Source of the DNA: Amphritea atlantica
GTDB taxonomy: Bacteria; Pseudomonadota; Gammaproteobacteria; Pseudomonadales; Balneatricaceae
Length of the DNA: 64,000 bases
Direction of reading: 5' to 3'
Assembly (NCBI GenBank): GCA_024397875.1
Contig: CP073344.1
Span: 735,001 to 799,000 of the forward strand
This document shows, in pieces, positions 1 through 64,000 of this stretch. The notes below the pieces were generated by a model. The model saw only the letters and a program-made list of their open reading frames with translations. It searched no databases and had not been told where the DNA came from. Position 1 is the first letter of the stretch. The number at the start of each line of letters is the position of its first letter. A program made the position numbers and the translations under genes.

Positions 1-1
1 G

Positions 2-1054
2 GCGCGCGATCAGCTGAAAAGTGAGTTTCAGAATCTGGCCAATAAAATCTTTGAAGAGAAGTCGGCTAAATTTACCTCTGCAAATAAAGATTCTCTCGGC
101 TCTTTGCTCACGCCGTTGCGTGATCAGTTGGGAGAGTTTAAGCGCAAGGTAGAGGATGTCTACGATAAGGAAGCCAAAGACCGTCGCTCCCTGTATGAGC
201 AGATAACCCAACTGAAAGAGCTTAATCAGCAGATGAGTGCTGATGCGGTTAACCTGACCAATGCCCTCAAGGGTGAGAGCAAGACCCAGGGTAACTGGGG
301 CGAAGTAATCCTCGAGCGGGTGCTGGAGCAGTCGGGACTGCGTAAAGGCTATGAGTATGAAACCCAGGTCTCTCTCAATGAAGAGGGGCAGCGCTATATG
401 CCGGATGTCATTATCCGTCTGCCGGATAATAAAGACGTTATTGTCGATGCCAAGGTTTCGCTGAGTGCTTATGAGAAATACTGTTCTGCCGATCAGCCCG
501 CAGTGCAGGAGCGCGCATTAGCCGGGCACCTGCAGTCGATCCGTGGTCATATCCGGGGGCTGAGTGATAAAGCGTATCAGAGCCTGGAAGGGGTACGTTC
601 GCTTGATTTTGTGCTGATGTTTATCCCGGTGGAGGGGGCGTTTCTGTTAGCCCTGCAACAGGATAAAGAGTTATTCAGCTTTGCCTACGAGCGCAACATT
701 ATTCTGGTCAGTCCATCCACGTTGTTAGTCACTCTGCGTACCATCAATAATATCTGGCGTTATGAACGGCAGAATCGCTTTGCTCAGGAGATCGCCCGCC
801 GTGGCGGAGAACTGCATGATAAGTTCGTAGGGTTTGTTGAGTCGGTGGAAGATATCGGACGTCACCTTGGCCGCACTCAGGCCGCCTATGAAACCGCTCA
901 CAAGCGACTCAGCAGTGGCAAGGGGAATCTGGTGAATCAGGCCGCGTCATTGCATAAGCTGGGGGTGAAGAATAAGAAGGAGCTGGATAAAAAACTGACG
1001 GATAATGCGTCAGAGTCAGACCCGGATGCTGAGCAGCTGGAGATTCTGGACTGA
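2..1054 (+). CDS. rmuC: RmuC family DNA recombination protein (5' truncated)
   Basis: The frame is open from the first bases of the window, so the gene begins upstream; about 350 C-terminal residues are present, where RmuC proteins usually have 450-500. The visible part starts in the coiled-coil linker and holds the RmuC domain, with the family blocks GNWGEVILERVLEQSGL, PDVIIRLPDNKDVIVDAKVSL and EGAFLLALQQD. RmuC is a nuclease-fold protein known to limit recombination between inverted repeats. The TTG at 104 is internal, not a start. The stop overlaps the next gene's ATG by one base (TGATG), so the two are probably co-transcribed. Family assignment is firm; the molecular activity in this organism is inferred. 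Confidence 0.93.
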   Translation, partial: ARDQLKSEFQNLANKIFEEKSAKFTSANKDSLGSLLTPLRDQLGEFKRKVEDVYDKEAKDRRSLYEQITQLKELNQQMSADAVNLTNALKGESKTQGNWGEVILERVLEQSGLRKGYEYETQVSLNEEGQRYMPDVIIRLPDNKDVIVDAKVSLSAYEKYCSADQPAVQERALAGHLQSIRGHIRGLSDKAYQSLEGVRSLDFVLMFIPVEGAFLLALQQDKELFSFAYERNIILVSPSTLLVTLRTINNIWRYERQNRFAQEIARRGGELHDKFVGFVESVEDIGRHLGRTQAAYETAHKRLSSGKGNLVNQAASLHKLGVKNKKELDKKLTDNASESDPDAEQLEILD

Positions 1055-1713
1055 TGATCTCCGTGGTTGGCTATGGTTCACTGTTATCAGAGCATTCTGC
1101 CCGTCAGACGGTGCCGGCACTCCAGAACTTCCGGCTGGTGCGGGTGCCCGGTTATCGACGTATTTTTAATAAAGTCGGCATTGTGTTTCTCAGCCGCCAT
1201 GGGGCCGATGCGAAGAGTCTGCAACTGGCCTCCTGCTCGACCCAGCCTTGCGAGGGGAGTGAAATCATCTGCAGCCAGTTTGAGTGCTCTGCGGAAGATT
1301 TTGTCGAACTCTATGAACGCGAGCACCGGTTTCGCTGGATCGAAGTGGCAACTGTACCATTAGACCGGGCCCAGACACCGTGCGGGCCTTCTGTGGGGCG
1401 CATGTGTACCGGTTATGATGATCTGGAATACCGTCTCAATAAATGTATCACGCCGCAGGAGTATGAACTGCGGGTGGGACGTTACTATGCGGGGCCGATC
1501 TGGCGGGATGATATCCTGCCTTTTCCCCGCTATCTGGCTTTCTGCCTGCAGGCCTCGGCCTCGCAGGGTGGTGAGGTGCTGGATAACTTCCTCGACAGCA
1601 GCTACCTTGCCGATGGCCGGACATCAATCAGAACCTACCTGCAACAGACTCCGGAGTTACAGGACTGGCGCAATGTCGACACCGGTTATAACTACCGTTC
1701 CGATCAGCGCTGA
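1054..1713 (+). CDS. Gamma-glutamylcyclotransferase-fold protein
   Basis: This 219-residue protein opens with VVGYGSLL (residues 4-11), the glycine-rich YGSL loop of the gamma-glutamylcyclotransferase / AIG2-like fold, and has an acidic segment YEREHRFRW (87-95) whose Glu90 fits the general-acid position of the fold. Family members release 5-oxoproline from gamma-glutamyl compounds, but many bacterial homologues are uncharacterised and this one is divergent, so the substrate is unknown. There is no signal peptide or membrane segment. It overlaps rmuC by one base. A 612-base AT-rich gap follows. Confidence 0.7.
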   Translation: MISVVGYGSLLSEHSARQTVPALQNFRLVRVPGYRRIFNKVGIVFLSRHGADAKSLQLASCSTQPCEGSEIICSQFECSAEDFVELYEREHRFRWIEVATVPLDRAQTPCGPSVGRMCTGYDDLEYRLNKCITPQEYELRVGRYYAGPIWRDDILPFPRYLAFCLQASASQGGEVLDNFLDSSYLADGRTSIRTYLQQTPELQDWRNVDTGYNYRSDQR

Positions 1714-2325
1714 TTCCCGCGATTGTTTTCACATCAAAATATATACTCTAGTTGAATAAAATGACATCGGCATGTTTTTATGCCGTTTTTTAGTCAATAT
1801 GGTCTTTTGATTTTTTGTGAAAAATCAAAAATGGTTTTTGAAATTTCTACAAATCATCAATATTAAATATTGAAAATTCTAAAAATCATCAAAATTAAAT
1901 GTTGATATGTATATTTATATTCAAAATTAAATTTTGATATTTGTATATTTTTTGTACAAAAAAGTCGCGATATGTGATAAAAATAGAGGGGTAGTCAAAG
2001 AAGTGTTATATTTGCCGCAACGGCAGATGCGGCAGGGGATCTGTCGCTAAAGATGGCAAGAATTTGCCGATATAGATAAAAAGCTTCAAACGTTTACAGT
2101 TATTTTCCGCTAAAATGTTGTGTATTAAAGAAATACCCATTTTTAGCAATTATTTGGTTTATTTTTTGCTGTAGTTGTAAATAATATTACAGACAGTAAA
2201 AAAGAATGATTTTACCGGGTAAAAAGATCCGGGTTTGGTCAAATAACATTCAGGCCGGAATAAAAACAGCCGGCAAAATTCCCGTTTTCTCAGTTGAGAA
2301 ACGGATAGCTAAAATGTGACTGGAT
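1714..2325. other. AT-rich intergenic region upstream of ftsA
   Basis: This 612-base gap has no credible gene. It is much richer in A and T than the flanking coding DNA. Its left half carries the palindrome array described separately and a perfect 16-base palindrome TTTTTTGTACAAAAAA at 1948-1963. Its right half presumably carries the ftsA promoter, which I could not place with confidence. Confidence 0.7.
1794..1937. repeat. Array of five 17-base palindromes, 32-base period
   Basis: Copies lie at 1794-1810 (degenerate), 1825-1841, 1857-1873, 1889-1905 and 1921-1937. Successive starts are 31, 32, 32 and 32 bases apart. The consensus is TCAANATTAAATNTTGA. Copies 3 (TCAATATTAAATATTGA) and 5 (TCAAAATTAAATTTTGA) are perfect palindromes about a central A; copies 2 and 4 have one mismatched pair each; copy 1 keeps the TCAA/TTGA ends. 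A 32-base step is about three helical turns, so bound dimers would sit on one DNA face. This suggests a cooperative operator or nucleoprotein site; the binding protein is unknown. Confidence 0.85.
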
Positions 2326-3564
2326 ATGGCAATGACGAGCAATATGATCGTGGCACTGGATATAGGCACCTCGAAAGTGGTGTGTCTGGTGGGCGAGGTT
2401 GGCCTGGATGGCACGATCGATATCGTTGGTATTGGTTCCCATGAGTCGCGGGGGCTGAAGCGGGGTGTGGTGGTGAATATCGAATCCACCGTGCACTCTA
2501 TTCAGCGGGCGGTGGAAGAAGCCGAACTGATGGCGGGTTGTAAAATCCACTCGGTCACCGTAGGTGTCGCCGGCAGTCATATCAACAGCATGAATTCCCA
2601 CGGTATCGTTGCCGTACGCGACGGTGAGGTGATGGAACATGATCTGGAACGGGTGATCGATGCTGCCCGGGCGGTGGCAATTCCCGCAGACCAGAAGATC
2701 CTGCATATTTTGCCGCAGGAATATGTCATCGATAACCAGGAAGGAATCCGCGAACCGCTGGGGATGTCCGGGGTACGACTGGAAGCTAAAGTGCATCTGG
2801 TGACCGGTGCGGTGAATGCTGTGCAGAATATTGAGAAATGCGTCAAACGCTGCGGCCTGGCGGTGGACAGTTCGGTGCTGGAACAGCTGGCATCCAGTTA
2901 CGCGGTATTGACCGATGATGAGAAAGAGCTGGGTGTCTGTATGGTGGATATGGGTGGCGGCACCACCGATATCGCTATCTTTACCGGTGGTTCTATCCGA
3001 CATACCGCGGTGATTCCGATCGCCGGAGACCAGGTGACTAACGATATTGCCATGGCGCTACGTACACCGACGCCTCATGCTGAAGAGATCAAGATTAAGT
3101 ACGCCTGCGCACTGGCGCAGCTGGCCAGCGCAGAGGACACCATTAAGGTGCCCAGTGTCGGCGACCGTCCGGCCCGGGATCTGTCCCGTCAGGCGCTGGC
3201 TGAAGTGGTTGAACCCCGCTATGACGAACTGTTTACGCTGATACAGGCTGAGTTACGTCGCAGTGGTTTTGAAGATTTAGTGGCTGCCGGTATTGTACTC
3301 ACCGGCGGCACTGCAAAGATGGAAGGGGCGGTAGAACTGGCGGAAGAGATCTTCCACATGCCGGTGCGACTGGCGTTGCCAAAAGGTGTGCGGGGCATGG
3401 GGGATATCCTCAACAGCCCAATCTATGCCACCGGCATCGGTCTGTTGCAATACGCCAAACAGGATAGCCATCAGCAGGGGGACGCTGTCCCGGTTGATGA
3501 GGATTTACCAGAGCGACCAAATGTTCTGAACCGGATGAAAGCCTGGTTTCAGGGGAATTTTTAG
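2326..3564 (+). CDS. ftsA: Cell division protein FtsA
   Basis: Actin-fold protein of 412 residues, the usual FtsA length. DIGTSK (12-17) and MGGGTTD (209-215) are the phosphate loops, and TGGTAKMEG is the adenosine motif. The C-terminus (about 399-412, NVLNRMKAWFQGNF) is the amphipathic membrane-targeting helix, so it should tether FtsZ to the membrane. The start at 2326 fits FtsA N-termini (MxxxxMIVALDIGTSK). ftsZ begins 60 bases downstream. ftsQ is not upstream, so the pair lies apart from the usual dcw context; whether a second ftsA exists cannot be seen here. Confidence 0.96.
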   Translation: MAMTSNMIVALDIGTSKVVCLVGEVGLDGTIDIVGIGSHESRGLKRGVVVNIESTVHSIQRAVEEAELMAGCKIHSVTVGVAGSHINSMNSHGIVAVRDGEVMEHDLERVIDAARAVAIPADQKILHILPQEYVIDNQEGIREPLGMSGVRLEAKVHLVTGAVNAVQNIEKCVKRCGLAVDSSVLEQLASSYAVLTDDEKELGVCMVDMGGGTTDIAIFTGGSIRHTAVIPIAGDQVTNDIAMALRTPTPHAEEIKIKYACALAQLASAEDTIKVPSVGDRPARDLSRQALAEVVEPRYDELFTLIQAELRRSGFEDLVAAGIVLTGGTAKMEGAVELAEEIFHMPVRLALPKGVRGMGDILNSPIYATGIGLLQYAKQDSHQQGDAVPVDEDLPERPNVLNRMKAWFQGNF

Positions 3565-3623
3565 CACGTAAAAAAAGCAATACAACAGGTGCGGGTTGGG
3601 CACTGAACCTGGAGGAATGGGAC

Positions 3624-4829
3624 ATGTTTGAATTAGTTAATAACATAGCGCAAAACGCCGTCATTAAGGTGATTGGCGTAGGTGGTGGTGGCGGTAATGC
3701 CGTGCAGCACATGGTCTCATCGGATGTCGATGGGGTTGAATTTATCTGTGCCAATACCGACGCACAGGCACTCAACAATATGGGGTCGCGCAACGTCCTG
3801 CAACTGGGTGGCGAGATCACCAAGGGGCTGGGAGCAGGCGCCAATCCGGATATCGGTCGTGAGTCCGCACTGGAAGATCGTGATCAGATTATGGAGATGC
3901 TCAGCGGTGCGGATATGGTCTTCATTACCGCTGGAATGGGTGGCGGTACCGGTACCGGTGCTGCGCCAATCGTTGCGGAAGTCGCGAAAGAACTGGGTAT
4001 CCTGACTGTAGCCGTGGTGACCAAGCCATTCCCGTTCGAAGGCAAAAAGCGGATGCTGATCGCCGATCAGGGAATCAAAGAGCTGTCAGAGCATGTTGAC
4101 TCGCTGATTATCGTGCCCAACGAAAAACTGCTGCAGGTGCTGGGTAAAAACTGCACCCTGATGAAAGCGTTCGACGAAGCCAATGATGTCCTCAAAGGCG
4201 CGGTGCAGGGGATCTCTGATCTGATTATCCGTCCGGGTATGATCAACGTCGACTTTGCTGACGTGCGCACCGTTATGTCCGAGATGGGCACATCGATGAT
4301 GGGCACCGGTTCGGCTCGCGGTGAGAACCGTGCCATTGAGGCGGCTGAAGCGGCGGTACGCAGCCCGCTGCTGGAAGATGTCGATCTGATGGGAGCCCGG
4401 GGTATTCTGGTGAATATCACGGCCGGTCTGGATCTGGGACTGGGTGAGTTCAGCGATGTCGGTCAGGTGATCGAAGAGTTTGCCTCCGATAGTGCGACCG
4501 TCGTGATCGGCACCGTTATCGATCCGGAGATGTCCGATGAGATTAAGGTAACTGTTGTCGCAACCGGGCTGGGCGGTGCTGAACAGCAGGATATCCGCGT
4601 GGTCAGCAATGCTGCATCCGTTGCCGGAGGTTCGCGTCGTGCTGCCAGCGCTGTCAGTGATTACAGCCAGCTTGAACTGCCAACCGTCATGCGTAACCGC
4701 AACGACTCTGTACGGGCACAGGATAACCCTGTGGTCGAACCGGAACCAGCTTCAGAGTCACGTAAAACAGGTACCGATGACATGGATTTCCTGGATATTC
4801 CAGCGTTTCTGCGTCGTCAGGCTGACTAA
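3624..4829 (+). CDS. ftsZ: Cell division GTPase FtsZ
   Basis: Tubulin-fold GTPase of 401 residues that polymerises into the division ring. The signature GGGTGTG is at 106-112, the T7 catalytic loop NVDFADV at 208-214, and the conserved C-terminal peptide [11 protein letters not shown] (391-401), which binds FtsA and ZipA, is intact, so the protein looks fully functional. A ribosome site GGAGG precedes the ATG. The gene follows ftsA by 60 bases and ends at a terminator. The usual downstream neighbour lpxC is absent; tRNA-Ser follows instead. Confidence 0.97.
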
Positions 4830-4883
4830 AAGGATTGCCCTGGGGATATGTCCCGTCCCCGACCTTTTTAAAGCCAGATTTCC

Positions 4884-4924
4884 CCCGTCTGTGGAGTAAT
4901 CCCGGACGGGTTTTTCTTTTTTTA
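4884..4924 (+). terminator. Rho-independent terminator after ftsZ
   Basis: CCCGTC (4884-4889) pairs with GACGGG (4905-4910) across a 15-base loop, followed by a T-rich tract interrupted by one C. It lies 55 bases after the ftsZ stop and would end the ftsA-ftsZ transcript. The rest of 4830-5137 holds no gene; it includes the tRNA promoter region. Confidence 0.75.
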
Positions 4925-5137
4925 AGTCGCTGAAATCCCTGTCAGGTTAGCGTTTTAAGGGATTCCAAAAAAAGTCGCTAAAAACCGTCCCAGATGTTTG
5001 ATTTCAGTCCTGAATTCCATTAAAGTACGCGGCCTCTGATATCGGCATCAGAGATAACGTCGATGTTTACGGCGACGGTAACCCACACGCAAACGTGTAG
5101 GTTATAAGTCTGAAAAGACAGCGTAAACAACATACGT

Positions 5138-5225
5138 GGTGAGGTGTCCGAGTGGCCGAAGGAGCACGCCTGGAAAGTGTGTATACCGCAAGGTATCGAG
5201 GGTTCGAATCCCTCCCTCACCGCCA
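5138..5225 (+). tRNA. tRNA-Ser (anticodon GGA)
   Basis: An 88-base class II tRNA. The acceptor stem GGTGAGG (5138-5144) pairs with CCTCACC (5215-5221); G5222 is the discriminator and CCA is encoded at 5223-5225. The anticodon stem CACGC/GTGTG encloses loop CTGGAAA, with anticodon GGA at 5172-5174. The long variable arm and T-loop GGTTCGAATCC are typical of serine tRNA. Its 3' end is the seed of the repeats that follow. Confidence 0.97.
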
Positions 5226-5383
5226 TTATTTAGAAGCCCAGCTCTTGCAGCTGGGCTTCGTCGTTTTAGCGAAGTAAATATTTGTCGGGAGGGTGAGATC
5301 TCTCGTGGGTTCGAGCCGAGCGCAGCGAGACCACATCGGAGCCTGCGACGATAGCCCGAAGGGCGAGGAGTGCAACGACGAGT
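5207..5383 (+). repeat. rtT-like repeat unit 1 (177 bases)
   Basis: The unit begins with the last 19 bases of the tRNA (AATCCCTCCCTCACCGCCA). A hairpin GAAGCCCAGCT/AGCTGGGCTTC follows at 5233-5259 with a short T-rich tail. The unit then has a spacer containing a GGGTTCGA T-loop-like box, AGCCGAGCGCAGCGAGACC and a CCCGAAGGG mini-hairpin, and ends where the tRNA 3' end recurs at 5384. This matches in outline the E. coli tyrT 178-base rtT repeats, which also restart with about 19 bases of tRNA 3' end. The open frames in this region are repeat-derived, not genes. Confidence 0.85.
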
Positions 5384-5630
5384 AATCCCTCCCTCACCGC
5401 CATTATTTAGAAGCCCAGCTCTTGCAGCTGGGCTTCGTCGTTTTAGCGAAGTAAATATTTGTCGGGAGGGTGAGAGCCGAACGCAGTGAGACAACATCGG
5501 AGCTCGCGACGATGGCCCTGAAAGGGTGAACGTTTTCTGTGAATAGCCCTCGTGGGTTCGAGCCGAGCGCAGCGAGACCACATCGGAGCCTGCGACGATA
5601 GCCCGAAGGGCGAGGAGTGCAACGACGAGT
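5384..5630 (+). repeat. rtT-like repeat unit 2 (247 bases)
   Basis: It restarts with the same 19-base tRNA-Ser 3' end (5384-5402) and repeats the hairpin (5410-5436) and spacer of unit 1. It then carries about 70 extra bases: a second diverged half-unit beginning AGCCGAACGCAGTGAGAC and containing CCCTGAAAGGG. It ends in the same core as unit 1. Growth by partial internal duplication is the likely origin. Confidence 0.85.
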
Positions 5631-5879
5631 AATCCCTCCCTCACCGCCATCTAATTCAAAACGAAAAAGCCTGGTCTAACGACTGGGCTTTTTTGTGTCT
5701 GGAATATGAGAGGGGAGGGTGAGAGCCGAACGCAGTGAGACAACATCGGAGCTTGCGACGATGGCCCTGAAAGGGTGAACGTTTTCTGTGAATAACCCTC
5801 GCGGGTTCGAGCCGAGCGAAGCGAGACCACATCGGAGCTTGCGACGATAGCCCGAAGGGCGAGGAGTGTAACGACGAGT
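5631..5879 (+). repeat. rtT-like repeat unit 3 (249 bases)
   Basis: It restarts with the tRNA 3' end (5631-5649). The hairpin has been replaced by a different terminator-like one, AAAAGCC...GGGCTTTTTT (about 5664-5694), and the body repeats both half-units of unit 2 with scattered substitutions. The stretch TGTGTCTGGAATATGAG plus GGGAGGGTGAGAGCCGAACG in this unit recurs near 7387-7440, beyond the kinase gene. Confidence 0.8.
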
Positions 5880-5940
5880 AATCCTCCCTCACCGCCATCT
5901 AATTCAGAAGCGCAGCTCATGCCGCTGGGCTTCGTCGTTT
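5880..5940 (+). repeat. Terminal partial rtT-like unit
   Basis: The tRNA 3' end is present a fourth time with one C deleted (5880-5897). It is followed by an imperfect copy of the hairpin (about 5907-5933) and the GTCGTTTAG tail. The array stops here, about 100 bases before the kinase gene. Confidence 0.75.
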
Positions 5941-6048
5941 AGTGAAACAGCTAAGCCCGAACATTATCCTCCATTCCCCTAGAGACCCCCTTATAACGCT
6001 TGTATACTAGCCGCAATTTTGTATCAGGCTCACCATGGGTTCACTATT

Positions 6049-7299
6049 TTGCATACACTTGCGCAATTAAAATCCGGCGAATTAGCGGGTATTCAGCATC
6101 TGAAATTGTCAGAAAATTTAACCACCTTCCCAGTGGAGATTTTGTCACTGGCGGATACTCTGGAAATTCTTGATCTGTCCCACAATCTGTTGGATTCATT
6201 GCCGGATGAACTGACGCAGCTGCACAAGCTTAAAATCATGTTTGCTTCAAACAACCGCTTTGAGACACTGCCAGAGGTGCTGGGTGAGTGCGCCAATCTG
6301 GAGATGGTGGGCTTTAAAGCGAATAAAATAAACCGGGTTCCGGAAAATGCATTACCGCCCAGATTACGCTGGCTGATCTTAACGGATAACCGGATTGAAA
6401 CCCTGCCAGAGACTCTGGGTGAGCGGTCCCGGTTACAAAAGTTAGCATTAGCGGGTAATCGCTTAACCCATCTGCCACAGAGTATGGCTAAGTTAACAAA
6501 TCTTGAGTTAGTGCGTATCTCTGCTAACCAGCTGAGAGAGTGCCCTGAGCAGCTGCTTGACCTGCCGAAACTAGCCTGGATTGCGTTCTCGGGTAATCCA
6601 TTCAGTCGCTCAGACCTCAGGATTGAATCTGTTCCGTTAATACGCCCATCCAGCTTTGCCTTGCAGGAAGTGTTGGGGCAGGGGGCATCAGGTGTGATTT
6701 CAAAGGCGGTGTGGAATGAGGATCAAACCCGTTTTCCTGACGCTATTGCGGTGAAAGTGTTTAAAGGTGAGGTCACTTCTGATGGCTATCCGGAAGATGA
6801 ACTGCACGCCTGTTTAAAGGCCGGAGACCATCCAAATCTGGTTCAGCCATTGGCGCAGGTGAATGAAAATGGCGATCTGGCGCTGGTCATGAACCTGATT
6901 CCACCTCACTATCGCAACTTAGGGTTGCCGCCATGCTTTCAGAGTTGTACCCGTGACAACTTCCCCGAGGGTGTTTCGTTATCCATCGAACAGATCGATA
7001 AAATTGTGCAGCAGATGGCGAGTGTCTTTACCCATCTGCATGACCAGCAAGTCTGTCATGGTGATCTGTATGCCCATAACACCCTGTTTGACGAACACGC
7101 CAATATTATTTTTGGCGACTTTGGAGCGGCAAGTATGTATCACATGCTAACAGAGGAGCAGCAGGAAAAGATCAGGCAGATTGAGCGGCGGGCTCTGCAT
7201 CATTTTATAGATGATCTGTTGAGTATTTGTGTTGAAACTGATCAACCGAACCATAAATATAACCTCCTCAAACAGAAGGTCACGAGACTAGTGTCGTAG
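6049..7299 (+). CDS. Leucine-rich-repeat protein kinase
   Basis: About 416 residues: six to seven leucine-rich repeats (roughly 15-195) followed by a compact eukaryotic-like kinase domain. Kinase motifs are visible: GQGASG loop (210-215), AVKVFK with Lys236, HGDLYAHN catalytic loop (337-344) and DFG (357-359), so it should be active. There are no membrane segments; it is likely cytoplasmic. The frame is open from TTG 6019, but family members begin MHTLxQLxSGxLAG, which favours TTG 6049. Substrate is unknown. It is flanked by copies of tRNA-associated repeats and stands alone. Confidence 0.85.
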   Translation: MHTLAQLKSGELAGIQHLKLSENLTTFPVEILSLADTLEILDLSHNLLDSLPDELTQLHKLKIMFASNNRFETLPEVLGECANLEMVGFKANKINRVPENALPPRLRWLILTDNRIETLPETLGERSRLQKLALAGNRLTHLPQSMAKLTNLELVRISANQLRECPEQLLDLPKLAWIAFSGNPFSRSDLRIESVPLIRPSSFALQEVLGQGASGVISKAVWNEDQTRFPDAIAVKVFKGEVTSDGYPEDELHACLKAGDHPNLVQPLAQVNENGDLALVMNLIPPHYRNLGLPPCFQSCTRDNFPEGVSLSIEQIDKIVQQMASVFTHLHDQQVCHGDLYAHNTLFDEHANIIFGDFGAASMYHMLTEEQQEKIRQIERRALHHFIDDLLSICVETDQPNHKYNLLKQKVTRLVS

Positions 7300-7626
7300 C
7301 AGGAATGCAGGAGTCATGATTGCTTTCGCCAGGCTTCTTTCTGGATAAATTTAAAACAATAAAGCCAGCTCTGATGACCCGATTTGTATGTGTCTGAAAT
7401 ATGAGGGGAGGGTGAGAGCCGAACGCAGTGAGACCACATTACGGATCTTTTCAAACCGAGGCGTTCGGGTTCGCTAGCGACATTTTCTGCAGCGCTTGCT
7501 CGGCTCGCAGAATTTGCCGCTAGCTGGTCCTCCTGCACCCGCTGTGTCTGCGTCAGTGCTCCTACTGGCATATCCTGAGCAGGGTACACGTAAAGAGAAT
7601 AAAGCCTGGTGTGGGCTGAGCAGGAT
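7300..7626. repeat. Intergenic region with a partial rtT-like repeat and an inverted repeat
   Basis: Bases 7387-7440 repeat the unit 3 sequence (TGTGTCTGAAATATGAG, then GGGAGGGTGAGAGCCGAACG and CAGTGAGACCACAT). After that the similarity ends. An imperfect inverted repeat lies at 7473-7490 and 7507-7524 (15 of 18 positions pair). No gene is credible here; the open frames on both strands are low-complexity repeat translations. Confidence 0.7.
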
Positions 7627-8295
7627 TCAGCCTTTGTGCTTTATCGTGATCATGGCCACCGGATTTCGCCAGTCATACAGCTCAGGCAGCAAATCTCCGA
7701 TTCCCTGTATACCTGCACTGATATGCACATAGCCTTCACCGCTCACACCCGCAGAGACGCCTTCGCCACCACACACGGGGCCGGGTATGTTAGAACAAAG
7801 CTCATCATTCGGCTCGCTGCCAGCATCATAGGCCGGAGACCAATAAGTAACCGACTCACCGTCACCCGGCGCCTTCACCGATTGCAGCGCGATAAAACTG
7901 TCATTTGTCGGTATCAGCATCGCCGCAAGGGTGATGTTTCTGGCACCCGAACCGGCCGCGACCGTTACCGTGACGGATTCACCGGGCGTTAGCAGCGAAC
8001 CAGAATCGGTGAAATCAATGACCTGTTTGTTGGCCTCCAGTAGCAGCATCAGGGGTTGCGTATCCCCCCCTTCGGCCAGTGTCGCCAGCGCTTCGCTGGC
8101 AGGCTCTCCAGCGGTAAACAAACTGAATGCGTGGTTTCTGTGGCTGGCCACCAGAATCGGTGTGAATGTCTGGCCACGGGTGATATTGGTGATCGTGACA
8201 GCGTACTCATTGTTGCTGTCTGCGAATGCCTGGGGCGTACTCAGAAGCATGGCGACGAACAACGCTGAGATTACTGTCCGAAATAAAACGTTCAT
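7627..8295 (-). CDS. Secreted spondin-domain protein
   Basis: A 222-residue protein with a Sec signal peptide (cleavage likely after ...PQAFA, about residue 25). The mature part opens YAVTITNITRGQTFTPILVASH, the start of the Spondin_N domain, and continues with ASEALATLAEGGD and the TPGESVTV strand. Two cysteines near 167-174 may form a disulfide. Bacterial spondin-domain proteins are exported and mostly uncharacterised; extracellular or adhesive roles are guesses. It is monocistronic and convergent with the kinase gene. Confidence 0.8.
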   Translation of the reverse strand: MNVLFRTVISALFVAMLLSTPQAFADSNNEYAVTITNITRGQTFTPILVASHRNHAFSLFTAGEPASEALATLAEGGDTQPLMLLLEANKQVIDFTDSGSLLTPGESVTVTVAAGSGARNITLAAMLIPTNDSFIALQSVKAPGDGESVTYWSPAYDAGSEPNDELCSNIPGPVCGGEGVSAGVSGEGYVHISAGIQGIGDLLPELYDWRNPVAMITIKHKG

Positions 8296-8702
8296 TGCAG
8301 ATCCTCCATAAGTTATCAGTTAAAGGATTACACTTTTTAAGGACTACAGTCTGGCTTCCGGATAGAAATTGATTACCACTCCCTGGCGAGTAGTCGATAG
8401 AGGTGCAATGAATAAATACTAGTAGACCACGCGTTTAACGCAATGGCCGGCACCACGGCCGATGATTCAGGCAGTCATGCTGATCTGCTCTGCCGGCAAC
8501 GGCAATTGCCCTGCATCATCGGGGAACTGCAAGTGATGCAGAAGCAATAACCGGATCGCTGAACCTGCCGCGCTGGATGCATGACCCAGGAGTTATCGTA
8601 TTCTCTGCTTCTGGGTCGGCACCGGAACGCGGGTTTTGTCTGCTGTGAGATTACTCTTCTGGTTGTCGGCCGCCAAAGCGGAGAAGCATTGAGTACTCCT
8701 GG
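8296..8702. other. Intergenic region with one hairpin
   Basis: No gene is credible in these 407 bases. GACCCAGGAG (8583-8592) pairs with CTTCTGGGTC (8608-8617), nine of ten positions, and could end the flavoprotein transcript arriving from the right. The left part presumably holds the promoter of the spondin-domain gene. Confidence 0.5.
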
Positions 8703-10082
8703 TTATCGTTTTTTCAGGGCATCGATTAAGACATCGCGTAACAGTTCTTCAGCACTGGGGTGGTAGATGGGCATCTCCAGTACCTGATCGGCGGTCATGT
8801 GATGGGTGATGGCCAGTGCCAGTATATGTGCCAGGTGCTCAGCCTGATAACCGAGCATTTCCGCTCCAAGGATCTTGCCTGTGCGTGCGTCCAGATACAC
8901 TTGAATGCGCCCATCGACTTTATTCCAGACGATATGCCGGGGACTATCAAAAGTCAGTTCGCCAATGACAATTTCCTGCTCTTGTAACTGTCGGTATGTC
9001 TGGCCAACGATTGCTATCTGAGGGTCGGTAAAATATATCATCAGCGGCGTTTTACGTTTGCTGTCCACTGTATTCGGGTAGTTCAGTGCATTATCGGCGG
9101 CTATGCGTCCCTCATCGAAGGCCTCATGCCAGACGGGTAAAATGTCGGTTGCATCGCCGGCAATGAAAATGGGATGACCGGGGTAGGTCAGGGTTTCAGG
9201 GTCGAACGGCATATCGCCGGACAGAGTGCATTCGACACCCGCGGCCTGAAGGTTCAGGCGATCTACATTCGGTACTCTGCCAGCGGCAACCAGTACCTGG
9301 TCGAACACCTTGGTCACTTTCTCGCCATTTGCCTGTTCATACTGGATCCAGGCTCCCTGCTCATCTTCCCATGTTTTCTCTATGGTTCCGCTGGGATAGA
9401 TCTCCAGTTCTTTACTGAAGATCTGCAGGGTTTCCTGTTTCATAACCGGGTGTGTGAGACTGCCGATTGAGCCGGAGCGCCCATAGAGTGAGGTTTTAAC
9501 CCCCAGACGATGGAGTGCCTGTCCGAGTTCCAGGGCAATGACACCCAGACCGATGACCGCAACGGAGCGCGGCAGATCTGTTATCTCGAAAATTGTATCG
9601 CTGGTAAGCACCCGCGAGATAATGGGTTGGAAGACATCATCAATCGCAGGCCTTGAGCCGCAGGCAAGAATGACTTTCTTAGCTCTGACTTCGGTATCCT
9701 GGCCGACAAGGAGGTGGCCCGGACCGATAAAGGTAGCCCTGCCTTCGATCTTGTGGTGTGCCGGGATTTTCTCCACATAACTCAGGTTACGCGCTACAAA
9801 TCGATGGTCCCGCTCGCGGCGTAGTCGCTCCAGCACCTTCCGACCATCCACAGTGCCCGTTGTATTAATGCCGAAAAAACTGCTGGTTTCGATATGGTGA
9901 GCATACTCAGCAGCGGTGATCAGAAGCTTGCTCGGCATACAGCCTACCCGCGCGCAGGTGGTGCCATAGGGGCCATCCTGAATTATGACGAGGCTATCGG
10001 TCTGACGACTTATTCTGGAATAGGCCCCCAGGCCTGCGGTCCCGGCCCCGATGATTGCGTACTCAACGTCGATCTGTTTCAT
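8703..10082 (-). CDS. Dihydrolipoamide-dehydrogenase-like flavoprotein
   Basis: A 459-residue class I pyridine-nucleotide disulfide oxidoreductase. FAD motif GAGTAG at 12-17, redox disulfide CARVGC at 43-48, NAD motif GLGVIALELG, FAD motif IFIAGDAT, and C-terminal active-site HPSAEE. The frame extends 34 codons upstream to 10184, but the MKQID start at 10082 fits family N-termini and has an upstream GGAG. No pyruvate or oxoglutarate dehydrogenase genes are adjacent, so it is an orphan paralogue; lipoamide, mycothiol-like or quinone reduction are all possible. Confidence 0.85.
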   Translation of the reverse strand: MKQIDVEYAIIGAGTAGLGAYSRISRQTDSLVIIQDGPYGTTCARVGCMPSKLLITAAEYAHHIETSSFFGINTTGTVDGRKVLERLRRERDHRFVARNLSYVEKIPAHHKIEGRATFIGPGHLLVGQDTEVRAKKVILACGSRPAIDDVFQPIISRVLTSDTIFEITDLPRSVAVIGLGVIALELGQALHRLGVKTSLYGRSGSIGSLTHPVMKQETLQIFSKELEIYPSGTIEKTWEDEQGAWIQYEQANGEKVTKVFDQVLVAAGRVPNVDRLNLQAAGVECTLSGDMPFDPETLTYPGHPIFIAGDATDILPVWHEAFDEGRIAADNALNYPNTVDSKRKTPLMIYFTDPQIAIVGQTYRQLQEQEIVIGELTFDSPRHIVWNKVDGRIQVYLDARTGKILGAEMLGYQAEHLAHILALAITHHMTADQVLEMPIYHPSAEELLRDVLIDALKKR

Positions 10083-10537
10083 GCCTGGCTTGCTCCATTG
10101 ATCCCGATTACCACGCAATGGGTGAGAATGGGGGTAACTTAGGTAAGCGGGGTTGTTGATTGGTTGGCAAATAAGCCGTACCAAACCCGCAGTGGTGAAT
10201 AACGGTTAATCCTGCTCTGCTCTCAGGCCAGTTCTTTGTTGTTTGGCTACCTTGCTCAGATATCTGGAAAGTTAACCGTTATCAGTTAGAAAGCGATCTT
10301 AGCGTGATGGCGGTAGCCGGTAAAACGATGAGTTCTATCTATTTCGTTTAGATTTTGTAATGCAAGAGCATGGCATTTATTGGCCTGAGACCACTATAAA
10401 TTGATTATCACAGGTAGTACTGAATACTGGCTTGGATTAGCTATGCTAAGCGTTTCGATTAGGAAACATCGTTTTACACCGATAGGTGCTTTTCCTAAAG
10501 TGGGGCTTAACGTAATTCAGCAAAGAGACCTCTCGTT
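10083..10537. other. Intergenic promoter region, nothing else recognised
   Basis: This gap separates the divergent flavoprotein and osmC genes and must hold both promoters. I see no repeat, RNA or gene in it. Confidence 0.4.
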
Positions 10538-10987
10538 ATGTCTGTACATGAAGCAAAAATAAACTGGCAGCGAAACCTCCACCTTTCAGATCCCAGTACT
10601 TACTCGCGTAATCACCAGGTCAGTCTGAATGGCAATCAGCAACTTAATGTCTCTGCCTCAGAGGAATTTAAAGGTGATCCTGGTTGTGCGGATCCTGAAC
10701 AGATGTTGGTGAGCGCAGTCTCCAGCTGCCATATGCTGTTTTTTTTAGCGATTGCAGAGTTTCAGGGATTTTATGTTGAGTCATATGAAGACTCCCCTAA
10801 GGGATACCTTGAAAAGAACGCCAAAGGCGGCATGGAAATTACCCGCATCGTCCTTTCTCCCAGCGTGGTATTCGGAGGTGATAAACAGCCTGATCAGCAA
10901 ACAATGTCTAAAATTCATGCGAATGCACATAAAAATTGTTTTATCAGGAATTCTGTTACGGCCAGTGTTGAGATCAATCATTCTTAA
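10538..10987 (+). CDS. OsmC family peroxiredoxin-like protein
   Basis: 149 residues with the two family cysteines, Cys64 in VSSCHMLFFLAIAE and Cys134 in AHKNCFIRNS, which reduce organic hydroperoxides in OsmC/Ohr proteins. The sequence belongs to the OsmC-like side group rather than classical Ohr. Twenty-five bases separate it from the crotonase-fold gene, with which it is probably co-transcribed. Confidence 0.87.
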   Translation: MSVHEAKINWQRNLHLSDPSTYSRNHQVSLNGNQQLNVSASEEFKGDPGCADPEQMLVSAVSSCHMLFFLAIAEFQGFYVESYEDSPKGYLEKNAKGGMEITRIVLSPSVVFGGDKQPDQQTMSKIHANAHKNCFIRNSVTASVEINHS

Positions 10988-11012
10988 CTGTTGATGTTTT
11001 GTGAGGGTTTCT

Positions 11013-11813
11013 ATGAGTACTAATCAGTCAAACGAGAGTATTTTGCTGCGCAGCGATCAGAACGGTGCCGTTTATCTCTCTTTAAACCGGCCGGATAAAT
11101 TAAATACCTTGTCCGAAGCGATGCTGACTTTACTGCAAAGTGAATTAGACAATATCGCCGCCGATCCCACCGTACAGTGTGTCGTCCTGAGTGCTGAGGG
11201 ACGTGGATTTTGTGCCGGGCATGATTTGCAAGAGATGCGCAGTAATCCGACGCATAGCTACTATCAGGAACTATTTCGTCGTTGCGGTAATGTCATGCAG
11301 AGCATCGTTAATCTGCCGGTACCGGTCATTGCCAGGGTGAGTGGTATAGCCGCTGCTGCAGGCTGTCAACTGGTCGCCAGCTGTGATCTGGTGATCGCTG
11401 CCAGGTCGGCCCGGTTCGCAGTGCCGGGCATCAATGTGGGTTTGTTCTGTTCAACCCCGGCAGTCGCATTGTCACGCAATATCTCACCTAAGCGGGCATT
11501 CGACCTGCTGGTGACTGGCGATATTATTGATGCCGATACTGCGCTGGAATGGGGGCTGATCAGCACTGTGGTTGACGATACGGAGCTGGATGACGCAGTT
11601 GCGGAAAAAGTGGCGAAAATCCTTAGTAAGAGTCCTTCTGCTGTTCGGTTTGGTAAATCCATGTTCAATCCACAGAGACAGATGTCGCTCTCCGACGCCT
11701 ACGAATTTGCCGGCAATATTATGGCCGATAATATGATGAGCCCTGACGCAGGCGAAGGTATAGATGCTTTTCTTGCCAAGCGAGCGCCCATCTGGGAAAA
11801 GCCGGTTCGTTAA
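11013..11813 (+). CDS. ECHDC3-type enoyl-CoA hydratase family protein
   Basis: 266-residue crotonase-fold protein. The frame opens at GTG 11001, but ATG 11013 has GAGG six bases upstream and is preferred. The oxyanion-hole segments (GHDLQEM and IAAAAGCQLVASCDL) are present. The two catalytic glutamates of true hydratases are not: their positions hold Gln119 and Gly139. The stretch AAGCQLVASCD...NVGLFCSTP closely follows ECHDC3 proteins, which share this loss. It is therefore unlikely to be a standard enoyl-CoA hydratase or DmdD. It lies between osmC and an acyl-CoA ligase. Confidence 0.85.
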   Translation: MSTNQSNESILLRSDQNGAVYLSLNRPDKLNTLSEAMLTLLQSELDNIAADPTVQCVVLSAEGRGFCAGHDLQEMRSNPTHSYYQELFRRCGNVMQSIVNLPVPVIARVSGIAAAAGCQLVASCDLVIAARSARFAVPGINVGLFCSTPAVALSRNISPKRAFDLLVTGDIIDADTALEWGLISTVVDDTELDDAVAEKVAKILSKSPSAVRFGKSMFNPQRQMSLSDAYEFAGNIMADNMMSPDAGEGIDAFLAKRAPIWEKPVR

Positions 11814-11976
11814 GGTTTTTCATTTCAGGATAGCCCGGTTGATTCTTTAGTTTCACAGGCTTTCAACGAATTTTTGAATAGATACTGACGCCATCAGCCA
11901 AATTCTACTTGTACCAGGTAAATACTTAACTTGAAGATAAGTAGCTGATTAGTCATAAAATAAGAGTGGTAATGAA

Positions 11977-13617
11977 ATGACCGAGTTATGTGCTTTTAAT
12001 CAGGCGATGGATAAAACAACCGCTAATTATGTGGCGCTGTCGCCACTCAGCTTCATCAGGCGGGCCGCTGCTGTATATCCGGGCAGATCTGCTGTCATAT
12101 ACGACGATAAAACCTATACCTGGCGCCAAACCTATGGGCGATGCTGCCAGCTAGCTTCCCTGTTGCAGAAATTTGGTATATCCAGAGGAGATACTGTATC
12201 AGTCATGCTGCCAAATATTCCTGCGATGTATGAGGCGCATTTTGGTGTGCCCATGGTGGGGGCCGTGTTGAACGCAATCAATATTCGCCTGGATGCAGAA
12301 GCGATTGGCTTCATTCTTAATCATAGTCGCACACGGCTTTTGCTGGTGGATTCTGAGTATGCGGATGTCATTGAAAAAGCCCTTTCTCTGGTGGAAGGAC
12401 CTGCACCTATTGTCATCAACGTTTCCGACCCTGGCTATGGCGAAGGGCGGTTTATCGGCGATCTTGAATATGAAGCATTATTGGCTGAACAGCCAGAAGA
12501 CTTGGAGTGGGAACTGCCGGCAGATGAGTGGGATGCGATTGCGCTGGGATATACCTCCGGCACAACCGGTAACCCCAAAGGCGTGGTAACTCACCATCGC
12601 GGTGCTTATCTGAATGCGGTAAGCAACACACTTTCATGGAGCTTGCCATCAAAGGTGGTGTATCTGTGGACCCTGCCAATGTTTCATTGTAATGGCTGGT
12701 GCTTTCCCTGGACGCTGGCTGCGATCGGTGGAACCAGCGTCTGCTTGCGTAAAGTTGATCCGGAAAGAATTCATCAACTCATGAGACAGCATCATGTCAC
12801 TCATTACTGTGGTGCTCCTATAGTACATTCGATGATTGCCGATGCTGCGGTAACTCAGGAAACCACGATCGATCACAAGGTCTATGGGCTGATTGCAGGT
12901 GCTGCGCCGCCAGCTTCGGTTCTGGAACGGATGGAGCGACTTGGATTTGAACTGACTCATGTCTATGGTCTTACCGAGACATATGGTCCCGCTTCGGTAT
13001 GTGTTAAGCAGGATGAATGGGCCGAGTGCACACTCGAAGAGCAGGTGGTGCTTAACGGCCGGCAGGGGGTAAGCTATCCGCTGCAGGAGGAGATCACGGT
13101 GTTAGATCCCGAGACAATGCAGCCGGTACCGGCCGATGGGACAACTGTTGGTGAAATAATGTTCCGGGGCAATATTGTTATGAAGGGATATCTCCATAAC
13201 GAGGCAGCGACCCAGGAGGCATTTGCCGACGGATGGTTCCATACCGGTGATTTAGCGGTAGTGCATTCTGATGGCTACATCAAAATTACCGATCGTTCCA
13301 AAGATGTCATCATTTCGGGCGGTGAAAATATATCCTCACTGGAAGTTGAGGATATCATCCAGCGTCACCCTGAAGTTGAACTTGCCGCTGTTGTCGCTAT
13401 GCCGGATGAGAAGTGGGGCGAAGTGCCTGCGGCGTTTGTACAACTACGTCCGGGCAGCGAGCTAAGTGAAGACGCTATAATTGATTTCTGCCGCAGTAAT
13501 ATGAGTCGTTTCAAAGCGCCTAAGAGGATTGTTCTTGGTAGCCTGCCAACAACGTCAACCGGTAAAATTCAGAAATTTGCATTGCGTCAGCTACTGATAC
13601 CTGAAGCGTGTAATTAA
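11977..13617 (+). CDS. Acyl-CoA synthetase (AMP-forming, DmdB-like family)
   Basis: 546 residues of the ANL superfamily. P-loop YTSGTTGNPKG at 192-202; the adenylate motif YGLTETYGP; TGDL hinge; catalytic Lys530 in STGKIQK. LNAINIRLDA is typical of the medium-chain / methylmercaptopropionate-CoA ligase (DmdB) group, but that group also contains ligases for ordinary medium-chain acids. A second in-frame ATG at 12007 is possible. It follows the ECHDC3-like gene by 163 bases. No DmdC-type dehydrogenase is present, so a DMSP role is only suggestive. Confidence 0.85.
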   Translation: MTELCAFNQAMDKTTANYVALSPLSFIRRAAAVYPGRSAVIYDDKTYTWRQTYGRCCQLASLLQKFGISRGDTVSVMLPNIPAMYEAHFGVPMVGAVLNAINIRLDAEAIGFILNHSRTRLLLVDSEYADVIEKALSLVEGPAPIVINVSDPGYGEGRFIGDLEYEALLAEQPEDLEWELPADEWDAIALGYTSGTTGNPKGVVTHHRGAYLNAVSNTLSWSLPSKVVYLWTLPMFHCNGWCFPWTLAAIGGTSVCLRKVDPERIHQLMRQHHVTHYCGAPIVHSMIADAAVTQETTIDHKVYGLIAGAAPPASVLERMERLGFELTHVYGLTETYGPASVCVKQDEWAECTLEEQVVLNGRQGVSYPLQEEITVLDPETMQPVPADGTTVGEIMFRGNIVMKGYLHNEAATQEAFADGWFHTGDLAVVHSDGYIKITDRSKDVIISGGENISSLEVEDIIQRHPEVELAAVVAMPDEKWGEVPAAFVQLRPGSELSEDAIIDFCRSNMSRFKAPKRIVLGSLPTTSTGKIQKFALRQLLIPEACN

Positions 13618-13703
13618 CAATAGCGGGGGCGGCGAGTTGTTGCATAGCTGTCGGTAAAAGATGGTCATGGACGAGATAAGCTACTATAGTTAGCAGCCTG
13701 TTA

Positions 13704-13722
13704 AGGGTTCCTGCGGAACCCT
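13704..13722 (+). terminator. Hairpin between acyl-CoA ligase and lysR
   Basis: AGGGTTCC-TGC-GGAACCCT, a perfect eight-base stem, with a weaker outer AGCC/GGCT pairing at 13694-13732. It lacks a T tract, so it may be a Rho-assisted terminator or a regulatory structure just before the LysR gene. Confidence 0.5.
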
Positions 13723-13758
13723 GTTAATGGCTCCTGATTTTTCCAAAGGGTAGACGCT

Positions 13759-14694
13759 ATGTCACGACTCCCCCCTATGATAGCCCTCTCATATTTTGAG
13801 GTTGCCAGCCGAACCAAAAGTTTCGCTAAGGCTGCTCAGGAGCTTAATGTTACCCCGGCGGCAATCAGTCACCAGATCAAGGCGCTGGAAGCTTATCTGG
13901 GCGTCGAATTGTTTGTTCGCCACCATCGTCGGGTCAGCCTGACCCCTGCCGCACGTGCAGCGTTGCCAGAGTTGCATGAAGGCTTCAAAATATTGCAACA
14001 AGCCGTAGACAATATCCGTCTCTTTAGCGAAGAGCGGAGTGTCGTTACCGTGTGTGCAGAACCCTTGTTCGCCACGAAATGGATCGTGCCACGCTTGCAT
14101 CGTTTTTATGCTTGCTGCCCTGAAGCTGAAGTGCGATTACAGGCCAGCCTGCATACCGTAGATAAGTGTCGTAATAGTGAGTTTGAAGGCTCGCAACTAA
14201 AGCGTGCGGGGATCGATGTGTCTGTACGACTGGGTTATGGCGATTATAAGGATCTTGCACCACAGCGCTTAATGAGTCTTGATTTAGTTCCCATGTCTAC
14301 GCCAGAGCTTGTTGCCAGTCTTGAGAGTGTAGAATCATTACCCAAACAAACATTGTTATGGGACAGCACACTGTCACGTTTTAAGGAGTCCTGCGGCTGG
14401 CATGAGTGGTTTTTACAGCAGCAAGCCGAACACACTGATTCCCTGCGAGAGCTTCGTTTTGGTAACGGCCTGCTGACACTTGAAGCGGCCCTGTCTGGAC
14501 AAGGCTTTTTGCTTGGTAGTAAAGAGCTGCTGCAGGCAGAGCTGGCTTCAGAAAAACTGCAAGTAGCGATCGATCGCCCGATGCACTGTGACCAGGCATA
14601 TTATGTGGTGAGTGCGGGCTTAAATAGTGAACGGGACATTGCCCGGCAGTTTCGAGAGTGGCTGGTGGAGGAGGCGGGTTCGTCTGAGAACTGA
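13759..14694 (+). CDS. LysR family regulator, GcvA-like
   Basis: 311 residues: N-terminal winged helix-turn-helix (AAQELNVTPAAISHQIKALEAYLGVELFVR split over about 25-55) and a type 2 periplasmic-binding-like effector domain. The MxRLPPMxALxxFE start and RFKESCGWHEW segment are typical of the GcvA subgroup, which often controls one-carbon or amino-acid genes. It reads toward the methyltransferase gene, 519 bases downstream, and may regulate that cluster; this is inferred from position. Confidence 0.88.
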   Translation: MSRLPPMIALSYFEVASRTKSFAKAAQELNVTPAAISHQIKALEAYLGVELFVRHHRRVSLTPAARAALPELHEGFKILQQAVDNIRLFSEERSVVTVCAEPLFATKWIVPRLHRFYACCPEAEVRLQASLHTVDKCRNSEFEGSQLKRAGIDVSVRLGYGDYKDLAPQRLMSLDLVPMSTPELVASLESVESLPKQTLLWDSTLSRFKESCGWHEWFLQQQAEHTDSLRELRFGNGLLTLEAALSGQGFLLGSKELLQAELASEKLQVAIDRPMHCDQAYYVVSAGLNSERDIARQFREWLVEEAGSSEN

Positions 14695-15213
14695 GTTTCC
14701 CCTTTTTACACGTGAATGTTCGCCTGTCCGCAACGGACAGGCCTGAATTAAATCTTCATTTCTCCATTACCGCACCCCGATCTCTCAACCAGTGCAGAAC
14801 AGATATTCAAATGTGCTTGTTGTATGGATTCTGCCCGGATCAGGATCTGATGATGTCTGTAGTGCAGGTGGTTAATCAGGAGTAAACCTCTATTAAAGCC
14901 GGAGTCTCACCGGTTCTGAAAATGGCCTCATCCGTTGACAGACTGACTGATCGTTCAGCCCCCCTTTTTTTGATTTGATAGCGGTTTATCGACAACGATA
15001 TTAATGGTTTTTCTGCCGGTATAACGCGGTATTGTCCGCGATAGACCAAATGGACTAATGCGGACCGAAAACAAGACCGTTTATCCATTTTTGCGCCACC
15101 TGTTTAGGCCCTTCTATCTGAGAATTTCTCATATTATTTACGCTGATCAAACGATTTCAGTGCTGTGCAATTTCGCCGTATCGGACGGGATTGAACAAAA
15201 TGAGGACTAGTGA
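14695..15213 (+). other. Intergenic region upstream of the first DmdA-like gene
   Basis: No gene is credible. A nine-base hairpin GCCTGTCCG-CAA-CGGACAGGC lies at 14722-14742 just after lysR and could end its transcript. Bases 15041-15213 are duplicated upstream of the second DmdA-like gene and are described separately. Confidence 0.6.
15041..15213 (+). promoter_or_regulatory. Duplicated leader/promoter of DmdA-like gene 1
   Basis: These 173 bases match 21093-21266 closely, with the best conserved blocks TTTAGGCCCTTCTATCTGAG and CTGATCAAACGATTT. Because the similarity starts about 170 bases before the start codon and covers the whole leader, both copies should share the same control. No riboswitch family was recognised. 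Confidence 0.65.
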
Positions 15214-16362
15214 ATGGCTACACAACAAAAAGAAGAATTTGGCTTTGGAACACAAATTCGCAAATCTCCTTACTTCGATGCAACCGTGCGCTGGGGCGCT
15301 ACCGGTTTCTCGGTCTATAACCATATGTATATCCCGCGTGATTTTGGCAATCCCGAGCAGAATTTCTGGAACCTGGTCAACGATGCCATTCTGTGTGATG
15401 TTGCGGTTGAACGCCAGGTAGAAATTACCGGTCCTGATGCGGCTCAGTTCGCGCAACTACTGACACCCCGCGACTTGTCCAAGTGTGCGGTAGGGCAGTG
15501 CAAATATGTGCTGATCACCAATGCTGAGGGCGGCATTCTGAACGATCCGATCCTGCTGCGTCTTGAAGAAAACCGTTTCTGGATCTCGCTGGCAGACAGC
15601 GATATTTTGCTGTGGGCACAAGGCGTTGCGATTAACTCGGGTCTGGATGTTCAAATCCGCGAACCGGATGTTTCACCGTTGCAGCTGCAGGGGCCGAAGT
15701 CCGGTGAAATTATGAAAGCGTTGTTTGGCGACAGCATCACCGATCTGAAGTATTACTGGCTACGTGAATATGACCTGGACGGTATTCCTCTGATCATATC
15801 CCGGACCGGCTGGTCAAGCGAACTGGGCTATGAGCTTTATCTGCAGGATGGCTCGAAGGGTGATGAGCTGTGGGAAAAGATCATGGCAGCGGGTGCTCCG
15901 TTCGGTCTTCAGCCAGGTCACACATCGTCAATTCGTCGCATTGAGGGCGGTATGCTGTCCTACCATGCGGATATGGATATCAATACCAATCCGTATGAAC
16001 TGGGCCTTGATCGTCTGGTAGAGCTGGATATCGAAGCCGACTTTATCGGTAAAGCTGCTCTCAAACGTATCCGTGACGAGGGTGTCTCACGCAAACAGGT
16101 TGGCCTGGTGATTGATGGTCCGGCACTGACAGGACCTAACACCCGGTGCTGGATGCTGGAACAAGAGGGTGAGCAGGTAGGCAAGGTGACATCAGCGGTG
16201 TTCTCTCCGCGTCTGGAGCAAAACATTGCACTGGCCATGGTTAGCGCAGAGTTTGCGGCCCTTGGTACCACGTTCGACGTTGAGTTGCCTAGCGGAAAAA
16301 CAACCGCCACCGTTGTCGAAATGCCGTTCTTTGACCCGAAAAAGGCAATTGCGGCGACCTGA
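15214..16362 (+). CDS. DmdA/GcvT-family THF-dependent methyltransferase, copy 1
   Basis: 382 residues of the aminomethyltransferase fold. It follows the DMSP demethylase DmdA pattern: IRKSPYF, FSVYNHM, AVERQVEITGPDA, LLTPRDLSK, VGQCKY, NDPILLRLEENRFWISLADSD, DVSPLQLQGPKS. DmdA moves a methyl group from dimethylsulfoniopropionate to THF. Close homologues outside verified DmdA clades exist, so the onium substrate (DMSP, a betaine, or another) is open. It is followed by MetF-like, FolD and BCCT genes. Copy 2 at 21267 differs at 11 residues by my count. It is not a glycine-cleavage GcvT: gcvH and gcvP are absent. Confidence 0.85.
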   Translation: MATQQKEEFGFGTQIRKSPYFDATVRWGATGFSVYNHMYIPRDFGNPEQNFWNLVNDAILCDVAVERQVEITGPDAAQFAQLLTPRDLSKCAVGQCKYVLITNAEGGILNDPILLRLEENRFWISLADSDILLWAQGVAINSGLDVQIREPDVSPLQLQGPKSGEIMKALFGDSITDLKYYWLREYDLDGIPLIISRTGWSSELGYELYLQDGSKGDELWEKIMAAGAPFGLQPGHTSSIRRIEGGMLSYHADMDINTNPYELGLDRLVELDIEADFIGKAALKRIRDEGVSRKQVGLVIDGPALTGPNTRCWMLEQEGEQVGKVTSAVFSPRLEQNIALAMVSAEFAALGTTFDVELPSGKTTATVVEMPFFDPKKAIAAT

Positions 16363-16399
16363 TTTCTACAAACTGAAAAGCTCAAAAAATGAGCGCTTT

Positions 16400-16476
16400 C
16401 TGCAGACTATAGTTGACGATCAGATGTTGATTTGATCTATAGCTGAGAGCAAAAACTGCTTTTAAACAGTCTGCAG
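16400..16476 (+). repeat. Inverted repeat downstream of DmdA-like copy 1
   Basis: CTGCAGACT (16400-16408) and AGTCTGCAG (16468-16476) are perfect nine-base arms 59 bases apart. A smaller hairpin AAAGCTCA/TGAGCGCTTT lies just before it. It could be an RNA-processing or termination structure between the first methyltransferase and the MetF-like gene. Confidence 0.5.
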
Positions 16477-16535
16477 ATGCTCATTTATAATAAATAACAG
16501 GGTTTGACCACCCACCAGAACATAAGGGCGATTTT

Positions 16536-17465
16536 ATGGGGCTGTTATCTTTTCTTCACAAATCAACTGATGCCAGCACAGAGGTTCAGACATCCAGCTT
16601 GCTGGAGAATTTTTTAAGTGGCTATTCGATTGAGGTCATGCCTCATACCGCAGACAAAGTGGAGAGTTTCCGCGATATTCTGCCGACCGGTACACGCGTC
16701 TATATTGCGCATATCGATGGTACACCCATTGAGGATATGGTCCGCACTGCACGGCGTCTGGCTGATGAGGGTTTTCAGGTCATGCCGCATTTCCCCGCTC
16801 GCTTAATTACCGGGCATAAGGAGCTCGCTGAATGGATCGCCCGCTATCAGGGCGAGGCAGGGGTAAATCAGGCGCTCCTCCTGGGCGGCGGCCTTAACCG
16901 CCCGGTTGGTGAATTTAAAGATTCTATGCAGATGCTCGAAACGGGGCTCTTCGATGGATTCAAAAATCTGCACATTGCCGGTCACCCCGAAGGCAACCGC
17001 GATATAGATCCTGATGGTTCAGATAGAATGGTGATGCAAGCCATGAAGTGGAAAAAGGCTTTTTTTGAGCGGACGGATGCGCGCGTGGCGATTACTACTC
17101 AGTTCTGCTTTGAGTCTGCTCCGGTTATTGCATGGGCTGACAGGCTGGCAGCGGAAGGGGTTGATCTGCCTATCCATATTGGGCTGGCGGGGCCGGCGAA
17201 GCTGCACACCCTGATCAAGTATGCGCTGTCATGCGGTGTAGGTCCGAGCATGCGGGTACTGCAGCGCCGGGCAAAGGATGTGACGAAGTTGCTTCTGCCC
17301 TATGAACCAACCGAATTACTGACCGAGCTTGCCGCTCATAAGGAGCGCCATCCGGATTTCGGTATTGAGCAGGTGCATTTCTTCCCGCTTGGCGGGATAA
17401 AGAACAATGCAGTCTGGGTCTCTGAAAATGGGGGCAGTGCGGGCCGGCCAGCTTCAGCAGATTAA
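16536..17465 (+). CDS. Divergent methylenetetrahydrofolate reductase (MetF-like)
   Basis: 309 residues, TIM-barrel of the MetF family but divergent. SIEVMPHT near residue 33 is the counterpart of the catalytic-Glu SFEFFPP segment of MetF, and HIAGHPEGN and TQFCFESAP are FAD/substrate segments. Its context argues that it runs in the oxidative direction: methyl-THF made by the DmdA-like enzymes to methylene-THF, for the FolD gene next to it. AAGGGCG lies just before the ATG. A hairpin GCCCCT/AGGGGGC (17492-17508) separates it from folD. Confidence 0.82.
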   Translation: MGLLSFLHKSTDASTEVQTSSLLENFLSGYSIEVMPHTADKVESFRDILPTGTRVYIAHIDGTPIEDMVRTARRLADEGFQVMPHFPARLITGHKELAEWIARYQGEAGVNQALLLGGGLNRPVGEFKDSMQMLETGLFDGFKNLHIAGHPEGNRDIDPDGSDRMVMQAMKWKKAFFERTDARVAITTQFCFESAPVIAWADRLAAEGVDLPIHIGLAGPAKLHTLIKYALSCGVGPSMRVLQRRAKDVTKLLLPYEPTELLTELAAHKERHPDFGIEQVHFFPLGGIKNNAVWVSENGGSAGRPASAD

Positions 17466-17592
17466 CATTGTTCAATAGAGATAAGTAGTCAGCCCCTGAA
17501 GAGGGGGCACACTACATACATAACAGGAACAAATGCGCCACTTTACCGGTTTTCAATTGATTTCCGGTGTGCGCGAGACGAGAAGAAAACAC

Positions 17593-18486
17593 ATGACTGC
17601 ACAGATCATTGATGGCAAGAATTTTGCCGTCGCATTACGTGAAAAGGTAGCCGAGCATACTTCATACCTGAAAGAAAAACATAACATTACCCCTGGTCTG
17701 GCGGTGGTGCTGGTAGGTGAGGATCCGGCATCTCAGGTCTATGTACGTTCAAAGGGAAAGCAGACTATTGAAGCCGGTATGAACTCTTATGAATACAAGC
17801 TATCAGCAGATACATCTGAAACCGAGCTGCTCACACTGATTAATCAGCTTAATGCAGACACGAATGTTCATGGCATTCTCGTTCAGCTGCCTCTGCCCGA
17901 ACACCTTGATGAAGCATTAGTGATTAATGCGATCGATCCCGCCAAAGATGTGGATGGATTTCATATTTCTAATGCCGGTCTGCTAGCCACAGGGCAGAAA
18001 GCGATGGTGCCCTGTACTCCTTTGGGTTGTCTGATGATGCTTCGCGAGTATTGTGGTAGCTTGTCGGGTCTGAATGCGGTAGTGGTAGGGCGGTCGAACA
18101 TCGTCGGCAAACCGATGGCGCAATTGTTATTGAAAGAGAGCTGTACAGTGACAATTGCGCATTCGCGTACGCGAAATTTGCCGGAGCTGGTGGGTGGCGC
18201 AGATATTGTTGTCGCTGCTGTAGGACAACCTCTGTTTATTAAGGGCGAATGGATCAAGCCTGGCGCGACAGTGATCGATGTGGGTATCAATCGCATTGAA
18301 CAGGGCGACGGCATGACCCGGCTTGTTGGCGATGTGGATTTCGAAACAGCCAGAGAGGTCGCCGGAGCGATCACCCCTGTCCCTGGAGGTGTTGGCCCGA
18401 TGACGATTGCTTGTTTACTGGCAAATACAGTGACCGCGTGTTGTCGTTCATACTCTCTTCCAGAGCCTCAGGGGCTTACGGTCTGA
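17593..18486 (+). CDS. folD: Bifunctional methylene-THF dehydrogenase / methenyl-THF cyclohydrolase
   Basis: 297 residues from ATG 17593 (MTAQIIDGK). The frame is open to 17533, but that extension is unlike FolD. Tyr50 and Lys54 (YVRSKGK) are the catalytic pair; [20 protein letters not shown] and [10 protein letters not shown] are family signatures. It converts 5,10-methylene-THF to 10-formyl-THF. Here it is placed to process methyl-derived one-carbon units and may be a catabolic paralogue of a housekeeping folD elsewhere. Confidence 0.95.
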
Positions 18487-19213
18487 TACTCGTTAAACTG
18501 GAGTAGGGCGGTTGTTAGTATCCGGAGGCTCGGGTTTCCGAACGACTAAGTTAACCTGGCTCTATGAAGGTCACAATGAGGGATGGGGTCTGCCCCTAGC
18601 GGTAAACCTCATCCCGGCTGGTATGCCAGAGCATACTTGCATCAGTTATTATGTCGAATAAAAATTTTTTATTATTATGCATCAGACCGTCAGTAATGAA
18701 AGTCATTAAAATATGTTGATAATTAATCTTTAATCTATTCGTTACAGCGTAGATGTTTGATTTTTTAAAAGCTTTTGGAAGTGTTTCCTCTTAAAGGTGC
18801 GAATCTGTTTAGGTTTTGTTAAAAAAGTTTAAAAAATAAACTGAGATTGGTTTCTATTGTTTGTTATATAACGGTCCCGCTTATATTCAATTTATTATAG
18901 ACTTTATAATCTTTAACTTCTCAATTATCAATGGCTTTGTTTGTAATCCTCTCAGAAAAGTCATCTGCGTAAGAACCTTGCTGCTTATACAAAACAGCCC
19001 TCATAAAGCTAAGCAATCTGGTTAGAAAATGTCGTTTTACAGCAGCGAGTGGCTTGCCTACGATAAAAGCCACAATAGACAGTGACATTCAGAGTCCTGA
19101 TATTGCTAAAAATTTTTAACGGATGAATTGTGTTATTTCTAATTCTTTTTGGATGCGGAATACTGCAAATTCTTACCGCCGACTGCATAATAAAAACAAT
19201 CTGGATTATTAAA
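18487..19213 (+). other. Long AT-rich intergenic region before the BCCT gene
   Basis: About 730 bases without a credible gene, with strong A/T richness from 18650 to 19100. Presumably it holds the BCCT promoter, which suggests that osmolyte uptake is controlled separately from folD. I recognise no riboswitch, repeat or small RNA gene. Confidence 0.5.
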
Positions 19214-20788
19214 ATGAATGAGCAAGTTCGAAGCAAACCTTTGCCCGGGCAATATACGACTGACTATAAAGCGGGGCAGGATAACGTTCAGGTTCTGGGG
19301 ATGGATATCCATAACCCGGTGTTCACAACCAGTGCACTGGCGATTATCACCTTTATCGTACTGGCACTAATGTTTCCGGCAGATGCAAAAACAATACTGG
19401 AAGGTGCGCGGGTATGGTCTACCACAACCTTTGACTGGTTATTTATGATCAGCGGTAACATCTTTGTTATATTCTGTATCTCTCTGATTCTGTTACCTGT
19501 TGGCAGGATCAGGCTTGGCGGGAAAACAGCGAAACCTGATTTCAGCAGAATGTCATGGTTTTCAATGTTATTTGCCGCAGGTATGGGCATAGGCCTGATG
19601 TTCTGGAGTGTCGCAGAGCCGGTGGCATACTATACCGACTGGTGGGGTACGCCATTAAGTGCGGCAGCTAATACTCCGGAAGCGGCCTCCATGGCCATGG
19701 GCGCGACGATGTTTCACTGGGGATTGCATCCCTGGGCGATCTACGGCGTAGTGGCACTGGCACTGGGCTTTTTTACCTACAATAAAGGCCTGCCGCTGAC
19801 TATTCGTTCGGCATTTTTCCCGCTACTGGGAGAACGTACCTGGGGGCCTATTGGCCATGTCATCGATATCGTAGCAGTCCTGGCAACGATTTTCGGTCTG
19901 GCAACGTCTCTGGGATTGGGGGCGTCTCAAGCTTCCAGCGGACTTAACTTCTTGTTCGGAGTGGAAAACTCCATCTCTACCCAGATCGCCATTATTGTAG
20001 TCGTCACTGGGATTGCGATTTTCTCGGTGATGCGTGGCCTTGACGGCGGCGTTAAGCTCCTGAGTAACATCAACATGGGGATTGCTGCGGCTCTGCTTCT
20101 GTTTGTGATTATTGCGGGTTCAGTGACCGTCTTTTTCGGAAATTTCCTGGGCACACTGGGCAGCTATGCGGAAAATATTCTTCCCCTGAGTAACTGGATA
20201 GGACGCGAGGATGAGAAGTTTTACACCGGCTGGACCGTTTTCTACTGGGCATGGTGGGTCTCCTGGTCACCGTTCGTGGGTATGTTTATTGCCCGTATCT
20301 CTAGGGGCCGGACTGTACGTGAGTTTATGACGGCTGTGCTGCTGGTTCCGACGCTGGTATCTGCTGTGTGGATGTCTGCATTCGGTGCTCAGGCGCTGGA
20401 TCAGGTGCAGGGTGGTATTGGTCAGCTGAGTAACGGCCTGGGTGATGTATCACTGGCAATGTTCCACATGCTTGAGAATCTGCCACTGACACAGATCACC
20501 TCAATACTGGCTATCGTACTGGTTCTGGTGTTCTTCATCACATCGTCTGACTCCGGCTCTCTGGTCATCGACTCCATCACTGCCGGTGGTAAAGTGGATG
20601 CGCCAACCCCCCAGCGTATCTTCTGGGCTGTGCTGCAGGGACTGATCGCGGCAGTGTTGCTGTATGGTGGTGGCTCAGAGGCGCTTAAAGCCCTGCAAGC
20701 GGGATCCATTGCGACCGGTTTACCCTTTACCGCAATTCTGCTGCTGATGTGTTTCAGCATTTACAAGGGACTGAAGTCTGAAGTTTGA
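19214..20788 (+). CDS. BCCT family osmolyte transporter
   Basis: 524 residues from ATG 19214 (an upstream extension to 19130 is possible but hydrophobic and unlike the family). About twelve membrane segments. GMGIGLMFWSVAEP and WAWWVSWSPFVGMFIARISRGRTVREF are hallmark motifs of betaine/carnitine/choline transporters; the tryptophan-rich segment forms the onium-binding cage. Flanked by two DmdA-like demethylases, it most likely imports their methylated substrate. Long charged N- and C-terminal osmosensing tails are absent, which fits a catabolic rather than osmoregulatory carrier. Confidence 0.93.
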   Translation: MNEQVRSKPLPGQYTTDYKAGQDNVQVLGMDIHNPVFTTSALAIITFIVLALMFPADAKTILEGARVWSTTTFDWLFMISGNIFVIFCISLILLPVGRIRLGGKTAKPDFSRMSWFSMLFAAGMGIGLMFWSVAEPVAYYTDWWGTPLSAAANTPEAASMAMGATMFHWGLHPWAIYGVVALALGFFTYNKGLPLTIRSAFFPLLGERTWGPIGHVIDIVAVLATIFGLATSLGLGASQASSGLNFLFGVENSISTQIAIIVVVTGIAIFSVMRGLDGGVKLLSNINMGIAAALLLFVIIAGSVTVFFGNFLGTLGSYAENILPLSNWIGREDEKFYTGWTVFYWAWWVSWSPFVGMFIARISRGRTVREFMTAVLLVPTLVSAVWMSAFGAQALDQVQGGIGQLSNGLGDVSLAMFHMLENLPLTQITSILAIVLVLVFFITSSDSGSLVIDSITAGGKVDAPTPQRIFWAVLQGLIAAVLLYGGGSEALKALQAGSIATGLPFTAILLLMCFSIYKGLKSEV

Positions 20789-20832
20789 ATGCTGAGTCAG
20801 TCTTCTGATATAAAGACAGCCTTGTGCATCCT

Positions 20833-20853
20833 GCTCCCCCATCGCCGGGGAGC
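20833..20853 (+). terminator. Hairpin after BCCT gene
   Basis: GCTCCCC pairs with GGGGAGC around a seven-base loop, 45 bases after the stop. No T run follows, so it may be Rho-assisted. The remaining DNA up to 21092 has no credible gene; a short hydrophobic open frame at 20880-21110 lacks a ribosome site and runs into the duplicated leader. Confidence 0.5.
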
Positions 20854-21092
20854 GACCAGGCCTGAATCCAGATAAGCGGATGAGTGCTCCTTCGGGCAAC
20901 GTCAGCGTAAAGGGTTCAGGCTTTATTCTTTCTCCAGATTTTCTTCTGTATTCATACCTGAGCTACCGCAGTGTCATCTTCATCTTATTATTGATTAGCC
21001 GGTGGGAGGCTACCGCACTTTCTGCTGCCAGTGCCGACTGCTTCGTGCCGCTCGCATGCTTTTTTTTCCTGGATTCAGCCCTGCGCTCAAGC

Positions 21093-21266
21093 ATAGACCA
21101 AACAGACTAATACGAGCTGAAAAATAAGACCGTTTTTCCATTTTTTCACCATCTCTTTAGGCCCTTCTATCTGAGAATTCCTCATATCATTTACCCTGAT
21201 CAAACGATTTTAGCACTGTGCAGTTTTACCGTATTGGACGGGACTGCAGTCGATGAGGACTGGAAA
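21093..21266 (+). promoter_or_regulatory. Duplicated leader/promoter of DmdA-like gene 2
   Basis: Matches 15041-15213 through to the start codon, including TTTAGGCCCTTCTATCTGAG and CTGATCAAACGATTT. The similarity breaks just upstream of ATAGACCAAA, which marks one edge of the duplicated segment. Confidence 0.65.
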
Positions 21267-22415
21267 ATGGCTACACAACAAAAAGAAGAATTTGGCTTTG
21301 GAACGCAGATTCGTAAATCCCCTTACTTTGATGCAACCGTGCGCTGGGGTGCTACCGGTTTCTCGGTGTATAACCATATGTATATCCCGCGTGATTTTGG
21401 CAATCCCGAGCAGAATTTCTGGAACCTGGTCAACGATGCCATCCTGTGTGATGTTGCGGTTGAACGTCAGGTAGAAATTACCGGTCCTGATGCAGCACAG
21501 TTTGCACAACTACTGACACCCCGCGATCTGTCCAAGTGTGCGGTAGGGCAGTGCAAATATGTGCTGATTACCAATGCTGAGGGCGGAATTCTGAACGATC
21601 CGATCCTGCTGCGTCTTGAAGAAAACCGTTTCTGGATCTCGCTGGCAGACAGCGATATTTTGCTGTGGGCGCAAGGCGTCGCGATTAACTCGGGTCTGGA
21701 TGTTGAAATTCGTGAACCGGATGTTTCACCGCTGCAGCTGCAGGGGCCGAAGTCCGGTGAAATCATGAAAGCGTTGTTTGGCGACGGCATCACCGATCTG
21801 AAGTATTACTGGCTACGTGAATATGATCTGGACGGTATCCCTCTGATCGTATCCCGCACCGGCTGGTCAAGCGAACTGGGCTATGAGCTGTATCTGCAGG
21901 ATGGCTCGAAGGGTGATGAGCTGTGGGAAAAGATTATGGCAGCGGGTGCTCCGTTCGGTCTTCAGCCAGGTCACACATCGTCAATTCGTCGTATCGAGGG
22001 CGGTATGCTGTCCTACCATGCCGATATGGATATCAATACCAATCCGTATGAACTGGGCCTTGATCGTCTGGTAGAGCTGGATATCGAAGCCGACTTTATC
22101 GGTAAAGCTGCTCTCAAACGTATCCGTGACGAGGGTGTCTCACGCAAACAGGTTGGCCTGGTGATTGATGGTCCGGCACTGACAGGGCCTAACACCCGGT
22201 GCTGGATGCTGGAAAAAGAGGGAGAGCAGGTGGGTAAAGTGACCTCTGCGGTGTTCTCTCCACGTCTGGAACAAAACATTGCGCTGGCTATGGTCAGCTC
22301 AGCGTTTGCAGACTTTGGCACAACGTTTGAAGTTGAGCTGCCGAGCGGCAAAACGACAGCCACCGTTGTCGAAATGCCATTCTTTGATCCTAAAAAGACC
22401 ATTGCGGCGATCTGA
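21267..22415 (+). CDS. DmdA/GcvT-family THF-dependent methyltransferase, copy 2
   Basis: 382 residues from ATG 21267, equivalent to copy 1 (the frame opens 11 codons earlier at 21234). Differences from copy 1 are at residues 147, 174, 195, 317, 345, 346, 349, 350, 355, 378 and 382: conservative in the core and clustered in the last 70 residues. All DmdA-like blocks are retained, so both copies should be active on the same or a closely related onium compound. It lies between the BCCT gene and purU. Confidence 0.85.
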   Translation: MATQQKEEFGFGTQIRKSPYFDATVRWGATGFSVYNHMYIPRDFGNPEQNFWNLVNDAILCDVAVERQVEITGPDAAQFAQLLTPRDLSKCAVGQCKYVLITNAEGGILNDPILLRLEENRFWISLADSDILLWAQGVAINSGLDVEIREPDVSPLQLQGPKSGEIMKALFGDGITDLKYYWLREYDLDGIPLIVSRTGWSSELGYELYLQDGSKGDELWEKIMAAGAPFGLQPGHTSSIRRIEGGMLSYHADMDINTNPYELGLDRLVELDIEADFIGKAALKRIRDEGVSRKQVGLVIDGPALTGPNTRCWMLEKEGEQVGKVTSAVFSPRLEQNIALAMVSSAFADFGTTFEVELPSGKTTATVVEMPFFDPKKTIAAI

Positions 22416-22575
22416 TTCTGCAGGTTGAGCCATGAAGGCCTCGCTGCGTTTCACTGCACAGAGATGACCGGCTGCGTCCACTTCCAGGCTTTTCAGGTAG
22501 TGAATGCATCCGGATATCCGGGTCATCCCGGTATTAATAAATCAGCCAGCTGACTATGCGGCAAGACGGGAAGTT

Positions 22576-22608
22576 CAGGAGAGGATCATCCGAAACGGAT
22601 CTCTCCTG
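22576..22608 (+). terminator. Strong hairpin between DmdA-like copy 2 and purU
   Basis: CAGGAGAG (22576-22583) pairs with CTCTCCTG (22601-22608), and ATCCG-AAA-CGGAT forms the top of the stem, with a four-base GATC bulge on one side. There is no T run. It could be a terminator or attenuator setting the level of purU transcript. Confidence 0.5.
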
Positions 22609-22665
22609 CAACCTCATCTCCTGCAACGTCAGTCTGGCGAATAATAAAATTTAAGGACCTGTAGA

Positions 22666-23538
22666 ATGACTACAAATACACCAACCTATATCCTTACCGG
22701 CAGTTCTCAAACCAAGCTGGGTGTGCTTGATCTGATAATCAGCAGTCTGTATCGCAATGACTGTTATGCATACGAGATGCATACTTTTGATGATGCCGAT
22801 ACTGACCGTTTTTTCTTCCGTGTCGAGTTCAATTACCGGGGTGACGGTGAATTTTCGGAAGAGAATCTGCGTAACCAGCTTGCCGACCGGGCTGAAGCTT
22901 TCGAAGTCGAATGGGAACTGCGTGATCTGGCGGTTCCTGCGAAGGTAGTGCTGCTGGTATCCAAGTATGATCACTGCCTGCAGGATCTGCTCCATCGTCA
23001 TAGTACCGGTGCACTTAATATCGAGATTCCGGCGATCATCTCCAACCATCCTGATCTGAAAAAACAGGCTGACTGGTACAATATCCCGTACTACCACCTG
23101 CCGGTTACTGCGGAAACCAAAGAGCAGCAGGAAGCGCAGATGTGGGAGATCATTCAGGAATCCGGAGCCGATCTCGTTGTGCTGGCGCGCTATATGCAAG
23201 TACTGTCTGAAGATATGTGCAAGAAGCTGCATGGGCGGGCTATCAATATCCACCATTCGCTGCTGCCTGGCTTCAAAGGTGCCAAACCTTACCATCAGGC
23301 CTATGAGAAAGGCGTTAAACTGGTCGGGGCTACAGCACACTACGTTAGCGAACATCTGGACGAAGGACCAATCATCACTCAGGGTGTGGAACCGGTGGAT
23401 CACACCTACACACCTGAGCGTCTGGTGGCAAAAGGACGTGATACCGAACGGGTCACGCTGGCAAAGGCAATTAAGCTGCATGTAGAGCATCGCTGCTTTC
23501 TGAACGGCAACAAAACAGTTGTCTTCCCGGGACATTGA
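22666..23538 (+). CDS. purU: Formyltetrahydrofolate deformylase
   Basis: 290 residues: N-terminal ACT-type domain (about 1-90) and a formyltransferase-fold hydrolase domain. The catalytic triad is visible as Asn194 and His196 (INIHHSLLPGFKGAKPYHQA) and Asp232 (LDEGPII). It hydrolyses 10-formyl-THF to formate and THF. After FolD it regenerates THF for the demethylases and ends the one-carbon route. AAGGA precedes the ATG. A terminator follows. Confidence 0.95.
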   Translation: MTTNTPTYILTGSSQTKLGVLDLIISSLYRNDCYAYEMHTFDDADTDRFFFRVEFNYRGDGEFSEENLRNQLADRAEAFEVEWELRDLAVPAKVVLLVSKYDHCLQDLLHRHSTGALNIEIPAIISNHPDLKKQADWYNIPYYHLPVTAETKEQQEAQMWEIIQESGADLVVLARYMQVLSEDMCKKLHGRAINIHHSLLPGFKGAKPYHQAYEKGVKLVGATAHYVSEHLDEGPIITQGVEPVDHTYTPERLVAKGRDTERVTLAKAIKLHVEHRCFLNGNKTVVFPGH

Positions 23539-23572
23539 CCATCGTTCCAGGGGGATGAGCCATTAAAGTTGT

Positions 23573-23609
23573 AAGCGGATCAGTCCGGTAAACCGGTGAT
23601 CCGCTTTTA
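23573..23609 (+). terminator. Terminator after purU
   Basis: AAGCGGATC...GATCCGCTT with an inner CCGGT/ACCGG stem, followed by a short T run, 35 bases after the purU stop. Confidence 0.8.
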
Positions 23610-23717
23610 CTCAATTAGAGCGGCAGAGGCGTTGACCGGTTTAACTATATTGGCTTCCGGTATCTTCGATACTTTGCAGACAGATTTACTACCTTGATGC
23701 ATGAAGATGCATTTTCT

Positions 23718-23743
23718 GGCCCCGGTGGGGCCTTTTTTTTTTA
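23718..23743 (+). terminator. Second strong terminator before lrp-type gene
   Basis: GGCCCC-GGT-GGGGCC followed by nine or more T residues: a textbook intrinsic terminator. Together with the previous one it insulates the regulator gene from the one-carbon cluster. Apart from these, 23539-23904 holds only the regulator's promoter region. Confidence 0.85.
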
Positions 23744-23904
23744 TCTTTTCGCTGCGTTGACGCAATTTTCAAATCAGATAGATTAGCCTTTGTTTGACAG
23801 GATTCATGCGCCAGTTATTCTTAGCACATATAACATTTGATCTGGCTCATTCAGGTGGTTAGACTCGAATCTAGGGGATTCGGATTAAATGTGTAGTTAA
23901 CAAT

Positions 23905-24405
23905 ATGAAAAAAGTCATATTAGATGCGGTGGATATCCGTATTCTGAGTGCCGTGCAGCAGCATGGACAGATCAGCAAATCCAGACTTTCGGAATTGGTC
24001 AGCCTTTCGCCAACGCCATGCTGGATTCGGTTGGACAAACTTAAAAAGGCGGGCCTCATAAAGGGGTATCGGGGCGATATTGCCGTTGATAAAATTCTCG
24101 ACCTGACGAAGGTTTTTGTAACTGTTTCATTAAAGGCACATAACCGGTCAAATTTTGAGCGTTTTGAAAAACGTATTCTGAGTGTTGATGAAATCGTAGA
24201 ATGCAGTGCGACCGGCGGTGGCTCTGACTATGTAATGAAAGTCATCAGCTATACACTGTCAGATTTTCAACATTTAATGGAACAGTTACTCGATGAAGAG
24301 ATAGGAATTGACCGCTATGTGATTTACGTTGTCACGCGGGAGGTTAAATCAACGTCACTTAGTTTATCGAAACTGATGGATAGCAAAAGAGCCTCCAGTG
24401 AATAG
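23905..24405 (+). CDS. Lrp/AsnC family transcriptional regulator
   Basis: 166 residues: an N-terminal helix-turn-helix (LDAVDIRILSAVQQHGQIS to the recognition helix about residue 45) and a C-terminal RAM/ACT-type ligand domain with CSATGGGSDYVMKV. Such regulators sense amino acids or related metabolites. Its place next to the one-carbon cluster makes it a candidate regulator of the demethylase/BCCT genes; no operator was identified. Confidence 0.9.
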   Translation: MKKVILDAVDIRILSAVQQHGQISKSRLSELVSLSPTPCWIRLDKLKKAGLIKGYRGDIAVDKILDLTKVFVTVSLKAHNRSNFERFEKRILSVDEIVECSATGGGSDYVMKVISYTLSDFQHLMEQLLDEEIGIDRYVIYVVTREVKSTSLSLSKLMDSKRASSE

Positions 24406-24426
24406 AACGTCTCTGAATCGGTTATC

Positions 24427-24451
24427 AAGCCCGGCTATAGTAGCCGGGCTT
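24427..24451. terminator. Bidirectional terminator
   Basis: AAGCCCGGCTA-TAG-TAGCCGGGCTT followed by TTT on the plus strand. It separates the convergent lrp-type and ccoG genes. Confidence 0.85.
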
Positions 24452-24554
24452 TTTAGTTTCAGGCCTGGGATGTGGGGCTGCACTGTAACAGCCGGTCACC
24501 AGTCATGCCCTGTTATCAGATCAGAAAGGCTCTGCTAAAGAAAAGTCGTTCCGA

Positions 24555-25913
24555 CTAAATCAGTTTCGACAGGAAGGTTGTCTCTTTTGTCGCAGATACT
24601 CCGTTGCCGGTGAAGACAAATGCCAGTCTGGCATGTGGTTGTTCGATACTGCTGCCGCAAACACGGTAGGGTAACCAGGCTGAGTTGTTATCGCTGAGTT
24701 TAATGATTTCAGGCCCGTTGAGGGTAAACTGCGGGTTTCCTGACAGGGACACCTTAATTAACTCCTGATCACGGGCAAATACCTCTACTTTGATACGGTA
24801 GTTATTGCAGACCGTTTTTTGATCCAGTTGGGTAAACAGCGCTGTGCGATCACGGCGCACTTCAACCAGCAAGCTTTTCGTATCAGTAAAGCCGTAGATA
24901 ACCGCCGAGATTGCGCAGAGTGTTACCGCCGCATAACCGGCCAGTCTCGGGCGCAGGAAGAGAGATTGTTTGCCTTCCAGTTGCCGTTCGGATGCGAAAC
25001 GTATCAACCCCCGTGGACGGTCAAGCTTATCCATTACGTTGTCACAGGCATCAATGCAGGCTGCGCAGTCGATACAGGCAGCCTGCAGGCCGTTACGAAT
25101 ATCGATACCGGTAGGGCAGACCTGAACACAGATGCCGCAATCAACACAGTCGCCGCTGTTTTCATCGGCGTTACGGCGGTTTGCCCGGGGTTCACCGCGT
25201 TTGGCGTCGTAGCTGACGGTGAGCGTATTATTATCAAACATAACACTCTGAAAACGTGAGTAGGGACAGGCGTGCAGACAGATTTTTTCCCGCACAAGAC
25301 CCGCATTGGCATAGGTCAGCGCCGCCATAATCGTCAGCCAGCCAATCAGGGTTGCGGACATTTCAAGATTGTAACCATCCGCCACAATCTCCCGGATAGG
25401 GACGAAATATCCGGTGAAGGTCGCTGCCGTAAGAACCGCCAGGAAAATCCATAGAAGATGTTTGACTACCCGACGTAACAGTCGTGTGCCTCTAAGGGGC
25501 AGATGATCAGTCTTAGACCGTTCACTTGCACGACCTTCAGTCAGCTGTTCTATACGAATAAACAGCCAGGTCCAGACACTCTGTGGGCAGGCAAAACCAC
25601 ACCAGACTCGTCCCCAGGCCACCGCCATAAAAAACAGCAGCGTTGCCCCGGCAATCATCAATCCGGCCAGCAACGGCAGATCATGCCAGGACAGTGCGCT
25701 GCCAAAGAGGGTAATGCGGCGCTGTTCGAAGGAGAAAAACAGAAACGGCTGACCATCAACCTGAACCCAGGCGAGACCGAAGAAAAGCGCGATCATTGGC
25801 CAGGTGGTCAGACGTCTGAGGTTTTGAAAACGTCCCTCTGTAAGTCGAACGTGAAACTTACCATCGGTTGCAAAGGGAGGCGTTGAATCTTGTATAACAG
25901 GAATTTTTTGCAT
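24555..25913 (-). CDS. ccoG: Cytochrome oxidase accessory protein CcoG (RdxA/FixG family)
   Basis: 452 residues with about five membrane segments and two 4Fe-4S clusters in CVDCGICVQVCPTG and CIDCAACIDACDNV, plus the WCGFACPQ motif between membrane segments and a C-terminal Ig-like FixG domain. CcoG takes part in copper reduction for assembly of cbb3 oxidase. No ccoNOPQ or ccoIS genes are within view, so this copy is detached from its usual operon. It diverges from a MocR-type gene. Confidence 0.94.
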   Translation of the reverse strand: MQKIPVIQDSTPPFATDGKFHVRLTEGRFQNLRRLTTWPMIALFFGLAWVQVDGQPFLFFSFEQRRITLFGSALSWHDLPLLAGLMIAGATLLFFMAVAWGRVWCGFACPQSVWTWLFIRIEQLTEGRASERSKTDHLPLRGTRLLRRVVKHLLWIFLAVLTAATFTGYFVPIREIVADGYNLEMSATLIGWLTIMAALTYANAGLVREKICLHACPYSRFQSVMFDNNTLTVSYDAKRGEPRANRRNADENSGDCVDCGICVQVCPTGIDIRNGLQAACIDCAACIDACDNVMDKLDRPRGLIRFASERQLEGKQSLFLRPRLAGYAAVTLCAISAVIYGFTDTKSLLVEVRRDRTALFTQLDQKTVCNNYRIKVEVFARDQELIKVSLSGNPQFTLNGPEIIKLSDNNSAWLPYRVCGSSIEQPHARLAFVFTGNGVSATKETTFLSKLI

Positions 25914-26054
25914 GGCGGCAATCTACTAAATTTTGTGATTGCGGTAGATTACGGTTGTAATTCATATGGGAACAGGTATAAAAAAAATATAGTTAATAGG
26001 TACAGTTTGAATATGTATTCAGACGTGCAGTTCAATAAAAAAGGACATAGGCTG

Positions 26055-27464
26055 ATGACAGCAGAATATCTCTATCAACAGCTCGAAAGCTGGCTCTTAA
26101 AGGGGATCGAGGAGCAACGCTGGCTGATGGGGGATCGGTTGCCCTCTATCCGGGAGCTCTGCAAACAGCACTCGCTGTCAAAAGCAACCGTCCAGCATGC
26201 GCTGCAGCGGCTTGAAGCGCAGGGCTTGCTGGAAGCCCGGTCTAAAGCGGGTTACTTTGTTGCGCTACATGCCAAAACAGTTAAGGAGCCGATCAGTCGT
26301 TCACGCATCGAGGCTCCCCGGCCGGTAACAGTGAGTGACCTGTTGCTGGATATTATGCGTCGCAGTGCGGCCTTTGACCTGTTACCGGATCTGCATGCAG
26401 GGGAACTGCCTTCGGGAATTGTTACCCTGAACCGCTCAGTCGCCAGAGCGCTACGGCGTCAGCGGGGGGATGATTACCAGTATTATGATACCCCCGCCGG
26501 GGATGTGGGCTTGCGTGAACAGTTGGCCCTGCACCTGTTACGCCGGGGCTGGCAGGTTGATATTGATGAGTTGTGTATTACCTCCGGTTGCCAGCATGCC
26601 CTGTTTCTGGCGCTGATGGCGACCTGCGAAAAGGGTGATGTGGTTGCGGTGGAGTCCCCTGGTTTTTACGGTGTCTTACAGCTGCTCGAACAGTTAGGTC
26701 TTCAGGTTGTTGAGGTACCTACCTCAATCTCTACGGGGATGGATATTGAGGCGCTGGAAGAGGTGCTTAAACGCTGGAAAGTTAAAGCCTGTGTCGTATC
26801 GCCAGCCTTCTCTACCCCGGGTGGTGCGCTGATGCCGAAAGATGCCCGCCAGAGGTTATTAGCGCTGGCGGAACAGCATGATCTCGCCATTATCGAAGAT
26901 GATATCTATGCCGATACCGCTTTGGGGGTGGTGCCTGATCCTTTGAAAGCGTTGGATGAACACAACCGTGTGATCCTCTGTAGCTCATTTTCAAAATCGT
27001 TATCCCGGGACTTGAGGCTGGGCTGGATCTCAGGTGCCCGATGGCATGAGCGGATTATCAAACTGAAACTGGTAACCCAGCTGAGCAGTAGTCGTTATCT
27101 GCAACAAGGGGTTGCCGAGTTTATAGCGGATGGTAGTTTTGGTGCCCATCTTCGCCGTCAGCGCCATGAGTTGCGTGAACGGCGAAACCGGCTGATTGCA
27201 CACCTGCGGGCCTGGCCCGGGGATTTGAGAATAAGCCTGCCGCAGGGGGGCTTATCGGTGTGGGCTGAATTGCCTGAAGGCGTGGATACATTGCAGGCTT
27301 ACCCCGAAGCGCTCGATCGTGGGGTGGTTATTACCCCCGGACCGCTATTCTCTGTATCGGGGCAGTTCCGCAACTGTATGCGCCTCAGTTTTTCCCATCC
27401 ATGGGATAAGCGTCGGGTTGATGCACTTAATCTTTTGTCAGCGGTGTTGGTGCCGCAACGTTAA
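26055..27464 (+). CDS. MocR-type regulator (GntR HTH fused to aminotransferase-like domain)
   Basis: 469 residues from ATG 26055, with AAGGA nine bases upstream; the open frame reaches back to 25890 into ccoG but that part is unlike the family. A winged HTH (about 1-75; GDRLPSIRELCKQHSLSKATVQHAL) precedes a fold-type I PLP domain with SSFSKSLSRDLRLGW carrying the PLP lysine. MocR proteins are PLP-dependent regulators. It probably controls the reductase gene that begins 95 bases downstream; inferred from position. Confidence 0.9.
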   Translation: MTAEYLYQQLESWLLKGIEEQRWLMGDRLPSIRELCKQHSLSKATVQHALQRLEAQGLLEARSKAGYFVALHAKTVKEPISRSRIEAPRPVTVSDLLLDIMRRSAAFDLLPDLHAGELPSGIVTLNRSVARALRRQRGDDYQYYDTPAGDVGLREQLALHLLRRGWQVDIDELCITSGCQHALFLALMATCEKGDVVAVESPGFYGVLQLLEQLGLQVVEVPTSISTGMDIEALEEVLKRWKVKACVVSPAFSTPGGALMPKDARQRLLALAEQHDLAIIEDDIYADTALGVVPDPLKALDEHNRVILCSSFSKSLSRDLRLGWISGARWHERIIKLKLVTQLSSSRYLQQGVAEFIADGSFGAHLRRQRHELRERRNRLIAHLRAWPGDLRISLPQGGLSVWAELPEGVDTLQAYPEALDRGVVITPGPLFSVSGQFRNCMRLSFSHPWDKRRVDALNLLSAVLVPQR

Positions 27465-27559
27465 TCTGTCTCGATTAAAAATAAAAAGATTGAGCCTGTG
27501 TCTGGTTAACACCTCAGTATATTCTGAGCGGCTAAAGTAGCTGAACGAGTACTGATGTT

Positions 27560-29257
27560 GTGTACAGATATGATGAATATGACCGGGCGCTGGTACAGGC
27601 GCGGGTAGGCCAGTTCCGTGATCAGGTGTCTCGACGATTGTCGGGTGATCTGAGTGAAGAGGAGTTTTTACCTCTGCGATTGCAAAACGGACTCTACCTG
27701 CAAAAGCATGCGTATATGCTCAGGGTGGCGAACCCTTATGGCACGCTGTCAGCAGATCAGCTGCGGGTATTAGCTGAAATAGCCACTGAATTTGACCGTG
27801 GTTATGGTCATTTCACTACCCGTCAGAATATGCAGTTTAACTGGATTGAGCTGGAGCAGGTGCCGGATATCCTGCAGTTACTCGCCGATCATGATATGCA
27901 TGCCATCCAGACCTCCGGTAACTGTGTGCGCAACATCACTACTGAGGCGTTTGCCGGAGTGGCTGGTGACGAGGTAATGGACCCCCGTCCTATGGCTGAA
28001 ATCCTCCGGCAGTGGTCTACGGTTAACCCTGAGTTTCTGTTTCTGCCGCGCAAATTTAAGATCGCTATTTCATCCTCGGCATGTGATCGTGCCGCGGTGC
28101 GCGCCCATGATATTGGTCTCTATCTCTATCGGGGTGACAACGGTGAGATGCTGTTGGATGTTATGGCTGGCGGTGGACTTGGCAGAACGCCGATCCTCAA
28201 TGAGCTGGTGAAAAAAGGTCTGCTATGGCAACACGTACTCACCTACACCGAAGCGGTTCTGCGGGTCTATAACCGTTATGGCCGCCGGGATAACAAGTAT
28301 AAGGCGCGCATCAAGATTCTGGTTAAGGCGCTGGGCGTGGACACGTTTGCCAAAGAGGTTGAACGTGAATGGCAGTTGATCAAAGACAGTGACGCCGAGC
28401 TGACAGAGAAAGAGTATCAGCGGGTGGCCGCAGGATTTGAACCACCGGTTTACGAACGACTCGATCTGATTGATCCTGAATATGGGGCCTGGCTGGCCCG
28501 TGATCCTCAATTTGGTTTATGGGTTCAGCGCAATACCCAGCCCCATAAAGTGGTTGGTTATGCCTCGGTGATATTGTCAACCAAGCCTGGCAGCAGTGCG
28601 CCTCCCGGGGATGTTACCGGTGAGCAGATGAACGCGGTCGCTGATCTGGCAGAGCACTATGGCTTCGGTGAGATCCGCGTGTCCCATGAGCAGAACCTGG
28701 TGCTGCCGGATATCCGTAAACAGGATCTTTATCCGTTATGGAAAAAACTGACAGAAATTAACCTGGCGAAGCCGAATGTGGGTTTGCTGACTGATGTGAT
28801 TGCCTGCCCCGGTGGTGATTACTGTGCTCTGGCGAACACCCGTTCACTGCCAGTCACCCGTGCCATTCAGGACCGTTTTGATAACATCGATTTCCTCCAT
28901 GATCTGGGTGAGCTGACGCTGAATATCTCCGGCTGTGTCAACGCCTGTGGTCATCATCACATCGGCAACATCGGTATCCTCGGGGTGGATAAAAATGGTG
29001 AGGAGTTTTTCCAGATAACCATTGGTGGTGCTCAGGGAAAGAACAGTTCCCTGGGTAAAGTGATTGGCCGCGCTTTCAGGGCAGAAGAGGTGCCAGAAGC
29101 GATAAACCGCTTGCTGCAGACCTATCTGGACTATCGTGAAGCGGAAGAATCCTTTATCGAAACAGTCAGCCGGATCGGCCTTGACCCCTTCAAAGAACGG
29201 GTTTATCAGGCGCAAACTGATGCTGTACAGATAAAGCTTGAGGAGGCCTCCGCATGA
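27560..29257 (+). CDS. cysI: Siroheme sulfite/nitrite reductase hemoprotein (CysI type)
   Basis: 565 residues with two ferredoxin-like half domains and two siroheme/4Fe-4S domains. The cluster ligands are Cys416 and Cys422 (CPGGDYC) and Cys459 and Cys463 (GCVNACGHHH); RNITTEA and FLPRKFKIA are siroheme-binding segments. It reduces sulfite to sulfide (or nitrite to ammonia). The start is GTG 27560, giving the family's MYRYDEYD beginning. It overlaps the DUF934 gene by four bases, a pairing typical of assimilatory sulfite reduction in Pseudomonas and relatives, which favours sulfite. Confidence 0.9.
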   Translation: MYRYDEYDRALVQARVGQFRDQVSRRLSGDLSEEEFLPLRLQNGLYLQKHAYMLRVANPYGTLSADQLRVLAEIATEFDRGYGHFTTRQNMQFNWIELEQVPDILQLLADHDMHAIQTSGNCVRNITTEAFAGVAGDEVMDPRPMAEILRQWSTVNPEFLFLPRKFKIAISSSACDRAAVRAHDIGLYLYRGDNGEMLLDVMAGGGLGRTPILNELVKKGLLWQHVLTYTEAVLRVYNRYGRRDNKYKARIKILVKALGVDTFAKEVEREWQLIKDSDAELTEKEYQRVAAGFEPPVYERLDLIDPEYGAWLARDPQFGLWVQRNTQPHKVVGYASVILSTKPGSSAPPGDVTGEQMNAVADLAEHYGFGEIRVSHEQNLVLPDIRKQDLYPLWKKLTEINLAKPNVGLLTDVIACPGGDYCALANTRSLPVTRAIQDRFDNIDFLHDLGELTLNISGCVNACGHHHIGNIGILGVDKNGEEFFQITIGGAQGKNSSLGKVIGRAFRAEEVPEAINRLLQTYLDYREAEESFIETVSRIGLDPFKERVYQAQTDAVQIKLEEASA

Positions 29258-29751
29258 AAAACACCATTGCTACGGTGAACGGTGTGTCTGTTGTTCTGCA
29301 TGATGATCTCTGGTCGATGCCGGGGGAAGATGAGACCGATAACCGCGATTATCAGATCGTATCACTTGAGCGCCTGCAGGCGCTGGATGAGTCTGGTCAA
29401 AGATTGCAGGGGCACTTCGGTGTGCTGCTTCATCCGGAGGATGACCCTGATGTGCTGCAGCCCTGGCTTGACTCTCTGCCTTTGATCGCACTTCAGTTCC
29501 CCCGCTTCAGTGATGGTCGTGCTTATAGTCAGGCCTATCTGCTGCGCGCACGCCATGGTTTCGAAGGTGAGTTGCGTGCCGTTGGTGATGTCTTAAGGGA
29601 TCAGTTAGCGGCGATGCGTCACTGTGGTTTCAGCTCCTTTGCTATCCGTGAAGATAAGTCTGCTGAGGAAGCGCTAAAAGGTTTCGAAGTGTTTGATCTG
29701 ATCTATGCCCGCTCGGTATCAACGCCACAGCCGCTGTTCCGGCGTCGCTAA
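29254..29751 (+). CDS. DUF934 family protein, partner of CysI
   Basis: 165 residues. FSDGRAYSQAYLLRARHGF and GELRAVGDVLRDQLAAMRHCGFSSF are the DUF934 signatures. The gene overlaps cysI at ATGA, so translation is coupled. DUF934 proteins accompany CysI in many proteobacteria, and a role in electron delivery or reductase maturation is inferred from that linkage. No cofactor motif is visible. Confidence 0.9.
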   Translation: MKNTIATVNGVSVVLHDDLWSMPGEDETDNRDYQIVSLERLQALDESGQRLQGHFGVLLHPEDDPDVLQPWLDSLPLIALQFPRFSDGRAYSQAYLLRARHGFEGELRAVGDVLRDQLAAMRHCGFSSFAIREDKSAEEALKGFEVFDLIYARSVSTPQPLFRRR

Positions 29752-30165
29752 ACTGCGTTCCATCAGGGTTGTCAGGCGCCAGAAATGGTTACTGATAACT
29801 CACTGAATTCCCGGTTTTGTTTAACTTTCCGACCCCGGGCAACGGGCTGCGATATTTTAAGATATCGCTGAATTTTTTGTAACCGGTTTACTGCCTATCG
29901 GTAGCATCGAACAGGTCTGGTTGGCGTCACCTTTCAAACTGAACTCTTGGATAAGTTCTTAGATGAGTTCTATCGATAAGTTCTATCGATAAGTTCTTTA
30001 TAAGAACCCTGTTTATGCATAACTGTTTTGATAGTGCTGGTGGAGGCTAGCGGTTTCATCGCTCAGGCATAAATTCAGATGACAGAACTCTCAGCAATTT
30101 AACTGATAGCTAACCCGTTAACTGGAAAGCCAAATAAAGATCTGGCGGAAAATCTCGTTGAAACG
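29752..30165. other. Intergenic region between convergent genes
   Basis: A hairpin GCGATAT-N6-ATATCGC (29849-29868) with a following T-rich run probably ends the cysI transcript. A 13-base tandem repeat lies at 29949-30000 (listed separately). No gene is seen. Confidence 0.55.
29949..30000 (+). repeat. Tandem repeat, four 13-base units
   Basis: Four consecutive units of consensus GATAAGTTCTATC start at 29949, 29962, 29975 and 29988; the middle units differ from each other at one base, and TAAGAAC follows directly. The function is unknown; the tract is a possible slippage site or operator array. Confidence 0.75.
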
Positions 30166-31179
30166 CTATTCGTTATAGATACTCCGGTACTCCGATGGAC
30201 TCATACCGAAATACTTGCGAAATGCCTTGCTGAAGTGGGTCATATCATTGAAACCACAGGCATAGGCAAATGAGGACAGGCTATTGCCTGCGTTGACCGG
30301 GTTCTTTAGCAGAGTAGCGACCCTCTCCACCCGTCGTTGCCAGATGTAGCGGCTTAAAGAGGTGTTTTCCGCCTCAAGCAGCTGATTAATATATCGGGTC
30401 GACATGCGCATCGCTTCGGCAACCCGGGTTGGACACAGATCCGGATCATGCAGGTTGGCTTCAATAAAGGCGCGTATACGTAACAGAGAGGCCACCTTTG
30501 AGTTCGATAGTGGCGCTTCATAGTTGCTCAGATGTTCGCCGATCAGTGTGCTGATCAGCTCCGCGAGATTCAATGCCACCTTCTCTGAGGTTATTTTATC
30601 AAACTGTGGTCGCTGCTGTGCCAGTTGCAGAATATAGTTCTGTACCAAAGGATAGAGTTGACTGGAGTGAGACAGGTTGTAGGCAACCAGTCTGTCTGCG
30701 CCGGAGATATTGCGGTTGATCATATGCCTGGGGATCTGCACCGATGTCAGGTGAAACGGTTGATCAAAATTTAACTCATAGGGGCGATCGGCACTACAGA
30801 ACCATCCCATACCGTTATTTAATCGGGCTGACCTGCCATCTTGTGAGGCATCACATCTGCCTGTCTGCAACAGATTAAATACGAATGCATCTGAGTCGGA
30901 CTTTCTGACACTCGATAATGTCCGCAGGGCAACGTGGGGTGTCGCTCTGATATCAGACAGTTGTATCTCGTCGATCCTTGTCCAGCGCAGTGCACCTTCG
31001 AATGTACCGTTTGCTTCAACAGTGAAATCCAGTGGCGCAACTCTGTCACAGACGACCTCTTTCCAGAAGTCTAATTTTTCTGAGCCCTTCTGGTTATCGG
31101 TGGTAAACACTGAACTCTGATTACTGGTTCTTCCATCTATGTCCGTATTGTTTTTATGGTAAGACAATGGATGCGCCAT
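30166..31179 (-). CDS. AraC family regulator (NitR-like)
   Basis: 337 residues: an AraC-binding-like N-terminal domain (about 30-210) and a C-terminal pair of helix-turn-helix motifs with CGFNDMTHFSKAFRKYFGMSP. GGAGG precedes the ATG. It is divergent from the ABC transporter-nitrilase operon. AraC regulators of this domain type activate nitrilase and aldoxime dehydratase genes in other bacteria (NitR), so nitriles or aldoximes are likely effectors; inferred. Confidence 0.87.
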   Translation of the reverse strand: MAHPLSYHKNNTDIDGRTSNQSSVFTTDNQKGSEKLDFWKEVVCDRVAPLDFTVEANGTFEGALRWTRIDEIQLSDIRATPHVALRTLSSVRKSDSDAFVFNLLQTGRCDASQDGRSARLNNGMGWFCSADRPYELNFDQPFHLTSVQIPRHMINRNISGADRLVAYNLSHSSQLYPLVQNYILQLAQQRPQFDKITSEKVALNLAELISTLIGEHLSNYEAPLSNSKVASLLRIRAFIEANLHDPDLCPTRVAEAMRMSTRYINQLLEAENTSLSRYIWQRRVERVATLLKNPVNAGNSLSSFAYACGFNDMTHFSKAFRKYFGMSPSEYRSIYNE

Positions 31180-31499
31180 TTTTACTCCTCCGGAATGCTA
31201 AGTGCTATGAGCAGCTAAGCATATATTTTGGTTTGTATACGTCCTCTTAATGCAATATCCATTCCCCGATTAGGGACTTATGACGGTTCTATTGATAAAT
31301 ATCATACCTTTCATGTTAGTTTAAAAGCCCATTTCCGGCCTGGCAAATGTTTAATTCCCGCTCAGCCAAGAGTGCCGTTCTGACCAAGAAAACTCTCCGG
31401 GCTGCACAAGATCCGTTTTGAACTCAGGTGTAGCTTAATAGACATCAGGTGGAGCAAATAGCCCCATTCAGAGAGTTAAACAGATCGGAGTGAGCAGGA
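31180..31499. promoter_or_regulatory. Divergent control region, araC-type gene / nitrile operon
   Basis: 320 bases without a gene, shared by the two divergent transcripts. GGAG-type ribosome sites lie at both edges (ACTCCTCC read from the minus strand, and GGAGTGAG before 31500). I did not find convincing direct repeats for an AraC operator. Confidence 0.5.
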
Positions 31500-32792
31500 A
31501 TGAAGCACAATAATAAAGAAAAATTGCAAAGCCGCCCTGCAATAGGGCGTCGTTACTTCCTAAAGTCAGCTGCGGCCCTGGCGGTTGCCGCATCTATGAT
31601 GAGTCCACTGGATGCGATGGCATCATCAGATGTTATCAAAATTGGTTATGTCAGTCCTCAGTCAGGGCCATTTTCACCGTTTGCAGAAGCAGATGAATTC
31701 ATTATTGATCAGGTACGCGGCCTGCTTGCAGATGGCCTGACCATCAGTGGCAAACACTACGATGTTGAGATTCTGGTACGTGATGACCAGAGCAGTCCGG
31801 ATCGTGCGTCTAACCAGGCTGCGGATCTGATCAATGCTGAAGAGGTGGATCTGATGCTGTCTCAGGTATCGATCGGTCCAAATGTCCCACAGCAATGTGA
31901 GCTAAATGGCGTTCCCAGCATCAGCACGATGGGGCCTTGGGAAGCGTGGATGTTTCCGATGGGGGGGAAACCTGATGTGGGTTTCCAATCTGCATTTCAT
32001 TTCTTCTGGGGTGTTGCAGATATCGCCGAGGTGTATACCGGTCTCTGGAACTCTATTCCGACGAACAAGAAGGTAGGCATGGTCTGGTCAAATGACGTGC
32101 CGGGGATGGCGCTGGGTGATGCCGATCACGGCATGCCAGCGGTGTTTAAGACAGCGGATTTTGAGCTTCATGAGGTGGGTAAATTCCCGTTAGGGGCGGA
32201 TGACTTTACCGCTCATATTCAGGCCTTTAAAAAGGATGGGGTTGAGATCGTTACCGGTCTGTTCAGCCCGTCTGAGTGGGCCTCCTTTGTTGCCCAGAGC
32301 GCCCAGATGGGCTTTAAGCCAAAAGTGATGACTCCCGCTAAAGCGCTGCTGTTTCCCTCTGGCGTTGCTGCTCTGGGTAAGTCCGCAGACCGTATGTCCA
32401 CTGAGATCTGGTGGTCCCCCGCGTATCCCTTCAGCTCAAGCCTGACCGGTCAGTCTGCGGCGGAGCTGGCTGCAAATTATCAGGCTGAAACCGGGCGTAG
32501 CTGGACTCAGCCAATCGGAGTGGTACACGCCCTGTTTGAGGTGGGTATTCAGGCACTCAAACTCAGTGGTGACCCGAAAGACCCCGAGGCGGTGGCGAAT
32601 GCTATCCGTACCCTGCAGCTGGACACTGTTATAGGCAAGCTCGATTTCGGTCATGGCCCGGCGAAGAACGTATCCAGTATGCGGGTTGCGGGTGGCCAGT
32701 GGCGGTTAGAGGGTGGTAAGCCTGAGATCTATGTCACAGATAATAAAACCGCGCCGGAAATTGCCATCGAACGACCATTCGAAGCGCTTTGA
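31500..32792 (+). CDS. ABC transporter substrate-binding protein with twin-arginine signal
   Basis: 430 residues. GRRYFLKSAAALAVAASMM (about 16-34) is a twin-arginine signal with RRxFLK. The mature protein is a type 1 periplasmic binding fold of the Liv/amide/urea group (IKIGYVSPQSGPFSPFA...). Tat export suggests folding before export. It is the first gene of an operon running to the nitrilase; the ligand is probably a nitrile or the amide/acid derived from it. Confidence 0.88.
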   Translation: MKHNNKEKLQSRPAIGRRYFLKSAAALAVAASMMSPLDAMASSDVIKIGYVSPQSGPFSPFAEADEFIIDQVRGLLADGLTISGKHYDVEILVRDDQSSPDRASNQAADLINAEEVDLMLSQVSIGPNVPQQCELNGVPSISTMGPWEAWMFPMGGKPDVGFQSAFHFFWGVADIAEVYTGLWNSIPTNKKVGMVWSNDVPGMALGDADHGMPAVFKTADFELHEVGKFPLGADDFTAHIQAFKKDGVEIVTGLFSPSEWASFVAQSAQMGFKPKVMTPAKALLFPSGVAALGKSADRMSTEIWWSPAYPFSSSLTGQSAAELAANYQAETGRSWTQPIGVVHALFEVGIQALKLSGDPKDPEAVANAIRTLQLDTVIGKLDFGHGPAKNVSSMRVAGGQWRLEGGKPEIYVTDNKTAPEIAIERPFEAL

Positions 32793-32804
32793 TTGCAGGG
32801 TGGG

Positions 32805-33581
32805 ATGATGATTTTAGAGATGGGTGATATCCGTAAGGCGTATGGGAAAAATGTGGTTATTCCCGGCTTGAGCCTTACGGTCAATGAAGGTGAGTTTGTC
32901 GGCGTTATCGGGCCTAACGGAGCAGGTAAATCAACCCTGTTTGGTGTTATTTCCGGTGAGCATGTGGCGGATAGCGGCTCTATTCAGATGGCGGGGGAGG
33001 ATATCTCCGGACTTGATGCAGCGGCACGCTGTCACCGGGGAATTGCACGGACATTCCAGATTCCCCAACCCTTTCTGGGGTTGTCAGTTTATGAAAATAC
33101 CCTGGTATCGGCCACGTTTGGTGCCGGTCTGCACGGTGATGAGGCGCGCGAGTCTGCTCGCGCTGCATTGCTTAAGACCGGTTTGCTGAAACTAGCCAAT
33201 AATGGGGCGGATTCTCTGACCCTGCTGCAACGGAAACGCCTCGAACTGGCGCGTGCAATCGCGACACAACCGCGTCTGTTACTGTTGGATGAGGTTGCTG
33301 GTGGGCTTACGGATGCCGAGGTTGGCGAGTTACTGGAGTTGATTGTGTCGATCAATCAAAGCGGTGTCACCGTGCTCTGGATTGAACACCTGGTGCATGC
33401 GCTGGTTTCGGTAGCTGAACGACTGGTGGTATTGGCAGAGGGGCGGATTGTTGCCGACGGTATTCCGAAAGAGGTGCTCGATGTGCCTGCGGTGCGTGAA
33501 ACCTACCTCGGTTCTGATCTTGAAGATGAAGAAGCGGACGCTGTGGTAGCCCAGGCGGGAGGTGATGATGTTAGAGGTTAA
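32805..33581 (+). CDS. Branched-chain-type ABC transporter ATPase (LivG-like)
   Basis: 258 residues from ATG 32805, after a GGGTGGG ribosome site; TTG 32793 is the earliest in-frame alternative. Walker A GPNGAGKST (36-44), Walker B LLLLDEVAGGL, and H-loop IEHLVHAL. The ABC signature is degenerate: the usual LSYGQ or LSGGQ is LTLLQRKRLELARA. Partner of the following LivF-like ATPase, whose signature is canonical. Confidence 0.9.
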   Translation: MMILEMGDIRKAYGKNVVIPGLSLTVNEGEFVGVIGPNGAGKSTLFGVISGEHVADSGSIQMAGEDISGLDAAARCHRGIARTFQIPQPFLGLSVYENTLVSATFGAGLHGDEARESARAALLKTGLLKLANNGADSLTLLQRKRLELARAIATQPRLLLLDEVAGGLTDAEVGELLELIVSINQSGVTVLWIEHLVHALVSVAERLVVLAEGRIVADGIPKEVLDVPAVRETYLGSDLEDEEADAVVAQAGGDDVRG

Positions 33582-34260
33582 CAGCCTGTCGGCGTATTAC
33601 GGCCTGTTTCAGGCGTTGTTCGATGTCGACCTGAGGGTGGAAGAGGGTGAGTGTATCTCCCTGATCGGCGCTAACGGAGCGGGTAAAACCACCCTGATGC
33701 GCACACTGGTTGGCGCGCTAAAGGTCGATAGCGCAAGTGTACTGTTTGAAGGTCGGCCGGTTGGGGGGCAGTCTGAACGTCAGCAACTTGCCCGGGGAGT
33801 CACTCTGGTGCCGGAAGGACGGCGGCTGTTTCCCAGTCTGACGGTACGGGAAAACATCGAACTTGCGCAGCATCACGGACGTCCCGGTAAGTGGGATACC
33901 GAGCTGCTGTTTCAGGAGCTGCCTGCGCTGGCAGAGCTGCAGAACCGCATGTCCACGGAGTTGTCCGGTGGTCAGCAACAGCTGGTGGCAATCTCCCGTG
34001 CACTGGTAACCAATCCCCGCTTACTGCTGTGCGATGAGATCTCGCTCGGTTTGTCTCCCTATGCCGTGGATGAGGTCTATCGCTTGCTGAACAGGGCGCG
34101 TAAAGACGGCATGTCAGTGGTGCTGGTTGAGCAAAATGTACAGCGTGCGCTGGCTGAAGCGGATCGTTTCTACTGTATACAGAAAGGGCGTGTGGTGCTC
34201 GATGGTCCGGCCGCTGATGCCGACCATCATGCGGTTGCTAACGCCTACTTTGGAGTTTGA
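33568..34260 (+). CDS. Branched-chain-type ABC transporter ATPase (LivF-like)
   Basis: About 231 residues. GTG 33562, ATG 33565 and ATG 33568 are all in frame; GGGAGG at 33557-33562 favours 33568. Walker A GANGAGKTT, signature LSGGQQQ, Walker B LLLCDEISLGLSP. It overlaps the LivG-like gene and is followed one base later by the permease gene. Forms a heterodimer with the LivG-like protein. Confidence 0.92.
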   Translation: MLEVNSLSAYYGLFQALFDVDLRVEEGECISLIGANGAGKTTLMRTLVGALKVDSASVLFEGRPVGGQSERQQLARGVTLVPEGRRLFPSLTVRENIELAQHHGRPGKWDTELLFQELPALAELQNRMSTELSGGQQQLVAISRALVTNPRLLLCDEISLGLSPYAVDEVYRLLNRARKDGMSVVLVEQNVQRALAEADRFYCIQKGRVVLDGPAADADHHAVANAYFGV

Positions 34261-34261
34261 T

Positions 34262-35128
34262 ATGCTGGTTTTTATCGAAACTTTGATTAATGGCCTGTTA
34301 CTCGGGGCGCTCTATGCGCTGTTTGGTATGGGGTTGAGCCTGAGCCTCGGGGTGATGCGGATGATCAATATCGCCCACGGCGACTTTATTGTTCTGGGCG
34401 CTTATCTCTCAAGCGTTATTGTCATGAGCACTGATCTTGGACCGCTGGCCTCTTTACTGGTGCTGCTGCCTCTGATGTTTGTGATTGGCTGGTTGTTGCA
34501 GGTTGTGCTGTTTAATCGCGTCGTCGGCAGGGATCCGCTCTCGCCGCTGCTGCTGACCTTTGGTCTGTCGATTGTGATTCAGAACCTGTTACAGGAGGGG
34601 TTCAGTGCCGATACCCGCAGTCTGCCTGCCGGTGATCTGGCGCTTCAGGGTGTCGAACTCGGCGGTATGAGTATCGGTGTTCTGCCGTTGATCTCGGCGG
34701 TGATCAGTATCGCCGTGTTCTGGTTTATCAACCGTCTGATCCACCGCTCCCCTGTGGGGGCTGCTGTAAGGGCCGTGGCTGATGATCAGGAAACCGCCCG
34801 CCTGGTGGGGGTGAATGACAAACGTCTGTTCGCCTATATGACCGGATTAATTCTGGTGACAGTGGGTATCGCCTCGGTACTTTACGGCATGCGCACACCG
34901 TTCTCTCCGGCATCGGGGCCTGAGCGTCTGATCTTTTCCTTTGAAGCAGTCGTGCTGGGTGGGCTGGGTAATCTCTGGGGAACCTTTATGGGTGGTCTGA
35001 TTATTGGCGTATCTCAGCTGTTTGGAGCCCGGATTGATACCGGTCTTGGGCCCTTTTTTGGTCATCTGGTATTTCTGCTGGCGTTGATTGCCCGCCCACA
35101 GGGCCTGTTTAAAGGGGGTAAATCATGA
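34262..35128 (+). CDS. Branched-chain-type ABC permease (LivH-like)
   Basis: 288 residues from ATG 34262, starting one base after the LivF stop; the open frame extends back to 34127 inside the previous gene. About eight membrane helices; INGLLLGALYALFGMGLSL and MRMINIAHGDFIVLGAY are family hallmarks, and the EAA-like loop is near VRAVADDQETARLVGV. It overlaps the next permease by four bases. Confidence 0.93.
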   Translation: MLVFIETLINGLLLGALYALFGMGLSLSLGVMRMINIAHGDFIVLGAYLSSVIVMSTDLGPLASLLVLLPLMFVIGWLLQVVLFNRVVGRDPLSPLLLTFGLSIVIQNLLQEGFSADTRSLPAGDLALQGVELGGMSIGVLPLISAVISIAVFWFINRLIHRSPVGAAVRAVADDQETARLVGVNDKRLFAYMTGLILVTVGIASVLYGMRTPFSPASGPERLIFSFEAVVLGGLGNLWGTFMGGLIIGVSQLFGARIDTGLGPFFGHLVFLLALIARPQGLFKGGKS

Positions 35129-36141
35129 AATCTGAAAATCTGTCTGCGACTGCAGTAGCTGAAAACACCACCGGGGTCTCAGTGAATAAAACCTACTGGA
35201 TCAAAAGCATCATTTTGCTGGGATTGCTGGGCGTACTGATTGCGTTGCCCTGGTTTACAGGCTATTCGACCCAGCGATTGATGGTTGAACTGTTTACTTT
35301 CTATGCCATCGCGCTGGCCTGGAATCTGTTAGCCGGATATGGCGGTATTGTTTCGGTGGGGCAGCATGTGTTTGTGGGTATCGGAGCCTATGCGATGTTC
35401 TCGGTTTCTACGACCTTTTCCCTCAACCCCTGGTTGGCTCTGCCTGCGTCCGTCATCGTATCAATACTGTTTGCCCTTATCTTTGCTGTACCCATGTTTC
35501 GCTTACGGGGCGCCTATTTTGCGGTAGCTACCTGGGTGTTGGCGGAGATGGCCCGCATCGCTGTGCTTAACAGCGACTGGCTGGGAGCCGGTGGCGGTAT
35601 TCCTCTTACCACTATGGCCGGTATCAGTCGCTGGTTGCGCAATGCCGGGGTTTACTGGGCTGCACTGGCGGTCGGGGTTGGCTCACTGGCGGTTATCTGG
35701 TGGCTGATGCGCGGACGGCTCGGGCTGGCTCTGCTCAGTGTCCGCGACAGTGAGGCGGCGGCGTCTGCCAGCGGGGTTGATGTGCTGCGCACCAAAGTAA
35801 TTCTCTGGGTGGTTGCTGCGGCTATTACCGGCACGGCGGGTGCGGTGGCGTATATGAATACGCTGCAGGTATCCCCGGGGGCAACCTTCTCGCTCAACTG
35901 GACCGCTGCGGCAATCTTTATCGCTGTACTGGGTGGTATCGGTACCCTGGAAGGACCGCTGATTGGCGTGATTGTCTACTTCCTGTTGCGCGAGTGTTTC
36001 AGCAGTTATGGCAGTTGGTATTTCATCATACTGGGGTGTATCGCCATTCTGACAATGGTGCTTGCACCGGGTGGTGCGTGGAGTCTTATTACCCGCAGAA
36101 AACAGATTGATCCGTTTGGGATACGCAGGATTTTATCCTGA
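35125..36141 (+). CDS. Branched-chain-type ABC permease (LivM-like)
   Basis: 338 residues with about nine membrane segments; AWNLLAGYGGIVSVGQHVFVGIGAY and VRDSEAAASASGVDV are LivM signatures. It overlaps LivH at ATGA and completes the inner-membrane complex. A 95-base gap with a small CCATGC/GCATGG hairpin precedes the porin gene. Confidence 0.93.
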   Translation: MKSENLSATAVAENTTGVSVNKTYWIKSIILLGLLGVLIALPWFTGYSTQRLMVELFTFYAIALAWNLLAGYGGIVSVGQHVFVGIGAYAMFSVSTTFSLNPWLALPASVIVSILFALIFAVPMFRLRGAYFAVATWVLAEMARIAVLNSDWLGAGGGIPLTTMAGISRWLRNAGVYWAALAVGVGSLAVIWWLMRGRLGLALLSVRDSEAAASASGVDVLRTKVILWVVAAAITGTAGAVAYMNTLQVSPGATFSLNWTAAAIFIAVLGGIGTLEGPLIGVIVYFLLRECFSSYGSWYFIILGCIAILTMVLAPGGAWSLITRRKQIDPFGIRRILS

Positions 36142-36236
36142 ATAAACCCGTTTTCTCTTAAACCTTTAACAACACAGCCCGGCTCCATGCATGAGCATGG
36201 AACGGGATAACTATGCCTTAAAATTGGAGACGCATA

Positions 36237-37139
36237 ATGAAAAAAATCAAATACTCCGCTAATGCAGTGATTGCTGCCAGCCTGTTATTGGGCGCCGTAT
36301 CAACGGTTCAGGCGGCTGAAGGGGGCGGTTCCAACTACGCCTCTGGTGGTGATAACTTTTTGATGGGGGCGGTACCTCCGCCAGGCTTCTATACCCTGGT
36401 GTTTGGCAATATGTATCGTGCCGATAAGGTGCTGGATAACAATGGTAACACCGTTACACCCGATGACTTTAAACTGTCTGCCAACGTCATTGCTCCCCGT
36501 TTTGTCTGGTCAACGCCGTATGAAATTGGCAGCGGTACGCTGGTTATGCACGGTATTTTCCCACTGGTTGATCTGAAAGTTGAAGCGATGGGCAACAGTG
36601 AACGCAAAACCGGGCTGGGCGACATCGTCTTCGGACCGGGTATTGTGCATCACCATTCGCAAAACCTTCACAGTGTGCTGGGGGTGGATTTTGTTGCTCC
36701 CACCGGGGACTACGATAAGAATGACGGCGTCAATATTGGCCGCAATTACTGGTCAACTATCGCTCTTTATACCATGTCCTATATCGATCCTGAGGGTCTT
36801 AACTGGGACTTCAAAGCAAACCTGATTTTCAACCAGGAAAACAGTGCCACTCATTACAAAACCGGTACAGAGTTTGATGTTGATTACTCTGTTGGTTTTG
36901 GCCTGGGTAATGACTGGACGGTGGGCGTCAGTGGTTATCTCTATAAACAGCTGGAAAATGATGAGCTGAATGGCGTCACTCTGGCGGATTCAAAAGGCAG
37001 TGCTTTTTCAATCGGTCCATCGGTTAAGTATATGAATGATAAGAACTGGCTGTTCACTGCCAAGTTTGAAAAAGAGTTTGAGGTGAAGAACCGCCCATCC
37101 GGCTATGCATTCCGTTTAAAAACGTCGATTCCATTTTGA
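36237..37139 (+). CDS. Outer-membrane channel, phenol MetA-pathway family
   Basis: 300 residues with a Sec signal (cleavage after VQA, residue 26) and a beta-barrel pattern ending in Phe (KTSIPF). GGDNFLMGAVPPPGFYTLVF and GLGDIVFGPGIVHHH place it in the Phenol_MetA_deg/SphA-like family of channels associated with aromatic uptake. In this operon it should let the nitrile or its precursor through the outer membrane to the binding protein. Confidence 0.85.
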   Translation: MKKIKYSANAVIAASLLLGAVSTVQAAEGGGSNYASGGDNFLMGAVPPPGFYTLVFGNMYRADKVLDNNGNTVTPDDFKLSANVIAPRFVWSTPYEIGSGTLVMHGIFPLVDLKVEAMGNSERKTGLGDIVFGPGIVHHHSQNLHSVLGVDFVAPTGDYDKNDGVNIGRNYWSTIALYTMSYIDPEGLNWDFKANLIFNQENSATHYKTGTEFDVDYSVGFGLGNDWTVGVSGYLYKQLENDELNGVTLADSKGSAFSIGPSVKYMNDKNWLFTAKFEKEFEVKNRPSGYAFRLKTSIPF

Positions 37140-37179
37140 AACTGATGCAAGCGGATCTTAATTAATTAGGAGTAGAGTT

Positions 37180-38199
37180 ATGGGTATCGAACATCCCAAA
37201 TATAAAGTTGCTGCAGTGCAGGCGGCCCCCGCATTTCTGGATCTGGATGGTGCGGTTGATAAAACCATTCAATATATCGACGAGGCCGCTGCCAATGGTG
37301 CAAAGCTGGTCGCATTTCCAGAGTTATGGATTCCGGGTTATCCCTGGTGGATCTGGCTGGGCGCGCCAGCCTGGGCCATTCAGAAAGGTTTTGTGCAGCG
37401 TTATTTTGACAACGCGCTGACCTACGACAGCCCTCAGGCTGAGCGTATCCGTGACGCGGTTCGACGCAATAATATTATGGTGGTTCTGGGGTTAGCAGAG
37501 CGTTCCGGAGGGACGTTGTACATTGCTCAGTGGCTGATTGCACCTGACGGTGAAACGATTGCCCAGCGGCGTAAAGTACGTCCCACCCATGGCGAGCGCA
37601 CCGTGTTCGGTGAAGGTGATGGCAGTGATCTGGCCGTACATGAAACTGAGTTGGGTCGTATCGGAGCACTCAACTGTTGGGAAAATATTCTTTCGCTGAA
37701 TAAATTCGCCATGTATTCACAGAATGAACAGGTGCATGTGGCCTCCTGGCCGAGCTTTACTACCTACGAGCCCTTTGCCCATGCGTTGGGGTATGAAGTG
37801 AATAATGCGGTCAGTAAGGTCTATGCCGTAGAGGGTTCGTGCTTTGTGGTAGCGCCGAGTGCTGTATTGTCTCAGGAGATGGAGGATGAGCTGTGCGATA
37901 CACCCGATAAGCGTGAACTGATCCATGTGGGGGGAGGTCATGCAGTGATCTACGGCCCGGATGGCAGCCCGCTGTGCGACAAGCTGCCGGAAGATCAGGA
38001 AGGTATTCTCTATGCAGATATTGATCTGAGTGTGATTGGTGTGGCTAAAAACGCCATCGATCCGGGGGGGCACTATTCACGTCCCGATGTTACCCGGTTG
38101 CTACTGAACAAAAAACGGATGCGACCGGTAGAGCATATGGCGATGCCATTGGATTCTTTAGACGAATTCAGTCACGAAGAGGATCCAAACGAAGCATGA
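37180..38199 (+). CDS. Nitrilase
   Basis: 339 residues of the carbon-nitrogen hydrolase family. The catalytic residues are Glu48 (FPELWIPGYPWW), Lys132 (RRKVRPTHGER) and Cys166 (LNCWEN). YPWW, RPTHGERTVFGEGDG and CWEN are nitrilase-branch motifs as opposed to amidases. It converts nitriles to carboxylic acids and ammonia; relatives include arylacetonitrilases and aliphatic nitrilases, and the substrate class cannot be fixed by eye. Preceded by TTAGGAG; last gene of the transporter operon. Confidence 0.94.
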   Translation: MGIEHPKYKVAAVQAAPAFLDLDGAVDKTIQYIDEAAANGAKLVAFPELWIPGYPWWIWLGAPAWAIQKGFVQRYFDNALTYDSPQAERIRDAVRRNNIMVVLGLAERSGGTLYIAQWLIAPDGETIAQRRKVRPTHGERTVFGEGDGSDLAVHETELGRIGALNCWENILSLNKFAMYSQNEQVHVASWPSFTTYEPFAHALGYEVNNAVSKVYAVEGSCFVVAPSAVLSQEMEDELCDTPDKRELIHVGGGHAVIYGPDGSPLCDKLPEDQEGILYADIDLSVIGVAKNAIDPGGHYSRPDVTRLLLNKKRMRPVEHMAMPLDSLDEFSHEEDPNEA

Positions 38200-38220
38200 T
38201 CAGCATTGACTCCTGAGCTT

Positions 38221-38258
38221 GCCGGTCGGCAATAATAACTGTTGTCGACCGGCCTTTT
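38221..38258 (+). terminator. Terminator after nitrilase operon
   Basis: GCCGGTCG (38221-38228) pairs with CGACCGGC (38246-38253), extended by a few inner pairs, and is followed by five T residues. It ends the seven-gene nitrile operon. Confidence 0.85.
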
Positions 38259-38776
38259 TAGATTTCCTTTTCTTTTGGTGCCTGAGCGATCAGGTGCCTT
38301 TTTTTATGTCTGAAATTTGTGGTAAATCTTGATGCCAGACGTCGGGCTCGGCTCTCTATAAGGGCAGGAAGGTCGTCAGTTAAGATCTGGCCCAAGCTAC
38401 CAACGTAATAATTTAAGGTGTGTCGTAATGACCTGCCTTTTTTTGAGTTCATCGCGCTCTATCGGAAAAGGATGCCAGCATATTTGATATTCTGTGGAGC
38501 GATACAACAGCCTGAAAGAGACTCACCACAGAGTACACGGAGAGCACAGAGAAAACCTTATCACTTCCTTATATTTGTCAGCGTCAACTATCCAGGCCTC
38601 CGCCCGCCGGTTTTGGAACTGTATCCTAAAACGTCAGGCGTTCGGCTTTTACCGCCTACAAAAGATCGCTTGGCAGAGATTTTATATATTTGGAGAGCGC
38701 ACCTATCCGACTTAAACTGGGAAGATATCAACACTTTCTACATTCTTCCCCATAACACGCGAAGAACCTTTTTTTT

Positions 38777-38850
38777 AGCGGGTAGGTTGGGATGAACAAA
38801 GCGCGCTTTACGAAGTTCAGTGCAGTGCCCGGCAACAGGTTGGGATTCGC
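38777..38850 (+). repeat. 74-base interspersed repeat, copy 1
   Basis: Begins AGCGGGTAGGTTGGG and ends CAACAGGTTGGGATTCGC. It matches copy 2 (38918-38991) with eight mismatches by my count. The GGTAGGTTGGG start pairs with CCCCAACCTA just beyond its right end, giving a long imperfect inverted repeat. Confidence 0.8.
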
Positions 38851-38917
38851 TTCGCTCCCCAACCTATATTACCTGCATTACCTGCGGTTTAGGGTATGGA
38901 GCTGATCGTTTTTTGAT

Positions 38918-38991
38918 AGCGGGTAGGTTGGGGTGAACAAAGCGTGCTTTACGAAGTCCAGTACAGTGCTCGACAACAGGTTGGAGTTCGC
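38918..38991 (+). repeat. 74-base interspersed repeat, copy 2
   Basis: Second copy, beginning AGCGGGTAGGTTGGG and ending CAACAGGTTGGAGTTCGC, 141 bases after the first. It ends 56 bases before the stop codon of the aldoxime dehydratase gene. Confidence 0.8.
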
Positions 38992-39046
38992 GAAAGTAGC
39001 CCGGAAAAGCTTCCGGGCATATGCAGCCGTGTCTTAGGCTGGGAGA

Positions 39047-40102
39047 TCAGACCTCGGAATAGGGTAATATCTCAAGCAGGCCTGTTTTATGATGGCAGTT
39101 GAGGTATTCAAAGAGAGGGTTCTGCTCGGGGATTGTTGCCACTTCATGCCATAAACGAAGCTGCATGTCTGCTCCCAGCTCTGTGGCGTACTGAATGAAA
39201 GAGTTGAAGATTCTTAAATGGGTAGGGTGTGATTTGGCCCACTCTTCTAAATGCTTCAGCGATACGAAGTGTACCAGCCCGAACGTTTTCTTCTGTCGTG
39301 AGCCCTGGGCATCGGTTTCCGTTAAAACCCGGCAGCTATAACAACCAGTCGAATCATAGTTCTGACTTAAAAATGCCATTCCTTCAGCAAAATAGGGTTC
39401 TACTTCCGCTTTAAAACGCGCTAGTTCTTCAGCACCTACCTGCTCAAAATTTTGTCCGGAGCGTATCACCGCACAATTAAGCGGAACGTTAACGGTCAGA
39501 TGTTTCCCTTGTGTGTTGGTATTGCCCGAGCGATGTTGGGGAGCATCAGCGTTCATCGGATCGGTGCCCGACAGTGCTATCCGGTCACGCATACCTCCCC
39601 AGTAGTTATGTTCCCTTACAAGCTTTTTACAGTGATGGCCGGGGCCAACATCTGCAGAGCCTGAGTCTATTGATTCATGTGAAAATAAATTCTCAAATCT
39701 TTCTGCCGGGATAGAGAGCAGCTCTCTAAAAACGCCGGCTGCGGCAGTGAGTCTCTCGGGTGCGTTCCAGTATTGTTTGAATTCCGTATTGGAACCCCAC
39801 TGTTCATGATCATCAGCTTTGTTCCAATAGCCAATCAGTAGCCAGGTGTAGTAGCCCTGAGCATCAGTGTACTCGGCATATTCACATTTCAGTGGAGTAT
39901 AATCGCAGTCGGTTGATGTGACTGTAGATATCCAGTTTTGGAACTCTTTTACTTCCTGAGCATCCTTACCTTTGGTTGTCTGAATCCCATAATAAGCGAT
40001 GAAAATATGTTCGTGATGATTATCGCTACTCCATGCCGGAACCGGAGGCTCCCAGTCGTGTGGCATCTGTTGGGGAATTGTTCTTTTGTTTGAGGATGAC
40101 AT
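39047..40102 (-). CDS. Aldoxime dehydratase (phenylacetaldoxime dehydratase family)
   Basis: 351 residues, the family length. This heme enzyme dehydrates aldoximes to nitriles. The residues known from the OxdA/OxdRE structures are conserved: Arg172 (YWGGMRDR), Ser215 (IRSGQNF), the heme-ligand histidine His295 (SHPTHLRIF) and distal His319 (LRLWHEV). CNxHxxTGLL closes the protein. It lies next to, and convergent with, the nitrilase operon, so aldoxime to nitrile to acid is complete in this locus. Confidence 0.95.
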   Translation of the reverse strand: MSSSNKRTIPQQMPHDWEPPVPAWSSDNHHEHIFIAYYGIQTTKGKDAQEVKEFQNWISTVTSTDCDYTPLKCEYAEYTDAQGYYTWLLIGYWNKADDHEQWGSNTEFKQYWNAPERLTAAAGVFRELLSIPAERFENLFSHESIDSGSADVGPGHHCKKLVREHNYWGGMRDRIALSGTDPMNADAPQHRSGNTNTQGKHLTVNVPLNCAVIRSGQNFEQVGAEELARFKAEVEPYFAEGMAFLSQNYDSTGCYSCRVLTETDAQGSRQKKTFGLVHFVSLKHLEEWAKSHPTHLRIFNSFIQYATELGADMQLRLWHEVATIPEQNPLFEYLNCHHKTGLLEILPYSEV

Positions 40103-40134
40103 AAGTATTACCTTAATTGTTATATGGGGCGTGC

Positions 40135-41076
40135 TTAAATCGAAAACTTATCCATCCGCTCCCTCAGATCGTATACCAGTTTATTGAGTTCGCTGCTGGC
40201 TGAAGAGGTGGCGTGAACCTTATCGTGAACGATGAGTGCGTCACTGTTGATATTTTCCAGGTTCAGCTCAATCTCTTGCGCGACCCGGCTCTGCTCTTCT
40301 GTAGCGCTGGCAATAATCAGGTTGCCATCGTTAATGCTTTCCATCGTTGATATAAAATATTGCAGTGTTTCGTCTGTTTTTTTTGCAATGCTTAATGTTG
40401 TCAGCGCTGTTTCCGTGATGCTGATTAAGTCGGCAATAACGCCTTTCCTATGGCTGTCAATTGAGGACACCAGCGCTTGATCAATGATTTTCTGGGCCAT
40501 ATTGTTAAGGTCAATGACAGTAGCCATGACCCCAATAACCTGGTTGTTTCTGGCACTTTTTATGGGTGGCAGAAGCATAAATACCTGCCTGCCGGTGATG
40601 GGTGAAATTTGCGGATGGGTTAACCGTGCCTCACCTGTTTCTCTGACAATGAAGAGGTCAGGAAAATTTTTGTCATTCAGGCTGAAACCTTCCGATGCCC
40701 CGTTAATGCCGTCGATCAGAATCTGTCGGTTAAATTCAATAAAGACGTTTTCATAAATGCCATCGCCTGCCTGAAGTACATTTTTCAGGAACGCTCTGAG
40801 TGCCTTTTTATCTTTCTGAGAGTCCTGGGTAATGGTGTATTCAAAGTGAGGCGTTCTGGTAAGATTCTCGTTTTGTCTAAGCAGATTTTGAAAAGTCTGT
40901 TCCAGTTGGTGTTTCTTTTCTGTGGTGACGGACCTGAGATAATTTTTCGTATCACTATCAACGATCCCTGTTGCTAAACTATTTATAGAGTAAAAAATTA
41001 TGCTCATTGCGACGCTTAGGAAAAGGATCGAAAAAATAACCATTTTAATAAAAATAGATCTGCTTTTTTTGTCCAT
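40135..41076 (-). CDS. Internally shortened methyl-accepting chemotaxis-like protein
   Basis: 313 residues: membrane segment (about 10-32), a Cache-like periplasmic domain (about 45-195), then directly ATEEQSRVAQEIELNLENI and ASSELNKLVYDLRERM, which are the last helix of a chemoreceptor signalling domain. The second membrane segment, HAMP domain and the conserved hairpin tip that binds CheA/CheW are missing, so it cannot signal like an ordinary chemoreceptor. An in-frame internal deletion is the likely origin. The C-terminal part may even be on the wrong side of the membrane. Confidence 0.75.
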   Translation of the reverse strand: MDKKSRSIFIKMVIFSILFLSVAMSIIFYSINSLATGIVDSDTKNYLRSVTTEKKHQLEQTFQNLLRQNENLTRTPHFEYTITQDSQKDKKALRAFLKNVLQAGDGIYENVFIEFNRQILIDGINGASEGFSLNDKNFPDLFIVRETGEARLTHPQISPITGRQVFMLLPPIKSARNNQVIGVMATVIDLNNMAQKIIDQALVSSIDSHRKGVIADLISITETALTTLSIAKKTDETLQYFISTMESINDGNLIIASATEEQSRVAQEIELNLENINSDALIVHDKVHATSSASSELNKLVYDLRERMDKFSI

Positions 41077-41286
41077 ATATGCACAGTTCGGTGAGTAGTT
41101 GGATGCTCTTTTAGAGTCTATCTGTAAAGACTGAGCTGGGGTTTATTTCTGCGGGATCTAATATATGGTTGAAACGGAAGAGATGAGAGTGTGCGTTTGA
41201 GTAACTGCATCTGTGGCGATCGCGGGCTGTGAGTACAGCGACCCCTTTGGGCTCTGAGCTGTACTAATATGGCGTTATCTCATGTC

Positions 41287-42420
41287 TCAGAAAGGCGATT
41301 TAACATAATCGGGGGTGAGGGCTGAGGTGGAGGGACAGCCAACGTTTGCCAGGGTGCGGTCAATATCCGCTAAAATCATACTCAGGGAATGATCGACGCC
41401 GGCTTCACCCTGTGCGGCCAGCCCGTAGAGGAGAGCCCGGCCCAGCAGTACACCTTTAGCACCCATGGCGATTGCTTTGACGATATCGGTACCGCGGCGA
41501 AAACCACTGTCGATCAGTATCGGTTTGTCAGTTGCCGCAACACTCTGTGCCAGAGTCTCTATCGGTGCCACGCAGGTGTCGAGTTGTCGCCCGCCATGAT
41601 TGGATAAGATGACGCCATCCGCGCCTTCACTGATACAGCGTACAGCGTCGTCCGGGTGGATTATGCCTTTTACCAGCAGTGTGTGGGGCCATAGCTCACG
41701 CAGCCAGCGAAGTGCTTGCCAGTCAAAACTGGCATCCATCTGTCGTGATAACAGGGCTGCCTGCAACTCTGTGTCACTGGCATCGGCAGTCTTAAAGTTG
41801 GCGAGTTCAGGGACGCCATGCTTGAGCAGGGCCATCGACCAGCCGGGGTGGAGACAGCCATCCAGTATAACTTTTGGCGTATATTTAACCGGTATACCAA
41901 AGTCGTTTCTCAGATCCCGCTCACGGAAACCATTGACGGCCACATCAGTGGTGAGAATCAGAGTGGTATAGCCGCTGTTTAAGGCGCGTTCCACCAGCTG
42001 TTGCGCCAGCGTTCTGTGAAGCACATACAGCTGGAACCATTTTTCGCCGTTGCTGCAGCGAGCAACCGTTTCAATCGAGCTGTTGGATGCCGTCGACAGA
42101 ATAAAGGGGATGTTAAACTTCGCCGCCGAACGTGCCAGCGCAAGATCACCCTTGGGCCAGAGAATACCGTTCAGCCCGGTGGGGGCAATTGCCAACGGTG
42201 CAGCAAACTGCTTGCCGAACAGCTCAGTTTCCAGTGTCCGGCTACTGACATCCAGAAGTCGTTTGGGTGTCAAACGGATGCTGGAAAGTGCCACCTGGTT
42301 GTGGCTCAGGCTGTGTTCCTCATCGGCCCCGCCGTCTAAATAATCAAATACCATCCGTGGCAGGCGTTTTCTGGCCAGCTCCCGATAGTCTTCTATCTTG
42401 ATAGGATCTGCGATACTCAT
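41287..42420 (-). CDS. FMN-dependent 2-hydroxyacid dehydrogenase (mandelate/lactate type)
   Basis: 377 residues, TIM-barrel FMN enzyme. Catalytic His275 and Arg278 lie in SNHGGRQLD; Lys251 (LVKGI) contacts FMN; YLDGGADEE is the N-terminal signature. Relatives include (S)-mandelate dehydrogenase MdlB, lactate dehydrogenase and glycolate oxidase. As the last gene of an operon with benzoylformate decarboxylase and an aldehyde dehydrogenase, mandelate oxidation to benzoylformate is the best call. A membrane-anchoring insertion of the MdlB type is not obvious. Confidence 0.88.
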   Translation of the reverse strand: MSIADPIKIEDYRELARKRLPRMVFDYLDGGADEEHSLSHNQVALSSIRLTPKRLLDVSSRTLETELFGKQFAAPLAIAPTGLNGILWPKGDLALARSAAKFNIPFILSTASNSSIETVARCSNGEKWFQLYVLHRTLAQQLVERALNSGYTTLILTTDVAVNGFRERDLRNDFGIPVKYTPKVILDGCLHPGWSMALLKHGVPELANFKTADASDTELQAALLSRQMDASFDWQALRWLRELWPHTLLVKGIIHPDDAVRCISEGADGVILSNHGGRQLDTCVAPIETLAQSVAATDKPILIDSGFRRGTDIVKAIAMGAKGVLLGRALLYGLAAQGEAGVDHSLSMILADIDRTLANVGCPSTSALTPDYVKSPF

Positions 42421-42499
42421 AGTAATTCCTTAATTATGTCGCCATTCATCGCAGTGATGATGACGTCTACCGGGAATATGCTGTCAGAGCGGTTTAACC

Positions 42500-43474
42500 T
42501 CAGACGGATACTGCCAGATGCTGTTTTAGTTTAACCAGTTGGCAGAGGGTTCTGTTGACCGGTGCGTCGATACCGGTTTCAGTGGCTGCCATGACAATGG
42601 CTCCATTGATGGAGTCGATCTCAGTGGCCCGGCCGTTTTCAATATCCTGCAACATTGAGGGTTTATGGTTTGGGTGCTCTCGCATCGCCATCTCAACATT
42701 GTCCCAGATATGCGCTTCGTCGAGAGTGATCCCCTTCGCTTTACCGGTGAGAACGGTCTCATGCACCACACTGCGTGCCAACTGAACCGAATCTTCAACC
42801 TCCGCAATACGTCCGGGTGTGGCTCCCGTCACGGCACAGATTGAGTTCAGGGCGGCATTAAAGGCCACCTTCGACCAGATTACGGAGTGGATATCCGGGT
42901 CCAGTACTGAGGTCAGTCCAGCGCTATTGAAAAGGGCTGCCAGGTGATCAACCCATTCCGGGTGTTGCGTGTTGGCATCCATCATGCGTGAGCTGGATGG
43001 TCCGTGGGACACCACATGACCGGGACTGTGAAGGTCGGCAGGGACCAGCGTTGTGCCTACGGCAATGCGGCTGAGATCGTGATGCTGCGCTATTTTGTCC
43101 GCATTTCCCAGACCGTTCTGTAACGACAGGATAACCGTATCGGTTTTAAGCAAATGCTGTATCGACCGCATCGCGTCGTCGGTGTGCATGGTTTTGGTGA
43201 ACAGAATCACCAGATCGGCAGGGGCTGTAACATCCGCAGCCAGTGCGGCCGTGGCAGGCATTTCGCTACGCCCTGCATCGGTTTCCAGGATCAGTCCCTG
43301 GCGGTTGATGGTGGCAATCTGTTCCGGGTTTACATCGATAAAGGTCACCCGGTGACCCGCTTTAAGCAGGAGGCCACCAAAATAGCAACCCATGGCTCCC
43401 GCGCCAACCACCGCGATATGTGGTTGTGCCGTCAGTGCCGATGCGGATGTTTGAGCGAGTGAGTTATCAGACAT
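42500..43474 (-). CDS. Ketopantoate reductase (PanE/ApbA) family oxidoreductase
   Basis: 324 residues: N-terminal Rossmann domain with VVGAGAMGCYFGG, FTKTMHT and LQNGLGN, then the helical domain with WSKVAFNAALNSICAVTG carrying the catalytic lysine. The family includes ketopantoate reductase but also NAD-dependent D-mandelate dehydrogenases of Enterococcus. Between aldehyde dehydrogenase and FMN mandelate-type dehydrogenase genes, a (R)-2-hydroxyacid / 2-ketoacid role fits better than pantothenate synthesis. Confidence 0.85.
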   Translation of the reverse strand: MSDNSLAQTSASALTAQPHIAVVGAGAMGCYFGGLLLKAGHRVTFIDVNPEQIATINRQGLILETDAGRSEMPATAALAADVTAPADLVILFTKTMHTDDAMRSIQHLLKTDTVILSLQNGLGNADKIAQHHDLSRIAVGTTLVPADLHSPGHVVSHGPSSSRMMDANTQHPEWVDHLAALFNSAGLTSVLDPDIHSVIWSKVAFNAALNSICAVTGATPGRIAEVEDSVQLARSVVHETVLTGKAKGITLDEAHIWDNVEMAMREHPNHKPSMLQDIENGRATEIDSINGAIVMAATETGIDAPVNRTLCQLVKLKQHLAVSV

Positions 43475-43553
43475 GAAAGTGCTCCGGTAAAGGTGTTAAT
43501 AGTGCCGCAGAGGGGTACAGCCTCCGCGGCAGAAGAGATATCGCTGGTGCGAA

Positions 43554-45005
43554 TCAGATGGGATAGTGTCTAGGGCCAAGCTGAATAGTCATCCAGCGCA
43601 GTTCGGTAAACTCTTCAATCCCGGCTTTACCACCAAAGCGACCATAACCACTGGATTTAACTCCACCGAACGGCATCTGTGGCTCATCATGGACGGTCGG
43701 TGCATTGATATGACAGATACCCGATTCGATCCGTTTGGCAACGGCCAGCGCCCGGGCAATATCCTTGCTGAATACTGCTGCCGACAGACCATATTCACTG
43801 TCGTTCGCCAGACGGACCGCTTCATCTTCATCTTTGACACGAATCATCGCCACCAACGGGCCAAAAGATTCTTCGCTGTAAAGGCGCATATCTGAGGTGA
43901 CGTTATCGACCAGGGTTGCCTGCATGATGACACCTTCAGCCTTGCCACCCGATAGCGGGTTGGCGCCCTTGCTTAGGGCATCTTCGAGCAGGTCGTTGAG
44001 TTTGAGACCGGCCTGAGTGCTGATCAGAGTACCGAGTTGATTGTTACTGTCCTGCGGATCTCCGGCGACCAGTGTTTTAGCTTTGGCAGCCAGTTTGCTG
44101 GCGAACTCATCCGCTACTGAATCAACCACGATCAGCCGTTCGGTGGACATACAGATCTGCCCCTGGTTGAAAAATGCCCCAAAGGCCGCCGCTTCAACCG
44201 CTGCGTCCAGGTCGGCATCTTCCAGCACAACAAAGGGGGCTTTGCCGCCCAGCTCCAGCAGCACCGGTTTCAGATAACGTGCGGCTTTTTCGGCGATGAT
44301 TTTGCCGATACCGGTAGAGCCGGTGAAGTTGATACGGCGCACGCCTTCATGCTCAATCAGGGCTGTTACTACTTCACCCGCCTGTTCCGGGGCGTTAGTG
44401 ATGACATTGACGATACCGTCACCGAGACCGGCTTCGTTAAGTACCTGACCGATCAGCTGGTGGGTGGCCGGACACTGTTCCGAGGCTTTCAGTACCACGG
44501 TGTTACCGCAGGCGATCGGTGTCGCGATAGCCCGTGTACCCAGAATAATCGGCGCGTTCCAGGGGGCGATACCCAGTACTACCCCGCAAGGGACACGGAT
44601 ACCCATCGCCATATTGTCAGGCACATTTGAAGGAATGATTTCACCGCCAACCTGTGTGGTCAGCGATGCCGCTTCCCGCAGAACCCCTGCCGCGATCATG
44701 ACATTGAATCCGGCCCAGGCTGGGGTGGCACCTGTTTCTGCCATCATCCGGCTAATAAACTCATCCTGATAGGACTCCATAATATCAGCCGCTTTGAGTA
44801 GTTTCGCCCGGCGTTCACCAACGCCGGACTGGGACCAGGTTTTAAAAGCGGTTGCCGCAGCGGTTGCTGCCGCCCTGGCATCATCGGCAGTGGCTGCAGC
44901 GGCTACGGTGACCACTTCAGCGCTGAGTGGATTACAGCGCTGAAAGGTTGCATTCTTAGTGGCTGGCTGATCTTTACCGGCGATTAACAAAGAGATGTTG
45001 TTCAT
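43554..45005 (-). CDS. NAD(P)-dependent aldehyde dehydrogenase (benzaldehyde/vanillin type)
   Basis: 483 residues from the ATG at 45005, which has AAGGG eight bases upstream; the frame opens at 45038. Catalytic Glu251 (LELGGKAPFVV) and Cys285 (NQGQICMST). Closest by pattern to salicylaldehyde, benzaldehyde and vanillin dehydrogenases (DoxF/Vdh group). It would oxidise the aldehyde released by benzoylformate decarboxylase to the aromatic acid. It lies 20 bases after the TRAP receptor gene in the same operon. Confidence 0.9.
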   Translation of the reverse strand: MNNISLLIAGKDQPATKNATFQRCNPLSAEVVTVAAAATADDARAAATAAATAFKTWSQSGVGERRAKLLKAADIMESYQDEFISRMMAETGATPAWAGFNVMIAAGVLREAASLTTQVGGEIIPSNVPDNMAMGIRVPCGVVLGIAPWNAPIILGTRAIATPIACGNTVVLKASEQCPATHQLIGQVLNEAGLGDGIVNVITNAPEQAGEVVTALIEHEGVRRINFTGSTGIGKIIAEKAARYLKPVLLELGGKAPFVVLEDADLDAAVEAAAFGAFFNQGQICMSTERLIVVDSVADEFASKLAAKAKTLVAGDPQDSNNQLGTLISTQAGLKLNDLLEDALSKGANPLSGGKAEGVIMQATLVDNVTSDMRLYSEESFGPLVAMIRVKDEDEAVRLANDSEYGLSAAVFSKDIARALAVAKRIESGICHINAPTVHDEPQMPFGGVKSSGYGRFGGKAGIEEFTELRWMTIQLGPRHYPI

Positions 45006-45025
45006 CTGATTACCCTTTTCTTGTT

Positions 45026-46045
45026 TTATGCTTCGCACTTGCTACGCAGTTCGGTGGCTTTTTTGTACACTTCACGGGCGGTGGTGGCGCCACGTTCTTC
45101 AATGTTTCTGAGATATTTCTCAGTACCATTTTTAAGCGGCATACCCCATTCAGGATCGTTCAGCGGATCGTTAATAACATGGATGCTATCCCCCTGCGCT
45201 TTGGCCTCGGCCAGGCCTTCCTGATCCAGACGGTTAAATACTTTGGCCGCTTTCATCGCCCATTTCATACCACTGTTATCATCAATAACCTTTTTCAGCT
45301 CAGGTGAGAGGCTTTCGTAAGTACGCTTATTCATTGTAGCGACAAAGGTGCTGCTGCCATACGGGATCTGGACATGATGGTTTGTCAGTTCATTGATGCG
45401 GAAGATCTTCATCGCTTCAAACGGAAAGCTCAGACCGTCAACCACACCGCGCTCCAGCGCTTCGTAAATGCCTGGAGCCGGAATACCAACGGGTGCTGCC
45501 CCCATCTCAGCCAGCATCGAGCCGGCAACTTCATTGGGACGACGCATTCTCAGTCCGGCAAGATCAGCCGGTACCTTAACCTCTTTCTCCCGGGTATGCA
45601 GATATGCGGGGCCGGTGGAAAACATAAACAGCACGTGGGTGTCATCGTATTCATGAGCCACGTCGCCTGAGTCATACAGGCTTTGGAGGATACAGGAACC
45701 CTGAAAGGCTGATGCCGTTATGCCGGGTAGCTCTACGATCTCTGTCAGTGGAAAACGCCCGGCGGAGTAACCCTGAACCACGCCGGTAATATCTGCCAGA
45801 CCATTGACCGCACCATCGTATGATTTAGCGGCTTTTACCAGTGTTTGCGATGGATACATATCAATCTTTATCTGACCATTTGACGCGTCTTCAACGGTTT
45901 TGGCCCAGGCTTCAAACACCTCAGTGTTGACTGCTGACGTTGCCGGCCAGAAGTGTGCAAAACGCAGAGTCTCGGTTGCAGAACTGGCGCCAGTTGCGAA
46001 TGCCAGTGACGCCGCTAATGCTATTTTGGGGAATAGTTTTGTCAT
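45026..46045 (-). CDS. TRAP transporter substrate-binding protein (DctP family), first
   Basis: 339 residues with a Sec signal (cleavage near ASSA, about 23). The DctP pattern is present, with RMRRPNEVAGSMLAEMGAAPVGIP containing the conserved arginine that binds carboxylates, and SFPFEAMKI. Second gene of the mandelate-type operon, so an aromatic 2-hydroxy or 2-keto acid is the likely ligand. No DctQ or DctM membrane subunit genes are nearby. Confidence 0.9.
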   Translation of the reverse strand: MTKLFPKIALAASLAFATGASSATETLRFAHFWPATSAVNTEVFEAWAKTVEDASNGQIKIDMYPSQTLVKAAKSYDGAVNGLADITGVVQGYSAGRFPLTEIVELPGITASAFQGSCILQSLYDSGDVAHEYDDTHVLFMFSTGPAYLHTREKEVKVPADLAGLRMRRPNEVAGSMLAEMGAAPVGIPAPGIYEALERGVVDGLSFPFEAMKIFRINELTNHHVQIPYGSSTFVATMNKRTYESLSPELKKVIDDNSGMKWAMKAAKVFNRLDQEGLAEAKAQGDSIHVINDPLNDPEWGMPLKNGTEKYLRNIEERGATTAREVYKKATELRSKCEA

Positions 46046-46089
46046 TATTATGTTCCTTTCTTAGTCATTATTTTTGTTTTATCTGTTGC

Positions 46090-47767
<1,678 letters not shown>

Positions 47768-48676
47768 ATGGTATTTATTTTGCCCAGTATCGATCTCAAT
47801 CTTATCCGCACCTTTGTCACCCTCTATGAAGCCAAAAGTGTCACCCTGGCGGCGGATAAACTGTTTGTCACTCAACCATCGGTTAGTTATGCGTTGTCCC
47901 GATTAAGGGAGATCTTCAAGGACCGCTTATTTGTGCGGGGCAGGGAGGGGATGGAGCCAACCGTCTACGCCACACAGCTGTACGGGGTGTTTCGCGATTC
48001 GTTGCAGACCATCGAACACACCGTGGACAGCGCGCGTAATTTTGAAGCGTCGGTGACGGAGAAACGCTTCACGCTGGCGATGACGGATCTGGGTGAGATG
48101 GCACTGCTGCCCTATATATTCAAAAAGCTTCAGCAGCAGGCACCGGGCGTTGAGCTGGAGGTGTTGCCACTGGAGATCGACAAGGTGGAGGAGTGGCTTT
48201 CAAGCGGGAAAGTGGATGCGGTGATCTGTAGCCGGACTATTCCCGGGGCGCAAATTGAGCGTCGGGTGATACTGGAAGAGAGCTATGTCTGTGTCATGCA
48301 CCAGCAGTTCGCCCCGGATTGTGATGAACTGACACTCGAACAGTTCATGAACCAGAAACATGCACTGGTGACGCGCAGCCTGGGTCATGGTTTAGCGGAA
48401 GAGGTTCTGGCTGATATGGGGCTGCAGCGCAAAGTCAGTTTAGTGTTGCCGCATTTTTCGGTGCTGCCATCATTGCTTAAACATTCACCGTTAATGGTTA
48501 TTCTGCCACGTAAAATTGCCTTCGCTTTTTCCGAAATTGTGCCTCTGAAGATCTATTCGTTGCCGTTTGCGGTGCCTTCGTTTGAGGTGGCCCTGTACTG
48601 GTCCAGACGCGGTCTGGAGTCTCCTGCACTGCACTGGTTTCGTGAAATAATTGCTGAAGCGGTAGGGGTTGAATAA
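47768..48676 (+). CDS. LysR family regulator of the mandelate-type operon
   Basis: 302 residues: N-terminal HTH (SVTLAADKLFVTQPSVSYAL) of the NodD/PcpR-like subgroup with the DLNLIRTFVTLYEAKS start, and an effector-binding domain. Divergent from mdlC with an 88-base shared region, the standard arrangement for a LysR regulator and its target. The effector is probably an operon substrate or intermediate such as mandelate or benzoylformate. Confidence 0.9.
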   Translation: MVFILPSIDLNLIRTFVTLYEAKSVTLAADKLFVTQPSVSYALSRLREIFKDRLFVRGREGMEPTVYATQLYGVFRDSLQTIEHTVDSARNFEASVTEKRFTLAMTDLGEMALLPYIFKKLQQQAPGVELEVLPLEIDKVEEWLSSGKVDAVICSRTIPGAQIERRVILEESYVCVMHQQFAPDCDELTLEQFMNQKHALVTRSLGHGLAEEVLADMGLQRKVSLVLPHFSVLPSLLKHSPLMVILPRKIAFAFSEIVPLKIYSLPFAVPSFEVALYWSRRGLESPALHWFREIIAEAVGVE

Positions 48677-48747
48677 GGTGATGTTTCAGCTGCTTTAGTC
48701 CGCCTGTTTTTATGAACAGGATGTCTGGTATCTTGACCTGGTCTGTA

Positions 48748-48775
48748 AGAGACCCTGGTTTTACCCGGGGTCTCT
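48748..48775. terminator. Hairpin between convergent lysR and TRAP receptor genes
   Basis: AGAGACCC (48748-48755) pairs with GGGTCTCT (48768-48775) around a 12-base loop. It has no clear T run, but its position between convergent genes suggests bidirectional termination. Confidence 0.6.
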
Positions 48776-48798
48776 GGTGGGAGTCATCAGTCAGATTA

Positions 48799-49848
48799 TT
48801 ACTGATTCGCGGCCTGATACTTATCGATCAGCGCATTCGCCTTATCCAGCAGCATCTGAGATTCATAGCCATCGGCTTTCATCTGTTTCAGCCAGTCTTC
48901 TGTTACGAATGCCAGCTTGTCTTTCCAGGCGGCAATTTCAGATTCGGGTAGCTGGTATAATTCGTTTCCCTGATCAACCGCGGCCTGTCGGCCGGTTTTC
49001 TCATAGGTGTCGAACGCCTTACCAATAAATCCAGCAAGCTCAACCCCTGAGTTATTATCGATCACTTTTTGCAGATCAGCCGGGAGGCTTTCATAGGCTT
49101 TTTTATTCATGCTGAAGACAAAGCTATTTGCATACAGGCCGCGTTTTCCCAGGATCTCTGTGTGATGTTTAACTAACTGATGTATTTTCAGTGGTTTTAC
49201 AACTTCAAAAGGCAGGACGGCAACATCGATGACACCCTTCGACAAAGCGCTGGGCATCTGTGGTACCGGCATGAAGACGGTGTTAGCACCTAGTGCTTCA
49301 AATGCGCTAGCCATGACTTTGTTGGGCGCACGTACCGTCAGACCGTCCATATCTTTCGCTGTATGAATCGCTTTATCACGCGAGTTCAGGGAGCCGGGTG
49401 CATGAACGTGCATCGCCAGCAGGTGCACATCTTTGAACTCGTCAGCCATCTCCTGTTCGGCATAATCCTGTATTGCCATGCTGACTGATTTTGCATCAGC
49501 GGCCATGAAAGGAAGCTCAAATACGGTTGATTTAGGGAAGCGGCCGGGTGTGTATCCGGTGACAGTCCAGGAAATATCTACGATACCTTTACGTACCTGA
49601 TCAAATAGCTGAGGTGGTTTGCCACCCAGTTGCATTGACGGGTAGATATCAATTTTTATCCGTCCGCCTGATTCGGCCATGACTTTATCAGCCCATGGCA
49701 CGAGGAAATTGGTATGCGCATTAGAGGGTGGGGGGAGCATATGGTGAAGCTTAAAGGTGAATTCGGGTTCAGCCGCGATGGCGCTGCCAGCCCCCAGTAA
49801 TAAAGCACAGACAGCCATAGATCGTTTAATTGTTGTTTTTAGTTTCAT
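48799..49848 (-). CDS. TRAP transporter substrate-binding protein (DctP family), second
   Basis: 349 residues with a Sec signal (cleavage after AIA, about 25). LTVRAPNKVMASAFEALGANTVFMP has the ligand-binding arginine of DctP proteins; VLPFEVVKPLK follows. It lies just downstream of vanAB but is preceded by its own AT-rich region with a TATCCAAT half site. Ligand probably an aromatic acid such as vanillate. No membrane subunits nearby. Confidence 0.9.
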   Translation of the reverse strand: MKLKTTIKRSMAVCALLLGAGSAIAAEPEFTFKLHHMLPPPSNAHTNFLVPWADKVMAESGGRIKIDIYPSMQLGGKPPQLFDQVRKGIVDISWTVTGYTPGRFPKSTVFELPFMAADAKSVSMAIQDYAEQEMADEFKDVHLLAMHVHAPGSLNSRDKAIHTAKDMDGLTVRAPNKVMASAFEALGANTVFMPVPQMPSALSKGVIDVAVLPFEVVKPLKIHQLVKHHTEILGKRGLYANSFVFSMNKKAYESLPADLQKVIDNNSGVELAGFIGKAFDTYEKTGRQAAVDQGNELYQLPESEIAAWKDKLAFVTEDWLKQMKADGYESQMLLDKANALIDKYQAANQ

Positions 49849-49870
49849 GTAGGTACCTTTAAAGGTTATT

Positions 49871-49884
49871 TATTGTTATTGGAT
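49871..49884 (-). promoter_or_regulatory. TATCCAAT half site upstream of the second TRAP receptor gene
   Basis: On the minus strand this reads TGTATCCAATAACA, sharing TATCCAATAA with the vanA promoter palindrome. It lies about 25-35 bases upstream of the ATG at 49848. Common regulation with vanAB is inferred. Confidence 0.5.
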
Positions 49885-49934
49885 ACAGCACAGTGTTTTA
49901 TTCAATACTTATCAGCTAGTCAGTAGCCCGATGT

Positions 49935-50882
49935 TTATATATCCAGCACTAATCGCGCGCTTTTGGCGCGGGAGCAGCAGGGGGCGAACTCTTCGTTTTT
50001 AGCGTGTTCCTCAGGGGACATATATACATCCCTGTGATCCGGATCGCCGGATAGCAGGCGGGTAGAGCATGAACCGCAAACCCCCTCTTCACAGGCAAAC
50101 GGAATATCGATATCCAGATCCAGCAAAACGTCCAGCGCACTCTTATCCGCCGGGATCTGAATCACTTCGCCGCTACTGGCAAGCTGAATTTCAAAAGCGC
50201 TATCGGCTTCGGTTGAGCCGCTTGCCGCGGCAAAATATTCCCGGTGTAAGCGGGAGTCATCCCAGCCTTGTGCGGCTGCTGTTTGTAGCACTGCATCCAT
50301 AAAAGGATTTGGGCCACAGGTATAGAGGTGAGTGCCTTTGTCCGGATCGGCAAGCAGTGCCTGCATATCCAGGCGGCCCTCCGTCTGGCTGAAGTGGAAT
50401 GTTACCCGGTCAGCAAATTCAGACGTGTTAATGCGCTCAACAAACGCGGCGTGCGCCGGGGATTTGGCGCAGTAATGCAACGAAAAGCTGGCATCTGTGT
50501 GAGCCAGACGTTCCGCCATGCAAAGCAGCGGGGTAATGCCAATTCCACCCGCTATTAACAGATGGTGAGCGGCGCTGTGTTCCAGCGGAAACAGATTGCG
50601 TGGCTCGCTGATGGTTAAACGGTCCCCCACATTAACTGACTCATGCAGGGTGACCGAACCACCCCGGGAATCCGGGTCGTTGAGCACACCAATTTCATAA
50701 CAGTGGTGGTCATGGGGCGGATTGCACAACGAATATTGTCGCACCAGCCCATTGGGCAGGTGCAGATCAATATGTGCTCCGGCACTAAAGGCCGGCAGTG
50801 CTGAATTATCGGTACGTGCCAGGCGGAACAGATGAATATCATCTGTTTCCTTTACCTTGGCGGTGACTTCGACTTCAAACAT
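49935..50882 (-). CDS. vanB: Vanillate O-demethylase reductase subunit (VanB-like)
   Basis: 315 residues: FMN-binding domain with RQYSL (48-52), NAD domain with IAGGIGITPLL and TCGPNPFM, and a C-terminal plant-type 2Fe-2S domain with Cys264, Cys269, Cys272 and Cys302 (CEEGVCGSC...C). It passes electrons from NADH to the Rieske oxygenase encoded next to it. GGAGAG precedes the ATG; 44 bases separate it from vanA. Confidence 0.92.
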   Translation of the reverse strand: MFEVEVTAKVKETDDIHLFRLARTDNSALPAFSAGAHIDLHLPNGLVRQYSLCNPPHDHHCYEIGVLNDPDSRGGSVTLHESVNVGDRLTISEPRNLFPLEHSAAHHLLIAGGIGITPLLCMAERLAHTDASFSLHYCAKSPAHAAFVERINTSEFADRVTFHFSQTEGRLDMQALLADPDKGTHLYTCGPNPFMDAVLQTAAAQGWDDSRLHREYFAAASGSTEADSAFEIQLASSGEVIQIPADKSALDVLLDLDIDIPFACEEGVCGSCSTRLLSGDPDHRDVYMSPEEHAKNEEFAPCCSRAKSARLVLDI

Positions 50883-50926
50883 AGTTAACTCTCCGGATCT
50901 TCATCAGGTAGCCAATTGAGCCGGTA

Positions 50927-51979
50927 TCAGGCCAGTGAAGACTCAGTGGCGGCTGAGTTTTCCTCTTTTAGCAGCTTATCAATAATGCGCCGGGCGAAAA
51001 CGCCACCGGCATCAATGTCCAGTTTCAGAAGTCGCATCTCAGGATTGGCCAGCAGGTTTTTTTGCTGCAATTCCAGCATTTCCAGATCTTCAGAAAAGAT
51101 ACCGCCCTGACCTTCGCGAATCGCATCGGTGAGTGCCGGATCATCAGCTTTAAAGTTGCGTGCCATACCCCAGAAATACCAGTGACTGGTTTCTGTTTCC
51201 GGGGTAATAAAGTCGACCACAATACTGTTCACCCGTTTGTCGGCAGGGGCTTCCCGTCCACCGTTGCCAGCCAGTGCTACACCCACGTCGATCAGCACAT
51301 GGCTGGGCGGGGTAAAGCGACAGATCTGCCAGCGATCCACCGGTTGATCATCGGGCAGGCCTTTCGTGCGGAGGTTTCCCTGCCAGAAGGGCGGTGCAAT
51401 AACATTATCCATAAAGCGGCTGGTGGTAACTTCAGTGCCCACTTTCTCGGTTTTAACCGGCGCTTCATCAATCTCTTTCTGACCAATACTGGTGGAGTGA
51501 ACGTAGGTTTCGTGGGTCAGGTCCATCAGGTTGTCGATCATCAGTTTGTAATCGCACTGGATATGAAACAGCCCTCCACCGTAAGCCCAGTCATCGCTGA
51601 CAGCCCATTCCAGATGGGGAATAGCATCGGTACTGGCGAGTTCTGCATCGCCTGTCCACACCCAGATAAAGCCATAGCGTTCCTCTACCGGATAGCTCTT
51701 CATACAGGGAAAACCGCCAACCCGCTGCTTGGGCATGGAGCGGGTTTTACCGTCCCGACCGATATTTAATCCATGATAACCACAGACCAGACCACCGTCT
51801 TCGGTATAGCCCAGGGACAACGGGGCGCCGCGATGAGGACAAAAGTCTTTTACTGCAGCGACTTTTCCTTCGCCATCTCTGAAGAATGCGATCTGTTCGC
51901 CACAGATTTTTCGGCCAAGAGGTTTTTCAGCAATTTCATCAGGGGTGCAGGCTACATACCAGCAGTTTTTAGGGAACAT
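50927..51979 (-). CDS. vanA: Vanillate O-demethylase oxygenase subunit (VanA-like)
   Basis: 350 residues. Rieske 2Fe-2S ligands Cys47, His49 (CPHRG) and Cys66, His69 (CGYHG); mononuclear iron ligands His156 and His161 with bridging Asp153 (DLTHETYVH). Sequence pattern and the VanB partner support O-demethylation of vanillate or a related methoxylated aromatic acid, giving a catechol and formaldehyde. GGAG lies eight bases before the ATG. First gene of the set, downstream of a 20-base palindrome. Confidence 0.92.
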   Translation of the reverse strand: MFPKNCWYVACTPDEIAEKPLGRKICGEQIAFFRDGEGKVAAVKDFCPHRGAPLSLGYTEDGGLVCGYHGLNIGRDGKTRSMPKQRVGGFPCMKSYPVEERYGFIWVWTGDAELASTDAIPHLEWAVSDDWAYGGGLFHIQCDYKLMIDNLMDLTHETYVHSTSIGQKEIDEAPVKTEKVGTEVTTSRFMDNVIAPPFWQGNLRTKGLPDDQPVDRWQICRFTPPSHVLIDVGVALAGNGGREAPADKRVNSIVVDFITPETETSHWYFWGMARNFKADDPALTDAIREGQGGIFSEDLEMLELQQKNLLANPEMRLLKLDIDAGGVFARRIIDKLLKEENSAATESSLA

Positions 51980-52484
51980 AGAAGGGACTCCAAAAAAGGT
52001 GTTGATTGTTTTTATGTATCCAATAATAGCTATTATTGGCTATTAATTACAGTAAATAAGTATTTTTGGATACAAAAAATTAAATTTGAATGTAGGGATG
52101 TGACGTTCTTTAATCTGTTATTTTAATTAACTTTATGATTATTAAGGTTTTTATTTAGGTGTGGCGTGGTTTTGTCTGCATTTTAGACGAGCTGTCTGGC
52201 AAACTTTCCCGTATGGTCGGTATTTTGGTCGGTATTTTGGCAGGTCTTTGAATAGGCGCTTTGGTAAGCTCTTTAGCTTGTTTTTCGCTGGACTGAGTGA
52301 GACTGGCCGTTTGAGACAGACCGCGTGAGCCAGGCAGTGCGTTCTGGTCGGGCTGTGCCGATCAGAGCAGCGCTTAATATAAGTAAGGTGAGGATCTGTG
52401 AAATGCAGCGGTTGCCTTATCCCTGCAGGTATAAGGCAACCTGTGTCTGTTATTTGACTTAGGCTGAAGATGAAAGAATGGGGG
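51980..52484. other. Intergenic region upstream of vanA
   Basis: Left part: the vanA promoter with the palindrome listed below. Middle: a tandem 12-base pair GGTCGGTATTTT at 52215-52226 and 52227-52238. Right part: a perfect ten-base hairpin GTTGCCTTAT/ATAAGGCAAC at 52411-52440, the likely terminator of the luxR-type gene on the minus strand. No gene is seen. Confidence 0.6.
52020..52039. promoter_or_regulatory. 20-base perfect palindrome in the vanA promoter
   Basis: CCAATAATAGCTATTATTGG, about 40 bases upstream of the vanA ATG. It lies inside a larger TGTATCC...GGATACA inverted frame and starts with TATCCAATAATAG, matching the mdlC/lysR element. This is a likely operator; the regulator could be the LysR protein at 47768 or an unlinked VanR-type repressor. 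Confidence 0.7.
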
Positions 52485-53273
52485 TTAAGTCAAACTGATC
52501 TGGTCGAGAAACAGCGAAAACAGTTCAGATTTAGAATTAATCTCCAGTTTGCTGTAGAGGTTTTTGCAATGGACTTTAGCCGTACCGTGAGCGATACCCA
52601 GCATTTCCGCAATAGCGATTAAAGAGTAGCCCCGGATAATCAGTATCGCTAGCTCCGTTTCTCTTTCGGTCAACACTCCGTAGCCGAAGTTTTTAAATAC
52701 ACTGGAGATCTGCTCGTGGATGATATCGCTGGCCTGTTGTGAGGCTGTCTGCGTGTTCTCTATACTTTGCCAGTGCTTTCTGTAGGCTGAGATGACCAGT
52801 GGTGATATCGCATGCAGCCGCTCTCGTGTGGCGACTGTCGCCGGGGTTTCGATGACGGTGAGTGATATCTGTATCTGTGAATCGTTGTCCAGATTTATGA
52901 CGAAGGCTGCTTCTTCATATCCCCGGTTGCAGTAATGCTCGGTGTAGTAAGTGCTTTCGAAAAAGTCATCCGGGGCGATCTCTTTGATAAAGTGTAAACC
53001 GGTTGGCAGCCCCGCTTTAAAGGCATTATAGAACGGATCGATCATATAGAAACCGTTCAGGTACTCATCCATTATTTTGGATGTTAACAGGGTTGAATCA
53101 GGGGATAGCAGAATCGTTGGACGGCTATTTTTATGAAAGTGAATGGCGAATACGGATTCACAGGGTGTGGCAGAGTTGATCAGACTGAGCAGGGCTGGAT
53201 TAAACGCGTCAGTACCACTCGTCTCGATCAGCTTAGAGGCAAGCAGGTATACATTTTCTGAAGAATCTTCCAC
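52485..53273 (-). CDS. LuxR family transcriptional regulator
   Basis: 262 residues with a GTG start at 53273 after GAGGAAG. The C-terminal HTH (about 200-255; LTERETELAILIIRGYSLIAIAEMLGI) is of the LuxR type. The N-terminal 180 residues are not recognisable as an autoinducer-binding domain. It lies upstream on the same strand side as the amidohydrolase (150 bases apart) and may control it. Confidence 0.85.
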   Translation of the reverse strand: MEDSSENVYLLASKLIETSGTDAFNPALLSLINSATPCESVFAIHFHKNSRPTILLSPDSTLLTSKIMDEYLNGFYMIDPFYNAFKAGLPTGLHFIKEIAPDDFFESTYYTEHYCNRGYEEAAFVINLDNDSQIQISLTVIETPATVATRERLHAISPLVISAYRKHWQSIENTQTASQQASDIIHEQISSVFKNFGYGVLTERETELAILIIRGYSLIAIAEMLGIAHGTAKVHCKNLYSKLEINSKSELFSLFLDQISLT

Positions 53274-53424
53274 TCATACTTCCTCTGGGATTCTGACCTC
53301 ATGGTTGCTCAATAGTATATCGGTTAGTTAATTTTTGTCGAATGGGAATTTTGGGAGGGCGAGACAGGGCCTGAAATTATTCAGCAAGCCTGTTGCAGAC
53401 TTGCTGATACAGTATATCTGCGGA

Positions 53425-55056
53425 TCAGAGAGATGTGTCCCGGTAGACCTCTTTGCCGCCTAACAGGGTTAACACAACTTTGGTGTTTTCAATCTCGTAT
53501 GGGGAGATGGTATAGAGATCCTGATTGAGGATGATCAGGTCAGCAAATTTACCGACCGTTAAACTACCGGTGGTTTTCTCTCTCCAGGCTGCCCGTGCTG
53601 CATTGATGGTATAGCCTTTGATTGCGGTATCGATATCGATGCGGTATTGCGGGTTGTGTGCCGGTGAGTTTTTATTGGCTCCGGAAACCTGACGGGTCAG
53701 CGCCGTCTGCATGATAGCGAAGGGGTCAAAGGTACTCACGCCCCAGTCACTGCTGAGTGCGCAGACCGTTCCCTGACGCACCAGCTCACCAATGGGATAA
53801 ATTTGCCGATAGCGTTCCTCACCCAGCATTTGCAGGGCGATCTTATCATTGTCCGGATCGGGTTGTGCCCACAGTGGTTGCACGTTGCCGTAAACACCCA
53901 GCTGTTTGAAGCGGGGAAAGTCTTCAGCGGTTACCAGCTGTATGTGTGCCAGTTGGTGTCGGCTATCCCATAAACCATTAACCTGTTGGGCATACTCGAT
54001 ACCATTCAGTGCCGCGTTCACCGCACCATCGCCAATGGTGTGAACATGCAGCTGGAACTTCTCTTTATCAAATGCGGCAAAGAACTCATTGATCAGTGGC
54101 TGATCAAACATCAGCGGTGCGGTTGATCCGGTATCGCAACGGGGTTCCAGCAGTGTTGCTGTGCCGCTTTCAAGCACACCGTCGAGAAAGAACTTTGCCG
54201 AATGCAGTGAAACCATATCATCGGCATAGCTTTCCCGCAGAGATAGGAGCTCTTGCATCTGCTCTGCCAGCGGCAGATGAGCAAAGATTTTTGAGGTCGC
54301 CGCAACCCGCAAAGATAGCTGGCCTAGCTTATTCAGAGTTTGGTAGTTTTCCATTGTTTTGCGTGGGGCAACGGCATCCAGAACGCCGGTAATACCGTGC
54401 TGGTTGAATACCTTGCAGTAGTGCTGCATCGCCTCGAAATAATCCTCGTCACTGAACGCTGGAGAGAACCGGTTCATGGCCCAGATGGCATCTTCATAGA
54501 TATAACCCTTAGGTGAACCATCGGTACAGCGGGCATAGCTGCCACTGGCAGGTTCAGGGGTTGCGACGGTGACATCAGCAATGCGGAACGCTTCGCTGTT
54601 CGCCCAGCCGCTGTGGTAATCAAACGAGAAAATCAGTGCAGGACGTCCACCGGTCACCGCATCCAGTCGCTCTTTGGTGAGATTGTTCTCGTTAAATATA
54701 GAGGGGTTAAAACCGATCCCCTTAATCCACTCTTTGTGGGGGTTCTCTCTGGCAAAACGCTCAATCTCATTAAGCAGATCATCCATTGTTTTCATCTCAT
54801 GTAGCGAGACATAATGGAAAAAATCGGCGCTGGTGGCCTGAAAATGTATATGAGTATCCTGAAAACCGGGTAGCACCAGCTGACCCTGAGCATCGACCAT
54901 CTGCGTATTATTGTCAGTCAGCGCTTTAATTTCAGTATTGCTGCCTACTGCGATGATTTTATCACCATATATTGCCAGCGCTTCTGCTTTCTCATTTTTA
55001 TCATCCATTGTATGGATGTTGCCGTTGATAATTATCTTGTCTGCTATGTATGACAT
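53425..55056 (-). CDS. YtcJ-type metal-dependent amidohydrolase
   Basis: 543 residues. Metal-binding HIH at 69-71 (PGFQDTHIHFQ), a KFFLDGVLESGTA segment, HVHTIGDGAVN, HIQLV and SSDWG, which together define the amidohydrolase-3/YtcJ group related to N-substituted formamide deformylase. No signal peptide. The substrate is unknown. It is divergent from a TorF porin gene and a PotF-like receptor, so the substrate may be an amine derivative; weak inference. Confidence 0.88.
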   Translation of the reverse strand: MSYIADKIIINGNIHTMDDKNEKAEALAIYGDKIIAVGSNTEIKALTDNNTQMVDAQGQLVLPGFQDTHIHFQATSADFFHYVSLHEMKTMDDLLNEIERFARENPHKEWIKGIGFNPSIFNENNLTKERLDAVTGGRPALIFSFDYHSGWANSEAFRIADVTVATPEPASGSYARCTDGSPKGYIYEDAIWAMNRFSPAFSDEDYFEAMQHYCKVFNQHGITGVLDAVAPRKTMENYQTLNKLGQLSLRVAATSKIFAHLPLAEQMQELLSLRESYADDMVSLHSAKFFLDGVLESGTATLLEPRCDTGSTAPLMFDQPLINEFFAAFDKEKFQLHVHTIGDGAVNAALNGIEYAQQVNGLWDSRHQLAHIQLVTAEDFPRFKQLGVYGNVQPLWAQPDPDNDKIALQMLGEERYRQIYPIGELVRQGTVCALSSDWGVSTFDPFAIMQTALTRQVSGANKNSPAHNPQYRIDIDTAIKGYTINAARAAWREKTTGSLTVGKFADLIILNQDLYTISPYEIENTKVVLTLLGGKEVYRDTSL

Positions 55057-55357
55057 TAAACATATCCATTTCTTAAAGTGTGGACAAAAGGTATCGCTGT
55101 GGCTGTCAGGTAATTAACCTCTGACTATTTATTATGTTTTTAATTTTTATTTGAAAATATATCTCATATATCGGTCACATTACCGTATTTAAGTTCAGCA
55201 GGAATACCACGTTAGGTATAGAGGATGGCGGGTTGTTATAAATAAATTGGCGGTTTAGATGACACTGTTTTTACAACTAATGAAATAGGGGTATACCGGC
55301 TCAAAAGAATCTCTGAAATGATGGTTGCATACTAAAAAAAGTAAACGTGAGGGTGAC
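55057..55357. promoter_or_regulatory. Divergent control region, amidohydrolase / TorF porin
   Basis: 301 AT-rich bases with no gene, shared by the two divergent transcripts. No clear operator or repeat was recognised. Confidence 0.45.
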
Positions 55358-56080
55358 ATGAAGAATATTAAATCAATTGCAGCTATCGGCTTAAGTCTTT
55401 TGTCGGTGTCTGGTCTGGCTCAGGCAGATCTGGGGGCCAATGTTTCAGTATTGAGTGAATGGCGTAACCGTGGTGTCTCTATGACCAATGAGTCGCTCGC
55501 CATTCAGGGTGGTATTGACTGGTATAACCAGAGTGGCTTGTTCGCCAGCGTTTGGGCCAGTAACGTAGATTTTTTCCCGACCGGACACCCTTTTGATGAT
55601 GGCGCAACGGTTGAGCTCGATCTGCTGGCGGGTTATGCCGGTGCGATCAACGACGATATATCCTATGATGCAATCCTCTTTTACTATCAGTATCCGGGTG
55701 ATGAGGTTGATCAGGATTTTGCTGAGTTGAAGCTGGGGCTTAATTACAATGGTTTCCGCTTAGGTTATGAGCATGCACCTGACTACATTAACTCAGGTAA
55801 GGCGTATCAGTATCTCTATCTGAACTATCAGACAGATATTGCTGAGGGTGTGGGGTTAGAGCTGCACGTAGGCTCCTCGTTTGGTGAGGTGTTTGACGAT
55901 CCGACCACGCTGATGCTGGATAAATATATGGATTATTCGGTTGGTGTAACCAAGAGCTTCAGTGGTCTTGATCTGAAGCTGGCCTATGTGAACACGGATA
56001 TCTCCAGTACCTATGCGGTTGATAGTGGTCACATGGCGAATCAGGATGCCGTGGTATTCTCCGTCTCTAAATCATTCTAA
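55358..56080 (+). CDS. TorF family outer-membrane protein
   Basis: 240 residues from ATG 55358 (GAGGGTGAC just upstream; the frame opens at 55325). Sec signal ending LAQA (about 23). The mature protein begins LGANVSVLSEWRNRGVSMTNESLAIQGGIDW, the TorF/TIGR02001 signature, with alternating strands and a terminal Phe. These are putative porins. A hairpin TTGTAT/ATACAA (56103-56124) follows. Confidence 0.87.
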   Translation: MKNIKSIAAIGLSLLSVSGLAQADLGANVSVLSEWRNRGVSMTNESLAIQGGIDWYNQSGLFASVWASNVDFFPTGHPFDDGATVELDLLAGYAGAINDDISYDAILFYYQYPGDEVDQDFAELKLGLNYNGFRLGYEHAPDYINSGKAYQYLYLNYQTDIAEGVGLELHVGSSFGEVFDDPTTLMLDKYMDYSVGVTKSFSGLDLKLAYVNTDISSTYAVDSGHMANQDAVVFSVSKSF

Positions 56081-56197
56081 TACGATAGTTTTATCAGGGC
56101 TGTTGTATAATCCCCTTCATACAATAGCTGCTGATAGATTTGTTGAGTTTTAATAACTCTTAAATGATAAAACATATTATAAGTTTCAGAGGGTGTT

Positions 56198-57280
56198 ATG
56201 CGAATAAATAAAAAGATTCTCTCACTATGCCTGCTGACTGCTTCATGTTCAGTCAGTGCAGCTCAGGTGAATGTTTATAACTGGTTTGGTTATATTCCGG
56301 ATGATTCTCTGCAGGTTTTCAGAGATACATCGAAAACAGAACTCAATTATGATGTTTATGAAAGTAATGAAATACTTGAAACTAAACTGCTGTCTGGTGG
56401 TTCCCGGTATGACCTTGTGGTGCCTGCCGCAAACTTTATGGAACGCCATGTAAAAACCGGGATCTATCAGAAAATTGATAAATCAAAAATACCCAACTAT
56501 AACAAGCTTGATCCGGTTATTTTAAAGAAAGTTGAAACGTACGATCCGGGTAATCAATACAGTGTTCCCTATGCCTGGGGCAGTATCGGTGTGGGTTACA
56601 ACGTGAAAATGATTAAGGAACGTTTAGGTGAAATTCCTGAGAATACCTTTGATATGGTATTCGACCCTGAGGTTTCTGCAAAACTGAAAGACTGTGGTAT
56701 TGCGTTGCTTGATTCGCCAGCTGAAGCGATGTCGATGGCGTTGCATTATCTTGGCCTGGATCCTAATTCTGAAGACAAAGGCGATCTGAAAAAAGCTGAG
56801 ATGATGGTCAGGGCTGCCAGAGGGAATTATAAGTATTTCCACAATGGCTCATACCGCGATGACCTGGCCAATGGCGATATCTGTGTGGCGCTGGGTTTCA
56901 ACGGCATCATCCTGGCGGGCAATGCGATCGCGAAGACAATCGATCCTGAACGCGAAATCGCTTACTCGGTTCCTAACATTGGCTCACTGATCTGGTTTGA
57001 TGTGATGGCGATTCCGGCTGATGCACCTAACCCTGATGGGGCCCACGAGTTCATCAACTTTATCCTGGAGCCTAAGATCGGCTCATCAATCTCTAATATG
57101 GTGAAGTATGCGGTGCCAAACCTCGGTGCGAATGAGTATGTCGAAGCGGAAATCTTTAATAATCCGGGTATCTACCCATCCGATGAGGTGAAAGAAACAC
57201 TGTTTGCCTTGAGAGCCCATAGTCAGAAGTATGACCGTATCCTCAACCGGGCCTGGACCAATATTAAGACCAACCGGTAA
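56198..57280 (+). CDS. Polyamine-type ABC substrate-binding protein (PotF/PotD family)
   Basis: 360 residues with a Sec signal (cleavage after VSA, about 22). NVYNWFGYIPDDSLQVF, YDLVVPAANFMERHV and YAWGSIGVGYN are typical of PotF-like spermidine/putrescine receptors. No ATPase or permease genes follow, so it either serves a transporter encoded elsewhere or acts as a sensor. The porin gene upstream may be its partner. Confidence 0.9.
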   Translation: MRINKKILSLCLLTASCSVSAAQVNVYNWFGYIPDDSLQVFRDTSKTELNYDVYESNEILETKLLSGGSRYDLVVPAANFMERHVKTGIYQKIDKSKIPNYNKLDPVILKKVETYDPGNQYSVPYAWGSIGVGYNVKMIKERLGEIPENTFDMVFDPEVSAKLKDCGIALLDSPAEAMSMALHYLGLDPNSEDKGDLKKAEMMVRAARGNYKYFHNGSYRDDLANGDICVALGFNGIILAGNAIAKTIDPEREIAYSVPNIGSLIWFDVMAIPADAPNPDGAHEFINFILEPKIGSSISNMVKYAVPNLGANEYVEAEIFNNPGIYPSDEVKETLFALRAHSQKYDRILNRAWTNIKTNR

Positions 57281-57364
57281 TTAACACGACCCTTGTTACG
57301 CTTCCGTGTTCGAGGGTCTGATCTTCTCCTTCTTTGTTATTAAGTTTTATTGCGGCGACATTTT

Positions 57365-57393
57365 GCCAGTGACTTGTTCACTGGCTTTTTTTT
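57365..57393 (+). terminator. Terminator after PotF-like gene
   Basis: GCCAGTGA-CTTGT-TCACTGGC followed by eight or more T residues; a strong intrinsic terminator. Confidence 0.9.
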
Positions 57394-57500
57394 ATCCCTC
57401 AGACTGTATATTTCTATCAATGTGATTTTTACAGCGGCTAATTTGGGATAAATATAGAAACCTTTTCTAGCGGTCATGCCTCTTGCTAATCGAGTCCTGG

Positions 57501-59099
57501 CTAATCAACTGATGTCAGCTCGGGTGTTAGCGGCAGATCGATTTGAAAGTGTGCGCCATGCTCGCTTGGCAGACACACTATCTGGCCCTGCAGCAACTGA
57601 CTGACCAGATTATAAACAATATGCATGCCAAGCCCGCTGCAGCCCTGGTTTCGCCGGGTGGTCATGAAGGGTTCAAACAGTTTTTTGAGCCAGCCGTCGG
57701 CGATACCCACACCGTTGTCCCGGTAGTCTATAAGCATCCGGTTGCCATAGGATTTTATCTCAATGGTAATTTTGCCGCCGGGCTGGTTATCAAAACCATG
57801 CAGTAATGAGTTGAGGATCAGATTGGTAAAAATCTGATAAAACCCACCCGGGTAGCTGTCCAGCATCAACTGTTCAGGCCCATGCACTGTTATGTCGGGG
57901 TTGGACTGTTTCAGCTTGGGTTTTAGTGAACGCTGTATCTCGTCAATATACTGGATCAGGTCGAAGCGTCTGCGCTGCTCACTCGCCTGATCTACCGAGA
58001 CCAGTTTAAAGGCACTGATCAGTTGCGCTGCCCGTTCAAGGTTCTCACAGATCAGTTGACTGCTTTCAACCGCAGTCCCGGCCAGTGAGTTGTCGGGGTG
58101 TTGTTGCTGGTAGAGTTCAGCCTGATCGGCCAGAAATGAGGCCGCTGTATAGCCGATCCCGATCGGTGTATTTATCTCATGGGCGACGCCGGCAACTAAT
58201 CCCCCCAGCGCGGCGAGTTTTTTCGATTCAACCAGCTGTTGCTGAGTTTCCTGTAGTTTCTCCAGTGTGGCGCGCAACTCTTCGTTACTCTGTTCCAATG
58301 CTTGTGTGCGCTCAGAAACCCGCTGTTCCAGTTCAGCGTTTAACCGGGCCAGTGAACGTTCGGCCTCTTTCCGTTTGCCAATATCGGTCAGCATCGACTG
58401 CCGCATATGATTCATTGAGGTGACAACCTGGCTGAGCTCATCCTCCTTTTCTCTGGGCTTGCGTTTCAGGATGAGTGGGGTGTCCAGTTGGTCGAGCCTG
58501 AGTCGCCGGGCATACGCAGCCATGGTGCTGAGGTGTCGGGTTACCAGTTGATTGAACAGGGTGAGGATAAAGATGGAAACGAGAAAGGTTTTGATCCCCT
58601 GAGAGGCGAGAATCACCAGCACCTTATCTGCCAGACGACGATAGACCTCTTCCAGGCTGACGATCAGGGTCAGATCGCCTACTTTAACCGCTTTATTGGT
58701 TGTGTCGCTGTAGTCCAGCTCGAAATGACGTTCAACCGTCGCGCCCACACGAGGCTTGTTCCCAGCAGTATAGATATTGCCAAACTGGGAGCGGATCTCC
58801 AGATAGCGAATATCCGGCAGTTGGAGTAAACCGTCCAGCTGCACCTGTATCTGGGTTGGGCTGATCTCCCACAGACTGTTGGCAAGGCTGTTTAGTGAAC
58901 TGGCTTCAATCTGTTGCAAACGTTCATTGATCGCCGAGCGTTCATAACGATAATCGAGCCAGAGCTGGGTGCCGGTGGCGATCAGGGTGATGGCCGAACT
59001 GTAGAGCAGGATAGCGGTTAGTAGCCTGACCCCTAAGGGTTTCCGGCTGCAGAGTTCATTAAAGCGTTGAAACAGGTGCATCTTTTTGAAGGAACTCAC
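57501..59099 (-). CDS. Sensor histidine kinase (first)
   Basis: 532 residues from GTG 59099, which overlaps the upstream gene's stop (GTGA). Two membrane segments (about 25-45 and 160-183) bracket a short periplasmic domain; a HAMP-like linker and a coiled coil (about 240-295) lead to the phosphoacceptor His307 (GVAHEINTPIG) and an HATPase domain (DNGVGI, GLGMHIV). Co-translated with a DctP-like periplasmic protein that probably presents the ligand to it. No response regulator gene is on this strand. Confidence 0.9.
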   Translation of the reverse strand: MSSFKKMHLFQRFNELCSRKPLGVRLLTAILLYSSAITLIATGTQLWLDYRYERSAINERLQQIEASSLNSLANSLWEISPTQIQVQLDGLLQLPDIRYLEIRSQFGNIYTAGNKPRVGATVERHFELDYSDTTNKAVKVGDLTLIVSLEEVYRRLADKVLVILASQGIKTFLVSIFILTLFNQLVTRHLSTMAAYARRLRLDQLDTPLILKRKPREKEDELSQVVTSMNHMRQSMLTDIGKRKEAERSLARLNAELEQRVSERTQALEQSNEELRATLEKLQETQQQLVESKKLAALGGLVAGVAHEINTPIGIGYTAASFLADQAELYQQQHPDNSLAGTAVESSQLICENLERAAQLISAFKLVSVDQASEQRRRFDLIQYIDEIQRSLKPKLKQSNPDITVHGPEQLMLDSYPGGFYQIFTNLILNSLLHGFDNQPGGKITIEIKSYGNRMLIDYRDNGVGIADGWLKKLFEPFMTTRRNQGCSGLGMHIVYNLVSQLLQGQIVCLPSEHGAHFQIDLPLTPELTSVD

Positions 59100-60157
59100 T
59101 GGGGGGTTGCCTCTGCCCTGAGACCGAGCACTTTACCGACGGTTCGGTTCCAGTTGGCCGTGCATTCAGGGCCACAGCGCTCAGTCCAGCGGGGCAGAAT
59201 AACCTCTTTAGCCACTTTATCACGTATTTTCAGATCAGCTTCAGAGGGGTTAACCAGGGTCATATTACCGGCTTCGCCAATAGCACAGGAGCCGCCAGAC
59301 AAACAGGCCAGTGCGATTTCATCTTCAGTTGCGGTTTGCTGCCACATGTTTTCTGTGAGAGTTGCTATCTCTCTGTTCAGCAGTTCTTTTTGTGACTCGT
59401 TCAGGCGGTTCCACTTAGTCAGGTTCATGGCCCCGAATGCCAGTCCCCAGCCAACCCGTAGTGTAAAGCCATAGGGCGTGAGTTTGTGCAGCCCGACCGT
59501 GTAGGCCGACATGGTTCCGGTGATAACACAGTCAACCCGATTGTTCGCCAGCGCATCAGGGACATCGTGATAGGCGACGTTGACCGCAATGCCGCCGACA
59601 CCCTCGACGAAATCTCCCAGGGTTCTTAAGAATACCCGGATCCGTTTTCCTTTCAGGTCTGCAATACTGTTGACCGGTTGTTTGCACCAGATCATCTGAC
59701 TCGGGAAGGGATAGAGCATCATTAGCCGGGCATTGTATTTTTCTGCAAACGCCCGCGACAGGGTTGGAAAATAGGCATCAGCGACTCTTTTCTGTACAGC
59801 TATATTCTGCACCAGTGAAGAGAGGTCGGCGCCTTCGAAAATTTCGTTTTCCTGCATCGCATAGCCGGGGAGACCAAAGGCAAAATCAAACACGCCATTT
59901 TTAAGCAGATGCATGATCTCATAGCCCCTCAGGTCGAGTTCATCCTGTGGTTTTATTTCACCGACGATACTGCCACCGGATACTTCGGCGATATGGTGAT
60001 TCCAGAAGGGCTCCTCATGGGTTGGGTAGTTAGCGAAATATCCCCAGGTGCCGACGGCCTTAATGATGATCGTATCGTTTGCAATCACGCAGTTGCTTAT
60101 ACCCGAGCCTAGCAGAGCCAGTATCATTGCCACTGTGTAACGTTGTATGGTTTTCAT
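59096..60157 (-). CDS. DctP-like periplasmic protein linked to a histidine kinase
   Basis: 353 residues with a Sec signal (about 27). DctP-type fold with IADLKGKRIRVFLRTLGDFVEGVGG holding the binding arginine, and four late cysteines (CLSGGSC, CGPEC) that may form disulfides. It is followed by a kinase gene at a four-base overlap and has no TRAP membrane genes, so a sensory rather than transport role is likely. Confidence 0.85.
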   Translation of the reverse strand: MKTIQRYTVAMILALLGSGISNCVIANDTIIIKAVGTWGYFANYPTHEEPFWNHHIAEVSGGSIVGEIKPQDELDLRGYEIMHLLKNGVFDFAFGLPGYAMQENEIFEGADLSSLVQNIAVQKRVADAYFPTLSRAFAEKYNARLMMLYPFPSQMIWCKQPVNSIADLKGKRIRVFLRTLGDFVEGVGGIAVNVAYHDVPDALANNRVDCVITGTMSAYTVGLHKLTPYGFTLRVGWGLAFGAMNLTKWNRLNESQKELLNREIATLTENMWQQTATEDEIALACLSGGSCAIGEAGNMTLVNPSEADLKIRDKVAKEVILPRWTERCGPECTANWNRTVGKVLGLRAEATPQ

Positions 60158-60349
60158 AAGTACCGGTTTATTACTTACATGGGTTAAAGTTTCAGCCAGC
60201 TGTCGAGAGTAGCGTATTATTATAGCGGTTGACTATAACCGGTTGATATCAGATACGGGTGAGACCGGGTAAAGTGCATATCTGGAAAATTATTATTTGA
60301 GCTCTGAAATAGCTATCATTCAGTATCGGTATAGCATGGCGTCCTATTT

Positions 60350-62293
60350 ATGAAAAGAGGTTATAAGCTGGGGATTCGTGGACGTTTTTTCTTAGCGTTT
60401 GGCGTTCTGAGTGCACTTACCCTGCTGGCAACGCTTATCAGCTGGATATCGTATAACCGTCTGGGTGATGAGTTGAACCGGCTGGTGGAGGGAAATATCC
60501 AGACGCTGGGTCTGATCGCCGATCTGAAAGAGGGTGGAACTAAGATAACGCTGATGGCGCCGACGCTGATGGCGGCCAAAGATGAGGACAGTCGTCAGCG
60601 AATTCTGACCGGATTAAATGCAAACATAAACGCTATGACCGGCCTGCTACCACAAATCTCTGCTGTTACGCCGGATCATCAGGGGCAGGAACAACTCCTT
60701 GGACAGATTAAAGCGTTAAAGTCGACGCTGGCTGAACTGGATAGCAATGTGCTTCAGATGTTTGCTATTCAGCGCCAGAAAAAAACTGAAAATCAGCGCC
60801 TCAGGTGGGCAGGCTCGAGCTTTCTGACAGAGATCAGATCCGTTACCGAGCGTGCCCAGCTTCATCTTTTTAGTCGCATCAATCAGGGGTATCCCGACGC
60901 CTGGGCGGTGTCTAACTATTTCGGTAAAGACTCCGTCAGTGAGATCAATGCTGATCTGCAACGTTTGTATCGCATTGAAGCGGATGTAAACCTGCTAACC
61001 AATTTAGTCGATCGGGCAGGGCACCTGCCTGACCTCAATTCACTGATTGCGACTCAGCTTCATTCTGACCTGATTATTCTGCGTATTAATGAAGACCTGC
61101 AGCAGGTTAACGATCTCTATGACCTGCAAAACCTGAAAGAAACTGTGACGGGTATCGTGTCACTGACCCGGGGAGAGGGCAATATCTTCTCTGTACGGAG
61201 TCAGGAACGTCTGACGCTGCAGGCCGGAGAGCAACTGCTTTCTAAGATTAGTGAGGAGCTGGATAATTTAAACCAGTTGATCGCGGTTCAGACCACTAAT
61301 ACCGAAGATGCCGCACTTAATTCAGCCGATAATATCCGCGAGACGATTCAAAAGGGTCGTGTCTGGATGGTGTTGATGGTTGCCATGAGTTTACTGTTCT
61401 CCATTCTGACAGTCTGGTTGTATGTCGGTCGTAATATGGTCGCAAGAATTACCCGTCTGGATGCCAGTATGCGCGCCATTGCCAATGGCAATCTGGATGA
61501 GCCGGTGCTGGTTAAAGGCGGGGATGAGATAGGCACGATGGCCCGCTCGCTGGTGAGTTTCCGTGATCAGTTGTCTACCTTGCAGGAGGAGTTGGTGCAG
61601 GCCGGTAAACTGGCAGCCCTGGGGCAGCTGTCAGCGGGTATTGCTCATGAGATCAATCAGCCGCTGTCTGCCATCGGCCACTACTCGCATAATGGCCTGA
61701 GATTTCTGCAGGCGGGCAGGTTAGAGGAGGTAGAAAAAAACCTCAATCAGATCTCTAATCTTAAGAAACGTGCCACGATCATTATTACCCGCCTTAAATC
61801 CTTAGCCCGGCCGCAAAAAGATAATCTGATCGCCGTTGAAATCCGGCAGGTTGTGGATAATGTGTTACTGATGCTTGAGGGGGATGAAGTCAGAAAGCTG
61901 ACCTCAATCGATGTTGTTTATGATCAGCAACAGAACCAGGTTAATGCCGATCCGGTGCAGCTTGAGCAAGTGGTGCTTAATCTGCTGACCAATGCCCTGG
62001 ATGCGATAAAAGATAACGCTGATAAAAAGATCAGTATTGAGTGTCGACATCACCAGGACTGGTTAAATATTTATGTAAAGGATAATGGTCCGGGAATCAG
62101 CAGCGAGTTGCGTGAGCAGATATTCGAACCCTTTTTCACCACCAAGCGGCGTGGCCAGAGTCTCGGACTGGGTTTATCGATCTCGTATAACATTATTAAT
62201 AGCTTTGGAGGCAAATTAAGCGTGGATCTCGAGGCGGAAAAAGGAGCGTCATTTTGTATTCAGCTACCAGAATTTCGGGGAAGCAAGGCATGA
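60350..62293 (+). CDS. Sensor histidine kinase (second), TorS/DctB-like
   Basis: 647 residues. First membrane segment about 13-35, a long helical periplasmic sensor (about 36-335) like those of TorS, second membrane segment about 338-360, HAMP (361-412), phosphoacceptor His433 (GIAHEINQPLS) and HATPase (DNGPGI, GLGLSISYNII). The HEINQPLSAIGHYSHNGLRFL pattern is of the DctB kind. Overlaps the response regulator gene at ATGA. Likely cognate kinase for it. Confidence 0.92.
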   Translation: MKRGYKLGIRGRFFLAFGVLSALTLLATLISWISYNRLGDELNRLVEGNIQTLGLIADLKEGGTKITLMAPTLMAAKDEDSRQRILTGLNANINAMTGLLPQISAVTPDHQGQEQLLGQIKALKSTLAELDSNVLQMFAIQRQKKTENQRLRWAGSSFLTEIRSVTERAQLHLFSRINQGYPDAWAVSNYFGKDSVSEINADLQRLYRIEADVNLLTNLVDRAGHLPDLNSLIATQLHSDLIILRINEDLQQVNDLYDLQNLKETVTGIVSLTRGEGNIFSVRSQERLTLQAGEQLLSKISEELDNLNQLIAVQTTNTEDAALNSADNIRETIQKGRVWMVLMVAMSLLFSILTVWLYVGRNMVARITRLDASMRAIANGNLDEPVLVKGGDEIGTMARSLVSFRDQLSTLQEELVQAGKLAALGQLSAGIAHEINQPLSAIGHYSHNGLRFLQAGRLEEVEKNLNQISNLKKRATIIITRLKSLARPQKDNLIAVEIRQVVDNVLLMLEGDEVRKLTSIDVVYDQQQNQVNADPVQLEQVVLNLLTNALDAIKDNADKKISIECRHHQDWLNIYVKDNGPGISSELREQIFEPFFTTKRRGQSLGLGLSISYNIINSFGGKLSVDLEAEKGASFCIQLPEFRGSKA

Positions 62294-63645
62294 GCTCATC
62301 GACCTGTGATGGCCAGGTCATCGTTATAGATGATGAGGAGATTGTCCGCGAATCGATGATTCAGACTCTGCAGCTGGAAGGCTATGAAGCGGTGGGGTTT
62401 GAAAATCCTTTAACGGCGATTGCTGAGTGCTCTATGGGCTGGCAGGGCGTGGTTATCTGCGATGTGCGAATGGATCGCATGGATGGTCTTGAGGTGCTGC
62501 AGAAAATACTCGAGATCGATGCAGAAATTCCGGTGATTATGTTCAGTGGTCATTCCGATATTTCGATCGCAGTTCAGGCTATACGGCTGGGTGCCTACGA
62601 TTTTCTGGAAAAGAATGATGACCCTCAACACCATCTGAATACCGTTCAACGGGCCTGGAAAAAACGCCAGTTGGTTTTGGAAAATCGCTGTTTACGTCAG
62701 ACGGTTGAGGGACAACATGAAATTCATAATCGTCTGGTTGGACAGACTCCAGGGATCGTGCGGCTCAGGGAAACGGTGCTGCAGTTGGCGCAGATTGATG
62801 TTGATCTGATCATCAATGGCGCAACCGGTACCGGTAAGGAGGTTGTTGCGAGGTGTCTGCATGACTTTAGCCCCCGGGCGAAAAAACCGTTCGTGGCGCT
62901 TAACTGTGGTGCCCTGACGGAGTCCCTGATTGAAAGTGAGCTGTTTGGCCATGAGGCGGGTGCTTTTACCGGGGCCAACAGTAAGCGCATTGGCAAGATA
63001 GAGTATGCCAGTGGCGGCACGCTGTTTCTGGATGAGATAGAGAGCATGCCGGCCTCTTTGCAGGTGAGGTTGCTCAGGGTGTTGCAGGAGCGGGTGTTGC
63101 AACGGCTGGGTGGCAACGCTGACATCAGCATCGATATCCGGGTAGTGGCGGCGTCAAAAGTTGATCTGCGTGAAGCGTCTGACGCAGGTTCATTTCGGGA
63201 AGACCTGTATTATCGGCTGAATGTTGCCAGTATTGATATCCCCTGTCTGGATCAGCGGAAGGAGGATATTCCGGTTTTGTTCAGTCATTTTGCCGATCTG
63301 GCAAATCAGCGTTTTGGTCGTGAAAGTCGTGCGGTGCCTGAAACGCTGTTAAGAGAGCTTTGCGCTCAATCCTGGCCAGGAAATGTGCGGGAGTTGCGTA
63401 ATGTCGCTGAGCGATGGGTGCTGGGACTGCCTTTAGACACGAGTCTTGCAGTCGCGCCTGCAGACCCCAATAGCAATCTGGATGATCTGGTTTCCAGTTA
63501 TGAGCGGGGGGTGATTATTGCCGCATTAAAGGCAAACAAAGGCGTGGCGGAACTGACCGCTGAAAAGCTGGGTATTCCCCGTAAAAAGCTCTATCTGCGG
63601 ATGAAGAAGTACGGCATTGAGCGAAGTGACTTTACGCAGGAGTGA
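62290..63645 (+). CDS. Sigma-54-dependent response regulator (DctD/NtrC family)
   Basis: 451 residues from ATG 62290, overlapping the kinase stop; an earlier in-frame start at 62254 lies inside the kinase gene. Receiver domain with phosphoacceptor Asp58 (VVICDVRMD), AAA domain with Walker A GATGTGKE (177-184) and the sigma-54 contact loop GAFTGA (224-229), and a C-terminal Fis-type HTH (AEKLGIPRKKLYLRMKKYGI). It should activate the -24/-12 promoter found just downstream. Confidence 0.95.
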   Translation: MSSSTCDGQVIVIDDEEIVRESMIQTLQLEGYEAVGFENPLTAIAECSMGWQGVVICDVRMDRMDGLEVLQKILEIDAEIPVIMFSGHSDISIAVQAIRLGAYDFLEKNDDPQHHLNTVQRAWKKRQLVLENRCLRQTVEGQHEIHNRLVGQTPGIVRLRETVLQLAQIDVDLIINGATGTGKEVVARCLHDFSPRAKKPFVALNCGALTESLIESELFGHEAGAFTGANSKRIGKIEYASGGTLFLDEIESMPASLQVRLLRVLQERVLQRLGGNADISIDIRVVAASKVDLREASDAGSFREDLYYRLNVASIDIPCLDQRKEDIPVLFSHFADLANQRFGRESRAVPETLLRELCAQSWPGNVRELRNVAERWVLGLPLDTSLAVAPADPNSNLDDLVSSYERGVIIAALKANKGVAELTAEKLGIPRKKLYLRMKKYGIERSDFTQE

Positions 63646-63664
63646 GTTAAAAGTGACCCATAGA

Positions 63665-63691
63665 GTTAATTCTGTGTGAGTCAAAGTTAAC
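63665..63691 (+). promoter_or_regulatory. Possible upstream activator site
   Basis: GTTAA (63665-63669) and TTAAC (63687-63691) form an inverted repeat with 17 bases between, about 80-100 bases before the sigma-54 promoter: a suitable distance for an NtrC-type activator. The short arms make this tentative. Confidence 0.4.
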
Positions 63692-63766
63692 CCGTTGACG
63701 GCTTTCTTGTTTTTCGGGCGTTTTGTAACTGTTTGTATTAGAAGGTTTTATTATATTTTCAGGGGT

Positions 63767-63783
63767 TTGGTACGGGCGTTGCT
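63767..63783 (+). promoter_or_regulatory. Sigma-54 (-24/-12) promoter
   Basis: TTGGTACGGGCGTTGCT matches the consensus YTGGCACG-N4-TTGCW except for T in place of C at one position. GG (63769-63770) and GC (63781-63782) are separated by exactly ten bases. It precedes the TRAP receptor gene by 70 bases and follows the gene for a sigma-54 activator. Confidence 0.88.
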
Positions 63784-63852
63784 ATAGTTAACAGGAGTTA
63801 ATGAGAGCGAACGCCATTGCGATCACTATAAACCTCTATTAGGAGAATAATA

Positions 63853-64000
63853 ATGAGATTTTCACTCAAACGCGCTGCAATCCTGTTTGCGTCTGTCGTT
63901 ACACTGGGGTCTGCAGCTAATGCTTCGGCAGGGACTCAGTGGCATATGCCCACCCCTTATGGTGATGCTAACCTGCCAACCCAGATCGCTTACGAGTTTG
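63853..64000 (+). CDS. TRAP transporter substrate-binding protein (3' truncated by window)
   Basis: Only 49 residues are visible: a Sec signal (MRFSLKRAAILFASVVTLGS..., cleavage after ASA) and the mature start GTQWHMPTPYGDANLPTQIAYEF, which is typical of DctP receptors. AGGAG lies eight bases before the ATG. Preceded by the sigma-54 promoter, so it should be induced through the kinase-regulator pair upstream; dctQM genes may follow outside the window. Confidence 0.85.
   Translation, partial: MRFSLKRAAILFASVVTLGSAANASAGTQWHMPTPYGDANLPTQIAYEF

Follow-up and report, generated by a model that had tools for sequence, protein, structure and literature searches.

Closest described systems

Chloromethane degraders carry metF2-folD-purU genes that oxidise methyl-THF to formate in the three steps we propose below, and there the methyl group is delivered by corrinoid methyltransferases. 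A related arrangement is the LigM-S6MTHFR C1 module of Sphingobium SYK-6 (PMC12585457), in which a THF-dependent demethylase is coupled, as we propose for the present locus, to a reverse-running MTHFR; the MTHFRs of both belong to one family, although the demethylase and substrate differ and both PurU and a CoA arm are found in our window (the whole 64,000-nucleotide stretch of Amphritea atlantica DNA analysed here). For the DmdAs of SAR92, the available part of one report (PMC10746254) gives mutual identities of 73.8-86.5%, with 37.9-40.2% to DSS-3 and 34.6-39.0% to P. ubique, and describes how they restore methanethiol production from DMSP in an R. pomeroyi dmdA mutant. According to the same text, dmdA, acuH, dmdB, and dmdC of HTCC2207 are induced by DMSP, while no MeSH was detected for strains H921 and H231 despite a working DmdA. 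The window resembles the SAR92 cluster, as far as that text describes it, in placing a methyltransferase of apparently the same protein clade close to crotonase and acyl-CoA ligase genes, whereas it adds an MTHFR-FolD-PurU arm, a BCCT carrier, and a second methyltransferase copy. In our literature search, no title or abstract describing such a gene set was found.

Gene content and layout of the island

An earlier note on this DNA had described a complete module: a pair of DmdA-family methyltransferases together with a MetF-like protein, FolD, PurU, and a carrier of the BCCT type, with regulators of the LysR and Lrp families at its two ends. These genes are indeed clustered, with every reading frame open, and in profile searches the module genes match their families, except for the MetF-like protein, which was matched via PDB 7xg9. 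Glycine-cleavage partners are absent, as had been said, with no match for GcvH or GcvP among the genes scanned within and beside the module. The description as complete was not quite right, however, since it left out the CoA arm and the elements upstream of the DmdA genes; the OsmC, crotonase, and acyl-CoA ligase genes at 10538-13617 are also members of the unit. The locus counts below come from a neighbourhood survey of 79 clade loci (43 alphaproteobacterial and 36 gammaproteobacterial, window included), which used thresholds of our own setting and reference proteins from the window, L055, L064, and L088, and in which some contigs are incomplete and three belong to a single Ruegeria marina genome.

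8706..10184, reverse strand: dihydrolipoyl-dehydrogenase-like flavoprotein (NF004939, 550.9 bits, cut-off 435, for the scanned part 8706-10085; 13/79 loci)
10538..10987, forward: OsmC-family protein, first gene of the CoA arm (PF02566; 50/79 loci)
11001..11813, forward: crotonase, ECHDC3 / PRK08139 type (NF006008, 400.7 bits, cut-off 313; 47/79 loci)
11977..13617, forward: acyl-CoA ligase, PRK08162 type (NF006020, 908.5 bits, cut-off 677; 47/79 loci)
13759..14694, forward: GcvA-type LysR regulator (NF008352, 239 bits, below the cut-off of 288; 12/79 loci)
15042..15058, forward: palindromic element TAGWCYAAAYRGWCYAA, putative operator of DmdA copy 1 (exact match)
15214..16362, forward: predicted SAR92-type DmdA, copy 1 (GCV_T/GCV_T_C domains; tree, motif, and fold match)
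16536..17465, forward: MetF-like protein, predicted 5-methyl-THF oxidase (PDB 7xg9, 6.7e-48; 16/79 loci, all gammaproteobacterial)
17533..18486, forward: FolD, methylene-THF dehydrogenase / methenyl-THF cyclohydrolase (NF010785, 495.6 bits, cut-off 396)
19130..20788, forward: BCCT carrier, true start probably at about 19214 (PF02028, 605.6 bits; TIGR00842 above cut-off; NF047988 for betaine BCCT, 537.5 of 650)
21094..21110, forward: palindromic element, putative operator of DmdA copy 2 (exact match)
21267..22415, forward: predicted SAR92-type DmdA, copy 2 (GCV_T/GCV_T_C domains; 97% identical to copy 1)
22666..23538, forward: PurU, formyl-THF deformylase (TIGR00655, 307.9 bits, cut-off 285.95)
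23905..24405, forward: Lrp-family regulator (AsnC/Lrp domains; NF008370, 92.5 of 233 bits; 67/79 loci, the most conserved neighbour of clade genes)

The genes DmdA-MetF-like-FolD and DmdA-PurU make up two units, each with the same palindrome upstream. This 17-bp element lies 156-172 bp upstream of each DmdA copy, has exact matches in the window at 15042 and 21094 only, and is conserved across genera; probably, both units are under joint control of the LysR and/or Lrp protein. The flavoprotein gene is divergent from the OsmC gene, and its attachment to the module is loose. A search of Rfam over 9800-25000 gave zero matches up to an E-value of 1.

The methyltransferases and their family

The two methyltransferase copies form a DNA repeat (92.5% over about 1325 bp) that takes in the upstream region. 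With the classical DmdA clades A-E, they share the GCV_T/GCV_T_C fold, an Asn at the GcvT Asp position, and the GWS..G.E motif, and a fold comparison ranks P. ubique DmdA first by E-value. Nonetheless, they differ from these clades in their 37-39% identity (about 39% to classical DmdA), and in scoring 382.0 and 385.1 bits on the classical model NF009133, under its curated cut-off of 410. In a 63-row tree, both copies and 25 further rows make up one clade with a support of 100/99, while classical DmdA (R. pomeroyi and P. ubique) occupies a separate clade, also at 100/99. Two proteins of other genomes, L193 and L195, nest among the window-type proteins in this tree, and forcing the pair together with 14 classical rows, a grouping picked after the first tree, costs 115.6 log units. 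The motif GWSSELGYE is identical in the window and the SAR92-type proteins, and its centre reads SEL in 83 of 87 clade frames, where classical DmdA has KQG. Moreover, Asn110 of the window enzyme aligns with a GcvT Asp that we take to be the catalytic residue, and this Asn likewise recurs in 83/87 clade frames, the other four having been missed by the search pattern. Grouping with GcvT, one of the outcomes that the earlier note had set against its own proposal, was not obtained when the tree was run. Judged by sequence, the methyltransferases are neither GcvT nor classical DmdA.

Probable link to the SAR92 DmdAs

The clade includes two Porticoccaceae proteins, L193 (genome G692) and L195 (genome G855), the latter being 99% identical to a protein named Porticoccaceae (P0121), the family within which SAR92 is placed. 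BLASTP gave 73.77% identity for L193 against L195, 37.85% (L195) and 40.17% (L193) to R. pomeroyi DmdA, and 39.04% for L195 against P. ubique DmdA. These values agree to 0.1% with four published SAR92 bounds, the matching identities having come from four proteins of one genus and 12 proteins in a further comparison. The other two bounds (86.5% and 34.6%) were not recovered when 239 homologues were scanned for one more SAR92 protein. We infer that L193 and L195 are the published SAR92 DmdAs.

At both loci, the gene order is DmdA, CoA-binding protein, crotonase, and ligase, with the CoA-binding protein standing where the window has OsmC. In the accessible text on SAR92, the cluster order closes with dmdC (PMC10746254); 3' of the ligase, L193 has a sulfatase and L195 a TerB/DnaJ protein, with dmdC seen in neither. 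In genome G855, a dddD-like gene is oriented divergently from genes for BCCT, Fe-ADH, aldehyde dehydrogenase, IclR, and LysR, and that text reports a like arrangement for H921/H231 (PMC10746254). In G692, a BCCT match beside dddD was not found.

The predicted methyl-to-formate arm

At a threshold of 0.001, the MetF-like protein has no Pfam or NCBIfam match. Among solved structures, it matches 7xg9 ('5,10-methylenetetrahydrofolate reductase') at 6.7e-48, with the next MTHFR at 0.0018, and it is closest to the Sphingobium S6MTHFR, which runs in reverse. Some relatives carry an MTHFR C-terminal protein, mostly together with MetF, in place of the S6MTHFR type; loci of this kind are served by MTHFRs of two different types. 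Because S6MTHFR is nearest to the MetF-like protein and an alternative type appears in relatives, oxidation of methyl-THF to formate is a well-supported prediction.

Among the 79 loci, FolD is near in 28, PurU in 26, and an MTHFR of either type in 27, and at L202 the genes DmdA-MetF-like-FolD-PurU-OsmC-ECH-ACS-Lrp form a single same-strand array. The association of the module is not chance. The route from methyl to THF, formyl-THF, and formate, as earlier proposed, is thus well supported by families and by gene association in gammaproteobacteria, and is supported in part in alphaproteobacteria (MTHFR in 6/43 and FolD in 4/43 loci).

The CoA arm

A hydratase of the DmdD/AcuH type has two glutamates. 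In crotonase alignments, both are replaced, by Gln and Gly; the Gln motif is present in 46/47 module crotonases and the Gly at the second position in all 47, and the window crotonase is not DmdD/AcuH by family score or catalytic residues. The acyl-CoA ligase scores 304.9 bits on NF005426 (3-(methylthio)propionyl-CoA ligase; cut-off 822) and is not of the DmdB family, though it could possibly be a DmdB equivalent. No acyl-CoA dehydrogenase (DmdC) was recognised among the genes scanned near the module. Where the CoA arm is lacking (L073, L026, L086, L031, L036, L063, and L084 inspected), the neighbours are mevalonate-pathway or other unrelated genes and gave no substrate hint. As an exception, L026 has a GcvT-domain oxidase-like protein nearby.

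Substrate and function

We regard the locus as quite probably a SAR92-type DMSP (sulfonium) demethylation island. DMSP, a compound of algal origin, is the most likely substrate because the clade would hold SAR92 DmdAs active on it; for the same reason, the earlier note's candidate stands, while its other suggestion, a different betaine or sulfonium via a new pathway, becomes less likely. In the proposed scheme, the BCCT carrier would take up DMSP, and either DmdA copy, going by clade membership, would move a methyl of DMSP to THF, yielding 3-methylmercaptopropionate and 5-methyl-THF. Family assignments suggest that the S6MTHFR-type protein would then convert 5-methyl-THF to methylene-THF, FolD would take this to formyl-THF, and PurU would release formate and THF. 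The remaining acid may be activated by the acyl-CoA ligase, ahead of the crotonase and OsmC.

Certain observations were set aside. In the part of Liu et al. available (PMC9327192), MeSH production from DMSP was undetectable in both A. atlantica GY6 and Marinobacterium rhizophilum D13-1, a result that we dropped as counter-evidence because SAR92 strains with a working DmdA are equally MeSH-negative. As no clade copy was found in G862, probably DSS-3, the R. pomeroyi dmdA mutant phenotype is silent on the clade; the knockout was dropped as evidence, as was strain SZCCDBG043 (L059) as a sign that R. pomeroyi carries the clade.

The strongest alternative, though an unlikely one, is that the enzymes have some DMSP activity but a natural substrate that is another sulfonium or betaine, with ligase, crotonase, and OsmC degrading a different demethylated acid. 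Complementation shows ability, not natural substrate. The clade is distinct from DmdA, and because a classical DmdA above the cut-off is also present in 16 of 29 genomes tested, the second, window-type enzyme may do something else. Consistent with this alternative are also the crotonase without hydratase glutamates, the lack of a recognised acyl-CoA dehydrogenase in the operons, the recurrence of the PRK08162-type ligase beside more distant DmdA-like proteins, and the carrier, found near a clade gene in just 12/79 loci, whose nearest solved structure is a trimethylamine transporter, DddT being more distant. Spelled out as a separate onium pathway, a DmdA sister preferring a non-DMSP substrate would feed its acid through ACS, a glutamate-less ECHDC3-type crotonase, and OsmC by undescribed chemistry, with a built-in methyl-to-formate line, and this we likewise hold to be doubtful. 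Against it, same-clade SAR92-type proteins restore MeSH from DMSP, if the identification holds, and DMSP induces the HTCC2207 genes, both as given in the accessible text of PMC10746254.

Less probable still is that the island chiefly serves to supply C1 units from methyl groups, the rest of the molecule being little used for carbon or sulfur; this overlaps with the DMSP demethylation reading, and the likelihoods of the readings do not sum to one. An S6MTHFR relative and FolD adjoin the methyltransferase, as in the LigM-S6MTHFR parallel (PMC12585457), and P. inhibens is described, in the available part of PMC11306105, as using DMSP methyl groups via dmdA. PurU, however, would drain formyl-THF to formate, and ligase and crotonase are both present in 45/79 loci. 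Finally, GcvT-like or biosynthetic enzymes are highly improbable: close relatives, where the source gives names, are labelled aminomethyltransferase or glycine cleavage T protein, but identity to the same genome's own GcvT (L006, by three models above cut-off) is only 27%, copy 1 reaches 189.4 of 300, 166.6 of 235.85, and 137.4 of 459 bits on three GcvT models, and we reject the function on these sub-cut-off scores, the Asn for Asp, a tree position outside the GcvT branch, and the lack of GcvH/GcvP among the genes scanned.

Implications

In Amphritea and its relatives, DMSP breakdown has been credited chiefly to the lyase DddD. In the available part of Liu et al. (PMC9327192), dmdA is not listed for either A. 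atlantica GY6 or M. rhizophilum D13-1, and the BLASTp threshold is given as 50% identity. With about 39% identity to classical DmdA, this clade would fall short of it. In M. rhizophilum DSM 18822 a protein of the clade is present, as it is on an A. atlantica contig of 4.80 Mb. Counting against full novelty, Amphritea is said in the available part of PMC12596276, which cites earlier work, to use demethylation or lysis to break down DMSP, and dmdA is said to occur, though to a lesser extent, in Marinobacterium, Oceanospirillum, and Marinomonas.

Standard annotation does not call the window-type branch DmdA. If the clade demethylates DMSP, surveys based on classical DmdA would underestimate demethylation in Oceanospirillaceae, Halomonadaceae, Marinobacter, Porticoccaceae, and many Rhodobacterales. 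The island would link demethylation with a methyl-oxidation line of its own, and the crotonase, lacking the hydratase glutamates, presents a testable puzzle.

The island and its duplicated methyltransferase genes

In the window (G000:C1:735001-799000 of the 4.55-Mb, two-contig source genome, G000), open frames and profile scans bore out the gene content of the earlier note, which had described two DmdA-family methyltransferases with MetF-like, FolD, BCCT, PurU, LysR, and Lrp genes, as each of these was present with a family match. The duplicated features are as follows.

15041-16364, repeat unit with DmdA copy 1
21093-22417, repeat unit with DmdA copy 2
15042-15058 and 21094-21110, palindromic element TAGWCYAAAYRGWCYAA, exact match, 156-172 bp before each DmdA copy

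The nearest named relatives of these methyltransferases belong to an Oceanospirillales MAG (97%) and Amphritea (94%). The two copies differ at 11 of 382 residues, with 54 of 67 base differences falling in third positions, and the DNA repeat, 92.5% identical, begins about 170 bp before the gene and runs to its end. In the methyltransferase tree, the copies of one related locus, L010, are identical, those of L011, L014, and L017 pair within their own locus, and the relation of those in L013 and L015 is not settled, while window copy 2 groups with the pair from L010 (support 83) and not with window copy 1. As the two gene positions are common to different species, the pattern suggests either gene conversion, between copies that retain separate neighbours, or duplication more than once.

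The only exact matches to TAGWCYAAAYRGWCYAA in the window are those two, and it is these that carry weight, because the six matches found with up to three mismatches are a number that 11 of 100 shuffles also reach. Exact copies occur in 24 of 218 loci examined, though several of the 24 are the same place repeated. In our alignment of 22 upstream regions, roughly 150 bp of conserved sequence separate the palindrome from DmdA. In L021 and L022 the element precedes a PurU-DmdA unit, and one of two elements in L012 precedes MetF-like-FolD, where there is no DmdA gene. The palindrome, which may resemble the CTAAT site of GcvA, is likely a regulator site of the island.

Relationship to DmdA

Against the NCBIfam DMSP demethylase model NF009133, the window copies scored 382.0 and 385.1 bits, below the cut-off of 410, with GcvT models scoring lower still. 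Among 29 clade-carrying genomes (our own and those of 28 of the 78 related loci), 16 additionally encode a protein that exceeds this cut-off (555-695 bits; 2 of 6 and 14 of 23 in two batches). A 63-protein tree separated the window clade (27 rows, support 100/99), classical DmdA (14 rows, 100/99), and GcvT-like proteins (5 rows), with 17 more DmdA-like rows outside both DmdA groups. The AlphaFold2 model (mean pLDDT 89.3) fits best to P. ubique DmdA (TM 0.92), as against 0.86-0.89 for dimethylglycine dehydrogenases and 0.80-0.86 for T-proteins.

Elsewhere, L035 holds a classical-type and a SAR92-type gene within 11 kb (1110 and 7983), and L207 a tandem pair of classical-type genes (6891 and 8150). 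Another DmdA-like clade (36-45% identical) is flanked in L177-L182 and L204 by a MetF-like gene on one side and a ligase of the same type on the other, with no OsmC or crotonase match beside it, and is possibly a third demethylase type.

According to the SAR92 study (PMC10746254), DmdAs of strains HTCC2207, H921, and H231 restore methanethiol production in an R. pomeroyi DSS-3 dmdA mutant to 53.8, 34.3, and 37.2% of the wild-type level, sit on a branch at the edge of clades A-E, lie in dmdA-acuH-dmdB-dmdC clusters, and share 73.8-86.5% identity with each other, 37.9-40.2% with DSS-3 DmdA, and 34.6-39.0% with P. ubique DmdA. Our order-wide search of 390 genomes gave clade members from a single genus whose genomes span 2.0-2.9 Mb; one of these members has a 99% identical counterpart named Porticoccaceae, the family of SAR92. 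Two of four proteins compared, L193 and L195, are 73.77% identical, with 40.17% and 37.85% to DSS-3 DmdA and, for L195, 39.04% to P. ubique DmdA, and so match four of the six published bounds to one decimal place; the homologue scan found no match to the remaining bounds, 86.5% and 34.6%, which would be the third strain's. The L195 source genome (G855, 2.9 Mb) has the ddd arrangement published for H921 and H231, and that of L193 (G692, 2.6 Mb) a similar cluster with no BCCT match. Counting against the identification, the next gene in either cluster is not dmdC, unlike the published order. The matching identities lead us to infer that two of the tested SAR92 DmdAs are L193 and L195. These share 73.5% and 74.3% identity with window copy 1, and the motif GWSSELGYE is common to both window copies, L193, and L195.

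Conserved neighbours and the CoA and C1 arms

The conserved unit is larger than the module first described. Within about 10 kb of DmdA in 79 clade loci (the window and 78 relatives, merged from the best 80 of 287 matches; 43 alpha, 36 gamma), and with thresholds of our choosing, many loci ending at contig ends and one genome counted three times, we found Lrp in 67, OsmC in 50, acyl-CoA ligase in 47, crotonase in 47 (both in 45), FolD in 28, PurU in 26, MetF-like in 16, an MTHFR C-terminal protein in 15, a dihydrolipoyl-dehydrogenase-like flavoprotein in 13, LysR and BCCT in 12 each, and classical MetF in 11. L202 has eight genes in line on one strand (DmdA-MetFlike-FolD-PurU-OsmC-ECH-ACS-Lrp, where ECH is crotonase and ACS the ligase). 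Among 99 family genomes, 12 have a close ligase orthologue (at least 72%), 11 of these with the methyltransferase; ten have the methyltransferase without it and 77 neither, although in G061, one of the 21 methyltransferase genomes, only a fragment was seen. The alpha trio is about half identical to the window's (ACS 51-54%, ECH 47-50%, OsmC 35-43%), a type also present in four gamma loci (L025, L033, L034, and L070), while alpha methyltransferases retain 79-83%; the association was therefore retained, or has re-arisen, with diverged parts.

Genes flanking the island include:

6019-7299, leucine-rich repeats and kinase-like domain; weak likeness to a plant-pathogen effector family (80 of 450 bits, far below cut-off)
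7627-8295, minus strand, Spondin-domain protein (145.4 bits, cut-off 40)
24555-25913, downstream, CcoG (426.8 bits, cut-off 316.7)
27560-29257, downstream, NirA/sulfite-reductase-like protein, below all cut-offs

By profile scores, the window ligase is of PRK08162 type, outside the known 3-methylmercaptopropionate-CoA ligase family. Hydratases of the DmdD/AcuH type typically need two glutamates. In the module crotonases, the second catalytic position is Gly in 47 of 47, and a Gln motif occupies the first in 46, the 47th being unmatched by the pattern used; of three non-module crotonases aligned, L196 and L211 retain both glutamates and L186 the first only. 3myb and human ECHDC3, the closest relatives with solved structures, carry the same replacement. 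Judged by these residues, the ECHDC3-type window crotonase (11001-11813) would not be a hydratase of the DmdD/AcuH kind. No acyl-CoA dehydrogenase was recognised among the operon genes scanned. PMC9327192 lists A. atlantica GY6 with dmdC and four dmdB.

The window MetF-like protein matches Sphingobium S6MTHFR through PDB 7xg9, which we take to be that enzyme. A meeting abstract reports that S6MTHFR oxidises 5-methyl-THF alongside LigM, a THF-dependent O-demethylase (PMC12585457). Together, MetF-like, FolD, and PurU would convert the methyl group to formate; the families and the association of the genes are observed, and the direction and flux of the route are inferred. The MetF-like gene is missing from Halomonadaceae, Aquisalimonas, and six alpha loci, which have instead the C-terminal MTHFR protein (PF12225), usually accompanied by a MetF with the MTHFR domain (PF02219), these names being confirmed on L055 only.

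Uptake, spread, and substrate

The nearest solved relative of the window BCCT is a trimethylamine transporter (478.8 bits), with DddT far off (197.6). The second contig carries one more relevant gene:

G000:C2:299903-302113 (L221), DddD-like gene, 861-aa frame with two CoA-transferase matches, divergent from another BCCT gene

This protein is DddD-like by architecture only, and the source organism probably also cleaves DMSP; given that other BCCT, DMSP uptake need not depend on the island's own. The clade occurs in 8 of 398 phylum genomes (E 1e-140), 13 of 390 order genomes (at least 65% identity), and 21 of 99 family genomes (E 1e-90). Carriers include Tabrizicola and Nitrincola alkalilacustris, known from non-marine places where DMSP is scarce, which speaks for a substrate range wider than DMSP. 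That the island's natural substrate is a different compound seems to us unlikely. The island is real and conserved, and we consider it probable that it represents a new variant of DMSP demethylation.
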